The translations under genes were made by a program, and so were the position numbers. The notes under the pieces are model-generated. The model did not search any database. It worked only from the letters and a program-made list of their open reading frames with translations, and was not told where the DNA came from. Below are positions 1-43,025 of a DNA stretch of 43,025 nucleotides, in pieces (positions within the stretch are counted from its first letter, which is position 1; every line of letters starts with the position of its first letter). This DNA is from a virus: positions 1-43,025 of the IMG/VR virus record IMGVR_UViG_3300002138_000051; one strand, written 5' to 3'.

Positions 1-186
1 CCTAAAGCTGTTGTATGTGAGATAAATACTGCCCCTACTTTAAACAGTAGTCCGCATGTTCTTGAAAGATACTCTAAGTTATTTAACAAAATAGCTAGAA
101 GCGAAACAAGAATTGAGCCTTGGGATTTTGAAAGTTTTGAATCAGCCAATAGTTTAGCATGGAAAGAGATACAACTAGCCGAATAA
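1..186 (+). CDS. C-terminal end of an ATP-grasp-like ligase (5' partial)
   Basis: An open frame runs in from the left edge and ends at TAA 184-186, giving 61 residues. Near its start is C-E-I-N-T-A-P-T (residues 6-13). The E-x-N-T-x-P pattern is typical of the metal-binding end of ATP-grasp enzymes such as D-Ala-D-Ala ligase and RimK-like ligases, which join a carboxylate to an amine using ATP. The genes that follow are an amidotransferase and an amidoligase, and ATP-grasp enzymes are known companions of both, which supports the call. The N-terminus lies outside the window, so substrate and full length are unknown. The frame overlaps the next gene by 28 bases. Confidence 0.55.
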   Translation, partial: PKAVVCEINTAPTLNSSPHVLERYSKLFNKIARSETRIEPWDFESFESANSLAWKEIQLAE

Positions 187-1226
187 AGATTTGGAGCAAT
201 ATTGAATTAGATGTAGATTTTGTATATCCTTATGATATTGTACCATTAGAAGAGTGTGATGTGATAATGTTATGTGACATAGTGTCAGAACGGGTATATC
301 TACCTAGACGCATTTACACATCTGAATTTGAAGATGTAACAAGTCCTGACGAGCCTAATAATATGGAAAGAGCTCTTTCTGAAATATTAGAAGTTACAGA
401 ATATTTAAAACTTCATAAGCCCATAGTAGCTTTTGGAAGGTATGGTTTCATTTTAGCGCTTCTTATGGGAGGCGCTATAATTGATTCAAGTGCTGCTGCT
501 AATTCTTTAAGATATGTATTACATCCTTCGGGAGCCTCTACCAGAGTTGAATCAGGCAGATTAAATTTAATAATGCCTAGTTCTTTATTTATATCATTAG
601 CTATAACTTCTAGTAGAGATATTGCTCATAATTATAGTTCTAATGGAACTAGTGTTACATTGCCGGGAATCGATCCCGTTGAGATTGGTTACATTCCGAG
701 ATGTAATAGTATATTTTTTGAAGCTCCTTATAGCGCATGGCAATATAACGTACTTCATAATTATATTACTACTCTTACAAGTAAAGATTTTAATGGATTT
801 GCAGATGTTCAAAGATTTTCAAATGTTTCAGTATGCCCAGAAGTTCTTAGAAAAAAGAAAACTATAGCACCTCCCATTAGTACAGAGCGTCATTATAACC
901 CATATGGTATAATTAAACCTTCTAAAAGAAAGGAAGTGCCGACTGGCAGTATTGTTACATCGCTGGGTGCGACTAAGTCTACGTCAGTGAACATAAGTGA
1001 AGCACTAAAAGATGTATTTAATAAACCACAGGCGGAAAAAAAACCAGAAGTAAAATTTGATCCTTCTCAATACTTTGTCCATAAAGTATCTGTCGATGAT
1101 TTTAATGTTCATGTAGCTAAAACACCTGACATCGATAATGCTGAGTCGCATGAAGAACAGATTGCAAATTCTGAAGCCGCAATTGCGCATGAACAACAAC
1201 GGCAACAACAACCACCACCATTTTAA
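159..1226 (+). CDS. Hypothetical protein in the amidoligase module, possibly a degenerate class I amidotransferase fold
   Basis: This is a 355-residue protein of unknown function. Its start overlaps the preceding gene, as is usual in this phage. Residues about 88-150 contain I-V-A-F-G-R-Y-G-F followed by L-M-G-G, then a His-Pro and a Met-Pro-Ser-Ser-Leu segment. The order loosely recalls the nucleophile-elbow region of class I glutamine amidotransferases (G-x-C-x-G, then G-G, then His). There is no cysteine at the expected place, so it would be inactive as a glutaminase. The C-terminal third is low complexity and ends in Gln-rich and Pro-rich sequence. Its position between an ATP-grasp-like gene and a class II amidotransferase suggests a role in the same pathway. 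The fold suggestion is weak and rests on motif spacing only. Confidence 0.6.
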   Translation: MERDTTSRIKIWSNIELDVDFVYPYDIVPLEECDVIMLCDIVSERVYLPRRIYTSEFEDVTSPDEPNNMERALSEILEVTEYLKLHKPIVAFGRYGFILALLMGGAIIDSSAAANSLRYVLHPSGASTRVESGRLNLIMPSSLFISLAITSSRDIAHNYSSNGTSVTLPGIDPVEIGYIPRCNSIFFEAPYSAWQYNVLHNYITTLTSKDFNGFADVQRFSNVSVCPEVLRKKKTIAPPISTERHYNPYGIIKPSKRKEVPTGSIVTSLGATKSTSVNISEALKDVFNKPQAEKKPEVKFDPSQYFVHKVSVDDFNVHVAKTPDIDNAESHEEQIANSEAAIAHEQQRQQQPPPF

Positions 1227-1233
1227 ACAACAA

Positions 1234-3345
1234 ATGTTAACAATTATAATAGTATTATTAATTTTAATACTCACACCACAACGATCGGGTATCCTTGGCT
1301 GCGGCCTTATAGGATTTGCCCCAAATAAAAAAAGAGAGGCAAATCTCACATGGATTAAACTCATCATGGTTTATAATACTTCAAGAGGAACTGATGCTTG
1401 CGGTATATATATTAATGAAGAGTCAATAAAAGGAGTTAAGACAGAGTCTGACGCTAGAACATTTTTAGCAATGCATCCGATTGAATATGTTCCCGGATGC
1501 AAAAATAAATTAGTTATTGCTCATACTAGAAAGTCCTTATTAGGTGCAGCTTTTGAAGAAAATGCACATCCTTACACTTTTACAAACGACGAAGGTCGTT
1601 CTATTACATTAGCTCATAATGGAACTATAAACAACATTTATGATTTAGCTAGAGAATCTGGCGTAGATTGTACTGGATTATTAGTAGACTCTCAAAAATT
1701 AGCTAAAATAATTCTTGAAAAAGGTTATTCCGTTTTAAATGATTATAAAGGAACAGCTGCATTATTATTTAGCTTTTCAGATGATCCTAATGCATTATAT
1801 GTATTTAAAGGAGCATCACTAGATAAAGTTACTGATAAAGAGGTAAGTACTGAAAGACCTTTATTTTATATAGAGACTATGGAAGGATGTTATTTTTCTT
1901 CTATGTGGGAACCCTTAGATACTTTAACAGATCAGGTTACTGATACGTTCAGCGTACCTAATAACAAAGTATTTAGAGTTATTAATAATGAGTTTACAGA
2001 ATTATTTACTGCTGAAAGAGATTCTAATAATATATATGTACCAGCTGTTAGAACTGGACCTACGTACCACGGGAGTGCTAGCCACTATCCTAATACTAGT
2101 AATAGTTCTGAATATGTTGGTGAACCTAGAACCGAACCTGCTACTAATCTAAAATCTTTTACAGAAGTCTCAACCACTATGGGGCACAATTTTGGAAAAG
2201 ACATGTTTAGAGCCGGCGCTGTTCATTATTTAGGTGGTAGATATTATGCTAGAATAATGGGCTTAGTTGGACAATCAGCAAAAGATGTAATGTATCCAGC
2301 GTGTCCTGACTCAGCTGCGTATTTAATGAGAGGTTATCACTCTATCATGTATTGTAAGAAAGAGCCTAAAGTGTTCATTCCGCAAATAACAAATGCTGCA
2401 AATGCTAATATAAATAGCGAAACTGCAGGATACAGTAAGCTTTATTTTTATGAAGGTGTTTTAATTTCTCCTAAGAAAGTAGAACATTTTATTAGAAAAG
2501 TAGAAAAAAGATTAGATGATATGAATAATCCTTTTGAGAAGTTAAGACAACTGTCTTCCTTTTCAGAAACTCCTATCACATATCTACATTCTGAAACTTC
2601 TAAAATAAAAAATAATGAAATTAAGTTTTTCATAGCTGGTAAACCTCTTAAATCTAGATGCGAATATCGCCCAATACTTTCTCACAGAAAATATTCATTT
2701 GATGATAAAGGTAACTTGATAGCAATTTCTACCTCTATCAAAACTGATACTATTTTTAAAGATTTAGCATTAAATACTTCTTCTGCAGAAGCATCTGTTC
2801 CAGCGCTAATTAATCCAGCAACTGTTATTAAAAATGCAGCACAAACTCAAGCTACTGCGCAGTTAGCAAAGTTAAGAGCTAATAGTGCATTAACTGTTAA
2901 AAGATTTGAGATGCTGTTAGATGTTGCTTATTACAGACTTAAAGGTTATTCACAAGCTGAAGAATCAACAAGAATACTTGCTGAGGAAATAGATGGAGCT
3001 GCTGATACTACTTATTACAATTCTGAAAATAATGCTATAAGTTTTACAGGTAAAGATATACTGATAAGAGCTATAATGCTATCATTATTAGAAATATTAG
3101 GAACAGATAATCAGATTTCTATTGACCATTGCGAAGCAAGAGCTGCCGCTTTATTTAATACTAGCAACTCTTCAAGTCAGGGATTAATTCATGTAATGAA
3201 GCATTCAGGATATGGTGATTTTGCAAGTTTCGTAGATGAAGCTATTTTAGAACTACATCATGAAGCCGTTTCTAAATTCAAAAAAACTCCTATAACTTTA
3301 GAACAAGATGACTACTCAGAATTCGCCGAAGTCGGCAGTTACTAA
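1234..3345 (+). CDS. Class II glutamine amidotransferase (Ntn-hydrolase) fused to a large unknown C-terminal region
   Basis: The N-terminal domain carries the GATase II signatures. These are C-G-L-I-G-F with the candidate nucleophile Cys23, R-G-T-D-A-C-G (about 51-57), I-A-H-T-R then N-A-H-P, and A-H-N-G-T-I-N-N. Such domains release ammonia from glutamine for a partner synthetase or ligase; here the obvious partner is the amidoligase that follows. About 450 residues after the domain match nothing I recognise. Start: ATG 1234 lies just after the upstream stop at 1226. It places a 22-residue, very hydrophobic leader before the cysteine, and no start codon sits directly before Cys. The family needs a free N-terminal Cys, so the leader must be removed or the true start is non-standard. 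The 3' end overlaps the amidoligase start by 38 bases. Confidence 0.85.
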   Translation: MLTIIIVLLILILTPQRSGILGCGLIGFAPNKKREANLTWIKLIMVYNTSRGTDACGIYINEESIKGVKTESDARTFLAMHPIEYVPGCKNKLVIAHTRKSLLGAAFEENAHPYTFTNDEGRSITLAHNGTINNIYDLARESGVDCTGLLVDSQKLAKIILEKGYSVLNDYKGTAALLFSFSDDPNALYVFKGASLDKVTDKEVSTERPLFYIETMEGCYFSSMWEPLDTLTDQVTDTFSVPNNKVFRVINNEFTELFTAERDSNNIYVPAVRTGPTYHGSASHYPNTSNSSEYVGEPRTEPATNLKSFTEVSTTMGHNFGKDMFRAGAVHYLGGRYYARIMGLVGQSAKDVMYPACPDSAAYLMRGYHSIMYCKKEPKVFIPQITNAANANINSETAGYSKLYFYEGVLISPKKVEHFIRKVEKRLDDMNNPFEKLRQLSSFSETPITYLHSETSKIKNNEIKFFIAGKPLKSRCEYRPILSHRKYSFDDKGNLIAISTSIKTDTIFKDLALNTSSAEASVPALINPATVIKNAAQTQATAQLAKLRANSALTVKRFEMLLDVAYYRLKGYSQAEESTRILAEEIDGAADTTYYNSENNAISFTGKDILIRAIMLSLLEILGTDNQISIDHCEARAAALFNTSNSSSQGLIHVMKHSGYGDFASFVDEAILELHHEAVSKFKKTPITLEQDDYSEFAEVGSY

Positions 3346-4636
3346 ACAGGTAACATACGCAGAAAATCCTAATCTTGGATATAAGAAGGTGTCTCTTGCT
3401 GACGGAAGTACTGAATATAAAAAAAACTGTAAGCTTATAAAAGATAATTATTACAGAATTTCAGATCAGTGTATTCTAGTAGACAAGAGATGGTACATGG
3501 CTAATGACCATCGCATATTTTATGATTGCGAAATTAAAGAATATGCTTTGATATCTTTTAAAGGTGTTAATGAAGGTGTTGTTGGCACATCTGAATCTGG
3601 AGAGTTAATCATTGGAAAGTTTTCATCAAACCCATTATATAACTGCAAGTTAGTAACCAGCAAATACGTTAATGGAATAGCTTGTATATCATATGAAATT
3701 CCTAAAGCTTTAGGGTTTGTTGAACATATTAATAAAGGGCTATGGTCCGATATGAAAAATGTTGAACAACTTGATATACGAAAATTAGCTAATGCAAATA
3801 TACCACTTAGCGTTCAGGGTAGACTGTCTGCAGCTTATAATGTAAAATTAGATATGACAACTAAAAAAGCATTTGATTTCTCTAATAATGCTTATAATGC
3901 TGAAGAATCTAAAGAGTTTGATAAAAAGATTTCTGAATATAACAAATTTAAAACTCCTTTAACTAAAGATGTTAAAAGAGCTGCTAGATTGTTAGGAGAT
4001 CTTACTTTCGGATGTGAAATAGAAACAAAGTTAGGTAACATTCCCGGATATCTTCAGTCGCAAATGGGGATTATCATCTGTAAAGATGGTTCTATTGGGT
4101 ATTCTCCGGAGTTTGTTACTGTTCCGTATAAAGGAGCTAAAGGGCTACAATCCCTTAAGAATCTATTTACAGAGCTTAACAGACGTTGTACAACCGATGT
4201 AACATGCAGCTTACATTATCACGTAGGATCTATTAGAAAAGATAGAGAATTTCTGATAGCTATCTATAAGTTATATTGTAATATTCAAGCTGAATTACAT
4301 GCTATGTTGCCGATGTATAAAACTAATCCTGAAGGAATTAAGAAAAAGAATTACTGCAACTTTCTTCCATCTAGCTTAATCGGAAGTATGCTTACCCAAC
4401 CTTGCAATAAGGAATTATATAAATCTAACATTAACCAAACATTTGCTAAAATCCATAACTGGGTACTAGGCGGCGTTTCTAGTGATAAATTATATAATAG
4501 AAAAACTAAAACTCATCCTAGAGGTAGACAAAAATGGTATTTTGAAAGTAGATATTTCAGTATGAACATTATAAATATGTTCGTATCTGATCGTCAAACT
4601 GTAGAGTTTAGGGCTGAATGTAACCCCCTTGCATAG
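3308..4636 (+). CDS. Type 2 amidoligase, exon 1 (gene split by a group I intron)
   Basis: The protein shows the hallmarks of amidoligase 2 (glutamine-synthetase-like COOH-NH2 ligase): F-G-C-E-I-E (about 235-240), P-E-F-V-T-V-P-Y, C-S-L-H-Y-H-V-G, R-Y-F-S-M-N, and T-V-E-F-R ending at Arg435. The family makes amide bonds from a carboxylate and an amine with ATP. The frame hits TAG 4634-4636, followed at once by TAA. Only about seven residues after Arg435 are encoded before this stop, and they do not fit the family. The missing C-terminal part (H-H-A-V-L-N-P-T-K onward) resumes at about 5525. Coding sequence of exon 1 therefore probably ends near 4614, and 4615-4636 is intron read as protein. 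A spliced product would be about 537 residues. Confidence 0.85.
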   Translation: MTTQNSPKSAVTKQVTYAENPNLGYKKVSLADGSTEYKKNCKLIKDNYYRISDQCILVDKRWYMANDHRIFYDCEIKEYALISFKGVNEGVVGTSESGELIIGKFSSNPLYNCKLVTSKYVNGIACISYEIPKALGFVEHINKGLWSDMKNVEQLDIRKLANANIPLSVQGRLSAAYNVKLDMTTKKAFDFSNNAYNAEESKEFDKKISEYNKFKTPLTKDVKRAARLLGDLTFGCEIETKLGNIPGYLQSQMGIIICKDGSIGYSPEFVTVPYKGAKGLQSLKNLFTELNRRCTTDVTCSLHYHVGSIRKDREFLIAIYKLYCNIQAELHAMLPMYKTNPEGIKKKNYCNFLPSSLIGSMLTQPCNKELYKSNINQTFAKIHNWVLGGVSSDKLYNRKTKTHPRGRQKWYFESRYFSMNIINMFVSDRQTVEFRAECNPLA

Positions 4637-4692
4637 TAATATGCATTGAATAATTGGAAGAATTCAAAGGAACTCTTTGGAAAAAATAACTA

Positions 4693-4722
4693 TTGACAAA
4701 ACTTTTGATTATAGTATCTTTG
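4693..4722 (+). promoter_or_regulatory. Bacteroidetes-type promoter for the intron HNH gene
   Basis: TTG at 4693-4695, 19 bases, then TATCTTTG at 4715-4722. This matches the -33/-7 (TTG...TAnnTTTG) promoter of Bacteroidetes. The ATG of the HNH gene follows 7 bases after the -7 box. The promoter lies inside the intron, so the endonuclease can be expressed independently of the host gene. Confidence 0.85.
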
Positions 4723-4729
4723 TACTATA

Positions 4730-5470
4730 ATGAAAAGTAATATAGAAGTAAAAAATAATGAAAAATACGGAGAATGGACAGTAATTGACCAAACTCCTAT
4801 GAAAAGTAATTTTGGAAATGTTTACGTTTTATGTAAATGTACTTGTGGAACTATATCTAAAATAATGAGATGTAGATTAAAAGACGGTAAAACAAAAGGT
4901 TGTAAGAAATGCAGCTCGTCTAGAAACAAACAAGCATTAGGTAAAGGTAAACATAAAGGATGTGGAGAAGTGTCTAAAGAAATTTTTAAAAGAATAAAAA
5001 GACATTCTCAAGACAGACGTAGAAAAGATATTTCAAAAATGCCTTTTACAATAACTATAGAATACATATGGGAATTGTATGTAAAACAAAAAGGCATTTG
5101 TGCAATAAGCGGACTACCTTTAATATTACATCTAAAAGGTAAAAAAGTTACTTCTCATGATTATTTTTCTTATGTTACAGCTTCATTAGACAGAATTGAT
5201 TCAAATATGGGATATGTACCAGGAAATGTGCAATGGGTACATAAATGGGTTAATATTATGAAAAATTCAATGTCGGATGAACAACTTAAATATATATGTC
5301 AAACAATTTATTTTTATAACAAAGACAACTTTGAGCCGAGCCTTGTAAACGTAGACTTCTTACAGAAGGTTTCAAGGAAGGTGCAACGACTAACGGATGA
5401 TAGCTCTACGCTAAATAATTCTGACACGAGAATCCGACACCCTCAGTCCGAGGGTGATGACATAGTCTGA
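4730..5470 (+). CDS. Intron-encoded HNH homing endonuclease
   Basis: This 246-residue protein has an N-terminal zinc-ribbon-like segment with C-K-C-T-C-G (about 36-41) and C-K-K-C-S (about 62-66). A central HNH nuclease region follows: G-I-C-A-I-S-G-L-P, then A-S-L-D-R-I-D-S with G-Y-V-P-G-N-V-Q-W-V-H, typical of phage HNH endonucleases. Such enzymes cut an intronless allele and drive copying of the intron. The last 40 or so residues are odd: they are encoded by the ribozyme core itself (R to S elements), and the stop TGA 5468-5470 is part of the S region. The protein therefore ends in sequence dictated by RNA folding. Its own promoter abuts the start codon. Confidence 0.92.
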   Translation: MKSNIEVKNNEKYGEWTVIDQTPMKSNFGNVYVLCKCTCGTISKIMRCRLKDGKTKGCKKCSSSRNKQALGKGKHKGCGEVSKEIFKRIKRHSQDRRRKDISKMPFTITIEYIWELYVKQKGICAISGLPLILHLKGKKVTSHDYFSYVTASLDRIDSNMGYVPGNVQWVHKWVNIMKNSMSDEQLKYICQTIYFYNKDNFEPSLVNVDFLQKVSRKVQRLTDDSSTLNNSDTRIRHPQSEGDDIV

Positions 5471-5489
5471 ACTATACGGTGACGTATAG
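5380..5489 (+). ncRNA. Group I intron catalytic core (R/S elements, P7-P9)
   Basis: GTGCAACGACTA (5381-5392) is an R-like element. Its GACTA (5388-5392) pairs with TAGTC (5463-5467) in the S-like element ACATAGTCTGAAC to form P7. Between them lies a strong hairpin, CACCCTC/GAGGGTG, closing AGTCC (P8-like). After S, CTATACG-GTGA-CGTATAG (5472-5489) is a seven-pair hairpin with a GNRA tetraloop (P9-like). The order and spacing are those of group IA phage introns such as the T4 td intron. Confidence 0.85.
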
Positions 5490-5524
5490 AAGTAGTAATT
5501 AAAAAAGCTACGATAACAAAATTG

Positions 5525-5831
5525 ACACCACGCTGTTTTAAACCCTACTAAAGCTATTAATTGGTTATTCATATGTGTAGCTATCGTAAGATTTGCTGAA
5601 CAGCACAGTAGCCGAATAATAACTGGCAAAAACAAAATATCATTAGAAGAAGTATTAATGTATTACAAGAATACATTCGGTACTTCGTATTCTAGTTCAG
5701 TTTCAAATTATCTCATAGAATATTACAAAAGTCGTAAAGCTTTTTTTAGCAAGGCTGATGTAGTAGGAAGTGGCGATGAAGCCGAAACCGATTACACTTT
5801 TCTATACGAAGGGATGTCAGATATATTTTAA
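5525..5831 (+). CDS. Type 2 amidoligase, exon 2 (C-terminal part)
   Basis: An open frame from 5526 to TAA 5829-5831 encodes 101 residues starting H-H-A-V-L-N-P-T-K-A-I-N-W-L. This fits the stretch that follows T-V-E-F-R in amidoligases (E-F-R-x-H, then L-x-P and a helix). TGA at 5523-5525 blocks the frame just upstream, and there is no start codon near the beginning, so it cannot be an independent full gene. The rest is a mostly helical tail ending S-D-I-F. Joined to exon 1 at Arg435-Ala436 it completes the enzyme. Confidence 0.8.
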
Positions 5832-5834
5832 CTC

Positions 5835-5865
5835 TTGCAATTTTTCTTAGAAAGTTGTATCTTTG
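5835..5865 (+). promoter_or_regulatory. Bacteroidetes-type promoter abutting the GIY-YIG gene
   Basis: TTG 5835-5837, 20 bases, TATCTTTG 5858-5865, then CAAT and ATG at 5870. The predicted transcript would start at or within a few bases of the start codon. The TTG lies just after the amidoligase stop codon. Confidence 0.85.
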
Positions 5866-5869
5866 CAAT

Positions 5870-6286
5870 ATGTGGACTTACAATAATCAAGAATTCGAAG
5901 ATTACATGGCTCAAGGACATGAAGGATTTATATACCGTATAACAGACGATAAAGGTCGCATGTATATTGGTAAGAAAGCTTTCTCTCACAGAAACAAGGT
6001 AAAACTTTCTAAGAAAGCAAGAGTTGGTACAAGAAAACGAGTTGAAATTCGTCAAAAAGATAGTGGGTGGAAAGCCTATTGGGGATCCTCTAAAGAACTA
6101 CTAGAATATATTAAAGTTTCAGGTACTGATAACTTCACCAGAGAAATCTTAAAATTATGCAAGGATAAACAATCTTTAGCATATTGGGAAGTTCATTACA
6201 TGATAACTGAAAACGTACTGTTTTCGGATCACTACTGGAATGGAAATGTATCTGGTAGATTCTTTAAAGGAAAAATTCATAAATAA
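5870..6286 (+). CDS. GIY-YIG endonuclease, Seg-like
   Basis: This 138-residue protein contains the GIY-YIG signature as G-F-I-Y-R-I-T (about 18-24) and M-Y-I-G-K-K (about 31-36). It then has W-K-A-Y-W-G-S-S-K-E-L and a conserved Glu in Y-W-E-V-H-Y. This arrangement is common in free-standing phage GIY-YIG proteins of the Seg type. They nick or cut DNA and often spread by homing. A start at TTG 5855 is possible but would lie inside the -7 box, so ATG 5870 is preferred. The gene directly follows the intron-split amidoligase, in a stretch rich in homing endonucleases. Confidence 0.85.
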   Translation: MWTYNNQEFEDYMAQGHEGFIYRITDDKGRMYIGKKAFSHRNKVKLSKKARVGTRKRVEIRQKDSGWKAYWGSSKELLEYIKVSGTDNFTREILKLCKDKQSLAYWEVHYMITENVLFSDHYWNGNVSGRFFKGKIHK

Positions 6287-6288
6287 AT

Positions 6289-6319
6289 TTGTTTTTTAAT
6301 ATTTCTTTACGTATCTTTG
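6289..6319 (+). promoter_or_regulatory. Bacteroidetes-type promoter abutting the next gene
   Basis: TTG 6289-6291, 20 bases, TATCTTTG 6312-6319, TAAC, ATG 6324. The -7 box is four bases from the start codon, implying a leaderless or nearly leaderless mRNA. Confidence 0.87.
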
Positions 6320-6323
6320 TAAC

Positions 6324-6638
6324 ATGAGTAAAATGTTCACACATACAAAAGAAGTAGGGGAAGAAGGTGACAAAAAGACCTTAACCCAGGGAGTAAATTT
6401 AGACTATCTAGTTAACTATGTATATGACGAATCGACGTTATTCCTATTTATGGATGAACAGATCGAAGCTGTCAGAGTTGTAGAAGTACCTGTAAAAATA
6501 AAACCTTCCAAAGAAAATACAGCTGGTTGGAAAATAGACCAGCAAGCACGAACTGTAAAGGAATCATATACAATTGAAGTAACTGACCCAGAAGCTATCA
6601 ATCGATTTCTAGAATATCAAAAACAAACATCAATTTAA
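6324..6638 (+). CDS. Hypothetical protein, 104 residues
   Basis: A small acidic protein with no family I recognise. It has no membrane segment or signal peptide. The C-terminal half reads like beta strands ending with a short helix (E-A-I-N-R-F-L-E-Y). It forms its own transcription unit, with a promoter abutting the start codon and a strong intrinsic terminator right after the stop. An isolated unit of this kind suggests an early, highly expressed phage gene. Confidence 0.8.
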   Translation: MSKMFTHTKEVGEEGDKKTLTQGVNLDYLVNYVYDESTLFLFMDEQIEAVRVVEVPVKIKPSKENTAGWKIDQQARTVKESYTIEVTDPEAINRFLEYQKQTSI

Positions 6639-6642
6639 GTAT

Positions 6643-6668
6643 AAGCCCCTTTAGTTAGGGGCTTTTTT
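6643..6668 (+). terminator. Intrinsic terminator
   Basis: AAGCCCCT, loop TTAGTT, AGGGGCTT, followed by a run of T. The perfect eight-pair stem with a U tract lies 4 bases after the preceding stop codon. Confidence 0.93.
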
Positions 6669-6674
6669 ATCATT

Positions 6675-6836
6675 ATGAAATTAATCACACTATTATTATT
6701 TTTTGTAGTTCTTAGTAAAGAACCTTCACAAAAATACTGCAAATATCAAGCATTGACTGCTGATAGCACTACTTATACTATATATAGCTTAGACTTCAGT
6801 AAAGAGAAAGGAGATACGTTTTGGATAAATCCGTAA
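6675..6836 (+). CDS. Small secreted or membrane protein, 53 residues (hypothetical)
   Basis: The frame ATG 6675 to TAA 6834-6836 begins M-K-L-I-T-L-L-L-F-F-V-V-L-S. That is a short basic start followed by a hydrophobic stretch, as in a signal peptide or membrane anchor. The remaining 39 residues are polar with one Cys. No promoter is visible, and the terminator lies immediately upstream, so expression would depend on read-through. Its end overlaps a relic of a HAD gene. It could be a real small envelope protein or a chance frame. Confidence 0.45.
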   Translation: MKLITLLLFFVVLSKEPSQKYCKYQALTADSTTYTIYSLDFSKEKGDTFWINP

Positions 6837-6859
6837 TATCTTTTGATTTTGATGGATAA
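6821..6859 (+). pseudogene. Relic of the 5' end of a HAD hydrolase gene
   Basis: TTG 6821 starts a frame reading L-D-K-S-V-I-S-F-D-F-D-G and then TAA 6857-6859. AAAGGAG lies about 7 bases upstream, a good ribosome site. The peptide matches the start of the intact HAD gene at 7567 (K-I-I-V-S-L-D-F-D-G-T-L-A) and stops exactly at the catalytic D-x-D-G motif. A GIY-YIG endonuclease gene lies between the two copies. The simplest reading is that the insertion displaced the old 5' end and brought in a new one. Confidence 0.65.
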
Positions 6860-6883
6860 AAGTTAAATTTATACTATTTACTA

Positions 6884-6913
6884 TTGTAATAATCTATAGA
6901 TATTATATATTTG
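6884..6913 (+). promoter_or_regulatory. Bacteroidetes-type promoter abutting the second GIY-YIG gene
   Basis: TTG 6884-6886, 19 bases, TATATTTG 6906-6913, TAGT, ATG 6918. It has the same geometry as the other promoters here, with one variant base pair in the -7 spacer (TA instead of TC). Confidence 0.82.
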
Positions 6914-6917
6914 TAGT

Positions 6918-7577
6918 ATGACATGTATATACAGTATAATAAACAAATTAAACGGCAATCAATACGTAGGATCTGCTGTAAATTTTTACAAAAGAAAACA
7001 AATCCACTTAAAACAACTGCGCTTAAACATCCATCACTCTAGATATTTGCAAAGAGCTTGGAATAAACACAAAGAAGACATGTTTGATTTTATAGTGTTG
7101 GAAAAAGTAAAAAGTAAAGACTTTTTAATTCAACGTGAACAATGGTGGATTGATAATTCAAATTCTCAATACAATGTTTGTAAAATAGCAGGAAGTAGTT
7201 TGGGTGTAAAAAGAACAGCTGAAACAATAGAAAAGATAAGGCAAGCTAACTTAGGATTAAAACATCCGGAATGGAGAAATGAAATAAAAAGTAAAGCTCA
7301 GGGCGGTGTTAATCACCATGGGTATGGTAAAAAACTATCAGAAGAAACTCTTAAGAAAAAATCTGAATCTATGAAGCAATATTATAAGACTCATCCTCAT
7401 ATGCGTGCTAAAACAGTGTGTAAATATGATTTAGAAGGCACTCTTCTTCAATGCTTTGATTCAGTAAAGTTAGCAGCATATGATGCAGAAATACACTACC
7501 TTACTCTAATAAGATTAATTAATGGTAAAACTAAAGTGAGAAAATTAAAACAATTTCAATACAAATATGAAAAATAA
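6918..7577 (+). CDS. GIY-YIG homing endonuclease with NUMOD domains
   Basis: This 219-residue protein starts with C-I-Y-S-I-I-N (3-9) and Q-Y-V-G-S-A (15-20), the GIY-YIG core; a Glu follows in Q-R-E-Q-W-W. Two NUMOD3-like DNA-binding repeats follow (A-E-T-I-E-K-I-R-Q-A-N-L-G and S-E-E-T-L-K-K-K-S-E-S-M). A NUMOD1-like helix-turn-helix ends the protein (V-C-K-Y-D-L-E-G-T-L). This is the usual build of mobile GIY-YIG endonucleases. The gene has its own promoter. Its stop overlaps the start of the HAD gene by 11 bases, and a HAD 5' relic lies upstream, so it seems to have inserted at the HAD D-F-D-G codons. Confidence 0.9.
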   Translation: MTCIYSIINKLNGNQYVGSAVNFYKRKQIHLKQLRLNIHHSRYLQRAWNKHKEDMFDFIVLEKVKSKDFLIQREQWWIDNSNSQYNVCKIAGSSLGVKRTAETIEKIRQANLGLKHPEWRNEIKSKAQGGVNHHGYGKKLSEETLKKKSESMKQYYKTHPHMRAKTVCKYDLEGTLLQCFDSVKLAAYDAEIHYLTLIRLINGKTKVRKLKQFQYKYEK

Positions 7578-7980
7578 AATAATTGTGAGCCTAGATTTTG
7601 ACGGCACACTCGCTACATCAATTGAATTACAAGATTTTGCAAAACTACTTGCAGAAAAAGGAGTAAATGTATGTATTACAACTAGGCGAAGTAACGACCC
7701 TGTAAATAATGCAGAATTCCACGAACAGTTTCCGCATCAGGAAGTAGAAAGACTAGCATCCGCACTAAAAATAAACACTATTAACTATACTAATGGTCAC
7801 TATAAGAATATATTCTTTGAAGGCAAGTTTGGATATATTCACATTGATGATGATGATACAGAGATTAGATATATAGTATATGATAAGCTGAATGCTAAAA
7901 ACGACGTTATGTGTTTTAACGTTATGGAAATTAAAAAATTTAAAGAATATATAATTAATGAATTTGGAATCAATATCTAA
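7567..7980 (+). CDS. HAD-family hydrolase (putative phosphatase)
   Basis: This 137-residue protein has HAD motif I, S-L-D-F-D-G-T-L-A (residues 8-16), with the nucleophile Asp10 and acid Asp12. Motif II may be C-I-T-T-R-R. A D-D-D-D run follows I-H-I, as in motif IV. It lacks a large cap domain, so it is a compact phage phosphatase of the 5'-nucleotidase or polynucleotide phosphatase kind; the substrate is unknown. The start ATG overlaps the end of the GIY-YIG gene. The first 12 codons appear to be a replacement for a 5' end left at 6821-6859. Confidence 0.82.
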   Translation: MKNKIIVSLDFDGTLATSIELQDFAKLLAEKGVNVCITTRRSNDPVNNAEFHEQFPHQEVERLASALKINTINYTNGHYKNIFFEGKFGYIHIDDDDTEIRYIVYDKLNAKNDVMCFNVMEIKKFKEYIINEFGINI

Positions 7981-9061
7981 CAAAGTCACCTATCAAAAAC
8001 AACTTGATATACTTGAAAAAGAAAAAAACTACAGAAAGAATGAAAATTTAAACTTTTCAGCAATTAAGGACTTTGATGAAGCTGGCCCCTTTGAGTACTA
8101 TAAAAAGCATATAGCTAAAGATAGAGTTATTAAAACTGAATCTGAGGCATTTGATATAGGCAATCTAGTAGATTGCTTATTAACAGTACCTGATACATTT
8201 GATAGTAGATTCTACACATTTAGTGGTGATGTGCCTGTTATAGGTCAGAATAGAGAACTTGTAGAAGAAATGTTCAGAATTATAAAAGGTTCATATGACG
8301 AAGGTACAGATTCCTTTACTATGGGATTTGAAGATGTGTTTACTACAGCTTTCGAAAATATTCAATTGGATAAGTTTACAAAAGAACAAGTTAAGTTTAA
8401 AGGTAAAACATGGCAAACAGTATTAGATATATTTGCAGATGGTCCAATGGAAGACTACTATAATACGTTAATGAGTAATATTAATCGAAGAGGTGTAGGA
8501 TTGTCTCAAGTTGAAATGGCAGAAGCAATTGTTAAAAGCATTCAATCTGTTCCCGTTATTCAGAATATTTATAATGGTATAGACCCCAACGTTGAAGTAT
8601 CTAATCAATTTCCTATTTATTTTGAATATAAAGGATTCAAAATGAAGGGTTTACTGGATACACTTTTTATCAATCATAAACATAAAACTGTACAAGATAT
8701 TGACTTAAAGACTAGTTGGTCTACGATTGATTTTGAATATAATAGAATTAAACAGAGATATTATCTACAAGAAGCTGTATATTACACAGGATTAAAGATT
8801 CTCTATCCGGATTATAAGGTTCTTCCTAGAAGATACATTATTGCCGATAGTAAAAATCATATAAGGCCTTATATAGCTAAAACAACTGAAGAACATGTAA
8901 GTCAAGGGATTAATGGGTTTACTACTCCTTCAGGTATGGTAAGAAAGGGATTAGATCAACTCCTAGACGAGCTTAAGTGGCATTTTGATAATTCAACTTG
9001 GAATACCACTAAAGAAATTTATGAAAATAATGATGAAATAACTTTAAAATTATTTGCATAA
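7958..9061 (+). CDS. PD-(D/E)XK exonuclease, RecE/RecB-like
   Basis: In this 367-residue protein, K-G-L-L-D (230-234) and D-I-D-L-K-T-S (247-253) give the catalytic Asp234, Asp249 and Lys251 of the PD-(D/E)XK fold. A Q-E-A-V-Y-Y-T-G-L helix follows (about 272-280), as in the QxxxY motif of RecB-type nucleases. N-terminal N-F-S-A-I-K-D-F and G-N-L-V-D are typical of phage PDDEXK exonucleases of the RecE/DUF3799 kind. It overlaps the HAD gene and lies just before recA, so the two likely work together: resection of double-strand ends, then strand exchange. Confidence 0.85.
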   Translation: MNLESISNKVTYQKQLDILEKEKNYRKNENLNFSAIKDFDEAGPFEYYKKHIAKDRVIKTESEAFDIGNLVDCLLTVPDTFDSRFYTFSGDVPVIGQNRELVEEMFRIIKGSYDEGTDSFTMGFEDVFTTAFENIQLDKFTKEQVKFKGKTWQTVLDIFADGPMEDYYNTLMSNINRRGVGLSQVEMAEAIVKSIQSVPVIQNIYNGIDPNVEVSNQFPIYFEYKGFKMKGLLDTLFINHKHKTVQDIDLKTSWSTIDFEYNRIKQRYYLQEAVYYTGLKILYPDYKVLPRRYIIADSKNHIRPYIAKTTEEHVSQGINGFTTPSGMVRKGLDQLLDELKWHFDNSTWNTTKEIYENNDEITLKLFA

Positions 9062-9084
9062 TAAAGATACTTTGCGTATCTTTG
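9054..9084 (+). promoter_or_regulatory. Bacteroidetes-type promoter abutting recA
   Basis: TTG 9054-9056 (inside the last codons of the exonuclease gene), 20 bases, TATCTTTG 9077-9084, TAGC, ATG 9089. The -7 box is four bases from the start codon. Confidence 0.87.
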
Positions 9085-9088
9085 TAGC

Positions 9089-10045
9089 ATGTCTAAAGAA
9101 AAAAAAGAAGAAAGATCGCATGACCAAATTCTCGCAGAACTTGAAAAAAAGTGGGGTTTACAAAAAGCAGTAGTGTTACCTAAAGAAATTGTAAGTACAG
9201 GAAGCTATACATTAGATATAGCAACAGGTTTAGGAGGTTATCCTAAAGGAAAGCTTATTGAAATATATGGGCCTGAATCTAGTGGTAAAAGTACTATGAT
9301 GTTACACGCTTTAGCTGAATTTCAGAAAGCTTGCCCTGATAAGAAAGCTGCTTTAATTGATTATGAATATTCATTCGATGCAGCATATGCCGCATCGCTA
9401 GGAGTCGATGTCGATTCTTTATTAATCTATCAACCCGATTCTCAAGAATCTGGATATGATATGATCTTAGGACTAGTAACATCAGGAATATGTTCACTAG
9501 TTGTTATAGATAGTTATACCGCTGCTATACCTTTAAAAATTATTCAAGGTGAAATGGGCGATGCTACTATGGGGCTGCAAGCTAGAAATAACAGTAAGTT
9601 TTTAGGCAAACTAAAAGGACTTATTGAAAAATCTAATACAACCGTTATAGGAGTATCTCAAACTAGAGTAAATATAGGAGGTATGGGAGAAGTAAATACT
9701 CCAACAGGAGGAAGTGCTTGGAAATTCTATCCCGATATGAGATTTAAAGTTTGGAAGAGTAACGATAAGGACAAAGGTTTGAATAGAACAACTATCGATG
9801 TTGTTAAAAACAAATGTTCTGCACCATTCGGAAAAGCTGAATTTAATATAGTATGGGGTGAAGGAATTGATAACTATATCGAAATTTTAGAAATAGCGTG
9901 TGAGAGAGGAGTTGCCAAACAAGCAGGCTCTTGGTACTCATTTGGTGATATCAAGCTAGGACAAGGCTCTAATGGAGTTAGAACTACCTTTGAAGATAAT
10001 CCCGAGCTATTTGAAGAAGTTAAAAAATTAGCAATGGCAAAATAA
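9089..10045 (+). CDS. recA: RecA-family recombinase
   Basis: This 318-residue protein has Walker A G-P-E-S-S-G-K-S-T (61-69) and Walker B S-L-V-V-I-D-S-Y (136-143). The L2-like loop region includes G-G-M-G-E-V-N-T-P-T-G-G, and F-Y-P-D-M-R-F follows. These are RecA-core features; it polymerises on single-stranded DNA and promotes pairing and strand exchange. It is shorter than bacterial RecA (about 350) because the C-terminal domain is reduced, as in other phage RecA proteins. It follows the PD-(D/E)XK exonuclease and has its own promoter. Confidence 0.95.
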   Translation: MSKEKKEERSHDQILAELEKKWGLQKAVVLPKEIVSTGSYTLDIATGLGGYPKGKLIEIYGPESSGKSTMMLHALAEFQKACPDKKAALIDYEYSFDAAYAASLGVDVDSLLIYQPDSQESGYDMILGLVTSGICSLVVIDSYTAAIPLKIIQGEMGDATMGLQARNNSKFLGKLKGLIEKSNTTVIGVSQTRVNIGGMGEVNTPTGGSAWKFYPDMRFKVWKSNDKDKGLNRTTIDVVKNKCSAPFGKAEFNIVWGEGIDNYIEILEIACERGVAKQAGSWYSFGDIKLGQGSNGVRTTFEDNPELFEEVKKLAMAK

Positions 10046-10060
10046 AAATTAAAAAAAACA

Positions 10061-10402
10061 ATGAGTGAGAAAATGAATAATGACGAATTCGAAGCTACTG
10101 TTGAATTATTTCTTGGTAAAATAAGAGAAAATTTAGTAGTTAAAGCTAGAGAGTACGCAAGAGGGGGAGATAGGCTAAGTAATTTTAATACAGGAGCTCG
10201 TATAAGAAGTAAGTCTAGAGAAGAAGTTCTTTGGGGAATTGCGACTAAACATTTAGTATCAGTTATTGAAATGGTAGAAGACTCTGAATCAGGAGTTATA
10301 CCAAGTCAATATATGTTAGATGAAAAGGTTGGCGATTTAGCAACATACCTTACTTTACTATATGCCTCATTTCAACACAGAATAAATAATGAAAGTAAAT
10401 AA
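10061..10402 (+). CDS. Conserved phage-type protein, all-helical, 113 residues (hypothetical)
   Basis: A helical protein with K-A-R-E-Y-A-R-G-G-D-R-L-S-N-F (about 28-42), W-G-I-A-T-K-H, and D-E-K-V-G-D-L-A-T-Y-L-T-L-L near the end. This spacing (Arg-Leu-x-Asn-Phe, then Lys-His, then Gly-Asp-Leu-x-x-Tyr) resembles small phage proteins of the nucleotide-modification or MazG-like all-alpha groups, but I cannot fix the family. The start follows an A-rich stretch typical of Bacteroidetes ribosome sites. It is probably co-transcribed with recA, 15 bases away. Confidence 0.8.
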   Translation: MSEKMNNDEFEATVELFLGKIRENLVVKAREYARGGDRLSNFNTGARIRSKSREEVLWGIATKHLVSVIEMVEDSESGVIPSQYMLDEKVGDLATYLTLLYASFQHRINNESK

Positions 10403-11012
10403 TATAGTGCCGGAAGATATACTATATGAAGATGTAGAGTTACCAAGAAGTGCATTTGGTATGGGTCAATATAACAATTCGCATTATTTTTTATTACCAT
10501 TATTTAGATTAAGAGGGATGTTAGCATTCTCAAATGAATACATTGGTTCTTATATTGATGATAGCGGAAGAATATGTAATATTGACGACCGTATTCATAT
10601 CGTTTTCAAATTTGAGAATTTTACAACTTCAAAGTATCAAAGAGTAAATTCATATTTTGAAGAAAGAAAAGACTACAAGTTTTCATACTACGCAGGTAGC
10701 AATAATGGAAATTTAGTATGTTATGTTTTAAAAGCCGATAAAGAAGATTCCGATTGCTATAAATCTATAGTAAATGGCGAATATTCTAAAGTACCTAACT
10801 GGTACATTGATCGTGCATCTAATTTTCCTTTTTCTATAGATGTTAGAAAAAGACTACAAGGAATATGTCGAAAAGAAGAATGGCATAGGAATGAAATAGA
10901 AGCTCTATTAGACGTCGATTTAGGAAACGTTGAACAATGGAGTGCATTTGAACCACACATGGAAATATTTAGATACAATGTTAAAAAGAAAGAAGAAACA
11001 ATACAGCTCTGA
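10389..11012 (+). CDS. Hypothetical protein, 207 residues
   Basis: I do not recognise this protein. It is mixed alpha/beta and rich in Tyr, Asp and Glu, with no signal or membrane segment. It overlaps the gene before by 14 bases and the HNH gene after by about 35, so it is part of the recA operon. Its C-terminus is highly basic (K-K-K-E-E-T). Confidence 0.75.
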   Translation: MKVNNIVPEDILYEDVELPRSAFGMGQYNNSHYFLLPLFRLRGMLAFSNEYIGSYIDDSGRICNIDDRIHIVFKFENFTTSKYQRVNSYFEERKDYKFSYYAGSNNGNLVCYVLKADKEDSDCYKSIVNGEYSKVPNWYIDRASNFPFSIDVRKRLQGICRKEEWHRNEIEALLDVDLGNVEQWSAFEPHMEIFRYNVKKKEETIQL

Positions 11013-11286
11013 GGATTTAGCTAATAAGCAAAAGCAAAATGAGCTATTTGAGCTTCACTGGAATACTACCAGTCATTACTGTAGATCTTGTAACAGATAT
11101 TTAGGCAAGGAAAACAAAACGATCTTTCACGATCACTTGTTAGAAAAATCAAAATATCCTGAACTTAGATTTGAAATAGGTAATTTATATTTAGTATGCA
11201 TTGATTGTCATGATATGAAAAGTAGAGGGTTCCCAACAAGAAAACATTCTGAAGCTATAAGAATAGCAGAAGAAAGATTTCTATAA
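10978..11286 (+). CDS. HNH-type zinc-binding nuclease domain protein
   Basis: The sequence has C-R-S-C (about 37-40), F-H-D-H-L, then G-N-L-Y-L-V-C-I-D-C-H near the C-terminus. This is a Cys4 zinc site framing His-Asn-His-like catalytic residues. A K-Y-P-E-L-R motif between them is common in phage HNH proteins. ATG 10978 is preferred to ATG 10930, because the earlier one would add 16 residues that overlap the previous gene without family character. It could serve in recombination or DNA processing with RecA. A terminator follows directly. Confidence 0.8.
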   Translation: MLKRKKKQYSSEDLANKQKQNELFELHWNTTSHYCRSCNRYLGKENKTIFHDHLLEKSKYPELRFEIGNLYLVCIDCHDMKSRGFPTRKHSEAIRIAEERFL

Positions 11287-11290
11287 CAAT

Positions 11291-11318
11291 AGCCTGCTTA
11301 TAAAAAGGCAGGCTTTTT
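11291..11318 (+). terminator. Intrinsic terminator
   Basis: AGCCTGC, a ten-base loop, GCAGGCT, then TTTT. It ends the recA-HNH operon 5 bases after the HNH stop codon. Confidence 0.9.
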
Positions 11319-11330
11319 AATTTAAAAAAT

Positions 11331-11597
11331 ATGACAGCAGCAACAAAATCTAGCGATCCGGAATTTATCGAGTATCGTTATAAAATAGAGCCCCGTCCTT
11401 CTGGTTCAGAAGTATATACGTTAAAGCCTAACGACATACTAGAGATTATGAAAGTTCCTGTAAATAACATATGGACAGTTATGAGTTGCCCTGAATTTGG
11501 ATATGTTGTCAGACCAGGCTATCGGGTAACTAATAGGATTGGATATATTATCACAGAAGAACATTGGAAGAACATGAACGAAATTTATCAATATTAA
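11331..11597 (+). CDS. Hypothetical protein, 88 residues
   Basis: A small beta-rich protein I do not recognise. It starts after an A-rich ribosome-site-like stretch. No clear TTG/TAnnTTTG promoter is seen between the terminator and the start. It leads a string of four tightly packed small genes that ends at the patatin-like gene. Confidence 0.7.
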   Translation: MTAATKSSDPEFIEYRYKIEPRPSGSEVYTLKPNDILEIMKVPVNNIWTVMSCPEFGYVVRPGYRVTNRIGYIITEEHWKNMNEIYQY

Positions 11598-11598
11598 T

Positions 11599-11790
11599 AT
11601 GAAATTTGGAGTATCGGAAGAAGACGTAAAAACAGTAGCTAGAACCCTTAAAGTGGATCTAACTCAAGAGCAGTTAACATCTATTATAAACAAATTCGAA
11701 GACAACGGCTTCGATACTTGGTATATAGTAGTAGAAGATTTAATCTATGAAGAATTAACAAATGAAACAAAATCAGTTATTCGAAGCTAA
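11599..11790 (+). CDS. Hypothetical protein, 63 residues
   Basis: A small acidic protein, mainly helical. The segment L-T-Q-E-Q-L-T-S-I-I-N-K-F is helix-like, followed by an acidic end. It starts one base after the previous stop and overlaps the next gene by 29 bases. I do not recognise the family. Confidence 0.65.
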   Translation: MKFGVSEEDVKTVARTLKVDLTQEQLTSIINKFEDNGFDTWYIVVEDLIYEELTNETKSVIRS

Positions 11791-12016
11791 CGAAATTGAA
11801 TATACAATATATAACTATGAAACAAATGAAAAGTTATTAGTTGTAAATTCAACAGAGAAAGTAAGACGGTTCTTTGGCAAAAGAATGCACCCTGAACAGA
11901 TATCTAATAAGGTATTAAAAAATGGGGAAAGATCCAGATCATTTAGACAAGATGGTACCAAATGTTACATAACTTCAAAAGTAAAAAAAAATGAAACAAA
12001 TAATAAATGCAAATAA
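11762..12016 (+). CDS. Hypothetical protein, 84 residues
   Basis: A basic small protein with E-K-V-R-R-F-F-G-K-R and a Lys-rich tail. It could bind nucleic acid, but no family is recognisable. It overlaps both neighbours by 26-29 bases, consistent with translational coupling. Confidence 0.65.
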   Translation: MKQNQLFEANEIEYTIYNYETNEKLLVVNSTEKVRRFFGKRMHPEQISNKVLKNGERSRSFRQDGTKCYITSKVKKNETNNKCK

Positions 12017-12254
12017 CATTATAAAAGAATTTGGAAGCTATGCCGCTTCTAAACCTTACAAACCTGTACCAATATCACATATGGTAAATGATAGATTTAG
12101 AGTATTAGCTTTACCTAAACATAAGGGAGTGATTACATTTAAGCCTTCATGTAAGTATATAGCTGTACTTGACGGCTCTCCTGAGAGTTATATTATTATG
12201 AAGATATCGCTAAAGACTCTTCGTACAATTTACAATAAAGGAAGTAATGGATAA
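11991..12254 (+). CDS. Hypothetical protein, 87 residues
   Basis: A small basic protein, probably mixed alpha/beta; I do not recognise the family. It overlaps the gene before by 26 bases and the patatin-like gene after by 8, so it is part of the same transcript. Confidence 0.65.
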   Translation: MKQIINANNIIKEFGSYAASKPYKPVPISHMVNDRFRVLALPKHKGVITFKPSCKYIAVLDGSPESYIIMKISLKTLRTIYNKGSNG

Positions 12255-13161
12255 TAAAAACATAAGCGCGTTGAGTATATCCGGCGGTGCAATGGGCATC
12301 GTCGGACAATTCGGCGTAACTGAACAAATCTTTAACCGAATTAAACCAGAATATTTTGCTGGTATTAGTGCGGGAAGTATCTTAGCATTAGCTATGCCTA
12401 CAGTTGATTGGAATTCTACATGTGAGTGTAGAACTTTTAATCTAAAAAGGGCTTTGCTAGGAATTAGATCTTGTGATATTTGGAGTGCGAATCCTCTAAA
12501 TAAAAAAGGAGGATTCTCAATAATAGCTGTAGCAAGTATTTTATCAGGTAAACCCGGCTTAGGAGATATGAGTAATTTAGGTGAGTATCTATCTAAACAT
12601 GTTCCTAAGAATAAATTTATTATGAGGCTGAAAGATAACCCAAGATATAAAGGTATATTTGCAGGTTCTGTTGATTTTAATACTGGTAGTAGACAATATG
12701 TCAATCTTAAAGATTGTTCATATAATGATGCTCTTGATTGGGTTATTGCATCATCTTCTATTCCAGTATTTGCAGAACCGGTTGAAAAGGATTCAAGCTT
12801 CTATTTTGATGGAGGTGTTAGAAATCATAATCCCGGACATTGGTTAACAGAAAACTATGGTAAAGATTTTAATAGATTAACTAGTATATATTCCAGACCT
12901 GAAAATTATGATATATCTAATAAGGATTGGAAGCCTGATAATGTATTAAAAGTACTTGAAAGAAGTATTGAAATCATGCAAATGGAGATTTCAAAACGGG
13001 ATCAAAAAGAAGAGATTCGATTATGCTCAGATCTAGGTATCGATTTAAGTCAGATATTCTTACCTAAGATGCTACAAGGATATTATGATACTGACACTAC
13101 TAGATTAAGAGCATTATACGAAGCTGGTAAAAAAATAGGAAAGGAGTTTAATGAAAGATAA
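12247..13161 (+). CDS. Patatin-like phospholipase
   Basis: This 304-residue protein has the three patatin landmarks. These are a Gly-rich oxyanion segment S-I-S-G-G-A-M-G (10-17), the nucleophile elbow G-I-S-A-G (Ser41), and D-G-G (188-190) giving the catalytic Asp. The usual G-G-G-x-R/K-G lacks its basic residue here. Patatin-like enzymes hydrolyse acyl esters of lipids. No signal peptide is present, so it acts in the cytoplasm or at the inner face of the membrane. In a phage it could alter host membranes, interfere with defence or assist lysis; nothing in the sequence decides this. It overlaps the genes on both sides. Confidence 0.9.
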   Translation: MDNKNISALSISGGAMGIVGQFGVTEQIFNRIKPEYFAGISAGSILALAMPTVDWNSTCECRTFNLKRALLGIRSCDIWSANPLNKKGGFSIIAVASILSGKPGLGDMSNLGEYLSKHVPKNKFIMRLKDNPRYKGIFAGSVDFNTGSRQYVNLKDCSYNDALDWVIASSSIPVFAEPVEKDSSFYFDGGVRNHNPGHWLTENYGKDFNRLTSIYSRPENYDISNKDWKPDNVLKVLERSIEIMQMEISKRDQKEEIRLCSDLGIDLSQIFLPKMLQGYYDTDTTRLRALYEAGKKIGKEFNER

Positions 13162-13570
13162 AATACAAAAAAGAATAGAATTTAACAACGCATTCGGGGT
13201 ATCTGAGCAGAGCCCCGAATTAATTTCTAAATTGCTCAACGAGGAAGTCGAAGAGTACTTAAAAGCCGCTAGTGAGAATGACGAAGTTGAAATAGCTGAT
13301 GCTGCTGCTGACATATTATACATTTTGATAGGCTTGATAATAAAACATGGACTGGTTGATAAAATAGATGATATTTACAATGAGGTGCATGCTAGCAACA
13401 TGTCAAAATTAGATAATGATGGCAAGCCTATAATCAATGGAGTTAATGGATTTGATGACAGCAGACCCGCAGGTAAAGTTTTAAAAAGTAAAAATTTTAT
13501 AGAACCTAATATTGCAGGAATACTGAATGGTACATATAAACCTAGAAATAGATATATAAAACTCATATGA
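13151..13570 (+). CDS. MazG-like nucleotide pyrophosphohydrolase
   Basis: In this 139-residue helical protein, E-E-V-E-E (31-35) and E-I-A-D-A-A-A-D (47-54) form the E-x-x-E and E-x-x-D metal-binding motifs of MazG-like enzymes. Downstream, V-H-A-S-N-M-S-K-L (about 80-88) resembles the conserved end of phage MazG-like and phosphoribosyl-ATP pyrophosphohydrolase proteins. They split nucleoside triphosphates to monophosphate and pyrophosphate. In phages they adjust nucleotide or alarmone pools. Single-domain length is normal for the family. Confidence 0.87.
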   Translation: MKDKIQKRIEFNNAFGVSEQSPELISKLLNEEVEEYLKAASENDEVEIADAAADILYILIGLIIKHGLVDKIDDIYNEVHASNMSKLDNDGKPIINGVNGFDDSRPAGKVLKSKNFIEPNIAGILNGTYKPRNRYIKLI

Positions 13571-13968
13571 CAGTTTATAAAACGAGAGTATTCGATAAAA
13601 AAGGCAAAGTTATTAAAACTCATATTTCAGAAAGGTTTTCTTCAAAAGGGGAAGATCTTATTGAAGAATGGTTAAAACGAAAGAAGTTTAACTACAGAAA
13701 AGAAAAAAGATTTTCATGGTTATTAGGTGTCAACAATGGAGAAATGAGACTTGATTTTTATATTCCGTCGTTGAGAATAGCTATTGAATTTGATGGGCCT
13801 CATCATGAAACATCTGACTATCAAAAAGCAAACGATGCTGTTAAAAACAAACTACTTAAAAAGAAAAACATACGTCTTATACGTATTCACTATTCAAGAA
13901 TGCATTTGATATCAGCGATTTTAAATCACTCCATAATCAAAAAAACAAAAATAAAAAAATATGGCTAA
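13567..13968 (+). CDS. PD-(D/E)XK-fold nuclease, Vsr/DUF559-like
   Basis: In this 133-residue protein, M-R-L-D-F-Y-I-P (60-67) followed by I-A-I-E-F-D-G-P-H-H (71-80) gives Asp63, Glu74 and Asp76. This is the E-x-D-G-x-x-H form seen in Vsr-like and DUF559 endonucleases. A Glu on the first helix (29 or 34) completes the site. The C-terminal I-R-L-I-R-I strand is also typical. It is probably an endonuclease for DNA repair, packaging or host DNA breakdown. It overlaps both neighbours, so it is in the patatin-MazG transcript. Confidence 0.8.
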   Translation: MTVYKTRVFDKKGKVIKTHISERFSSKGEDLIEEWLKRKKFNYRKEKRFSWLLGVNNGEMRLDFYIPSLRIAIEFDGPHHETSDYQKANDAVKNKLLKKKNIRLIRIHYSRMHLISAILNHSIIKKTKIKKYG

Positions 13969-14446
13969 TTGGTGTACAAACACGGTAACCTTTTCCGGGC
14001 CTGACGAAAATAAAGTACGTCAGGTATTTAAAAGGCTTGAGAAGAAGTGTAATAATACTAATTTAGGACAGACTTTAAAGTGGTTTAAAGATGATAGATA
14101 TCTATTTGATATAAATACAGATGATACTATTTCTTTTGAAACAAAGTGGGGTCCAGCCGAACAAACTATATTGGAAATTTTTAATAGATACGACGTCAAT
14201 GGAGAGTATTATTATGAAGAACCTGGTATGAGTATTTACGGAGCCATCTTTAAAATAGATAATGAAGTATATAGTGTAAATTTAGACGATGAGGATTTAG
14301 ACCCTTTAGATTATAATGACGAATTAGATTGTTATACTGTAAGCGGCATACCTATTGAATCTGATTCAGACTATTTATTCGGAGCGATAGACAATAAAAT
14401 GCAACGGCTTATTAGTAATCGTAAAACAGAAAAAGGGCTCACTTAG
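13961..14446 (+). CDS. Api92-like ferredoxin-fold protein
   Basis: The start M-A-N-W-C-T-N-T-V-T-F-S-G is the hallmark of the Api92/YubB-like family with a ferredoxin-like domain. F-E-T-K-W-G-P-A follows, and then Y-Y-Y-E-E-P-G-M-S-I-Y-G. The family is widespread in phages and plasmids; its biochemical role is unknown. It is one of only three genes here that end in TAG. The stop lies in the loop-to-stem junction of the following terminator. Confidence 0.85.
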   Translation: MANWCTNTVTFSGPDENKVRQVFKRLEKKCNNTNLGQTLKWFKDDRYLFDINTDDTISFETKWGPAEQTILEIFNRYDVNGEYYYEEPGMSIYGAIFKIDNEVYSVNLDDEDLDPLDYNDELDCYTVSGIPIESDSDYLFGAIDNKMQRLISNRKTEKGLT

Positions 14447-14457
14447 AGCCCTGTTTT
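14430..14457. terminator. Bidirectional terminator between convergent genes
   Basis: GGGCTC, loop ACTTA, GAGCCC, followed by TGTTTT on the plus strand and by TTTTTC on the minus strand. It lies between the plus-strand Api92-like gene and the minus-strand gene that ends at 14485, where the two transcription directions meet. Confidence 0.8.
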
Positions 14458-14484
14458 GCCGGTTACAAACTTTTTTTGTCCAGT

Positions 14485-14766
14485 TTAGCTTTTCGAAACT
14501 TCTGGTTCAGAAGGAAGTGTTTCTGGCTCAGAAGGAGCTGACTCGTCTGAGAGTGCGCCTGAATCAAACTCTTTAGCTACTCCGGCTTCTACCATCCTAG
14601 CTATGATATCTGTTCGTACTTGTAAAGCTGCTTGAAATATCAAAGCCCCCTCAAACAATGCAATACTTCTCTGAAAAATATCAAATTCTGCACCTGAAAT
14701 TTCGATCTTGTCTGTAGGTTCCCAACGATAATTCTTACCTTGTTCTAATTTATTATTTTCACTCAT
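14485..14766 (-). CDS. Hypothetical protein, 93 residues, with an acidic Pro/Ser/Glu tail
   Basis: The start is set at the ATG four bases after the -7 box (M-S-E-N-N-K-L). Longer starts would lie inside the promoter. A helical middle (A-L-F-E-G-A-L-I-F-Q-A-A-L) is followed by a disordered tail with E-P-E-T-L-P-S-E-P-E. I do not recognise the family. It is the last gene of the minus-strand half. Confidence 0.75.
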   Translation of the reverse strand: MSENNKLEQGKNYRWEPTDKIEISGAEFDIFQRSIALFEGALIFQAALQVRTDIIARMVEAGVAKEFDSGALSDESAPSEPETLPSEPEVSKS

Positions 14767-14770
14767 ACTA

Positions 14771-14801
14771 CAAAGATACAATATTTATTTTAAAAAAGCA
14801 A
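14771..14801 (-). promoter_or_regulatory. Bacteroidetes-type promoter abutting the 93-residue gene
   Basis: Read on the minus strand: TTG (14801-14799), 20 bases, TATCTTTG (14778-14771), TAGT, ATG at 14766. The last bases, TATCTTTGTAGTATG, are identical to those at the 17024 gene. Confidence 0.87.
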
Positions 14802-14855
14802 GAACTTTTTTAATTTTATAAAGAATACTGAATTTTTTAATCTATTTCATAAGTA

Positions 14856-14996
14856 TTATATATTCCAACCTAACATTTTTAGGCGGTGTTTAAACAATTC
14901 TATATCTATTGTATAGATATGCCCATTAAGAGTTACTTTAACATCTTCTTTGACATTTCTAACAATATCTTCCATTTGTTTTTTACTATAAGTCAT
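14856..14996 (-). CDS. Small hypothetical protein, 46 residues
   Basis: ATG 14996 to TAA 14858-14856 encodes a small protein with V-K-V-T-L-N-G-H-I-Y-T-I-D (about 19-31), which looks like a beta-hairpin, between two short helices. Its start overlaps the stop of the gene upstream by 11 bases, the usual packing here, and this supports it as real. No family is recognised. Confidence 0.6.
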   Translation of the reverse strand: MTYSKKQMEDIVRNVKEDVKVTLNGHIYTIDIELFKHRLKMLGWNI

Positions 14997-15219
14997 TGTT
15001 GTACGATTTAGGTTTAAAGAATAACTGTTCTAAATCTCCGTTATTTTCTATATTTCCTCCAGTACCAGTTAAAAAAACTGTACCTTTTAATTTAAGATCT
15101 AACTTAGGCATACAAGCATCCCACATTTCTTTAAGTTGCTCAGGAGTAAATCTCCTTTTAAGTTCATCTAATTCATCGTATGGTTCAAACCATAACAGAG
15201 GTCTTTTTCCGTTTATCAT
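14986..15219 (-). CDS. Hypothetical protein, 77 residues
   Basis: A small protein with R-R-F-T-P-E-Q-L-K-E-M-W-D-A-C (about 22-36), a helical segment, and a Gly-rich turn later. It ends with TAG at 14988-14986, followed directly by TAA, so amber read-through would add one residue only. It overlaps the gene on each side by a few bases. Confidence 0.65.
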   Translation of the reverse strand: MINGKRPLLWFEPYDELDELKRRFTPEQLKEMWDACMPKLDLKLKGTVFLTGTGGNIENNGDLEQLFFKPKSYNNDL

Positions 15220-15458
15220 TGTATTGTTACACTAACGCCATCAGTTAATTTACATTCTGCAAGAGTTTCAAACTGTTCAACTTTATCTTCATCAATAGCT
15301 AATTTAATATCACAGTGATGGTAAGTATTTTGCTTCCTTGTATAGTCTTTAATACCTAATCCCCATGTAACTAATATTCTAGCATCTGTCATTATAGTAG
15401 CATACATAAATGCTGACATAGCTTTAGTAGACATTCTTATTTTAGCTATTTTAATCAT
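15216..15458 (-). CDS. Hypothetical protein, 80 residues
   Basis: A small basic protein with R-M-S-T-K-A-M-S-A-F-M-Y near the start; I do not recognise it. Its ATG is only two bases downstream of the mature 3' end of the tRNA gene, so tRNA 3' processing would create the 5' end of this mRNA. Its stop overlaps the start of the next gene. Confidence 0.65.
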   Translation of the reverse strand: MIKIAKIRMSTKAMSAFMYATIMTDARILVTWGLGIKDYTRKQNTYHHCDIKLAIDEDKVEQFETLAECKLTDGVSVTIQ

Positions 15459-15460
15459 TG

Positions 15461-15530
15461 AGGACTGTGAGGGAGTCGAACCCTATCAACTTGGTTTAGA
15501 ATCAAGTGCTTACCCTGTAAGTCACGGTCC
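15461..15530 (-). tRNA. tRNA with probable anticodon CUA (amber suppressor), degenerate stems
   Basis: On the minus strand a cloverleaf can be drawn. The acceptor is GGACCGT with ACAGTCC, with one C-A mismatch. The D arm is CTTA/TAAG with a short five-base loop. The anticodon arm is CTTGA-TTCTAAA-CCAAG, four pairs plus an A-C mismatch. The T arm is AGGG-TTCGACT-CCCT. In the 7-base loop TTCTAAA, T33 is followed by CTA (plus-strand 15499-15497), which reads UAG. An arginine TCT reading would need a 9-base loop or would break the stem. CCA is not encoded. The mismatches and short D loop mean it could be a decaying gene. Confidence 0.72.
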
Positions 15531-15600
15531 AGGTAGGAATCTCAGTTTTATTTTAATACAGACCGCTCTCCTAACATAAACTGTATTGTACAACTATAAT
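15531..15600 (-). other. Possible tRNA remnant (D-arm-like sequence)
   Basis: On the minus strand, AGTTTATGTTAGGAGAGCGG resembles a tRNA D arm: GTTT/GAGC stem with the conserved TTAGGA-type loop, then G. No anticodon stem, T arm or matching acceptor can be made. It sits directly upstream of the CUA tRNA on the same strand, so it may be what is left of a second tRNA. The rest of the 180-base gap to 15710 holds no open frame I can support, only a short GGCAT/ATGCC hairpin at 15667-15679. Confidence 0.25.
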
Positions 15601-15709
15601 ACTTTATATATATAAAAGCAAGAAAAATTACAAATAAATTTTAAAGCATTTACAACTATCATCATAGGCATGTGATGCCACATATATATAGTATTCATTA
15701 TAAGCAGCA

Positions 15710-16819
15710 TTAGAAGATGTGACTTAGTCTTGCTACCTGTCCTTGTACCGGGTGATGTATAAATGCCTCTACAGCTTTAGGAGAATGTTGATATCCGTTT
15801 CTGTGATGCCAGCTATCTGTACCCGATGGACTTCTTAATGATTCTACACATACTGAGCCGTAGTCTCTAGATTTTTTATGATGGATATGATGTGTATAAA
15901 AGTATCTATGTCTGCATACTCCCCAGTTTAAAGGAGATTCTTGAGCCATCAATAACGGTAAGTCTGTCTCTTTAGCCCCATCACCATGAGTAGTACCTAT
16001 TAGGTTTTCTCCATAGGTAAAATACTTTCTATGAGCAATGCTAGTATTAAATTCAATATTCTTATTGTCTTTAAACCATGTTTTAATACTATCAGCTAGA
16101 AAGAATCCATTTATATAATCATGGTTAGATGGATCATACTGAACATATACATCAGCTACAGTTAATAACATTTCAATAACTTCTACATATAATTGTTTAG
16201 CTATTAAGAAGTTATCATACCACATACCGTCAGTATCTTGTGGAGTGTTAGAAGTAGTTACTCGTTTAGGACTATCTATATGTAATATATCATTTCCTAT
16301 AATGAATAGTATTTTATTAATATTAAAGCCTGACGCTTTATCTAAGAGCCCTTTAACACCTTCCTTTACTCTCTGTACAGCTACTTGATTATCATAGCCC
16401 TCACCCACTTCAAATGCGCTTGCAAGCTTACCTATATGAATATCAGCTGGGTCTATTACTAACAAATGAGGATCTTTGATCTTTTCTCGTTTTAAAGTCG
16501 GATACTGTGGAGAATACTCTCTCATTTCATCTATTAGGGCATCTTTTAAATCTGTTAAATTTACTTTACTATTTAACACATTCATACTGAATGATTTAGA
16601 TTTATGCCAGTATGATTTAACTGAGTCGAAATCTACACCAGTTTCTTCGCAATGCTGTAATAGTGCACTATGCTTTTGTTGTTTAAACAATTTCTTAGCT
16701 TCAAATACTTCATCTAAGGTTACATTGTTTCTCTGAGCTATTCTTTTGTTTGATAGCCTGTAAACAGCTTCTCTTGTAGAGAATAGCTTAATTAGTTTTT
16801 CAATATTATTATGATTCAT
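15710..16819 (-). CDS. Calcineurin-like metallophosphoesterase with an N-terminal HTH-like region
   Basis: This 369-residue protein has the metal-binding motifs of the family in order: D-I-H (126-128), G-N-D (175-177), N-H-D (232-234), His278 in T-T-H-G-D, and H-I-H (311-313). Such enzymes hydrolyse phosphodiesters or phosphomonoesters; several phage members act on DNA. Residues about 21-48 (R-L-S-N-K-R-I-A-Q-R-N-N-V) look like a helix-turn-helix, suggesting DNA binding. It overlaps the small gene upstream by 11 bases and shares its promoter. Confidence 0.88.
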   Translation of the reverse strand: MNHNNIEKLIKLFSTREAVYRLSNKRIAQRNNVTLDEVFEAKKLFKQQKHSALLQHCEETGVDFDSVKSYWHKSKSFSMNVLNSKVNLTDLKDALIDEMREYSPQYPTLKREKIKDPHLLVIDPADIHIGKLASAFEVGEGYDNQVAVQRVKEGVKGLLDKASGFNINKILFIIGNDILHIDSPKRVTTSNTPQDTDGMWYDNFLIAKQLYVEVIEMLLTVADVYVQYDPSNHDYINGFFLADSIKTWFKDNKNIEFNTSIAHRKYFTYGENLIGTTHGDGAKETDLPLLMAQESPLNWGVCRHRYFYTHHIHHKKSRDYGSVCVESLRSPSGTDSWHHRNGYQHSPKAVEAFIHHPVQGQVARLSHIF

Positions 16820-17024
16820 CTGTTACTCTTTCAGGGATTACTAATGATAAACAGTCTTCTGTAACTGTCGCAAAACAATCTTTTTCCACTCTAACTTTAT
16901 AGAGTAGAAAATCATCACCATCTAATATATGTATATTAGTAGCGCTTTCTATAGAAACTATCTTTCCACTAAGTTCAAAGAACATAATGTTAACATAGTC
17001 GCCTACTTTGTAATTATTCTCCAT
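16809..17024 (-). CDS. Small SH3-like beta protein, 71 residues (hypothetical)
   Basis: M-E-N-N-Y-K-V-G-D-Y-V-N-I begins a short beta-rich protein whose opening (K-V-G-D-x-V) is common in SH3-like barrels. The start at 17024 is fixed by the promoter, whose -7 box ends five bases upstream. The stop overlaps the start of the phosphoesterase. In-frame codons continue upstream without a stop to the TAG of the 44-residue gene at 17079. Confidence 0.75.
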   Translation of the reverse strand: MENNYKVGDYVNIMFFELSGKIVSIESATNIHILDGDDFLLYKVRVEKDCFATVTEDCLSLVIPERVTDES

Positions 17025-17028
17025 ACTA

Positions 17029-17058
17029 CAAAGATACGACAATTTTTGAAAAAAACAA
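17029..17058 (-). promoter_or_regulatory. Bacteroidetes-type promoter abutting the 71-residue gene
   Basis: Minus strand: TTG (17058-17056), 19 bases, TATCTTTG (17036-17029), TAGT, ATG at 17024. It drives the phosphoesterase and tRNA group. Confidence 0.87.
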
Positions 17059-17078
17059 GAATAAAGTTGAAAAAAAGT

Positions 17079-17213
17079 CTAGTTTTGACCTCTAGATCGC
17101 TTAATGTAATTCTTACTGCCTTTATTTTTAGACATTTTTGACTTTGCATGGATTCCTCTACGCTTTTTCTTAGATTTACTTCTAAAGAATGAAGTGTTTA
17201 TTAATTTTGCCAT
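17079..17213 (-). CDS. Small very basic protein, 44 residues
   Basis: ATG 17213 to TAG 17081-17079. It is rich in Lys, Arg and Ser (S-K-S-K-K-K-R-R-G-I-H-A-K-S-K) and lacks acidic residues, so it probably binds nucleic acid or is structural. Similar small basic proteins occur in tailed phages, but I cannot name a family. It follows the tail gene at 17232 by 18 bases. TAG is the only stop between it and the next gene, which is in the same frame. Confidence 0.7.
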   Translation of the reverse strand: MAKLINTSFFRSKSKKKRRGIHAKSKMSKNKGSKNYIKRSRGQN

Positions 17214-17231
17214 TATATTATTAGTTGTTTT

Positions 17232-18404
17232 TTATAAACCCGCTATAGTCAGAGCTTTTATCTGTCTTGATACTAAAAGGGTATCTTTAATATCCTTACT
17301 ATCAACTAGTTCATTTATTATTGTAACACCTCCGTTCCAAGTTCCTGAAGGAATTCTGTCACCTGTAGAACTATCTATTAGTTTTCCGACTCCTCTTACA
17401 ACAAAGATTCCAGATGTTATATTTGCAGGATTTAATTTTATTTGTCCAGAATCTAGATCAAGAGAGCTTGAACCAACCCCTGAATAATTGTCTAATTGTA
17501 TACCTCCTTTATATCCTCTAATTACCACAGTTCCTGTTCCATTCATATCTACTATAGGAGTGCTAGTACCTGCTACAGCTGAATAACAATTTTCGAAAAG
17601 AGCTTGCGTACCTGCTCCTAGAGTTATAGTACCAGAAGCTAATGCACAATCAATCAACAATCCATTTACATAGTTTAGATTAGATATTAAACATCTTTCA
17701 AGTTGTGCATATGCATCCAAAGTACCTGTTATACTAGCCTCATAAAATTCACATGAATTTACGGTAGCAGCTGCATCTATTGTTATTAAAGTTTTAGTTA
17801 TTGATTCTCCATAAAAATTATGACTACTCCAGTCTACAACATTTGTAATATTTAAATTACCCTTTATCTTTATATCACTAAATCCTCTAACTTCAGATAT
17901 TAAGTAAGCATCTGACTCATTAGTAGAAGGGGATTGCTCCGTACCTGCTGGGAAAGTAGTTCCTGAAACAGCCTTACCAGATAAATTAGCTACATCTATA
18001 ATTACACCACTATTAAAAGAGGAATACTCAATAGCTCTATTTGAAATCAAACCTGCTGAGTTAGCAGAACGAACTGATACTTGGTTAGCATTAATTACAT
18101 CTCCAACATTTGAATTAGCTCCTGCTAAATTAACAGAATAAACTCCATCTTCAAATGTTACCGTATATCCATTAGTAATCTCTATAATTCTAGCATATAC
18201 TAGACCTCCTAACGAAACCTCAGTATTGTGGTTATGGGTGATAGGAAAAGGCATACCATCTTCACTAGCCTCTAAAGACTTTAGTTCTAATCTGAACAGA
18301 TTTAAATCCAACTCTCTAATTTCAACTGGTGTTAGTTGTAAGAGTGTCATATCTGCTCTAGGTACATTGATTATTCTATTTCCCCAGTCTATAGATATTG
18401 CCAT
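17232..18404 (-). CDS. Tail or virion structural protein with a beta-helix C-terminal region
   Basis: The 390-residue protein starts M-A-I-S-I-D-W-G-N-R-I-I-N-V-P-R, followed by F-R-L-E-L-K-S-L-E and H-N-H-N-T-E-V. It then has I-I-E-I-T-N-G-Y-T-V-T-F. This series is characteristic of a widespread tailed-phage structural protein found near tail-fibre genes. The remainder consists of short strand-turn repeats, as in right-handed beta-helices. It sits at the end of the tail cluster. It could be a baseplate or fibre-adaptor protein. Confidence 0.82.
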   Translation of the reverse strand: MAISIDWGNRIINVPRADMTLLQLTPVEIRELDLNLFRLELKSLEASEDGMPFPITHNHNTEVSLGGLVYARIIEITNGYTVTFEDGVYSVNLAGANSNVGDVINANQVSVRSANSAGLISNRAIEYSSFNSGVIIDVANLSGKAVSGTTFPAGTEQSPSTNESDAYLISEVRGFSDIKIKGNLNITNVVDWSSHNFYGESITKTLITIDAAATVNSCEFYEASITGTLDAYAQLERCLISNLNYVNGLLIDCALASGTITLGAGTQALFENCYSAVAGTSTPIVDMNGTGTVVIRGYKGGIQLDNYSGVGSSSLDLDSGQIKLNPANITSGIFVVRGVGKLIDSSTGDRIPSGTWNGGVTIINELVDSKDIKDTLLVSRQIKALTIAGL

Positions 18405-18405
18405 A

Positions 18406-18807
18406 TTACGATACTGTTATTCCAGCCTTTAAGGCTGTGATTTCCCTTTCTAATTCTTTGATAATTTTAGCTTGGTCTCTTTTATCTTGATTGGATGAAG
18501 TGATTATGTTTATATTAGTTTGTCTAAGAGTGTGCATAGCTTTTTCAGCTTCCAAAGCTGCATCGAATAATCTTTTATTTTCTTCTGCAAGATTATTTCT
18601 TTCTTTTTGAATTAAGTCACACGCATCATTTAAAGCACTTGCTAAAGACTCTGCATATTCTAATCTCTTTTCTACATCCCATTTTTGATAATCTTGTCCC
18701 CAAGCAATCATCTTAATTTTTCCAGCTTTGTTTACAAATTCAAAATTGATACCCTCCATAGAGGTCATTTGATTCTTTAATTTTTGGTTTTCTTCCTCAA
18801 AGTTCAT
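18406..18807 (-). CDS. Coiled-coil protein, 133 residues (hypothetical)
   Basis: Heptad-like helices cover residues about 1-20 and 45-130 (for example N-L-A-E-E-N-K-R-L-F and I-K-E-L-E-R-E-I-T-A-L-K). No enzymatic motif is seen. Between two tail-fibre genes it may be a fibre chaperone, trimerisation factor or tail component. Its stop overlaps the next start. Confidence 0.75.
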   Translation of the reverse strand: MNFEEENQKLKNQMTSMEGINFEFVNKAGKIKMIAWGQDYQKWDVEKRLEYAESLASALNDACDLIQKERNNLAEENKRLFDAALEAEKAMHTLRQTNINIITSSNQDKRDQAKIIKELEREITALKAGITVS

Positions 18808-18818
18808 ATTGTTTATTT

Positions 18819-21359
18819 TTAATCTGGTATTAAACTAACGTTTAATGTTAGTCCATTAGTATTACTTATTGTTTCTGATATTGGTTGTTCTTTATAAAAT
18901 GGTGGAGTACTACCTCTTCTAACCCATCCTGTTACTGGTTGAGCTGCTGATAGAGTTCGAGTATCACTAACTTGTCCACTTGCATTAGTTAGGCCATTAA
19001 AAAACATCATTGTAGATGTTATAGTTCCTGTTGCTGGGCTAGGTTGACCTGTCAGTATTGCATATGTATATGAATTTGTTCCTGTATTAGTAATTTGTTT
19101 GGAACCATTATATTGTTCACTATTTACAGCCCCTTCAATCTTTACCCAATCTCCTGTAACTAAACCATGGTTTGTATGACTCACTGTAGCTACTGTTCCT
19201 GAACTTGTTATAGTAACACTATCTTCAAATGGAAAATTAGCTCCACTTGTAACTGTAAGTTGAACCCTTGCATTTTCTATAACACTTCCTGTAATTATAT
19301 CCTTAACTGTAATTAATGTGGTTACAGGGTCTGTAACAACCACTACAGTAGCTCCAGCTGTTCTAATAGAAGGAGTATTTCCCCCTGTTATTGTTATAAT
19401 ACACGTACCTGTAGCAATATTTACATAAATAGCTTCATTACCTGTTGATCCATTACTGCCTGCATAGTCAGTAAATGTTAGTCCTGTTAAGGTAACATCG
19501 CCTGCTGTTCCGATTATTTCAATCCCATGTCCTGTACCAGAACTTATAAACTCACAATTTTGAACATCTGCTAATTCAGCTATTACTCCAGTTGAAATTT
19601 TAGAATTATTAAATGTACTGTTTGTAATGGCGGCAGAATTAAGCGCAAAAGCGGATGTATTAACAAAAGATACAGCATCTAATGTAACAGTTGATCTTAA
19701 TGTAACATTTGCTCCTACAATTGTAGTTCCTGAAAAATCTGTATCTGTGCTTGCACTATGACTGGTATTAAATCTCCAATAATAAGATGAATCAGAGGTA
19801 AATACACAGTTTGTAAAATGTATATAATCACCTGAACCTAAACCATAAAATTCAATACCTAATTTATCATTATCTACATGAAAATCTACATAACCTGCTG
19901 ATGGGTCTGCTTGTCTAGGCCATTGAAAAGTCCTAAGATTAATACCTATACCAATAGGGTCAGTACCTCCAATTTGTAAAGGAATCCATACTTGAGCAGC
20001 AGAACCTGCTTGTAATAATACGGGAATATCACCACACCCTCTATTAACACAGTTTACTAAACCATCAAAATTAAATGGAGAAGTGGGTGAACCTCCCGCT
20101 ACAACAGCAGTTCTAAGTTCCCATAATTCATTCCAAAGAATAGATGGCGCACCATAATATCCTGAAGAACCAAACTGCATTATATCTAAGGAAGCAAAAT
20201 TAGGTGTTCCAGCACTATCATATTCATTAGTTGAACGACTAGGCTGAACCAACCAATTAACACGAGCGTTTGAGTTATCTGTTTTAGAAAATTGACCACC
20301 AACTACCCAAGCCCTCCAATTTGCAGAAGTTGAACCTGCTAAAAAATATTTACCGCCACGAGCCACGCTACCACTATCGAGATAATCACGAGGAGCTAAA
20401 TGTAGGTAGGTTCCAAATATTAAATCACCAGTTGTAACATCTTGAGTAGACGTAAGATTCAATTCTATTGCGTTAAGGTTAGTAGTACTACTTGCCCCTG
20501 CATTTCTAGCAGAGCCTCTAAACGGATTATATCCTGAGTCGGATGTTGTTGCTAAAGCAATTCCTGCAACGGTTTTACCTGCAACAGTAGTGATAGTATT
20601 AGCGGAAACGGCGGTATATGTCCCTTTATCTATTACCCCTGTCGTACCAACTAAAGGAGAAATTAAAACAGAAGGAACAACATCTAATGGAATATATGGA
20701 GGAATACTCACCCCACTTGAGCCATCTCTAACTTCTATTGCGGAAGCCTTGCCATCATCTAGCCCACCTGACCACATATTAGGTGCAGACACAACAGTTG
20801 ATGCAGTAGGCTCAAAACTATAAGCAACAGTAGAACCTCCATTACCAGCATCACCTGTCCATACATTAACCCAAGGTGGAAGATAAGCTGTCCCTATTGT
20901 TGTATCAGAAAATCTATGTTGGAATAGTAATGAATTAGAATGTGCGGTAGTTATAGCTACTCCACCAAAAGGAAGTGTACTATCTTCAGCGGCATAAGCT
21001 ACTGATGTGGGTATTGCATCAGCTACAGTAGAACCATAAACATCTTTTACACACACAATAACTGCAACGCAAGTATCTAGTGTAAGAGGAAATGTAACAT
21101 TCTCACTTGATGAGGTTGCTCTTAAAGCATAAATACCGCCCCCTGCTCCTGTGCTTGTTGATGAACGAATTAAAGTCCAGTTGCTAGATGATACAGGAGT
21201 CCCTACTCCTGTTGTAGGTGTTGTAAATCCACTAGCTCCGTCTTTACCAACAAAAGCAATAAGTAAGTCACCAACTTCATGCACAGGCATATCACATACC
21301 ATGTTACTAGTAGTTGCTGCTGCATAAATTGTTACTGCCGTATCTCTAATTATAGCCAT
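18819..21359 (-). CDS. Large tail fibre or adhesin with beta-helix and Ig-like regions
   Basis: This 846-residue protein is rich in Thr, Ser, Gly and Val. The N-terminal domain (about 1-150) has G-D-L-L-I-A-F-V-G, then S-S-N-W-T-L-I, and later an A-L-R-A strand. It resembles the start of the 1048-residue adhesin at 25658-28804. The middle has repeated short strands with A-x-x-x-C/N turns, as in a beta-helix. The C-terminal part carries Ig-like or carboxypeptidase-regulatory-like strands (V-K-D-I-I-T-G-S-V-I-E-N-A-R-V). The likely role is host-surface binding. Confidence 0.82.
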   Translation of the reverse strand: MAIIRDTAVTIYAAATTSNMVCDMPVHEVGDLLIAFVGKDGASGFTTPTTGVGTPVSSSNWTLIRSSTSTGAGGGIYALRATSSSENVTFPLTLDTCVAVIVCVKDVYGSTVADAIPTSVAYAAEDSTLPFGGVAITTAHSNSLLFQHRFSDTTIGTAYLPPWVNVWTGDAGNGGSTVAYSFEPTASTVVSAPNMWSGGLDDGKASAIEVRDGSSGVSIPPYIPLDVVPSVLISPLVGTTGVIDKGTYTAVSANTITTVAGKTVAGIALATTSDSGYNPFRGSARNAGASSTTNLNAIELNLTSTQDVTTGDLIFGTYLHLAPRDYLDSGSVARGGKYFLAGSTSANWRAWVVGGQFSKTDNSNARVNWLVQPSRSTNEYDSAGTPNFASLDIMQFGSSGYYGAPSILWNELWELRTAVVAGGSPTSPFNFDGLVNCVNRGCGDIPVLLQAGSAAQVWIPLQIGGTDPIGIGINLRTFQWPRQADPSAGYVDFHVDNDKLGIEFYGLGSGDYIHFTNCVFTSDSSYYWRFNTSHSASTDTDFSGTTIVGANVTLRSTVTLDAVSFVNTSAFALNSAAITNSTFNNSKISTGVIAELADVQNCEFISSGTGHGIEIIGTAGDVTLTGLTFTDYAGSNGSTGNEAIYVNIATGTCIITITGGNTPSIRTAGATVVVVTDPVTTLITVKDIITGSVIENARVQLTVTSGANFPFEDSVTITSSGTVATVSHTNHGLVTGDWVKIEGAVNSEQYNGSKQITNTGTNSYTYAILTGQPSPATGTITSTMMFFNGLTNASGQVSDTRTLSAAQPVTGWVRRGSTPPFYKEQPISETISNTNGLTLNVSLIPD

Positions 21360-21379
21360 CCTTTATAAACGCAACTGTA

Positions 21380-23362
21380 TTAAGCATCTGTTGTACGAAT
21401 AACACCAACAGAACCTCCTGTAGAAGTTAACTGAGCAGTTGCTGATTCAAATTGTTTAATAGGTGTACCTCCTCCATCTCTAACTAGAACATATAAGTCT
21501 CTTGTTGAAGAGAAAATTGTTGTGAATGATTCTGTAGTTGAGCCCGCAAGTTTGTCAATGTAACCTATGAAGGCTTCATTACCTGTAGTAGCATTCTCAA
21601 CAGAGAAATTCACAGTAGGAGAAATTGTGTATGTAGAACCTGTATATGAAGTGTATGCACAATATACATATCTACCAACATCATTTAGCACTCTTATAAC
21701 TCCTGTTGTAGGAGTATCTGAAGGAATAGCTGTAGTCATTACAATTGAAGATACTGCTGCTCCACTAAGAGTTCCGTTTATAGTATCTTGTCCTGTGAAT
21801 AATACTGAACCTGTTCTTGGACCAACTAGTACTCTATCCTCCCCTGAAACTACTCCTGTTACAGAGAAAGTTACGTTGTTCGGCGGTTGTTGGTTGGCAT
21901 TTAGTAAGTCAGTTAATAATTCGTTGGCTGTTAAATCACCCGGGTCAAAACCAACACCAAATGCTCCAATGTAAGAACCTGTAAAGGAACCTGTGAATTG
22001 CTTAGATACAGTTCTAGAAGTTGCAGAGCCATTTACTAATGCAGTTGCCCCTGAAGTAACTCCTCTTAAAGGCAAGTTATCTACTGGTGCTGAACCTGTT
22101 AATAATTGAATCCATAAAGTATCTGTAGTATCATCTGCTAATATTATACCAGTTCCTCCTGCTTTATTGTTATCTAGTGTTGCTCCTCCACCTGTATTAA
22201 CAGCTGCTGTAGTACCTGTAGCGCCAGTTGTTATATTATATTCTGTTACAACATCTGTATCTAATAAAGTAATACTAGTAGATTCTAATGCTACAATAAG
22301 CTCATCTACTCCGTCATCATATAAAACCCTTCCAGCTGCTCCTAGTGATCCTATAGTTACATAGTTACCAGGAGTGAAAGGACCAGATACTAAGGTATCA
22401 TAGAAAAATTTGGTTCCCCAAACTAAAGTTTCTCTTTCGTTGAAACTACCTGATAAATTATCATAGTCAAATTGGTGAGTTATTCCTAAGAATAAGTAAC
22501 CTGCTAAACTGTCAATAGTTTTAGTGGATGCCTGGTAAGAAAGTTCTTTTGAGTATTCCCAAAGTGCTTTTAGATTTTTAGCCCCAAATGTCCATTGAGA
22601 GTAGTAAGGTTGTAATCCATTACCGTTATTTAAGTTTATTGTTTGATATCCACCTGTAGGAGCATTTGCTGTTCCCCCTGAGTTTAATATATCTGCGTAA
22701 GCTGAAATAGTAGCTACTGCTGTGTTATTTTGAACGTCATTAGTAGTTGATAGGGCTGCTACCGATACACCATCTCCAAGAGTAGTGTTGAAGAAGTCAA
22801 AGTTATCTCCACCTCCTGAGTCCATGTGACGAGCTTGCACTCTAATCTTTTGTCCATCTATATCAGCTCCATTTGTTCTTGATTTAACACATAATTGCAT
22901 CAGAATACCTGAAGCTGCATCTCCATTATAACCTCCACTTGCTTGAGTTCCCCAATAAGGAGCAGAAGGAGTAGTTGTAAATTGATACAAATCATTATCC
23001 TGAATAATCATTAATTGAGTTGCTGTATCATTCACAGCTCCCAACACCTGTAGTCCTGAATATACCTCGTCTCCACCTTTTTGAGTGATTGACCCACCCC
23101 AGAAGTACTCTGCGGCATCATCATCAATATTAAAGGTAGGTCCACTAATTCCAGAATAATCCAAAAGAGTTATAATCTGGTCAGTTGACCTTGTTGATGG
23201 ATTTTTAGTTACTATATCCACGTAATCTGTGCTGACTGATTGTTGGTCATCAGCTAAGTCTTGCAGCCACCTGTGCAGTTCTAAAACTGTATAAGTGTCT
23301 GTTCCAGAAGTATGCCTAATGTCCCCATTAGTGGCTACTGTAAAATCGGTTCCTATTGCCAT
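21380..23362 (-). CDS. Virion structural protein, 660 residues
   Basis: It begins M-A-I-G-T-D-F-T-V-A-T-N-G-D-I-R-H and is followed by L-H-R-W-L-Q-D-L-A-D. Many beta strands carry Gly-Ala-Thr turns. The opening is familiar from large structural proteins of tailed phages. The C-terminus (L-Y-V-L-V-R-D-G-G-G-T-P-I-K) resembles a small Ig-like cap. It lies between the lysis genes and the 846-residue fibre, so it is likely a tail, baseplate or fibre-stem protein. I cannot assign the exact part. Confidence 0.78.
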   Translation of the reverse strand: MAIGTDFTVATNGDIRHTSGTDTYTVLELHRWLQDLADDQQSVSTDYVDIVTKNPSTRSTDQIITLLDYSGISGPTFNIDDDAAEYFWGGSITQKGGDEVYSGLQVLGAVNDTATQLMIIQDNDLYQFTTTPSAPYWGTQASGGYNGDAASGILMQLCVKSRTNGADIDGQKIRVQARHMDSGGGDNFDFFNTTLGDGVSVAALSTTNDVQNNTAVATISAYADILNSGGTANAPTGGYQTINLNNGNGLQPYYSQWTFGAKNLKALWEYSKELSYQASTKTIDSLAGYLFLGITHQFDYDNLSGSFNERETLVWGTKFFYDTLVSGPFTPGNYVTIGSLGAAGRVLYDDGVDELIVALESTSITLLDTDVVTEYNITTGATGTTAAVNTGGGATLDNNKAGGTGIILADDTTDTLWIQLLTGSAPVDNLPLRGVTSGATALVNGSATSRTVSKQFTGSFTGSYIGAFGVGFDPGDLTANELLTDLLNANQQPPNNVTFSVTGVVSGEDRVLVGPRTGSVLFTGQDTINGTLSGAAVSSIVMTTAIPSDTPTTGVIRVLNDVGRYVYCAYTSYTGSTYTISPTVNFSVENATTGNEAFIGYIDKLAGSTTESFTTIFSSTRDLYVLVRDGGGTPIKQFESATAQLTSTGGSVGVIRTTDA

Positions 23363-23380
23363 TGTTTATGTTTTATTTGT

Positions 23381-23806
23381 TTATGTTATTTCTATTGCTG
23401 TTAAATTATTACTACCGTCATATGTAAATGTTTTACTATACATAAAACTATCCGATATTCTTTCTACCTCTAATAATGTTAAATTGTCTCCAGTATATGT
23501 AAAATCTACTTGAAATAATTTTACTGTCATGGCATTATCAGTATATATATTTATTTGTGATAAAGAATCTCCTGAATAAGAAAAAGCTTTATATCCTGTT
23601 AGTTGACTAAGTTTAAGATGCAATCTTATATCATCTACTGCTGCGGCTCCTCCTGCTGCTTTAAACGTCCCGTCATCCGCTAAAAACAAAGTACCTGATC
23701 CTGTACCACCTGTACCTAAATCTTCAGCAGTAATGTTACCCCATTCAGCTGAAGGTTGAATCTGATACTTTGGAGCTATATAAGGTAATTTAAAAAATAA
23801 ACTCAT
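23381..23806 (-). CDS. Tail-associated structural protein, 141 residues (hypothetical)
   Basis: The start W-G-N-I-T-A-E-D-L-G-T-G-G-T-G-S-G resembles linker sequences of phage tail-fibre tips. The second half is repeated Y-S-G-D-S-L-S-Q-I-N and Y-D-G-S-N-N-L-T-A-I strands of RHS/YD-like character. Its ATG overlaps the stop of the spanin-like gene. No catalytic motif is present. Confidence 0.7.
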   Translation of the reverse strand: MSLFFKLPYIAPKYQIQPSAEWGNITAEDLGTGGTGSGTLFLADDGTFKAAGGAAAVDDIRLHLKLSQLTGYKAFSYSGDSLSQINIYTDNAMTVKLFQVDFTYTGDNLTLLEVERISDSFMYSKTFTYDGSNNLTAIEIT

Positions 23807-24435
23807 TATAATTTAATTGAAAAAGGATAATATAAAATAGAAAATCCAAAAGAGGCTCTATTTACAAATGGAGTATATTGAAAAGAAGGGCCAATGATTA
23901 GTTTCGGTTGTTTAACTTTCACTTCTCTTGATATTATTGCAGTAGTCTTAAACATCGGGTTACTGTTTTTTACATCAACAAAATACTTCTTTCTTCCTAA
24001 AAACCAAGTACGTTTCCAATAATCTACAATTTGGATTGTATCTTTTATTTGTATAAAAAGTGTATCGTTCTTTAATGACAGATATATAAAACTATCTCTA
24101 TATTGATATGAAGTGTCGAGAATTATTTTTGCTTCTGCGTTATTTACAATACGACTATATGATCTGATTTGTTTTTCTTTTAATTCTAGTTGATTAGATA
24201 ACGATTTAATATCATCTTGAAGATATTCCTTTTCTGTGATTATTTTCGAAGCAACAGCATGTTCATTGCCGTACTTGTCTTTATAATGGGTTACTGAATC
24301 ACTTAAGTTAGAAATAAGCTCTTTCTGGATTTTAATAGATTTTAACCTTGCTTGCGAAGTGCAAGTTTCGGTTAACACTACCCAGAAAATAAAAATTCCA
24401 AGTATGGTATATATGAATGCTTTTTCGTGTTTCAT
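23806..24435 (-). CDS. Spanin-like lysis protein with an N-terminal membrane anchor and coiled coil
   Basis: This 209-residue protein has a membrane segment at about 8-23 (Y-T-I-L-G-I-F-I-F-W-V-V-L). A long coiled coil follows (about 28-105), then a beta-rich C-terminal part with I-I-G-P-S-F-Q-Y-T-P-F-V and a hydrophobic last strand. An inner-membrane anchor plus a periplasmic coiled coil is the layout of i-spanins, which link the two membranes in the last lysis step. The C-terminal strands could sit in the outer membrane, making it a one-protein spanin. Its position next to amidase and holin supports this. No lipobox-bearing partner was found. Confidence 0.68.
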   Translation of the reverse strand: MKHEKAFIYTILGIFIFWVVLTETCTSQARLKSIKIQKELISNLSDSVTHYKDKYGNEHAVASKIITEKEYLQDDIKSLSNQLELKEKQIRSYSRIVNNAEAKIILDTSYQYRDSFIYLSLKNDTLFIQIKDTIQIVDYWKRTWFLGRKKYFVDVKNSNPMFKTTAIISREVKVKQPKLIIGPSFQYTPFVNRASFGFSILYYPFSIKL

Positions 24436-24437
24436 AG

Positions 24438-24983
24438 TTAAATTTTAGATTTAATTAGTTCAGCTATTTTACTTGCTAACTCTAATTTATTTTTTTCAAA
24501 GTTTTCCATATCTTTCTTATTGGTAAGAAAACACACTTCTATTAATATATTTTCTGCTACGGGACGCATCCAACCGAGACTCTTTCTAGGGGTTTTATCT
24601 TCAGTTTTTATACCTCTACTTTTGAATCCATAAGAAGCAAAAATATTTAAAAGCTCCTGAGCAAAATTTTGTTCAAATGTAGAATATATCTTAGGGATTA
24701 TAACTTCCGTTCCTTGTGCTGTCGGAGACGCTGCGTTCCAATGTATATCTAGTAATATATCATCTTTCTCAAATCTTCCTTTAATCCAAGATAAAGTTGC
24801 TTTTAAAGCATTGGGGTTTGGATCCATCACTGGACAAACTTCAATTCTACTCAATGCCAGTGCAATTTCTTCTCTGAAATCAATAGCAAGGTCTCTTTCA
24901 ATATACTTTCCAGATACTGCTCCAGGATCTGATCCACCGTGCCCAGCTGATAATATAATTTTACGCTTCATTTTCTTCATCAT
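24438..24983 (-). CDS. N-acetylmuramoyl-L-alanine amidase (Amidase_3), endolysin
   Basis: This 181-residue protein has S-A-G-H-G-G-S-D-P-G-A (12-22) with His15, Glu29, D-I-H-W-N-A (79-84) with His81, and I-E-V-C-F-L-T-N with Glu149. These are the zinc ligands and catalytic Glu of Amidase_3, which cuts the bond between muramic acid and the stem peptide. There is no signal peptide or separate wall-binding domain, as expected for a holin-dependent endolysin of a Gram-negative host. The start overlaps the holin stop. ATG at 24983, 24980 or 24971 could be used. Confidence 0.93.
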   Translation of the reverse strand: MMKKMKRKIILSAGHGGSDPGAVSGKYIERDLAIDFREEIALALSRIEVCPVMDPNPNALKATLSWIKGRFEKDDILLDIHWNAASPTAQGTEVIIPKIYSTFEQNFAQELLNIFASYGFKSRGIKTEDKTPRKSLGWMRPVAENILIEVCFLTNKKDMENFEKNKLELASKIAELIKSKI

Positions 24984-25461
24984 TTTTAGGGTATGATTTT
25001 TTAATCATTACTTCAGCAAATTTTCTAAGCCAATCTAACAAGTATCTAAGCATTATACTTATAGCATCATACTCTTTTGTTTTAATTCCTGTCCATAAAG
25101 TATACGCATGTGCTACCATTGAATATAATTCGTATACTAACATCAAAGACATAGCTACATTTACAAATACTAACGACTCAACGTTAAATCCTAATTTAAA
25201 TATAGCTCCTACAGCACCTACTAATAATAATCCTAATACTTTACCTAATAAACCTCTCCATCCAATACGAGAAGTTGGTTTAATTTTAAGTTTCTTTGCT
25301 TTCCATATACCCAATACTGTATCTAATAGCATTGCTATAGATAATGCTCCTAATAAACTACTTGTTAATTCTAAGTAGTTTAATGTAGCAAAGTAAGCAG
25401 TGGTTATATAGTAACCTAATACTTTGATTATTCCTTCAGCACTCCAGTCAGCTTTATTCAT
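24961..25461 (-). CDS. Phage holin
   Basis: The protein has 166 residues with three hydrophobic segments (about 34-54, 71-90 and 96-116). D-T-V-L-G-I-W-K-A-K-K lies after the first, a pattern typical of the phage holin_4 family. A charged C-terminal tail (N-D-E-E-N-E-A) is usual. Holins open the inner membrane to let the endolysin reach the wall. It is immediately upstream of the amidase, with a 23-base overlap. Confidence 0.9.
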   Translation of the reverse strand: MNKADWSAEGIIKVLGYYITTAYFATLNYLELTSSLLGALSIAMLLDTVLGIWKAKKLKIKPTSRIGWRGLLGKVLGLLLVGAVGAIFKLGFNVESLVFVNVAMSLMLVYELYSMVAHAYTLWTGIKTKEYDAISIMLRYLLDWLRKFAEVMIKKSYPKNDEENEA

Positions 25462-25463
25462 TT

Positions 25464-25640
25464 TTATTTTTTTGATGTTTTTGGTGTATCGGCTTCTTGT
25501 TTAGGATCAACTACAATAGAAGGATCGATTATTTTAAGAGCTTCTAAAATATTTGCAAAGTCTTGTAATCCGAATGCTCCTTTTCTAGCTGCTAAGTCTA
25601 AAGCTAATTTAATTGTTTCTAATGCTTGTTCGTTTGTCAT
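25464..25640 (-). CDS. Small helical protein, 58 residues (hypothetical)
   Basis: ATG 25640 to TAA 25466-25464. Two amphipathic helices (Q-A-L-E-T-I-K-L-A-L-D-L-A and Q-D-F-A-N-I-L-E-A-L-K) are followed by a Lys/Pro/Thr-rich tail. It fills the gap between the large adhesin and the holin exactly, which supports it as real. It may be a lysis regulator or fibre accessory; there is no direct evidence. Confidence 0.7.
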   Translation of the reverse strand: MTNEQALETIKLALDLAARKGAFGLQDFANILEALKIIDPSIVVDPKQEADTPKTSKK

Positions 25641-25657
25641 ATGGTTTTTTATTTAAT

Positions 25658-28600
25658 TTATTTACGTTTTCCAAAGAATGAAAATATAAAGTATTGGTTG
25701 TTTCTAACTGTAGAACTTCCAACATAAGTTATATTAGCATTCGGTTTATTTATTAATATGTTCTTAGTTAATGCATTTAATGTGGTACTTTGATCGTAGG
25801 TTATATCAGCATCTGATTTAGTTAAAACTACTTCTTTTGCTATACAATCTAATGTATATGATACTATACTTTCTTCAACTGTGAATGTTGCATTAGGTTT
25901 ACCTATTACAATATTTGTATTTATTGCATCTAATGTATAATCAGCATCAATTATTGTAGATTGTTCTTGTATTGTATCCAATCCTGATACTTGCCATTCA
26001 TGTACACCCGAATGGTCAAATTCATCATTATGATATATATAGTAATCATCACCATATTTTGTACCTGCAATAGAATATGCGTTACCTGCGCATCCCGCTG
26101 CAGCTTGATTGAAATATCTATTGTTACCAGCATCTATAAAAATACTTGTTCCAAATTGACCAATCATCAATCCGCTATCATGGAAATGATCCCATTTATT
26201 TGTTTGAGAGTTTCTCCAAAATTCACCATGATAGTTTTTAAATATACTATTTTCAACAGTAAAGACATTAGGAATTTGATTTCCTCCTGACGCATTGTTA
26301 CCAATTTCATATTTACCATTTTCAGGATACGACCCCCAGTTATTTACTTCTGTAGAAGCTGCTGTTTGCCAAGCGTAACTCGTATCTGTAGTTCTAACAC
26401 CTCCTAAGTGATATCCTTGATTTGCAGGAACTGTAGCATATGCTATCATTTTACCATTTGTTGTAATACAAGGAGTTGCTGTATTTTTATAACTTGGATT
26501 TGTTGCAGTTACCGTTGGCAGTTTTACGTAATTTGTAGCAGCTGCCCAGACTGGGTCATCTCCGCTAAATCCTGTTAATACTCTTCTTTTCCAATAATCA
26601 TTTGTACCAATTGTATCTGTGTCAGCAGTTAGATAAATTATATCTCCATTTGATAGTATTGTATGTCTTGCAAATTCTGGTAATCTAATTCCTGTAAATC
26701 TTAAAGTTCCTCCTGATACAAGTTCTACATACTCTGGAGATCTTGCGCCGCCTACAGGATTTCTCCAATTTAAAGTGCCGTATGTTTTACCATTTGATAG
26801 AGTTATACAAGTTTTAAATACTGTAGTATCTAAATCATTAGTTGGTGAAATATATTCGGTAGGTGCGTTACCTCCCCAGTTAGCTACAAACGTCCATCCT
26901 GTTGTCCCACTTAAAGATGCATTCCTATCTCTACTAAATTCTAAAAAACCTGCAAAAATTCTTTCATTATTATTTATATCCATAGATATAGTATAATTCA
27001 TAGGAATGAATTGCAAAGTATCTTGTAGCACTCTTGAAGAATTGAATTTTAAAACTCTCCAATTACCACCATCTCCTACATAGAATGTACCATCTGAGTT
27101 GAAGGTAATAAAAGGGTTAGATATAGATTCATTTCTAAAATCTTGCTCAAACATGAATTTATCATCAGCCTTAGCTGCAACTGATTGGTATCCACCAGCT
27201 TGTCCAAGAGTCCAAACTGAAGCTCCTGATGTAGTATCATAAGCTTTTATTTGTTGAGACGATCCTCCGTCTATAACTGCTATAGTAGAACCGTCCCAAG
27301 ATATACCCATTGTTAAGGCATTTGTAAATCCTGATAAAGTTAATACTACAGAAGATATTGTACCATCTCCGTTTATTGTATATTTTTTAACCGTTCCTCC
27401 AGATAAAACCCAAAGGTTATCTGATCTATCTATTTTAATAACTTCTGGTGCAGTAAAAGCAATATCTCTTACAAATGCAGCAGTTGTTTTATTCATTACT
27501 CTTAATATATCTACTTCGTTTTTAGAAATAAATAAATAATTTCCTGATTTCATTACTGCAACACCATAAGGTCTTTGAGTAGAGTCAGAAGTAGTTCCGT
27601 CATAAGACTTACTATAAGTTCGTCCTGTTATCATAGGAAGAGAAACTCCCGATGAAGGTAAATACTCTGTATCATCAACAACTTTAGTTGCAAATACTCC
27701 ATTTCTTGCGGTATCCCAAGTATCTATTCCACCCCAGTAAACATATGTATCATCCGTATCCACATATCTTACCTCCATGTCTAAACTTCTAGAAGTTGGA
27801 TATAAGATATCTGTTTTAGAATGCATTGATACTGCTAGATTCAATTTAATGTTTTCAGGAAGACCTTCTTCAAATCCCATTGGGCAATAAGCATTGTTAC
27901 CACTTATACACATTTCTTGAATACCTCTAGCTCCACGAACTACAGTACTTCCAGTTTGTTGATCTGAAGTATTGCCTAATACCCCATTCCAAGAATAAAT
28001 AACATTATTTGATATTAGTTTTATTTCATAAGGGCCCCCTGCTGAAGTTTTTAATACTCCATCGTCTGAATATCTATCCCATACTTCTGTATGAGCTCCT
28101 GATGATAGATAAACATTATTCCAAAGCGTTCTTATTAAATCTCCTGTGGATGCTTTGTATACTCCGGCACTTGTTACAGAGCTTTCAGATAGAGTAAAAT
28201 TAAATGTAGGATTTGCTCCTACAGGTGCTTCAACTAATTCTACCATTCTAGTTCTCCAATCAGCTATTGCTTGCGGTATAGAATAATCAACATTTGTAGA
28301 AGACCAAGATGTTACACCTGTTCCTGTATCTACTGCATGTATTTTTAAACTACCACCTTGTAGAGCGTTTCTTAATTTGGTAGATCCTGGGCAACCGTTT
28401 TCTAACAAAAATCCATCAGGTTTACCTGCTGATAAAAATCCAACCACCCAAGATTTTCCGCCTGTATCTGATAAAGATAATGCAGGGTAATTAATTAAAT
28501 TACCGTTTCCTCCATTTGATGAAGTAGATCCTACAGTACATCCTTCATATACTTCTAAAACTATACTACTAGCACCTGTAAAAGTACCAGACGTTTCAGA

Positions 28601-28804
28601 TGTTGAAGCTGCTATTTTATAACAAGTTAATTCTGCATTTGATGCATTTGTCCCTGTACCAATAAGAGTGTATCCAGCAGGTAAAGTTGGGGGTGTAGCA
28701 CTTCCGTCTGCATAAGCATGCGCAAGGATAACATTTCCTATTCTATGCTTAGGCACCGTACCTGAAGTACTTGTGCTATATGAACTTCCTCTAAACTGAA
28801 TCAT
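25658..28804 (-). CDS. Large receptor-binding adhesin with propeller-like and FlgD-like regions
   Basis: This 1048-residue protein opens with an N-terminal domain (about 1-150) with P-A-G-Y-T-L-I-G-T-G that resembles the start of the 846-residue fibre. Residues about 205-270 contain G-V-Y-K-A-S-T-G-D-L-I-R-T-L and E-V-W-D-R-Y-S-D-D-G, the FlgD Ig-like motif. A long middle region has repeated N-x-x-W-V, F-x-x-D-G-T-F-Y-V-G-D-G-G-N-W-R-V and similar NHL/propeller-type strands. The last 90 residues hold three short repeats. It is probably the main host-recognition protein. Confidence 0.82.
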   Translation of the reverse strand: MIQFRGSSYSTSTSGTVPKHRIGNVILAHAYADGSATPPTLPAGYTLIGTGTNASNAELTCYKIAASTSETSGTFTGASSIVLEVYEGCTVGSTSSNGGNGNLINYPALSLSDTGGKSWVVGFLSAGKPDGFLLENGCPGSTKLRNALQGGSLKIHAVDTGTGVTSWSSTNVDYSIPQAIADWRTRMVELVEAPVGANPTFNFTLSESSVTSAGVYKASTGDLIRTLWNNVYLSSGAHTEVWDRYSDDGVLKTSAGGPYEIKLISNNVIYSWNGVLGNTSDQQTGSTVVRGARGIQEMCISGNNAYCPMGFEEGLPENIKLNLAVSMHSKTDILYPTSRSLDMEVRYVDTDDTYVYWGGIDTWDTARNGVFATKVVDDTEYLPSSGVSLPMITGRTYSKSYDGTTSDSTQRPYGVAVMKSGNYLFISKNEVDILRVMNKTTAAFVRDIAFTAPEVIKIDRSDNLWVLSGGTVKKYTINGDGTISSVVLTLSGFTNALTMGISWDGSTIAVIDGGSSQQIKAYDTTSGASVWTLGQAGGYQSVAAKADDKFMFEQDFRNESISNPFITFNSDGTFYVGDGGNWRVLKFNSSRVLQDTLQFIPMNYTISMDINNNERIFAGFLEFSRDRNASLSGTTGWTFVANWGGNAPTEYISPTNDLDTTVFKTCITLSNGKTYGTLNWRNPVGGARSPEYVELVSGGTLRFTGIRLPEFARHTILSNGDIIYLTADTDTIGTNDYWKRRVLTGFSGDDPVWAAATNYVKLPTVTATNPSYKNTATPCITTNGKMIAYATVPANQGYHLGGVRTTDTSYAWQTAASTEVNNWGSYPENGKYEIGNNASGGNQIPNVFTVENSIFKNYHGEFWRNSQTNKWDHFHDSGLMIGQFGTSIFIDAGNNRYFNQAAAGCAGNAYSIAGTKYGDDYYIYHNDEFDHSGVHEWQVSGLDTIQEQSTIIDADYTLDAINTNIVIGKPNATFTVEESIVSYTLDCIAKEVVLTKSDADITYDQSTTLNALTKNILINKPNANITYVGSSTVRNNQYFIFSFFGKRK
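25724..25936 (-). repeat. Three degenerate repeats at the C-terminus of the large adhesin
   Basis: Units of about 26 residues begin T-L-D-A-I-N-T-N-I-V, T-L-D-C-I-A-K-E-V-V and L-N-A-L-T-K-N-I-L. Each contains K-P/S-N/D-A-x-x-T. The DNA has diverged, so selection seems to act at protein level. Confidence 0.75.
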
Positions 28805-28807
28805 TTA

Positions 28808-29221
28808 TTAGTAGTATAAAAAGCCTAAACTGTTATCTAAGTTAATTACTAATTTTTGAGTATCTGCTAATGTAATACTTGAGCCTATATCATACCACCC
28901 AATTAAAGGACTTCCTGCTGCGGTTGAGTCATATACAGTTACATATCTAAATGCTCCTACTGATCCACCGGTAGCTGTAATTTCTAAATCTGCTACAATG
29001 ATATGAGTAGTTCCAGATGTTTGTACTGCTGAAGTTGTTGTAAGGTTTCTAGTAGATGCATATGTATAATCTGCCTCTGTAAGATTTGCTAATACTGTAT
29101 TAGTAGCTATTGGTGCTGCACTTGTTAACGCTACTTTTAATTGAGCTGTTTGTAAGTTATGTACACCTTTAGTTATATTTTCTGTATAACAATTGAATAA
29201 ATTTAATGCTGCTGTTGCCAT
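28808..29221 (-). CDS. Small virion structural protein, 137 residues
   Basis: It begins M-A-T-A-A-L-N-L-F-N-C-Y and continues with L-K-V-A-L-T-S-A-A-P, Y-T-Y-A-S-T-R-N-L, then I-V-A-D-L-E-I-T-A-T-G-G-S-V-G-A-F. The order is that of small beta-rich tail-tip or decoration proteins often found next to adhesins in phages. No catalytic motif is present. It lies directly upstream of the adhesin, so it may link the fibre to the tail. Confidence 0.75.
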   Translation of the reverse strand: MATAALNLFNCYTENITKGVHNLQTAQLKVALTSAAPIATNTVLANLTEADYTYASTRNLTTTSAVQTSGTTHIIVADLEITATGGSVGAFRYVTVYDSTAAGSPLIGWYDIGSSITLADTQKLVINLDNSLGFLYY

Positions 29222-29224
29222 GTT

Positions 29225-29413
29225 TTATTGTGGTTGAATTGTTGTTATTTTTGTTGCGTCTTCTGGAACTTGGAATACCATAGTTTCAGGTTTATTAGTA
29301 GAAACTATACTATATTGTGAATATGAATTATTCTTTACGAATGATTGTAATTCATAAAATGTAGCTTGTTCTACTTTAATTTCTTTTTTTTCTGTATCTA
29401 CTGTTAATATCAT
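29225..29413 (-). CDS. Hypothetical protein, 62 residues
   Basis: A small protein with V-D-T-E-K-K-E-I-K-V and Y-E-L-Q-S-F-V (about 20-26), beta then helix. No family is recognised. ATG 29413 overlaps the TGA of the upstream gene by four bases, so translation is probably coupled. Confidence 0.7.
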   Translation of the reverse strand: MILTVDTEKKEIKVEQATFYELQSFVKNNSYSQYSIVSTNKPETMVFQVPEDATKITTIQPQ

Positions 29414-29943
29414 ATTTTTGTAGATTGAGTTATTGCGTTTGCCATTAATGCAAATAGGTCTACTGGTTGAGATTTAGCTATTAGCCTATATGCTTCAAAT
29501 TCAGGTAGATACCCAACTCCTGCGGGAAGACCTGTAGGATTGTTACTTGCGTGGTATGCTCCTAAATTTGTTATAGTTTCACAATCTGCTGGTAGTAAAT
29601 AATCTACACCTTCTGTTAATCCGCTAATGTCAGTTACTTGTAAAGTACTTAAGCTGATATATGAATTGTTTGTAGCTAAGATAGGGATCTCAACTGGAAA
29701 TATGTTTTTGATACCTGAATCAACATATCCGTTTAAAGGGTTTCCATTAGCGTCAAGTACATAGAGTACTATAGAAATGTCAACAACCTGAGCTTCAGCT
29801 AATATGTTAAGATTTTTAACAATAGCTGCTCTATTTAATCCTGTTGTAGGATCGGCTGTTATTGTTGGTGATTCTATTACTTGAAAGTAATTTTTTTGAT
29901 TGGCTAACTCTTGTGCTGTAGTTAGTTGTAATAAGTTTTTCAT
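29410..29943 (-). CDS. Hypothetical structural protein, 177 residues
   Basis: An acidic, mostly beta protein with L-Y-V-L-D-A-N-G-N-P-L-N-G-Y-V (about 61-75), similar to Ig-like strands, and a helical C-terminus. Its position among fibre genes and its overlaps on both sides suggest a tail component. I cannot identify it further. Confidence 0.7.
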   Translation of the reverse strand: MKNLLQLTTAQELANQKNYFQVIESPTITADPTTGLNRAAIVKNLNILAEAQVVDISIVLYVLDANGNPLNGYVDSGIKNIFPVEIPILATNNSYISLSTLQVTDISGLTEGVDYLLPADCETITNLGAYHASNNPTGLPAGVGYLPEFEAYRLIAKSQPVDLFALMANAITQSTKI

Positions 29944-30122
29944 TTGCAGTCTTTATGTATATTTAAAAATTCTTGTAATCTGTCTTGGAATCTATCAAAA
30001 TCCCATATCGTTATCGTTGCGTTTATTGATTCGTTACAGGTTTTACATTTTACTATATTAGTATTACCCGGAACTTCAACAAATTCACAATTATAATCTT
30101 CTAGTTGGTTTATATGTATCAT
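29940..30122 (-). CDS. Small putative zinc-binding protein, 60 residues
   Basis: C-K-T-C (residues 26-29), with an H-K-D-C near the end, could form a zinc site with Cys12 or the terminal Cys. The second half is helical (F-D-R-F-Q-D-R-L-Q-E-F-L). It overlaps its neighbours at both ends by four bases. Confidence 0.65.
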   Translation of the reverse strand: MIHINQLEDYNCEFVEVPGNTNIVKCKTCNESINATITIWDFDRFQDRLQEFLNIHKDCK

Positions 30123-31276
30123 GCTAATTTTCCGTTTATTGATTTAATATTTGCAATTGGTATCCCATTAATAGTTTTTATATTAGCTATCGGAATCCCA
30201 TTATATGTTTTAACCTCTCCTGTAGCAGATGGGGTTGTAATTGAATAGAATGTAGCAGGGTCGTTTTGGTTGGTGTATTCAGTTAATAACCAATTAGCGT
30301 CTCTAATACCTTCTGTAATTCTAACTTCATCTATTTGGCCATCGAAATATCCAGAAGGTCCGCTTCTAGCTCCAAGTATTATCTTGTTTGTATTTGAGCC
30401 TGAGCCAAAAGTAACTGTTGTTCCTACTGGGGTACTTTGAATAACTCCATTTATATAAATATCTTCGCCTGTTCCAGATGAATAGCTAAAACCTATATGA
30501 TACCACACCCCTGTACTTAAGGCTGCACCATCATCAAATGCGCCACCAATACTACCACTACCGTTATAATCCAAACGAACGCCTATACTATTAGCAGTAC
30601 CTCCATCATCAGAACAAGCCATTTGCACTAAATCTGTACCATTATAGAAATTAAAGAATCTTCGATTTACACCACCAGATGATGCAAAGTCGTCTACCTT
30701 TATCCAACATGATACAGTAAATCCTGTAGCTGCTGAAGGTGTTATGCCGGCGAATCCTGTTCCAGACTGCTCTGTATATTGACTACTTCCGTTGAAATCC
30801 AATGAACCATCTATTTCACCTGCTGTTTGGGTAGGTGAATTTGTTGGTGCTAAATCTGCTCCTGTTGCTGTTGAATCTAAATTGTTACTTGATGTTGCCT
30901 CTGCCAAGTGATATACTGCTTGATAGCTAGAATCCCATACGTTATTTTTATCAGACTGGTCTGTGGTTATCCCACTATCACCATAAGCTAAATATATGTC
31001 AGTATCTACTGAGTCAGACAAACTAGGTATCTTTACCCAATATACAACTTCTCCTGTAGTTGCTGTGTATTTCTCAGTTTCCCATTTCAAAAGAGTTGTC
31101 AATCCTGAATCTGAGTAAAAGGCGATATCGTAACCATTAGCATTTTGTACTAAACCACCATTAGCAACTGTAGCTAAAAACGAATATGTTCCAGATACCA
31201 ATAAAGGAAAATCTGTTAGCGTTGCTGCTACTAAAGAACTATCTATCGTTATGGTTTCGTAATTTGAAAATGCCAT
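30119..31276 (-). CDS. Lectin-like tail protein (DUF2341 plus LamG/concanavalin A-like)
   Basis: In this 385-residue protein, residues about 1-125 match the DUF2341 pattern: Y-E-T-I-T-I-D, then D-F-P-L-L-V, A-F-Y-S-D-S-G, and I-Y-L-A-Y-G-D. A LamG-like domain follows, with Y-H-L-A-E-A (about 130), L-D-F-N-G-S-S-Q-Y, F-T-V-S-C-W-I-K and Q-I-D-E-V-R-I. Such domains bind sugars. The C-terminus has a repeated N-G-I-P-I-A-N-I-K. It is probably a host-glycan-binding fibre component. Confidence 0.88.
   Translation of the reverse strand: MAFSNYETITIDSSLVAATLTDFPLLVSGTYSFLATVANGGLVQNANGYDIAFYSDSGLTTLLKWETEKYTATTGEVVYWVKIPSLSDSVDTDIYLAYGDSGITTDQSDKNNVWDSSYQAVYHLAEATSSNNLDSTATGADLAPTNSPTQTAGEIDGSLDFNGSSQYTEQSGTGFAGITPSAATGFTVSCWIKVDDFASSGGVNRRFFNFYNGTDLVQMACSDDGGTANSIGVRLDYNGSGSIGGAFDDGAALSTGVWYHIGFSYSSGTGEDIYINGVIQSTPVGTTVTFGSGSNTNKIILGARSGPSGYFDGQIDEVRITEGIRDANWLLTEYTNQNDPATFYSITTPSATGEVKTYNGIPIANIKTINGIPIANIKSINGKLA
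30122..30214 (-). repeat. N-G-I-P-I-A-N-I-K peptide repeat at the C-terminus of the lectin-like protein
   Basis: Two exact protein copies of N-G-I-P-I-A-N-I-K plus a third degenerate start (I-N-G-K-L-A). The two coding copies differ at wobble positions, so this is not a recent duplication. Confidence 0.8.
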
Positions 31277-32775
31277 TATACTACTGTACTGTAATCAGGT
31301 GAAGGGTTAAAATATATTACGTCTGCTGATACAGCGTGTCCAATTACTCTAACAACTTCATCAGTTGCTGAAGGAGCTGTTTCTGTAATTCCAGCAGTTG
31401 TAAGACTCATGTATAATGTAGCACCTACTGTCCAAGCCCATGTGTCATCTCTAACAAATGAACCTGGTAAAGCTACTCTCATTGCTTGAGTATCATTTTT
31501 AGATTCTAAGGATATAGCTAATGCTCCCACACCTGTTGCTGCGACTGAAGCATCTGCTTGTAACCATTTACCTCCTGAACCAAGATACACTAAATCCATT
31601 ACTGTTATTGTAGCTCCGGATAGTATTGTATTTGTAGTTGGTCCATTTGAAGTATGATCGGTATCTGGAGTTGCATCATAGTCATTATCTAATTGAGTTC
31701 TGAATGTACCTTGAGAATAGAATAAATGGTCATTGATTCTTTCAATACCTCCATCTTCAGGTGTACCTAAAGCTGTAGCTGCATCTATTTTAATAGGTGC
31801 TCCACTAGCTGCTCCTGTACCTTTAACGTGAAGAATAGCTGTTGAATTTGAAGCCCCTAAGTTAAAAGCATTTCTACCTGATCTAATCTTTAACGCGTAG
31901 TGAGTACCATTCATTGCAGTAAGTGTTGGATTATAATCCAATGCCACTACATCTGTAACTCCTCCTCCTGTATAATTGTAAGTCGGTCTCCATCCATTTA
32001 AAATATTTGTACCCGTTATACTTGCTCCGCTATCTTGCCATGCAGCATACTGAAGCATAAATGGTTTATTATCAAAATATCCTGTAGTAGTTCTAGCTTT
32101 GTGGAATATAAATCCATCTGCATTGGACGCATCAACATTGAAAAACATACCTTCTAATCCAGAAGTACTTGAATGCATTATATACGCTTCAGTTGAATCA
32201 TTATATGCTTGCGCTGAAGGAAATATAATAGAACCATTAGACATTACTCTAAAGGTTTTAGTAGTACTTCCATAAACAGTAATAGCTGCTCTACCAGAGC
32301 TTGCTGCACCTCTTAAAATTTCTACACCAGCATCTGTTGAATTTACGGCATTTACCATTCTGATAATATTATCAGAACTAGCACCTATAAATGAAAATAC
32401 ATAGTTGGAAGTAGAAGACGCACTATATGCGTTGAAAGTATAGTCTGTATTTGTAGCTGCTGACCCTGCACCAAAGACAATTGAACGATTGTTACCAACC
32501 CTCAATACATCATATGTTGCCGATTGAGCATATAATGAATAACCAGAACTATCGTTAGCTCCTTTTGTATGTATAGTTCCTAAAAGGGAACTTGATATAC
32601 CTACTCCTAATTGACCTGATTGATACGTAAAGTTAGCATCTTCAGCTGTTTGTGAAGAGCCGTCAATATATGGAACGACATTAGGTGAAAAGTCACTAGC
32701 TAATGTAGGGCCAAAGGTGTAGCTTGAGCCACCCCCTCCATTAGGAAATATTTGTAAAAATGCACTATCTCCCAT
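31276..32775 (-). CDS. Tail fibre protein, 499 residues
   Basis: Gly/Ser/Thr/Asn-rich beta protein. It has N-V-V-P-Y-I-D-G-S-S-Q-T-A-E-D (about 30-44), L-G-V-G-I-S, then H-T-K-G-A-N-D-S-S-G-Y-S, a pattern of phage fibre shafts. A second copy of the L-H-V-K-G-T-G segment appears at about 317-323. The C-terminal part (G-A-T-I-T-V-M-D-L-V-Y-L-G-S-G-G) resembles fibre-tip domains. It overlaps the lectin gene start by one base. Confidence 0.8.
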   Translation of the reverse strand: MGDSAFLQIFPNGGGGSSYTFGPTLASDFSPNVVPYIDGSSQTAEDANFTYQSGQLGVGISSSLLGTIHTKGANDSSGYSLYAQSATYDVLRVGNNRSIVFGAGSAATNTDYTFNAYSASSTSNYVFSFIGASSDNIIRMVNAVNSTDAGVEILRGAASSGRAAITVYGSTTKTFRVMSNGSIIFPSAQAYNDSTEAYIMHSSTSGLEGMFFNVDASNADGFIFHKARTTTGYFDNKPFMLQYAAWQDSGASITGTNILNGWRPTYNYTGGGVTDVVALDYNPTLTAMNGTHYALKIRSGRNAFNLGASNSTAILHVKGTGAASGAPIKIDAATALGTPEDGGIERINDHLFYSQGTFRTQLDNDYDATPDTDHTSNGPTTNTILSGATITVMDLVYLGSGGKWLQADASVAATGVGALAISLESKNDTQAMRVALPGSFVRDDTWAWTVGATLYMSLTTAGITETAPSATDEVVRVIGHAVSADVIYFNPSPDYSTVV

Positions 32776-32779
32776 AATA

Positions 32780-33088
32780 TTATTTATATAACCATTGAAT
32801 GTTAGCAGAACCTGAAAGCATAGTAAATACTATTTCATTAGCATTAACAGTACTAAACTGCATTGCTTCAGAACTTGTATATTCTACAGCTGTTCCGCCA
32901 TCTATTGTAATTGTTAAAGATCCTGATACTACAATCCATGCTATTGCATGAACCGTACCCTTAGCAAAGGTATAGCTATCAGTTCCGCCAAAGGTGATTA
33001 CCGTTTGGGCTAGTTTGTTATAACAGCATCCATTGCCATTACGTGTATTTTTTGCTACTTCTCTAAGTAGTTCGCTAGTTTCGCTCAT
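32780..33088 (-). CDS. Small beta-rich virion protein, 102 residues
   Basis: A helical start (S-E-L-L-R-E-V-A-K-N-T) is followed by C-C and then nine or so beta strands (I-T-F-G-G-T-D-S-Y-T-F). It is first in the promoter-led transcript that includes the fibre genes. It is probably a decoration or fibre-attachment protein. Confidence 0.72.
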   Translation of the reverse strand: MSETSELLREVAKNTRNGNGCCYNKLAQTVITFGGTDSYTFAKGTVHAIAWIVVSGSLTITIDGGTAVEYTSSEAMQFSTVNANEIVFTMLSGSANIQWLYK

Positions 33089-33183
33089 AATTAATCAAAT
33101 TTTAAAAATTTCAGGATAAGATATCCCCGAAGGATAACCCTTCCAGCTTTATACAAAGATACAATATCCTGAAAATTTTACAA
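33089..33183 (-). promoter_or_regulatory. Promoter with a structured leader before the fibre-gene operon
   Basis: Minus strand: TTG (33183-33181), 19 bases, TATCTTTG (33161-33154). The start codon is at 33088, about 65 bases further on, unlike the other promoters. The leader can fold (TATCC-TTCGG-GGATA, and a second short GGATA/TATCC stem). This could be a 5' stabilising hairpin. Confidence 0.8.
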
Positions 33184-33190
33184 TAGTTAA

Positions 33191-36100
33191 TTATCTACGT
33201 TTTTTGCTATTTCTTTTTCTAACTCTTTTAGCCGCTCCTTTATCTTTCTGATAAGCATAAATACTCTTATCAAAATATTCAAATGCGCTCAATGAAGATT
33301 TTGCATATTTCATATCAGATTTAGTTCTTAGAATTTTAGATAAGTTATAAAGAACCCAATTATCTTTCATTTGAGAGTAATAAGGATCTTTTGTCTTAAT
33401 ATCAGCTTCTTCAAATCGTAATCCTTTAAAATCATAAGGTATTGCAGATGACGCAGCTAAATTCATTGCAGGCCTTCCTACAGCATATTCAAAAAAGTTT
33501 TCTATGGCATTACCTCTAACTCTATTATCTTCGTTTGCCACTACGAAAGGGAATCCAAGATACTCAGCAGGATTAAATACAGATGCTTCAGCATATATCT
33601 TTCTTGCCATTAATAACGAATACCACATTAAAGGAGCTTCCTCGTCATCATCTCCAGACTCTTTTACAAATTCTGCAAATTGATACATTAAGGCTCCTGC
33701 GATATTTAGTATTACAAGATCTTTTCGCATTTTTAAAACCCCATCTCTTTCATTAGCTGTTAATCCTTTAGAGCCTTGTAATATAGTTAAAGGATTAGAC
33801 CTTGATAGTCTGCCTACCATTCTATAGTATCCTTCAATTTCAATACCTGATGCCAGTATTCTTCGTTTGCCCGCTCTTACCATTAAAGGGTTATAGAAGT
33901 AACCTTTCATGAATAGCAATATTCTACCTAACAAAAACTGTTTAGCATATACAGCGTTATCTGCTGAGAAGTTACCTTGAGTAAACTGTTGCATTTCCTT
34001 AACAGCTTTAGTAATTTCTAATTCGTCCTTTTGAGTAATATTATCTTTTGGTATAAGCTTACCATCTACAAAATCAAATGAATCCATTATAGACACACCG
34101 TTTATTTTATGACTCTTCATGTACAATTCAAACATAGTCAATTCTAAATGTACCTCAGATATTCTTCTTTGAGCTCCTGATATATAACCTAACCCATTAG
34201 CAAGTTTAACCATACCTGAAACATTATTTACAGAAGTATCGTTAACATCTAAGTTTGCGACTACATTAAGTCTTTTTACAAGAGCCATATACTTACTAGA
34301 ATCTTTACCAATAGTAGTGTCATATAACTTTGAAGCACTTCCTTGATTCAGACTATATTGATACATTGTTACTTCTACCGCTCTTTTTAAAGCTACTGCG
34401 TATGAAGATATAAATGAACCTTGTCCATATTGTCTTAACTTTGAAGCATTTACCCAAATTTGATAAGCTCCCATTGCTGAGTTCTTTATAGATGCGCTAA
34501 TCAACCAAGGTAAAAACAATCTTGTAAAAGCTAAATTAGAATGTGCGTTATCTGTAATTTTATCTGCTATTTTTGCAAATCCTGAAGCGGCGGTTCTAGT
34601 TTGTTTGTTTACTCTTTTATTTATTTCGTATTCTAAAGATAATCTACGACTTTTTTTAGTAGACATATTATCTATAGTTTCTGAAATAGTATTAATAGCC
34701 GGTAATAATTCTTTCATTTTTTCAGATCTGTGCATTTCAATATTATACATTGAAAGAACTCTAAACAAATCCTTCTCTTGAGTTTTTATAGAAGATGATT
34801 TATTTATATATTTAGCCATTACGCGAACTTTAACCCTTTTCGATTGTGCTGCAGCTGCTCTTCTTCTTATAGTATCTTGACTGTCTTCTCCATATACATC
34901 CTCTAATTCTGAAGTGTCAATTCCCATTAATTGATTTAAACTAGCACCGAGACTCTCTTTAGTCCAAGCATCTTTTGTAAACCATCTTTTAAATTTCCAA
35001 TTAGCAGGATTTAGAATTTGCATTTTTCTATGGATGCCTGTACTATTTATTCTAGGTAAAGCTCTTCCTGATCTTTCAGACTTCTTCTTATTACTTTGAT
35101 CCTGTTCATACTTAGCTACTACTTTTTCTAAAAAGTCTTTATCGTTGTCCGATAGCGTATGATATCTAGGAGAGTCATATCTTCCAGGATTAACTGGATC
35201 TTTTGGTATTTTATTTTCGTCTAATGCTATATTACCTTGAGCCGTTCTAAAGCTTGGATTTTCAAAAGCTTTGTTAACTTCATACTGGCTCCATGAGTTA
35301 GACGGAACGTCTTCATAATCATATCTACCTTTAGGTACAGTTGCTCTCCAAGTGTAAATAGGTTTATATGTTTTTTTACCTATTCTAATTACGTTATTAG
35401 GAAGATTTGCTGTAGTCTTTTTTCTATATTGCTCAGTTACATCTATTGTGTTTTCTTTAAAGAAGTCACTATCGTAAAACGCAGCATTCATTTCTTCAGC
35501 TGTAGGAGATAGTCCTTTTTTTCTCATATCAGTTTCTAGTTGAGATGTAATACTTTGACGCATAAATTCCCATTTATCTGTTAAAGGAGTATCTTGAATA
35601 TCGTTCAACATTTCTAGAAGTATTTTAAGCTCTCTTATTTCTGCTTTAGTAAGCTTTGAATGTGAACTTTTTAATTTTGTCTTTAATTCTTCTAAAGATG
35701 TTTCAGCGTCTCTAATCTTTTCACTTAATGATAGAGCCTCGATACCGTCCAATATTCCATTCTCGTCTCTAAGACCTTTTGTCATAGAAAATATATCAGC
35801 CCATATATCCGCAAATTGCTCTTTAGCAGCATCTTCGGCATCTTGGTCTTTTATATGACCATCTATAATTTCTTGTATGCCTAATAAGATATCATTTCTT
35901 TCATCGTAAAATTCTTGAGGTATAGTAGTTTTAGCATTAGTCTTTCTCCATTCATCAAATTCAGTTTGAATTGATTCCATTGATATTCTGTTAGCATTAT
36001 TCGGTTGACTCTTATATAGAGCTTTAGCACTTGATAAACTATTTACTAACACCTGTCTTTCATTTGTCCATTTAGCCATCGCTAGCTTAGGTACGTAAAA

Positions 36101-39100
36101 GTTATCTACGTTTATAGGATCATCTCCTGGAGTAATTACAACATCTCTTTTAGCTTTCTTCCATTCAGCTATTGCAGTAGCTACCAATAAAGCATCTCCT
36201 GTTTTCTTCTGACCAGTTGTTAAATCATATTCTGATTCTAGTCTAGCTAAGTCTAACGCTAATTCTTTCTTTTCTTCATTTAGTATATCGAACGTTATTG
36301 GGTCTGGTGATATTTCTAATTCATCTTGCAAAGCTATCAGCCTATCAATAAATGGTTGTCTGAAATCTCTTACGCTTCGCCCATCGGATAATATAGCATT
36401 ATCCAATATTTCACGAATCTCATAGTATTTATCTATATATCTTCTATTACCATAAGTGTCTATTAATGATTGTCTTATATCCGATAGTGTTTTTACAGGA
36501 TCTAGTTTTTCATCATCTGTAAGGAACCTATCAAAGTTTTCATGGAATGTTTCATCAACATAATCTATATTACCTTTAGTCTCATAAGAGTTTACTAAAT
36601 GTTCTAATACTGATAAATCATTTTCAAATTGCCATTGTGCAGTTGCTCCAAGCATTCGAACTTCTTGATACGTTTCTAATTCTCCGTTCTTTCTATTATA
36701 TATTTTACGCGTTACCGTTTCTAAGAATTTATCATATGTAGAGTTTCCTATATTTTGAACAACTCCATGTTGTTGAAATATTTCATTGTATTCATCTATA
36801 TCTTTAGCAGCATCTTTATAAGCTTCTTGAGTAGCGTCTGCTAGTAAATTAGCAACAGCTTGTACAGCCTCATCGTAGTGAGTTAATCCACCTTCCATAA
36901 ATTTAGAAAGTATAGCAGATGAGAATCTACTATCCGGACGATAATCTTGAAGTAAACTAATTACATTTTCTGCTGATACAGGAGGGTTATCATATTCTGC
37001 TTGCAGTTTATCTATTTTAGCTTGTATTCTGTTTCTTGCCTTAGTGCTTGTAGTAGTATTTAAATCTTTTTGAAGTTTAATAATATCTTTATTAATATTC
37101 TTTTTGAAATTAGCTACTTTAGGTTCTAAGTGTTTTCTAAAGATTTCAGTTAAGTTCTGAATATCTAGTTTCTTATTTTGATTAATTGCAGTAGTGGCTA
37201 CACTTGAAATAGACGCAGCAACCTCCGCAATACCCTCTATGTTATTTTCATCTGCAAAGATAAGATTGTAACTTATCATTTGGTTATGATATATTTCAAG
37301 TAAATCGTTTATTCTAGATATCTCATTAAATAAATATAATCTAGTTTTAGTATCTAACGGGTCACCATCATCAGTTACACCATCTTTAAGCATCTTTCTA
37401 ATTTGGACACCCCTATCACTTAACATCTGTACATTAGTGTAAGATGTTCTGAAGTACTCTAATGAATTCATAGCCATATCCATAAGCTCTGCTGATGCTA
37501 TAGCAGCTTCTAGTTTAGCGTTACTTACATCAAAAGGTTTCTTGCTTGGTAGATTTATAAACTCTTTCATATTTTGTATGAATGACATATCATCTACTGA
37601 TATAGATTGCATTAACTCTGATAACTCATTTAGAATTTTAACATTTGGGTCATTTGCTCTAGCAGGATTTGTTAAGTCTGAACGAACTAAACCACCTGTT
37701 AAATGGTTGGCAATCTCTTCAGAAGTATTCTTATCAAACGCTATACTTAATAAACGCTCTTCTCTAGAATGAGATTCACCTAAGTTTATTTCGCCTGATT
37801 GAACCCCGTTTAAAAATTCTCTAAACGCATCGTGATTTGCTATAAACAGCCCTTTAATCCAATCTAATAATCTGGCTAGTACTGTTTTACCAACGTTCAC
37901 CTCTTCTTCAGACAATCCTTCAGATTCTTGTATATACATTTCAGCTAGTAGTTTACCTACAGCTTCTAGTTTTATCTTTTCTTCATTTACTGAACCATCT
38001 TCATTCAGATATGCTGGATGTGTTTTATATTGGTTATATGTTTGTTTATATATTTTATAATTTTTTATTGAATTTAAAAGAGGTTGAACCATTTCAGCCG
38101 GAGCTATTAAAGTAAGCATATGCATAGCTTCTTCAGTTAGAGCTACATTTTCAGCTCCTTCAGCTAAAGCGATGAATCTTTCCACCCCATCGGCAAAACC
38201 ATTTAATCCGTGTTCTTCTAGTAAGTTATTAATTATTTTAACTGGTACTTTTAATTTAATTAACAAGTCTCTAACTTTAGCTATTGTTTCATTTGTAGCA
38301 GTTCTCTGATAGTTACTAGGCATATTAAATACTATCGGATTGGTAGCATTGACAACTTTTTGATCTTTTAAATCTACCTCTGCCCACTTATTACCATATT
38401 CATCAGTAACGTCTTTAGTATTAAATTGTTTAGATAATATCTTACTTACATTATTTTCGTAGAAGTTATATATAGGTCTTAGCGCACCGAACCCTTCTCT
38501 TTCTACTCTTTCAAGTTCTTGTTTAAGCTGATTTATTTCAGTTTTTCTAAATTTTTTAGTTTCTATATATCTTAAGTCAATGTTGTCATTACTATTAATA
38601 TAATTTTCTGCTTCTTTTTCTGTATTAAATTCTTTACCTTCTGTATTACCATTTTCATCTAAAATAGTAAAAGTATCAACATCTATTTCTTTTAATCGAT
38701 CTTGTTTAACTTTCTTAAACTCTTCTAAAGTAGTATGACCTTCTACTTTAGCAGCCGTATCTCCTTTTGGGAATAATACTTTTTCATATCCTTTCTTAGC
38801 ACTATCTTGTATTATTGATTTAACAAAGAAGTTAACCCAGTTATTATCTTTATTTAAGAGTTGTAGGAATTGGTTTTCAGATGATTCTTTTTTCGAAGGA
38901 GTTAAAGAGAGTAATCTTTTTCTTTCTGTTTCTACTAAGTTATTAGCCTCTTCTTCAGTTTTACCTTCATATTCTGTTAATGAGTATTTATAACCTGATA
39001 ACCTTTCCTCCATATTAGCTGTCCCACTCATACCTGGAGTATTAAGAGAGTTAGCTTTAGGATTAGTAACCAAATCTTCTCTATCTCTACCTTTCTGAAA

Positions 39101-41770
39101 TAAATCAGATTGTACTTCTAGTATTCTACGAGTTTTAGATGGTGCATTAGTTATAGATTCTCCATCTTCCCAATTACTACTCCAGTCTTTATTATTTATT
39201 TCTTCATCACTTCTAAACCAACCGATGCCATTATCAGTACTAAATTGAGCATGCCCTTTAATATTAGGTGTAATTAATGGAGTAGATATTTCATTCTCTG
39301 TATAGTTAGTACCACCTGGTACTGTTAGATTAGAATAATATGTTTTGTGCGCATTTCTATTTCTATAATCTTTTGATTTTTCTATATAGTCATCTTCAGA
39401 AATTTCTTCTCTATAACTACCTCCTTCAGGATCTTTATATATAATGAAATATTTTCCATTTTCTTCAATAGGCATTTCATCAGAAAATCCTTCTCTAGTC
39501 GTATTTACTTCTACACTGTAACTATAGTTAGCTGCAAAGCTAGTTATTATTTCTTCTATAGTATTTCCTTCTTGTTGTTTAATGATTTCAATTTGGTCTT
39601 TAGGTATTTGAAGATCGTTTTGAACTTTACTCCAGAACTTATTGTCATCTGTTATTTGTTTACGCCATTGTTTAATCTTATCAATATTATCTATTATATT
39701 CTTTACGGCTTTAAACTGATAATTTACAACGCTTAAAAGTCTTTGCTTATCTTTATCATTGTCATAAGTAGCAGATTGATTTGTAAAGTTTTTAAATCCT
39801 TCTATATCTTGTTTAGACCCTAGTATATGAATTTGTTCCTTAGTTTTAACAAAATGTTGTAACCCTCTCTCATTAGTGATTAAATTAAAAGTAGTTTCAT
39901 TAGTCATATCAGGATTATTTAAAATAACAGCTATCGGCTCTCCATAATTTTTAGCAGACTGTTGAGTTGTTGTAAAATAATAACCATATCCTAATTCTCC
40001 ACTTTCAAAAGCTCTATCATCATCTGGTTCAAATAATTCAGCATTATTTTTAAACCCTTCTTTTAATATTTGTTCTTTATTATTAGTACCATGATAAACA
40101 ATATCTTTTACTTTACTATCAGGAAAGACAGTGTCTAAGTATTGAGAGTAAGCTTGTATAGCTTGTTGTTTTTGTTGTGGGGTTACTCCTAAATACCTAA
40201 CATCAGTTTCTTTTTCTGTAGGTGTAAATCTATCTAATAAATAGTCTTCAAATTGTTGATTATTAAGTAAGTCTTCAGTACGTTCTATATAATAATTGCC
40301 ATCTTTTGTTTTTGTGACAAAAGCATCAGCTATGTGTGGAAATATTTTATGTAAAGAAACTTGTTCTCCTATTTTAGCATTTTTAACAGCATCTAATGTT
40401 TCAGCAAAGGCATTATTTCTTTTTTTACTTTTTTCTTTAAATCCTAAAGCTTCATATACTTCATTAGCTAATTCAGGATTAGATTCAAATAGTTCTTGTA
40501 CTCCATTTTTCATCTGAACATCAAATAGTACCCCATCGAATTGAGATTCAAAAGAATCTTCCATAAAACTATCATTTACTATTATAGATGCTACAGCCAT
40601 GGATTGGGCATATAAAGATTTATTAGCCTTTGTTATACCAAACAAACTTAATATATGAGTCATTATACTTTCAAATAAATTTGGAGTTTCTGGTACATAT
40701 TTTGAAGCCGGTAAATCTTTTAAGAATTTAATTAACTGCGCGTCTGCAAATAACCCTACTATAAATTCATCTAATGAAGTTAATGCATAACGATCCCCTT
40801 GTAGTTCATTAGAATTTTGTAAAGCTTCTTTATAAAGTTGCTTTAATGATTTTACTTCTTGAGAACTGGAATACTTTCTAATATAGTGAAATGTAGCTGC
40901 ATGCATTATTTCATGTATTAAAGTAGGCTCTGAACCCATTCCTCTAAATTCTGAATACTTTGCTATATGAATATCCCTCTTGTTAGCATCGTATCGAGCA
41001 GCTGCATTTTCTCCTCCTATTACTAAAACGTTTGATTTAACTAATGTAATTGGCACATTAGGATCATATTTTAATAGAGCTTTAGCTACTTTAGCTAAAG
41101 GGTGTTCGGACTCTGATATTCTTTTAAGTATATCTCCTGAAGTGTTAGTAAGTCCATTTGGAAAATATTTTTCTTCTATTCCAAAATCTTGAGTCCCTCT
41201 TTTTAAAGAACTCATATTAAACAACTTACCTTGTTTATATTGTTGTATAGTTGTTTCAGATTGGTTCTTAGATTGAGATCCGTAAATAGCTTCTTGTAAT
41301 TCTAGATAGTCATCTTTTGTAAGTCCTTGATCTGCTATTATTTTACCCTGTACTACTTTAACAGATTCTCTTTTTCCAGTAAATCTAGTTTGCACAAATG
41401 GTTCATTTTCTTGCAAGTCTATTGTATTTTGTTCTTGCTCTTTTGTTTTAACAGTAGGTGAAAAATTATTAATCAGAGGAGTTACATCTACTGATACTTT
41501 ATAATCCGGAGCCCTTCTATTAGCTATCGGAGCTTTAGTTAGTGAAACTACAGTCTTTCCAATTTCTCTATTTACAGAATGTACTAATGACTGTGCTTGA
41601 AAGTATGTTTGGGACTTTGTAAGCAAGTTGCCATTAGACACTTTGAAAAACTTTGAAGCTTTTAATTTTCTAAATATTTCAAAATGTATATTAGCTAATC
41701 TTTCTTTCTCTTCTTTAGGAAGAGGTTTAGCATTTACATAATTTGGTATTTCGCATTTTAGTTTAGGCAT
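33191..41770 (-). CDS. Giant polyvalent virion protein (zinc protease, ADP-ribosyltransferase-like region)
   Basis: This 2859-residue protein has a zinc-metallopeptidase motif H-E-I-M-H (286-290). An ADP-ribosyltransferase-like segment, V-Y-H-G-T (about 558-562), is followed by G-Y-G-Y-Y-F-T-T. A region around 884-897 reads I-L-E-V-Q-S-D-L-F-Q-K-G-R-D, then W-V-N-F-F-V-K, as in large phage polyvalent proteins. T-E-E-A-M-H (about 1212-1217) may be a second, weaker protease-like site. A long helical part (about 1450-2150) follows, and a very basic C-terminus. Such proteins are packed in the capsid and injected with DNA. No transmembrane segment or signal is obvious. Confidence 0.85.
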   Translation of the reverse strand: MPKLKCEIPNYVNAKPLPKEEKERLANIHFEIFRKLKASKFFKVSNGNLLTKSQTYFQAQSLVHSVNREIGKTVVSLTKAPIANRRAPDYKVSVDVTPLINNFSPTVKTKEQEQNTIDLQENEPFVQTRFTGKRESVKVVQGKIIADQGLTKDDYLELQEAIYGSQSKNQSETTIQQYKQGKLFNMSSLKRGTQDFGIEEKYFPNGLTNTSGDILKRISESEHPLAKVAKALLKYDPNVPITLVKSNVLVIGGENAAARYDANKRDIHIAKYSEFRGMGSEPTLIHEIMHAATFHYIRKYSSSQEVKSLKQLYKEALQNSNELQGDRYALTSLDEFIVGLFADAQLIKFLKDLPASKYVPETPNLFESIMTHILSLFGITKANKSLYAQSMAVASIIVNDSFMEDSFESQFDGVLFDVQMKNGVQELFESNPELANEVYEALGFKEKSKKRNNAFAETLDAVKNAKIGEQVSLHKIFPHIADAFVTKTKDGNYYIERTEDLLNNQQFEDYLLDRFTPTEKETDVRYLGVTPQQKQQAIQAYSQYLDTVFPDSKVKDIVYHGTNNKEQILKEGFKNNAELFEPDDDRAFESGELGYGYYFTTTQQSAKNYGEPIAVILNNPDMTNETTFNLITNERGLQHFVKTKEQIHILGSKQDIEGFKNFTNQSATYDNDKDKQRLLSVVNYQFKAVKNIIDNIDKIKQWRKQITDDNKFWSKVQNDLQIPKDQIEIIKQQEGNTIEEIITSFAANYSYSVEVNTTREGFSDEMPIEENGKYFIIYKDPEGGSYREEISEDDYIEKSKDYRNRNAHKTYYSNLTVPGGTNYTENEISTPLITPNIKGHAQFSTDNGIGWFRSDEEINNKDWSSNWEDGESITNAPSKTRRILEVQSDLFQKGRDREDLVTNPKANSLNTPGMSGTANMEERLSGYKYSLTEYEGKTEEEANNLVETERKRLLSLTPSKKESSENQFLQLLNKDNNWVNFFVKSIIQDSAKKGYEKVLFPKGDTAAKVEGHTTLEEFKKVKQDRLKEIDVDTFTILDENGNTEGKEFNTEKEAENYINSNDNIDLRYIETKKFRKTEINQLKQELERVEREGFGALRPIYNFYENNVSKILSKQFNTKDVTDEYGNKWAEVDLKDQKVVNATNPIVFNMPSNYQRTATNETIAKVRDLLIKLKVPVKIINNLLEEHGLNGFADGVERFIALAEGAENVALTEEAMHMLTLIAPAEMVQPLLNSIKNYKIYKQTYNQYKTHPAYLNEDGSVNEEKIKLEAVGKLLAEMYIQESEGLSEEEVNVGKTVLARLLDWIKGLFIANHDAFREFLNGVQSGEINLGESHSREERLLSIAFDKNTSEEIANHLTGGLVRSDLTNPARANDPNVKILNELSELMQSISVDDMSFIQNMKEFINLPSKKPFDVSNAKLEAAIASAELMDMAMNSLEYFRTSYTNVQMLSDRGVQIRKMLKDGVTDDGDPLDTKTRLYLFNEISRINDLLEIYHNQMISYNLIFADENNIEGIAEVAASISSVATTAINQNKKLDIQNLTEIFRKHLEPKVANFKKNINKDIIKLQKDLNTTTSTKARNRIQAKIDKLQAEYDNPPVSAENVISLLQDYRPDSRFSSAILSKFMEGGLTHYDEAVQAVANLLADATQEAYKDAAKDIDEYNEIFQQHGVVQNIGNSTYDKFLETVTRKIYNRKNGELETYQEVRMLGATAQWQFENDLSVLEHLVNSYETKGNIDYVDETFHENFDRFLTDDEKLDPVKTLSDIRQSLIDTYGNRRYIDKYYEIREILDNAILSDGRSVRDFRQPFIDRLIALQDELEISPDPITFDILNEEKKELALDLARLESEYDLTTGQKKTGDALLVATAIAEWKKAKRDVVITPGDDPINVDNFYVPKLAMAKWTNERQVLVNSLSSAKALYKSQPNNANRISMESIQTEFDEWRKTNAKTTIPQEFYDERNDILLGIQEIIDGHIKDQDAEDAAKEQFADIWADIFSMTKGLRDENGILDGIEALSLSEKIRDAETSLEELKTKLKSSHSKLTKAEIRELKILLEMLNDIQDTPLTDKWEFMRQSITSQLETDMRKKGLSPTAEEMNAAFYDSDFFKENTIDVTEQYRKKTTANLPNNVIRIGKKTYKPIYTWRATVPKGRYDYEDVPSNSWSQYEVNKAFENPSFRTAQGNIALDENKIPKDPVNPGRYDSPRYHTLSDNDKDFLEKVVAKYEQDQSNKKKSERSGRALPRINSTGIHRKMQILNPANWKFKRWFTKDAWTKESLGASLNQLMGIDTSELEDVYGEDSQDTIRRRAAAAQSKRVKVRVMAKYINKSSSIKTQEKDLFRVLSMYNIEMHRSEKMKELLPAINTISETIDNMSTKKSRRLSLEYEINKRVNKQTRTAASGFAKIADKITDNAHSNLAFTRLFLPWLISASIKNSAMGAYQIWVNASKLRQYGQGSFISSYAVALKRAVEVTMYQYSLNQGSASKLYDTTIGKDSSKYMALVKRLNVVANLDVNDTSVNNVSGMVKLANGLGYISGAQRRISEVHLELTMFELYMKSHKINGVSIMDSFDFVDGKLIPKDNITQKDELEITKAVKEMQQFTQGNFSADNAVYAKQFLLGRILLFMKGYFYNPLMVRAGKRRILASGIEIEGYYRMVGRLSRSNPLTILQGSKGLTANERDGVLKMRKDLVILNIAGALMYQFAEFVKESGDDDEEAPLMWYSLLMARKIYAEASVFNPAEYLGFPFVVANEDNRVRGNAIENFFEYAVGRPAMNLAASSAIPYDFKGLRFEEADIKTKDPYYSQMKDNWVLYNLSKILRTKSDMKYAKSSLSAFEYFDKSIYAYQKDKGAAKRVRKRNSKKRR

Positions 41771-43025
41771 GGTGGTATTTTATCTTGGTCTTCTTTATTA
41801 GTTTGAATATCTGTGGTTCTTTCATAAACATCTCTTATAGCTTGTTTACCACTTTCGTTTATTTCTCTTGTTCCTATTCCCGCAAAGTTTTTAGTAAGTG
41901 TAGGAGTGTCTGATTCTTGAAAAGTAGTTCCGTTCCAAGTAAACCATGTCTCTAAATTTTGGTCAAATATATAAACTGGTTTATTTTCATTTATAGCCAT
42001 TTGAACAGCAAAACCTGTACCTCCGCTTACTTGTTCTATGGCTGCCTTCTTACCGTGATTCATTGAGTCGCCGACTTCTAGAATACTACTGATTGCAATT
42101 ATAGAATCTGAATTTTTAACTTGTAGCCAGTTTCTGATAATTCTCTCATCTCTTATTTGATGAGTTTGCTCAATTCTTCCCATTTGTCTTGCTGCGACGG
42201 TAGCTTTAGCTTGCCCTTCTAACTCATCTTGTTGAGATATTCTAGTATTACCTCTAGGAGTTTTAGTTCCCATATAGTAGTGTTTATTATTAGTCATTCC
42301 ATATTCTTTACCAATAATATCCCATTGAGAATCTGCTCCCAATGCCCCTCCTGAATGGTTTGTAAATATACCTAAACCTGTTAAATTAGAAATTGCATCG
42401 TCTACTGGCTTTTCGTTAGCCATATCTAATATAGCTTTTCTATCACCGTTTTCAGCACCCCATTTCATTGCTGTATTAGTTACTGTAGATATGATAGTGC
42501 CTTTAGCAGTTACTAAGTAATCTACATCTTTATATTTCACAACTTTAGCTGAATCATTCATAGATGTTAAATTATCAGAAGATACTGATTTCTTTGCATC
42601 TTTTCCGGTAGCAGCAGGGTTATATATTTGTATAGTCCCGTTTGCGTTTGTTTTAGTTATAATGTAAGGAACTCCATTATATCTAACATATGCGCCAGGT
42701 GACATTTCATCAGACTTGCTTTCCTTGTTTATAGGTTGTGCTGGCACACTTACTGCTTTTTCTGTGGTTCTTTCATTTAATTCATCTCTTACTTCGAATT
42801 CTTTAGGGAGTATTACATTATCCGGAATCAAAGCCTTAAGCTGCTCAAAGAGCCCTTTCATTTCTTCAACTGTGTAACCTGCATTTTCAGTTCCTATTTT
42901 AGTAACTAAGAATTTTTTATCTGGATTATTTTTTGCGAATAGTAACATATCTTGTACACCTTTACTTATTTCTTTAAGTGTTGAAGATTTTACAACATCG
43001 TAGTATTTCTTTGTAACTATAGCGT
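41758..43025 (-). CDS. Polyvalent-type phage protein with a SLOG-like domain (5' partial)
   Basis: The frame is open to the right edge, so the start is missing. The first visible part (about 25-45) has L-L-F-A-K-N-N-P-D-K-K-F-L-V-T and K-I-G-T-E-N-A-G-Y, common near the N-terminal domain of phage polyvalent proteins. Later, H-S-G-G-A-L-G-A-D-S-Q-W-D recalls the nucleotide-binding motif of SLOG/YspA-like proteins, and I-A-I-S-S and F-A-G-I-G-T-R-E follow. It could bind or process a nucleotide. The end overlaps the giant gene start by 13 bases, indicating one transcript. Confidence 0.75.
   Translation of the reverse strand, partial: AIVTKKYYDVVKSSTLKEISKGVQDMLLFAKNNPDKKFLVTKIGTENAGYTVEEMKGLFEQLKALIPDNVILPKEFEVRDELNERTTEKAVSVPAQPINKESKSDEMSPGAYVRYNGVPYIITKTNANGTIQIYNPAATGKDAKKSVSSDNLTSMNDSAKVVKYKDVDYLVTAKGTIISTVTNTAMKWGAENGDRKAILDMANEKPVDDAISNLTGLGIFTNHSGGALGADSQWDIIGKEYGMTNNKHYYMGTKTPRGNTRISQQDELEGQAKATVAARQMGRIEQTHQIRDERIIRNWLQVKNSDSIIAISSILEVGDSMNHGKKAAIEQVSGGTGFAVQMAINENKPVYIFDQNLETWFTWNGTTFQESDTPTLTKNFAGIGTREINESGKQAIRDVYERTTDIQTNKEDQDKIPPCLN

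Follow-up and report, generated by a model that had tools for sequence, protein, structure and literature searches.

Layout of the operon

The left end of a crAss-like (Steigviridae-related) phage record in IMG/VR (IMGVR_UViG_3300002138_000051, 43,025 nucleotides, hereafter the window) carries a tight row of genes that raises the question of whether this phage makes amide bonds, and on what acceptor. At positions 1–5831, as an earlier sequence-only reading had noticed, four coding units lie close together on the plus strand. They overlap or almost abut, and family matches are to PHROG 2599, GATase_6, and Amidoligase_2. The first (1–186, plus strand) encodes a RimK-like ATP-grasp ligase of which the contig end has left only the C-terminal 61 aa; it matches PHROG 2599 (E=2.8e-4), labeled ‘ribosomal protein S6 glutaminyl transferase’, and its EINTAPTLN motif can be read directly. 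The window starts mid-operon and holds the right-hand half of the amide-ligation operon. Contig L002, 99% identical to the window, reaches further left and makes the whole operon visible, in the order UDG, GGCT, a 377-aa protein, a COOH-NH2 ligase, the full ATP-grasp, a 355-aa protein, GATase II, and Amidoligase_2. The complete ATP-grasp is 311 aa long (L002:5944–6879; RimK PF08443, 30.8 bits, cut-off 21), and the COOH-NH2 ligase type 2, beyond the window at L002:5129–5947, scores 37.4 bits against PF14395 (gathering cut-off 25). The 377-aa neighbor is fast-evolving, has relatives only at the same position (loci L023 and L012), and matches nothing in Pfam above cut-off. This leftward extension was the test that the sequence-only reading had set for its own amide-bond interpretation; since the left neighbors are an ATP-grasp, a PF14395 ligase, and GGCT, the genes form an amide/gamma-glutamyl module, and the interpretation is supported.

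In L002 and the window together ATP-grasp, COOH-NH2 ligase, Amidoligase_2, GATase II, and GGCT are co-directional, and reading TAG as Gln (table 15) does not meaningfully lengthen the module genes. They share their orientation with genes for a UvsX-like recombinase, an exonuclease, and an NTP-pyrophosphatase, and the lysis and presumed late genes run opposite; from its place among replication genes the module is therefore probably expressed early. Searches of solved-structure sequences with the amidoligase, COOH-NH2 ligase, and ATP-grasp returned zero matches, and no published assay of the ligases and ATP-grasp was found.

Recurrence in other phages

The module is genuine rather than a chance arrangement, as its gene set recurs in Cellulophaga phage phi14:2, cr108_1, Leptolyngbya phage Lbo-JY46, and dozens of viral contigs from metagenomes. 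GATase II adjoins the amidoligase in 67 of 71 loci, and all five core genes are present in 39. In phi14:2 (NC_021806) g037–g041 encode GGCT, ATP-grasp, COOH.NH2 ligase, GATase, and amidoligase, the same five enzymes, co-directional and beside UDG; its GATase II likewise has a hydrophobic leader (MTIIEIILVALFIHTVGFFLTKKRRINNVIS immediately before CG). However, the order of ATP-grasp and COOH-NH2 ligase is swapped relative to the window, UDG lies at the opposite end, the 355-aa protein is absent, and the amidoligase (about 33% identity) is unsplit. The uncultured crAss-like cr108_1 (NC_055878) and Lbo-JY46 (PP438436) share ATP-grasp, COOH-NH2 ligase, GATase II, and amidoligase with the operon described here, but their GATase II begins MCG without a leader and their class-I GATase genes keep the catalytic Cys; no GGCT was recognized in cr108_1, and Lbo-JY46 has an extra class-I copy lacking Cys, 3′ of the amidoligase.

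The co-occurrence of ATP-grasp, amidoligase, and GATase II in phages, stated by the sequence-only reading, is seen in phi14:2 and cr108_1 and also in LUZ24-like phages, in which PF14395 ligase, Amidoligase_2, GATase_6, ATP-grasp, and GGCT are grouped as here (UFV-P2 ORF21–ORF29, PMC3890496), although these phages differ in gene order, infect Pseudomonas hosts, and belong to an unrelated lineage. For phiEco32, an amidoligase plus GATase is predicted to alter the cell wall and block superinfection, according to a passage of PMC10580990 citing Iyer (2009). Because LUZ24-like phages carry the module and a cell-wall-modification prediction is published, the module is of a known kind; a literature search combining ‘crAss-like’ with ‘amidoligase’ found no paper.

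A degenerate class-I glutamine amidotransferase

The 355-aa protein (159–1226, plus strand) had been called unrecognizable, a description that no longer holds. Aligned alone by hhalign against syntenic class-I GATases it gives 46.6% (E=2e-4), rising to 95.2% (E=2.6e-8) when its L023 orthologue is included, as against <1% for the other module families. Its AF2 model matches class-I GATases with VIA Z up to 14.8 (rmsd 2.7, 163 residues), a comparison to be read with the mean pLDDT of 62 and with the presence of class-I GATases in the input alignment itself; the class-I GATases that the model resembles include gamma-glutamyl hydrolases of the PuuD and SpuA types. The class-I fold, Peptidase_C26-like, covers residues ∼5–215 and is followed by a Q-rich tail of low confidence. 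In the alignment AFGRY replaces GICRG and the HPE motif is absent, so that the Cys-His-Glu triad is missing and the protein is therefore a relative in fold, not an active member. Judged from sequence and model, it is a degenerate class-I GATase without the nucleophile Cys and triad His. Having lost catalysis, the C26-type protein of this lineage is probably a binding or scaffold subunit. A close-relative scan with this protein as query matched only the L002 contig. The earlier argument that unrecognized parts imply a new substrate does not follow, as failure to recognize a protein says nothing about its substrate.

GATase II and its hydrophobic leader

The third unit (1234–3345, plus strand) encodes a 703-aa class-II glutamine amidotransferase (GATase_6, 33.9 bits, cut-off 27) with its ATG 8 nt past the preceding stop. 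Residues 23–260 of the AF2 model are mostly at pLDDT 90 or more and adopt the Ntn fold; C23 falls on Cys1 of E. coli PurF (VIA Z 23.8) and superposes on Cys1 of PurF/GlmS (Z 23–24, rmsd 2.6), and C23–G24 is invariant in 41 sequences. A second folded region (residues ∼328–505, positions 2215–2748, plus strand; pLDDT about 83–94 over residues 401–500) is common to phi14:2 and cr108_1 and is spanned by the BFVD matches S0A016 and A0A7M1RX44. Queries with the whole GATase yielded no solved-structure match or fold for residues 328–505, the solved structures returned being those of the Ntn domain.

Ahead of the catalytic Cys codon (1300–1302) lies, without a gap, a 22-aa hydrophobic leader, MLTIIIVLLILILTPQRSGILG (1234–1299, plus strand). 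Such leaders take the place of a Met-Cys start in 27 of 74 GATase II relatives; almost two thirds have the Met-Cys start. All of the leaders are hydrophobic and preserved as coding sequence, and their basic residues usually come after the hydrophobic stretch, between it and Cys, rather than ahead of it. These traits predict a precursor that is tethered to the membrane and depends on cleavage. Cleavage at Cys23, if it occurs, would leave mature GATase II without a covalent tether. The leader is patchily distributed, with 12–13 changes on the tree, and membrane tethering is therefore not essential to every version of the enzyme. B. subtilis PurF is a class-II GATase in which the residues before the catalytic Cys must likewise be removed, but its propeptide is short and not hydrophobic, and it carries a PRPP domain. 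The Ntn fold is the same (VIA Z 21.4 to 1ao0), whereas the PRPP domain is not recognized in the GATase II of the window.

Two other accounts of the residues upstream of Cys were considered. A lipoprotein signal peptide, cut before Cys by signal peptidase II so that a lipidated GATase is exported, would fit a hydrophobic stretch ahead of an invariant Cys, and the cleavage point would match. However, the strict lipobox [LVI][ASTVI][GAS]C fits only one of the 27 leaders and fails for ILGC in the window, Asn or Tyr often stands just before Cys, and the basic residues are usually on the wrong side; moreover, this Cys corresponds to Cys1 in PurF and GlmS, and in Ntn chemistry lipidation would block the catalytic amine. 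We consider this account very unlikely. Still less probable is that the upstream residues are untranslated and that translation begins directly ahead of Cys, the arrangement known from other phages. The prevalence of Met-Cys starts among the relatives speaks for it, as does AT-rich DNA, which favors in-frame hydrophobic stretches, but in none of the 27 does a start codon stand immediately ahead of Cys, and the maximum 15-residue hydropathy is 2.2–3.4 in all 27 versus at most 0.41 in spurious upstream extensions. In close pairs pN is 0.05 versus a pS of about 0.3, and leader ATGs show normal operon spacing, as in leaderless genes.

An amidoligase gene split by a group I intron

The fourth unit had been assigned to the amidoligase family, and the family stands, but the gene itself is interrupted. 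Read unspliced, its first open reading frame spans 3308–4636. Exon 1 (3308–4614, splice position ±1 nt; PHROG 2443, E=6e-20), a group I intron (4615–5524), and exon 2 (about 5525–5831) follow one another on the plus strand, and the intron contains an HNH homing endonuclease frame on the same strand (4730–5470; PHROG 3322, E=1.2e-20, and PHROG 374 HNH). A short-stretch Rfam run scores 52.6 bits for RF00028 at 5229–5489 (gathering score 50); a whole-window run with fast filters at the gathering threshold did not report the intron. Against Amidoligase_2 (PF12224, cut-off 22) exon 1 alone scores 17.1 bits versus 28.3 bits for the spliced protein, which reaches the profile end (245/245). The junction, EFRA followed by HHAVLNPTKAINWL, is the counterpart of EFRLHHGTFNAYKIVNWL in Lbo-JY46, and locus L013 has a homologous intron at the identical site. 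In eight related loci an Rfam scan found nothing at gathering score, although introns are evident there from coding gaps. Splicing yields a 537-aa enzyme, with invariant residues E237, E239, D260-G261-S262, H303, H305, and R435. A scan of genome contigs with the amidoligase gave no relative, and no operon sharing this amidoligase was found in cells from which the substrate could be named.

Proposed function and alternatives

With this gene content, order, and recurrence, and with the signature residues of GATase II and amidoligase intact, the module would use glutamine and ATP to form amide bonds. GATase II may hydrolyze glutamine to deliver ammonia, or transfer a gamma-glutamyl-derived unit. 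The PF14395 and PF12224 enzymes (predicted glutamine-synthetase-type ligases) and the RimK-like ATP-grasp would use ATP to activate a carboxylate and couple it to an amine, leaving an amide or gamma-glutamyl/peptide adduct on an acceptor. GGCT and, in relatives, the active class-I GATase/C26 hydrolase could trim or edit gamma-glutamyl units. The predicted location of the GATase II leader is the inner membrane, the enzyme itself facing the cytoplasm, and a cut ahead of Cys23 would activate it. Envelope or protein modification is the likeliest, if unproven, outcome, and we lean, at slightly better than even, toward a crAss-like phage operon in which the membrane-leadered GATase II and the ligases build an adduct on the host envelope or on a host protein located at the membrane.

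A soluble small molecule as the product (a gamma-glutamyl amide, polyamine, or cofactor derivative) seems unlikely, though it deserves serious consideration. Small gamma-glutamyl compounds are the substrates of GGCT and C26 hydrolases, and the 355-aa model is PuuD- and SpuA-like, but the leader of so many GATase II relatives points to the membrane and the recognized conserved set holds no amine-producing or transport gene. Quite improbable is hypermodification of phage DNA bases with the participation of the adjacent UDG. The module does sit among replication genes, and UDG lies near it, on either side, in 25 of 71 loci; most loci thus lack a nearby UDG, and no enzyme that would activate a base, such as a hydroxymethylase, DNA kinase, or glycosyltransferase, was recognized in the conserved set.

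Two features of the module are new here: the member left unrecognized before is a glutamine amidotransferase that has burnt out, and the working amidotransferase has, as in many relatives, a membrane-anchor-like leader. It is a real possibility, short of an even chance, that in many crAss-like phages GATase II is a membrane-anchored, self-cleaving precursor that places both the release of ammonia and amide formation at the inner face of the host membrane, with a dead class-I GATase as scaffold. If true, this would be a membrane-localized amide-ligation complex, of which no description was found for phages. The module occurs in many Bacteroidota phages and in unrelated lytic phages, the conserved leader offers a positional clue to the membrane, and the cultured phage phi14:2 has both the module and the leader.

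Gene content and recurrence of the module

The window spans the whole of a linear IMG/VR record (43,025 bases), and its relatives include the crAss-like phages Cellulophaga phage phi14:2 and cr108_1 (both Crassvirales, Steigviridae) as well as Leptolyngbya phage Lbo-JY46. The gene row at 1-5831, entirely on the plus strand, starts with the tail of an ATP-grasp gene and holds a 355-residue ORF, a 703-residue GATase II beginning at 1234, and an amidoligase. The left part of the module, missing from the window, is present on L002, a 28.5-kb contig 99% identical to it, as overlapping genes for UDG (L002:2848-3585), GGCT (L002:3579-4046), a 377-residue protein (L002:4027-5160), a COOH-NH2 ligase (L002:5129-5947) and a full ATP-grasp (L002:5944-6879). 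Because the Pfam matches of GGCT (GGACT, 41.3 bits), the ligase (COOH-NH2_lig, 37.4 bits) and the ATP-grasp (RimK, 30.8 bits) are above cut-off, the left neighbours share the module chemistry, and the sequence-only reading of the row as an amide-bond module survives this extension. Fast-evolving proteins of 310-380 residues occupy a fixed module position on L002 (4027-5160) and in the related loci L023 (4330-5442) and L012 (3114-4046); in other loci this position holds similarly sized proteins that look unrelated and often have an N-terminal stretch containing Cys.

Eighty viral loci were fetched with an alignment of four GATases and their ORFs searched with iterated profiles, module counts being taken over 71 non-duplicate loci. 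The amidoligase lies 3' of GATase II in 67 of the 71, mostly overlapping it or at most ~30 bases away, and GGCT, COOH-NH2 ligase, ATP-grasp, GATase II and amidoligase are all present in 39. LUZ24-like phages have the same gene set (PMC3890496), and a cell-wall modification preventing superinfection has been proposed for the phiEco32 amidoligase and GATase, in the passage of PMC10580990 that quotes Iyer et al. (2009); the interpretation made from sequence is close to that prediction. No demonstrated substrate for the module was found in the literature. The window module is a member of this known phage amide-ligation class, its variant features being an apparently dead class-I GATase, a leader-bearing GATase II and a split amidoligase. 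One phage sub-group (L057, L058, L063, L064, L073 and L077) has a second class-II GATase-like ORF directly 3' of the amidoligase, starting MCL or MCI in those read.

The 355-residue protein

A Pfam search with the 355-residue protein gave no match. The closest relative with the same gene order, L023 (whose GATase II is 58% identical over the available part), has at this position a 262-residue protein that the class-I GATase profile recognises and that already reads GFNRG in place of GxCxG. Profile comparison with class-I GATases gave 46.6% (E=2e-4) for the 355-residue protein alone and 95.2% (E=2.6e-8) together with the L023 protein, and less than 1% for each of the six other module families. 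The AF2 model, built on an alignment with class-I GATases and hence partly guided by them, is mixed but mostly >70 over residues 1-215 with a low tail, and reaches Z up to 14.8 against solved class-I GATases. Since the nucleophile motif is AFGRY and the HPE motif is absent, the protein is, as judged from its motifs, a class-I GATase fold relative predicted to lack catalysis; its role may be structural or in binding. Further copies lacking the Cys are found in L041/L042 (GFGNG) and Lbo-JY46 (GIGRG), and the Cys is kept in most loci.

GATase II and its leader

The catalytic residue of class-II GATases is an N-terminal Cys. Residues 23-260 of the window enzyme form the Ntn domain, and C23 of the model superposes on Cys1 of PurF and GlmS. 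A second region (~328-505; high pLDDT over roughly 401-500) is also present in phi14:2 and cr108_1; whole-model fold searches identified no solved counterpart, which is no proof of a new fold.

In 27 of 74 GATase II relatives the residue ahead of the Cys is not Met; instead, an ATG opens a stretch of 22-33 residues leading up to it, and the codon just before the Cys is AAT, TCT, TAT or another non-start codon. Each of the 27 leaders includes a hydrophobic stretch whose best 15-residue Kyte-Doolittle mean is 2.2-3.4, and in nearly all of them at least one basic residue follows it. As an internal control, upstream ORF extensions ending in Met-Cys range from -1.9 to 0.41 and show no such hydrophobicity, so the leaders cannot be put down to AT-richness. 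Close pairs indicate purifying selection (pN 0.05, pS 0.29-0.34), with 8 of 9 changes in one pair at third positions, and the distance from leader ATG to upstream stop is similar to that of Met-Cys starts. The strict lipobox is matched by 1 of 27 leaders. The tree requires 12-13 gains or losses; the leader has thus often been lost or regained. By analogy with PurF, which bears a propeptide, the leader may anchor a precursor by a single membrane pass (N-out/C-in), and this precursor would require cleavage at X|Cys.

Introns and insertions

The group I intron model RF00028 matches 5229-5489 with 52.6 bits, a stretch that overlaps an HNH ORF at its end. Joining 3308-4614 to 5525-5831 yields a 537-residue amidoligase reading through EFRA|HHAVLNPTKAINWL, as in unsplit relatives, and raises the PF12224 score from 17.1 to 28.3 bits; the predicted splice point is certain to within about one base. 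A homologue of this intron sits at the same codon in L013, and L021 carries one elsewhere in the amidoligase gene; some crAss-like phages are known for their high intron density (PMC7886860). Several module genes are split by gaps in other phages (class-I GATase in L012/L013 and L055, COOH-NH2 ligase and amidoligase in L021, amidoligase in L051), and some of the gaps contain homing-endonuclease-like ORFs, which suggests that mobile introns repeatedly target the module.

Elsewhere, the window carries a GIY-YIG endonuclease gene absent from L002 (window 6918-7577 and 7567-7980 versus L002:13293-13924), interrupting a HAD-like gene just 3' of GATTTTGAYGG. The old 5' fragment is retained (LDKSVISFDFDG, then stop), and the insert provides a new start, MKNKIIVSLDFDG, by which the interrupted gene is rebuilt. 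A tRNA with anticodon CTA (ARAGORN, labelled tRNA-Pyl) lies at 15460-15530 on the minus strand; crAss-like phages are known to encode suppressor tRNAs (PMC7886860), and window genes show little sign of TAG readthrough. A patatin-like phospholipase (PF01734, 63.2 bits) is encoded at 12247-13161 among plus-strand, presumably early genes.

Probable target of the module

On the leader evidence, modification of the membrane or envelope, or of protein, is favoured with moderate confidence over a soluble metabolite as product and over DNA modification.

Follow-up and report, generated by a model that had tools for sequence, protein, structure and literature searches.

Promoters and genes at the locus

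The window (the whole stretch of 43,025 nucleotides that was analysed) carries several genes and operons headed by promoters that combine a TTG, 19–20 bases and the octamer TAnnTTTG (hereafter the box). The features needed below are listed by position, with d denoting the number of bases between box and ATG.

4693–4732, plus strand: promoter TTG-N19-TATCTTTG (box at 4715), then 7 nt and the ATG at 4730; predicted 3-nt leader AUA; endonuclease VII/HNH-like gene 4730–5470
5835–5872, plus strand: predicted leaderless promoter TTG-N20-TATCTTTG-CAAT-ATG (box at 5858); SegE-like GIY-YIG endonuclease gene 5870–6286
6289–6326, plus strand: predicted leaderless promoter TTG-N20-TATCTTTG-TAAC-ATG (box at 6312); gene 6324–6638 for 104 amino acids, function unassigned
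6643–6664, plus strand: terminator-like hairpin and T run, closing the 6324 unit
6853–7593, plus strand: insertion, missing from the 99.7% identical contig L002; holds a predicted leaderless promoter, a putative homing endonuclease gene and the new 5' end of the HAD-like gene 7567–7980
6884–6920, plus strand: predicted leaderless promoter TTG-N19-TATATTTG-TAGT-ATG (box at 6906); putative GIY-YIG/NUMOD3 homing endonuclease gene 6918–7577
9054–9091, plus strand: predicted leaderless promoter TTG-N20-TATCTTTG-TAGC-ATG (box at 9077); RecA gene 9089–10045
14764–14801, minus strand: predicted leaderless promoter TTG-N20-TATCTTTG-TAGT-ATG (box 14771–14778); gene 14766–14485 for 93 amino acids, function unassigned
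17022–17058, minus strand: predicted leaderless promoter TTG-N19-TATCTTTG-TAGT-ATG (box 17029–17036); gene 17024–16809 for 71 amino acids, then a DNA repair exonuclease gene, 16819–15710
33086–33183, minus strand: leadered promoter TTG-N19-TATCTTTG (box 33154–33161), 65 nt from the ATG at 33088, the first gene of a lectin-domain protein/holin/endolysin operon

All seven promoters that the preliminary description had placed directly against a start codon were located, five on the plus and two on the minus strand, and the start codon is ATG at each of them. The distance of 4–7 nt given there holds as a range, but the spacing is not loose: it is exactly 4 nt at six of the seven sites and 7 nt at 4715 only. 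The 15-mer TATCTTTGTAGTATG is, as described, the same at both minus-strand sites (ATGs 14766 and 17024), and the gap at the 33154 promoter is indeed long. Outside the presumed late genes, nearly all recognisable promoters end exactly 4 bases before the start codon. We found no perfect box at several operons of the window, for example those from 159 and from 15458; further boxes with a TTG at roughly the right distance (such as 4807, 8194, 24124, 29563 and 40643) are all intragenic and probably due to chance.

TTG/TAnnTTTG is the promoter of the Bacteroidota primary sigma factor, TAnnTTTG being its -7 element, and the sites have the arrangement that defines sigma-ABfr promoters, with the -33 TTG lying 19–20 nt upstream of the box. 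Transcription in F. johnsoniae starts 4 or 5 nt past the last G of the box, which spans -12 to -5 (PMC6847099); in F. psychrophilum the box likewise lies at -12 to -5 (PMC9723704). At d = 4, as found at six of the seven sites, this published spacing would place +1 on the A of the ATG and thus predicts leaderless mRNAs, while at 4715 counting five bases past the box leads to the A of 'ATA' and predicts a 3-nt leader.

The spacers at d = 4 (TAGT three times, TAGC, TAAC and CAAT) all read YANY followed by A, as does the one case in the sister contig described below, and YANY precedes 131 of the 1098 ORF starts (12%) in the sampled chromosomes. Initiators usually have a pyrimidine at -1 and a purine at +1. 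Leadered promoters also favour a pyrimidine and an A directly past the box, which indicates that both bases belong to the promoter. As a separate matter, the A and the pyrimidine ahead of the ATG could partly reflect translation context.

A promoter that arrived with a mobile gene

The sister contig L002/G001 is 99.7–99.8% identical to the window over 12.8 kb. The promoters it covers carry zero substitutions, that at 4693 being unchanged, and its additional 14 kb upstream contain one more predicted leaderless promoter, TTG-N20-TATCTTTG-TAAC-ATG (position 8847), which heads an AAA_24 ATPase gene.

The 6918 protein has the domains expected of a homing endonuclease, Pfam PF01541 (GIY-YIG) and PF07460 (NUMOD), both above cut-off, and L002, near-identical but devoid of 6853–7593, represents the uninserted allele. 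Domains and empty allele together mark 6918 as a probable free-standing homing endonuclease. Since its promoter is absent from L002 together with the gene that it drives, the promoter-plus-ATG unit came in with the mobile gene. The hairpin at 6643–6664 lies upstream, so that the endonuclease probably needs a promoter of its own. The insertion also provides the interrupted HAD-like gene with a new start and N-terminus, MKNKIIVSLDFDGT here as opposed to DKSVISFDFDGT in L002.

Relatives of this endonuclease in other phages occupy the same DxD codons of a HAD-like gene, again followed by a rebuilt 5' end of that gene (L206, L207, L211), and lack the Bacteroidota box. An abutting box is present at the homing endonucleases of L199 (NUMOD4-HNH, d = 4) and L160 (GIY-YIG, d = 3). 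The generalisation that all homing endonucleases of these phages have leaderless promoters was rejected, the feature being absent in most NUMOD4-HNH relatives and in the GIY-YIG relatives L206–L220. The 6918 unit resembles known free-standing phage GIY-YIG/NUMOD3 homing endonucleases as a mobile gene set into conserved codons of another gene and equipped with its own promoter; it differs from them in that the promoter is fused to the ATG with no predicted leader and that the insertion re-supplies the start and N-terminus of the gene it interrupts.

Spacing in related phages and in Bacteroidia chromosomes

A megablast search of the window against phages returned no match. Its exonuclease is shared with Flavobacterium Muminvirus phages, an Elizabethkingia phage, a Synechococcus phage and many IMG/VR contigs, and has relatives in Bacteroidetes MAG contigs; the promoter type agrees with a Bacteroidota host, while these exonuclease relatives, given the Synechococcus phage, are mixed. 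Scanning related phages, as the preliminary description had proposed, we examined 50 dereplicated contigs that carry the exonuclease and found 27 of 111 box-bearing gene starts (24%) at d = 3–5, compared with an average of 1.5 for a control motif. Two distant relatives have TTG-boxed promoters at d = 4, 4, 6 and 10, plus one at d = 32 (G002), and at d = 4, 4, 9 and 9 (G003). The phages snusmum6-1, phi10:1 and B40-8 have theirs at d = 20–119, mainly leadered, and the abutting habit is therefore not common to all phages of the phylum. A scan of viral contigs for TTG-N19-TAnnTTTGTANNATG was set aside as evidence, because the matches listed include chance ones.

The ORF-anchored distance profile of 58 stretches, taken from 36 Bacteroidia genomes (two masked), peaks sharply at d = 4 (19 cases) and d = 5 (12); other positions hold about 4 cases each. 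Control motifs give no such peak, either here or at d = 3–5 in the related phages. Thus the abutting spacing is not specific to phages, and the signature looks host-derived. We regard this peak as better evidence than a whole-genome scan against the reversed pattern, which at one -33 spacing gave 274 matches versus 79 reversed in 99 Bacteroidia genomes (357.7 Mb; 0.77 versus 0.22 per Mb), 23 versus 2 of them in the low-GC genome G039. The complete pattern also gave 31 versus 15 reversed in about 149 Mb of Gammaproteobacteria, which shows the reversed control to be lenient and the Bacteroidia excess to be smaller than it appears.

The share of box-bearing starts at d = 3–5 is 42 of 125 (34%) in G039 and 28 of 158 (about 18%) in the other Bacteroidia genomes. 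These computed shares, which lean upward since only exact boxes within 120 nt were counted, the gene caller was crude and the nearest box was taken, exceed the values measured in model species: leaders below 10 nt make up only 3.7% in B. thetaiotaomicron (PMC7366714) and leaderless mRNAs 5.5% in F. psychrophilum (PMC9723704). In F. johnsoniae, 87% of leaders are longer than 10 nt (PMC6847099). The sigma-ABfr promoters of B. fragilis, B. thetaiotaomicron, F. johnsoniae and F. psychrophilum share with ours the -33 TTG, the -7 TAnnTTTG, the 19–20 nt between them and the pyrimidine-A past the box, but are mostly leadered (median 24–32 nt), whereas seven of the nine promoters in the window and sister genome stand at exactly 4 nt. 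This exceeds both host shares (binomial 0.0002 against 18% and 0.009 against 34%), taking promoters as independent and pooled genomes, not the true host, as reference.

Probable leaderless initiation and the alternatives

We consider the most probable explanation as a whole, at roughly 80%, to be that promoters for the primary sigma factor of the host are placed to give the A of the ATG as the first transcribed base. In the scheme that we infer for the sigma factor used, the mode of ribosome entry and the time of expression, the Bacteroidota sigma-ABfr of the host would read the -33 TTG and -7 TAnnTTTG, and host RNA polymerase would begin at the start codon's A at six sites of the window and at the additional one of the sister genome, and 3 nt ahead of the AUG at 4715. 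The resulting mRNAs would otherwise have a 5'-terminal AUG, on which the ribosome would start directly, with neither leader nor Shine-Dalgarno contact; for the downstream genes in a unit, which often overlap, translation would be by coupling. Together, promoter and ATG make up a compact unit of some 37 bp, such as the one that arrived with the 6918 endonuclease. The arrangement, its significance, the insertion with its promoter and the equal spacing peak in relatives and Bacteroidia chromosomes are direct observations. The leaderless mRNAs proposed in the preliminary description (apart from the short leader at 4715) are well supported by the known box-to-+1 distance, the YANY|A initiator, the start codons discussed below, the near-identical relative and the 4–5 nt peak in related phages and chromosomes.

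Could an AT-rich octamer have become aligned with start codons by chance? Bare TAnnTTTG does occur in the window at chance frequency (58 observed, 60.5 expected), a count that is itself uninformative. The complete TTG-N19/20-TAnnTTTG-N4-ATG, on the other hand, occurs six times, whereas 500 dinucleotide shuffles averaged 0.046 and never exceeded three, so that the motif does not take up this distance by chance at equal frequency; the distance peak, moreover, is seen again in independent genomes. Chance alignment is already refuted by the shuffles, and we give it practically no weight. It is also very improbable that the true starts lie elsewhere, at an upstream TTG or a later ATG, with the box being coding or the mRNA leadered. 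Box and spacer together are 12 nt, in frame and stop-free (Y-L-C-S/N-M), which makes upstream in-frame TTGs at 5855, 14781 and 17042 usable for the starts at 5870, 14766 and 17024. Against this, the genes at 4730, 6324, 6918 and 9089 have no in-frame upstream start ahead of a stop, the Pfam SegE_GIY-YIG alignment of the 5870 protein and the GIY-YIG alignment of the 6918 protein both begin at residue 2, and the next in-frame starts fall at residues 13–44, except for 6324 (residue 4). Such stop-free promoters are a trap for gene callers, which may extend genes upstream through them.

An unlikely alternative is that the boxes are real promoters but that translation mostly uses leadered mRNA reading through from promoters further upstream, the TAGTATG-like sequence serving as an A-containing initiation region. 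The plus-strand units are co-directional, and an A at -3 aids translation in F. johnsoniae (PMC6847099); yet there is the hairpin ahead of the 6918 unit, the 17024 unit on the minus strand is found past the final gene of the late operon, a promoter of its own came with the insertion, and an exact 4-nt spacing would be useless to a mere backup promoter. We hold it quite unlikely, too, that phage translation switches with time from leaderless early to leadered late genes. All seven abutting promoters do lie outside the holin/endolysin/lectin-domain operon, whose predicted leader is 61 nt. However, this difference between early and late initiation, suggested in the preliminary description, is not supported, since it depends on a single late promoter in the window. 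Relatives have d = 4 boxes before genes for 3070, 2343 and 715 amino acids (functions unassigned) and a primase/helicase-like gene and small non-structural genes at box-to-ATG distances of 15–85 nt, and host genomes hold leaderless and leadered modes side by side. A search for a fold in the 33088 leader gave nothing notable (z = 0.10). Even orthologues can differ: d is 4 for a DUF5856 gene in L194 and L198 but 15 for the likely orthologue of that gene in L182 and L183.

To our knowledge, Bacteroidota mRNAs are without Shine-Dalgarno sequences. The question is how ribosomes of this phylum pick their start codons, and the phage offers natural constructs for testing leaderless initiation in it. 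Leaderless promoters as such are already known; what is new is the extent to which a probable Bacteroidota phage would rely on them, together with the mobile-gene cassette, and a literature search that left out preprints and many subscription papers found no report of leaderless promoters in Bacteroidota phages. In Actinobacteria and Deinococcus-Thermus, a -10 motif likewise stands directly before ORFs at a fixed spacing (PMC3160421, PMC12340547), but sigma type and phylum differ, and leaderless genes are 20–40% there while being reported as rare in Bacteroidota. Cluster O mycobacteriophages have predicted leaderless SigA-like promoters (PMC4351075), again phage promoters of host sigma type whose predicted +1 is the start codon's first base; these phages are actinobacterial, with a host rich in leaderless genes, and each genome carries three promoters of the kind, including one in the structural operon.

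A wider proposal, which we put forward tentatively and would not yet favour, is that some uncultivated Bacteroidota lineages and their phages rely on leaderless initiation from -7-abutting promoters as a major mode of expression, at levels well above the 4–6% measured in model species, and that the fused promoter-ATG unit serves the mobile genes of phages as a portable cassette working in any insertion context. The data suggest that surveys built on Pribnow-like boxes or on few model species may understate leaderless initiation. A promoter-plus-ATG unit this small would also be convenient for driving gene expression in Bacteroidota.

Homing endonuclease insertion at the DxDGT codons

Comparison of window 6853-7593 with positions 8506-8513 of L002, the 99.7% identical sister contig without the insertion, and with the other-phage contigs L206, L207 and L211 shows that the DxDGT codons of HAD-like genes are the insertion site of a GIY-YIG homing endonuclease family. 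Unrelated phages carry the insertion at this same site. The insertion rebuilds the start and N-terminus of the HAD-like gene that it interrupts, and this gene therefore survives.

The stretch of L002 from the terminator-like hairpin up to the HAD-like gene (8330-8520) contains no sigma-type box; in the window (6665-7600), the insertion brings a promoter. From this promoter, the HAD-like gene and the exonuclease VIII-like gene would be transcribed as well.

In the comparison stretches L313, L317, L318 and L335, a terminator-like hairpin with a T run is followed at once by the start of a NUMOD4-HNH homing endonuclease gene, the junction often being TTTTATTTT-ATG, and no recognisable promoter precedes these genes.

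Other genes of the window and of L123

Two further genes of the window are:
12247-13161, patatin-like phospholipase gene (Pfam PF01734, E 4.8e-17), within the non-structural operon
33191-41770, gene for a 2859-aa protein, about one fifth of the window, with no match in Pfam or PHROG

In the comparison contig L123, a leaderless gene of 77 aa (3327-3560) adjoins the homologue of window gene 14766. In Pfam its product scores below threshold for the Acb2/Tad1 hairpin domain (24.6 bits against a cut-off of 27), and it may be an anti-defence protein.

Probable leaderless promoters and leaders elsewhere

In G039 (L231, L251, L270, L289-L308), one low-GC Bacteroidia genome, about one third of the recognisable promoters lie 3-5 nt from the ATG, a far higher share than reported for model Bacteroidota.

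In phage B40-8 (L223), a leader sequence of the CAGTGTCAAAAGGAAACAAATTACTAACA type recurs ahead of the ATG at several promoters and may be a common leader element:
L223 near 16764, 18974, 20960, 24601 and 32540, promoters with this leader

Follow-up and report, generated by a model that had tools for sequence, protein, structure and literature searches.

A candidate amber-suppressor tRNA in a phage record whose genes follow the standard code

Within a linear virus record of 43,025 bases, analyzed here over its whole length (the window) and probably representing a genome fragment, there is a single tRNA gene, and it carries the anticodon CUA. We favor, with a probability of about one half, the reading that it is a phage-encoded tRNA of the amber-suppressor type in a phage of standard code, which would read UAG weakly rather than reassign it. 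Nothing in the window indicates that UAG serves as more than a stop. A CUA tRNA without recoding is a condition already published for crAss-like phages.

The tRNA gene and the features that frame it on the same strand are as follows.

15460..15530, minus strand: tRNA gene with anticodon CUA (ARAGORN), with an Rfam RF00005 match over 15461-15530
15710..16819, minus strand: gene for a DNA repair exonuclease, lying upstream of the tRNA (PHROG 704, 2e-69)
15216..15458, minus strand: 80-aa ORF, with its ATG directly behind the 3' end of the tRNA
17029..17058, minus strand: Bacteroidota-type promoter TTG-N-TATCTTTG, from a pattern scan

The earlier note had placed a tRNA with anticodon CUA and the anticodon loop TTCTAAA at 15461-15530; ARAGORN recovered both, with the anticodon CTA at 15460-15530, under the label 'tRNA-Pyl', which is merely the program's name for this anticodon. 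The sequence reads, element by element, GGACCGT GA CTTA CAGGG TAAG C ACTTGA TTCTAAA CCAAGT TGA TAGGG TTCGACT CCCTC ACAGTCC T. The acceptor stem (GGACCGT/ACAGTCC) contains a C5-A68 mismatch and is followed by the discriminator U73, with no encoded CCA. The D arm (CTTA/TAAG) closes a loop of 5 bases, the anticodon arm (ACTTG-A-TTCTAAA-C-CAAGT) has a mismatched A31-C39, and the T arm (TAGGG-TTCGACT-CCCTC) has a mismatched T49-C65. U8 is missing; U33, A37, the T loop TTCGA and the paired D and T arms are retained, and the 7-base loop TTCTAAA joins CUA with U33 and A37, as in amber suppressors. U73 together with G1-C72 would presumably suit an acceptor such as that of tRNA-Cys or tRNA-Gly. Pyrrolysine tRNAs are marked by a 6-bp anticodon stem, a 3-base variable loop and one base between the acceptor and D stems, and are accompanied by pylS and pyl genes. 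In one register, the window tRNA shows a 6-bp anticodon stem, mismatched at one position, and a variable loop of 3 bases, but the D stem is then preceded by two bases or else by an 8-bp acceptor; no pyl genes were found among the window proteins scanned. Against the full-length RF00005 model it reaches 25.5 bits, short of the gathering score of 29; this is the lowest value among the CUA tRNAs listed, six others from phages reaching 47.9-61.5 bits. The minimum-energy fold of the 71-nt tRNA contains the cloverleaf arms, at an ordinary folding energy (z -0.61); a longer transcript around it folds otherwise, without the cloverleaf. An exact search of viral contigs with its anticodon arm gave no match, and a distant DNA search in phages gave partial matches only, with nothing close. 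In a comparison aimed at the parent tRNA, the best identities were 0.69-0.73 to many isoacceptors, from which no single ancestor emerges; a search of two Bacteroidota MAGs for the parent yielded nothing useful.

The tRNA occupies a gap between same-strand genes, and the pattern scan detected no TTG-TAnnTTTG promoter directly upstream of it. Thus, it is probably cut from a longer transcript starting near 17058. The promoter at 17029..17058 could drive, as a putative operon, the gene at 16809-17042, the exonuclease, the tRNA and the small genes. The exonuclease is 73% and 72% identical to its relatives in the loci L002 and L003, respectively; the 80-aa ORF has no family match, and a homologue search with it was empty. 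Across the window, promoters of the form TTG-N-TAnnTTTG lie at 4693, 5835, 6289, 6884 and 9054 on the plus strand and at 14801 and 17058 on the minus strand. They end a few bases ahead of an ATG, a spacing that suggests leaderless or nearly leaderless transcripts. These promoters, the exonuclease relatives (found in Flavobacterium phages and Bacteroidota MAG contigs) and an amidoligase matching those of Cellulophaga phage phi14:2 and crAss-like phage cr108_1 point to a Bacteroidota host. At 1138-4636, a glutamine-amidotransferase-domain protein adjoins the amidoligase-like protein, and a patatin-like phospholipase gene with a relative in L002 is located in a plus-strand region at 12247-13161. 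No Crassvirales markers (TerL, MCP or portal) were recognized in the window.

The best long relative is the 91,958-base record IMGVR_UViG_3300032235_000776 (G004), whose length suggests a full genome of about 90 kb for the window phage. It shares with the window the exonuclease (72% identity), the genes at 29410-29943 (55%) and 23806-24435 (42%), a holin-like gene and others, tail and lysis genes being among those in common, and several shared genes keep a similar order. A two-sequence profile search with 29410-29943 found only G004. The TerL of G004 is 26-28% identical to crAss-like TerL. This relative encodes 22 tRNAs (L237 4466-8121), with 18 of the 20 amino acids covered and one CUA tRNA. 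The latter, at 6687-6759, scores 47.9 bits in Rfam, has an encoded CCA and follows directly on a promoter-like stretch of Bacteroidota type, TTGACA...TATATTTG. The CUA tRNAs of the window and of G004 agree in their GGAC...GTCC acceptor ends, in U73 and in the AGGGTTCGAYTCCCT T arm; however, at 70% identity we do not claim common descent, since other phage tRNAs reach 73%. TAG is significantly rare among the stops of G004 (1 of 60, p = 0.0004), and no credible in-frame TAG was found in this record, its head, tail and lysis genes being covered.

To place the A31-C39 mismatch, phage CTA tRNAs were collected by two pattern scans blind to positions 31 and 39, giving at least 131 distinct tRNAs, and compared with 1017 phage tRNAs of other kinds drawn from the same loci. 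Among the matches listed, the 31-39 pair is non-standard in 56 of 131 distinct CTA tRNAs versus 41 of 1017 others, and in 26 of the 30 with the loop TTCTAAA, for which A-C, as in the window tRNA, is the commonest mismatch. Clustering these matches at 75% identity leaves the mismatch in 19 of 60 CTA clusters versus 34 of 670 others (p = 2e-9), in counts for which loops were placed by one program and the sequences are related. Given how common the mismatch is in phage CUA tRNAs, A31-C39 is no sign of decay. The yeast sup70-65 tRNA, which suppresses UAG, has the same A-C mismatch at 31-39, but as a eukaryotic mutant tRNA-Gln(CUG) whose anticodon CUG reads UAG by wobble it is a mechanistic parallel only (PMC3664417); in the part of the literature that was searched, no phage counterpart was found. 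The excess may be a new result. We tentatively suggest that phage CUA tRNAs, including the window tRNA, might form a class that has repeatedly and independently lost the 31-39 pair (as A-C, C-A or C-C), mostly in unrecoded phages, and that the loss would tune the strength or the target of stop reading. A link between a paired 31-39 and recoding, suspected at first, was rejected, because tRNA arrays, in which those loci are rich, lower coding density; in 20-kb regions off the tRNAs, 0 of 20 records with the mismatch and 1 of 20 with the pair were recoded.

The alternative that survives best is a decaying gene, in which a once-working tRNA of CUA or another specificity would have become inactive through the loss of U8 and of stem pairs. 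It would explain why the Rfam score is the lowest of those listed (25.5 versus 47.9-61.5 bits), why the acceptor and T stems hold mismatches and U8 and CCA are missing, and why the gene stands isolated whereas G004 keeps an array of 22. It fits less well with the intact T loop, anticodon loop and D arm, with a 31-39 mismatch typical of phage CUA tRNAs, or with the persistence of odd phage tRNAs, such as a CTA tRNA under the Rfam cut-off in L133 that has an identical copy in L203. The earlier note had taken the mismatches to leave decay open, which holds for 5-68, 49-65 and the missing U8 and fails for A31-C39. Decay is thus a real possibility, and we rank a weak active suppressor somewhat ahead of it.

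Less likely by far is a counter-defence tRNA, which would resist or bypass host defences that target translation, or whose UAG readthrough would disturb host defence proteins, the decoding of UAG in phage genes being irrelevant. Against it, an ordinary host is not known to have a tRNA of anticodon CUA that could be replaced, and the window contains just one tRNA. In its favor, the tRNAs of G004 cover most amino acids, phage tRNAs are known to counter tRNA-cutting defences (PMC10264068, PMC11555353), and a counter-defence role has already been proposed for the CTA tRNAs of unrecoded crAss-like phages (PMC12386605).

The window genes tile under the standard code and end, by gene list, in 33-34 TAA, 7 TGA and 3-4 TAG. 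At least four genes (about 4 of 44) have a TAG end, at 4636, 14446, 14986 and 17079.

3308..4636, plus strand: amidoligase gene, 442 aa, terminated by a TAG that another stop follows immediately
13961..14446, plus strand: DUF1281_C gene, 161 aa, ending in TAG
14986..15219, minus strand: 77-aa ORF, ending in TAG with an immediate TAA
17079..17213, minus strand: gene of a 44-aa basic protein, ending in TAG

Three of these ends (14446, 14986 and 17079) had been read in the earlier note as the only ones, all close to the tRNA; they are real, but the amidoligase TAG at 4636 makes a fourth and lies 10.8 kb away. The immediate TAA that it saw behind one TAG is present at 14986. Its description of a phage with few UAG stops amounts in the window to a trend at most, with 2 TAG ends among 33 genes of at least 90 aa, where low-GC relatives would lead one to expect about 16% (p = 0.08, short of significance). 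A second stop directly follows two of the four TAGs (4636 and 14986) versus 6 of 41 TAA or TGA ends; in a larger sample of CTA-tRNA phages, backup stops behind TAG were not enriched. No in-frame TAG was found in any coding frame of the window, including the genes of 2859, 1048, 846 and 660 aa and those for tail and lysis. Reading TAG as sense lifts coding density only from 0.878 to 0.896 and yields no sensible gene joining. The one in-frame TAG junction is at 17079, where readthrough would enter 16809-17042; the promoter motif TATCTTTG sits between the two genes, and the 44-aa protein ends near the end of its G004 relative (51 aa, TAA).

Genuine recoding of UAG as an amino acid in the late phase of infection (code 15), which the earlier note had raised from the example of some gut phages, is thus not supported, and we consider it very improbable. 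The CUA tRNA and the low use of TAG would suit it, and the remaining genes, if the window is part of a genome as is probable, lie outside view; but the 43 kb at hand contain neither an in-frame TAG nor a clear density gain, and none was found in G004 either, for which the genes of head, tail and lysis were covered. What the window combines is a CTA tRNA with genes in the standard code, as in unrecoded carriers of such tRNAs.

Such carriers prevail in the sample surveyed. Judged by 20-kb stretches at a distance from the tRNA, the standard code applies in 39 of 40 sampled phage records with a CUA tRNA; a call of Sup-CTA should therefore not by itself be read as recoding, in agreement with published remarks (PMC7886860, PMC12386605). 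The lone carrier that looks TAG-recoded is L401 (G090, 50001-70000), with a coding density rising from 0.65 to 0.92, and no stops were found inside the terminase in 19 CTA-carrier records with a recognizable one. At GC below 0.38, TAG ends 11 of 282 genes in CTA carriers versus 91 of 628 in exonuclease relatives, a depletion that we do not press because it is weak when other phage loci with tRNAs serve as the reference (p = 0.048). Among viral contigs with a CUA tRNA, one also has a permuted tmRNA (L140 5011-5293, Rfam 70.5 bits) and another a GOLLD RNA overlapping a tRNA match (L200 1448-1910).

Published systems resemble the window in part. Zeta group clade 8 crAss-like phages (ctE7s22) have a CTA tRNA, rare TAG and no suppression (PMC12386605). 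Like the window, they combine a CUA tRNA with no in-frame TAG, and some of their rare TAG stops are backed by another stop, as are some in the window; they differ in belonging to the Zeta crAss-like phages found in the gut virome, whereas the window is probably part of another kind of Bacteroidota phage, and its tRNA is far weaker. 'Suppressor pre-emergence' has been described in crAss-like phages, in which suppressor tRNAs and reassignment are imperfectly paired (PMC7886860). The window likewise has a suppressor tRNA without reassignment; however, the published example is a tRNA-Gln changed into a TAA suppressor in one genome, whereas no parent tRNA stands out here. Code-15 phages with a Sup-CTA tRNA share the anticodon CUA with the window but have in-frame TAG in many genes, of which the window has none (PMC11210395, PMC9523058, PMC10607447). 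Finally, a chance cloverleaf in non-coding DNA is hardly credible despite the sub-threshold Rfam score and the ordinary folding energy, because ARAGORN gave 3 matches, one with CTA, in an order-2 Markov simulation of the window (1000 copies, 43 Mb) and 0 on a separate 1.7 Mb of simulated sequence, and because the tRNA, set between same-strand genes, has all its arms and a conserved T loop.

We thus return to a weak UAG-reading tRNA in a standard-code phage and propose a putative course of events. Initially, the tRNA would be transcribed inside the minus-strand cluster starting near 17058, and host enzymes would trim it out of the transcript. Afterwards, the host would add CCA and some host synthetase would charge it, and the charged tRNA would read UAG at low efficiency. 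As UAG is retained by the phage just as an uncommon stop, the likely effect would be readthrough of UAG stops at a low level, chiefly those of the host, or else the tRNA would be a preadapted suppressor not yet exploited. Counting against this proposal are the score of 25.5 bits, the C5-A68 and T49-C65 mismatches, the missing U8, CCA and own promoter, the misfold of the longer transcript, and backup stops that are no more frequent than expected behind TAG in CTA carriers.

In summary, this study contributes a phage with apparent distant ties to crAss-like phages to the question of why many phages retain a tRNA that reads a stop codon although UAG does not serve them as sense. If the 31-39 rule holds, suppressors that phages have weakened or retuned could be recognized by a simple mark in the sequence and put directly to the test at the bench.
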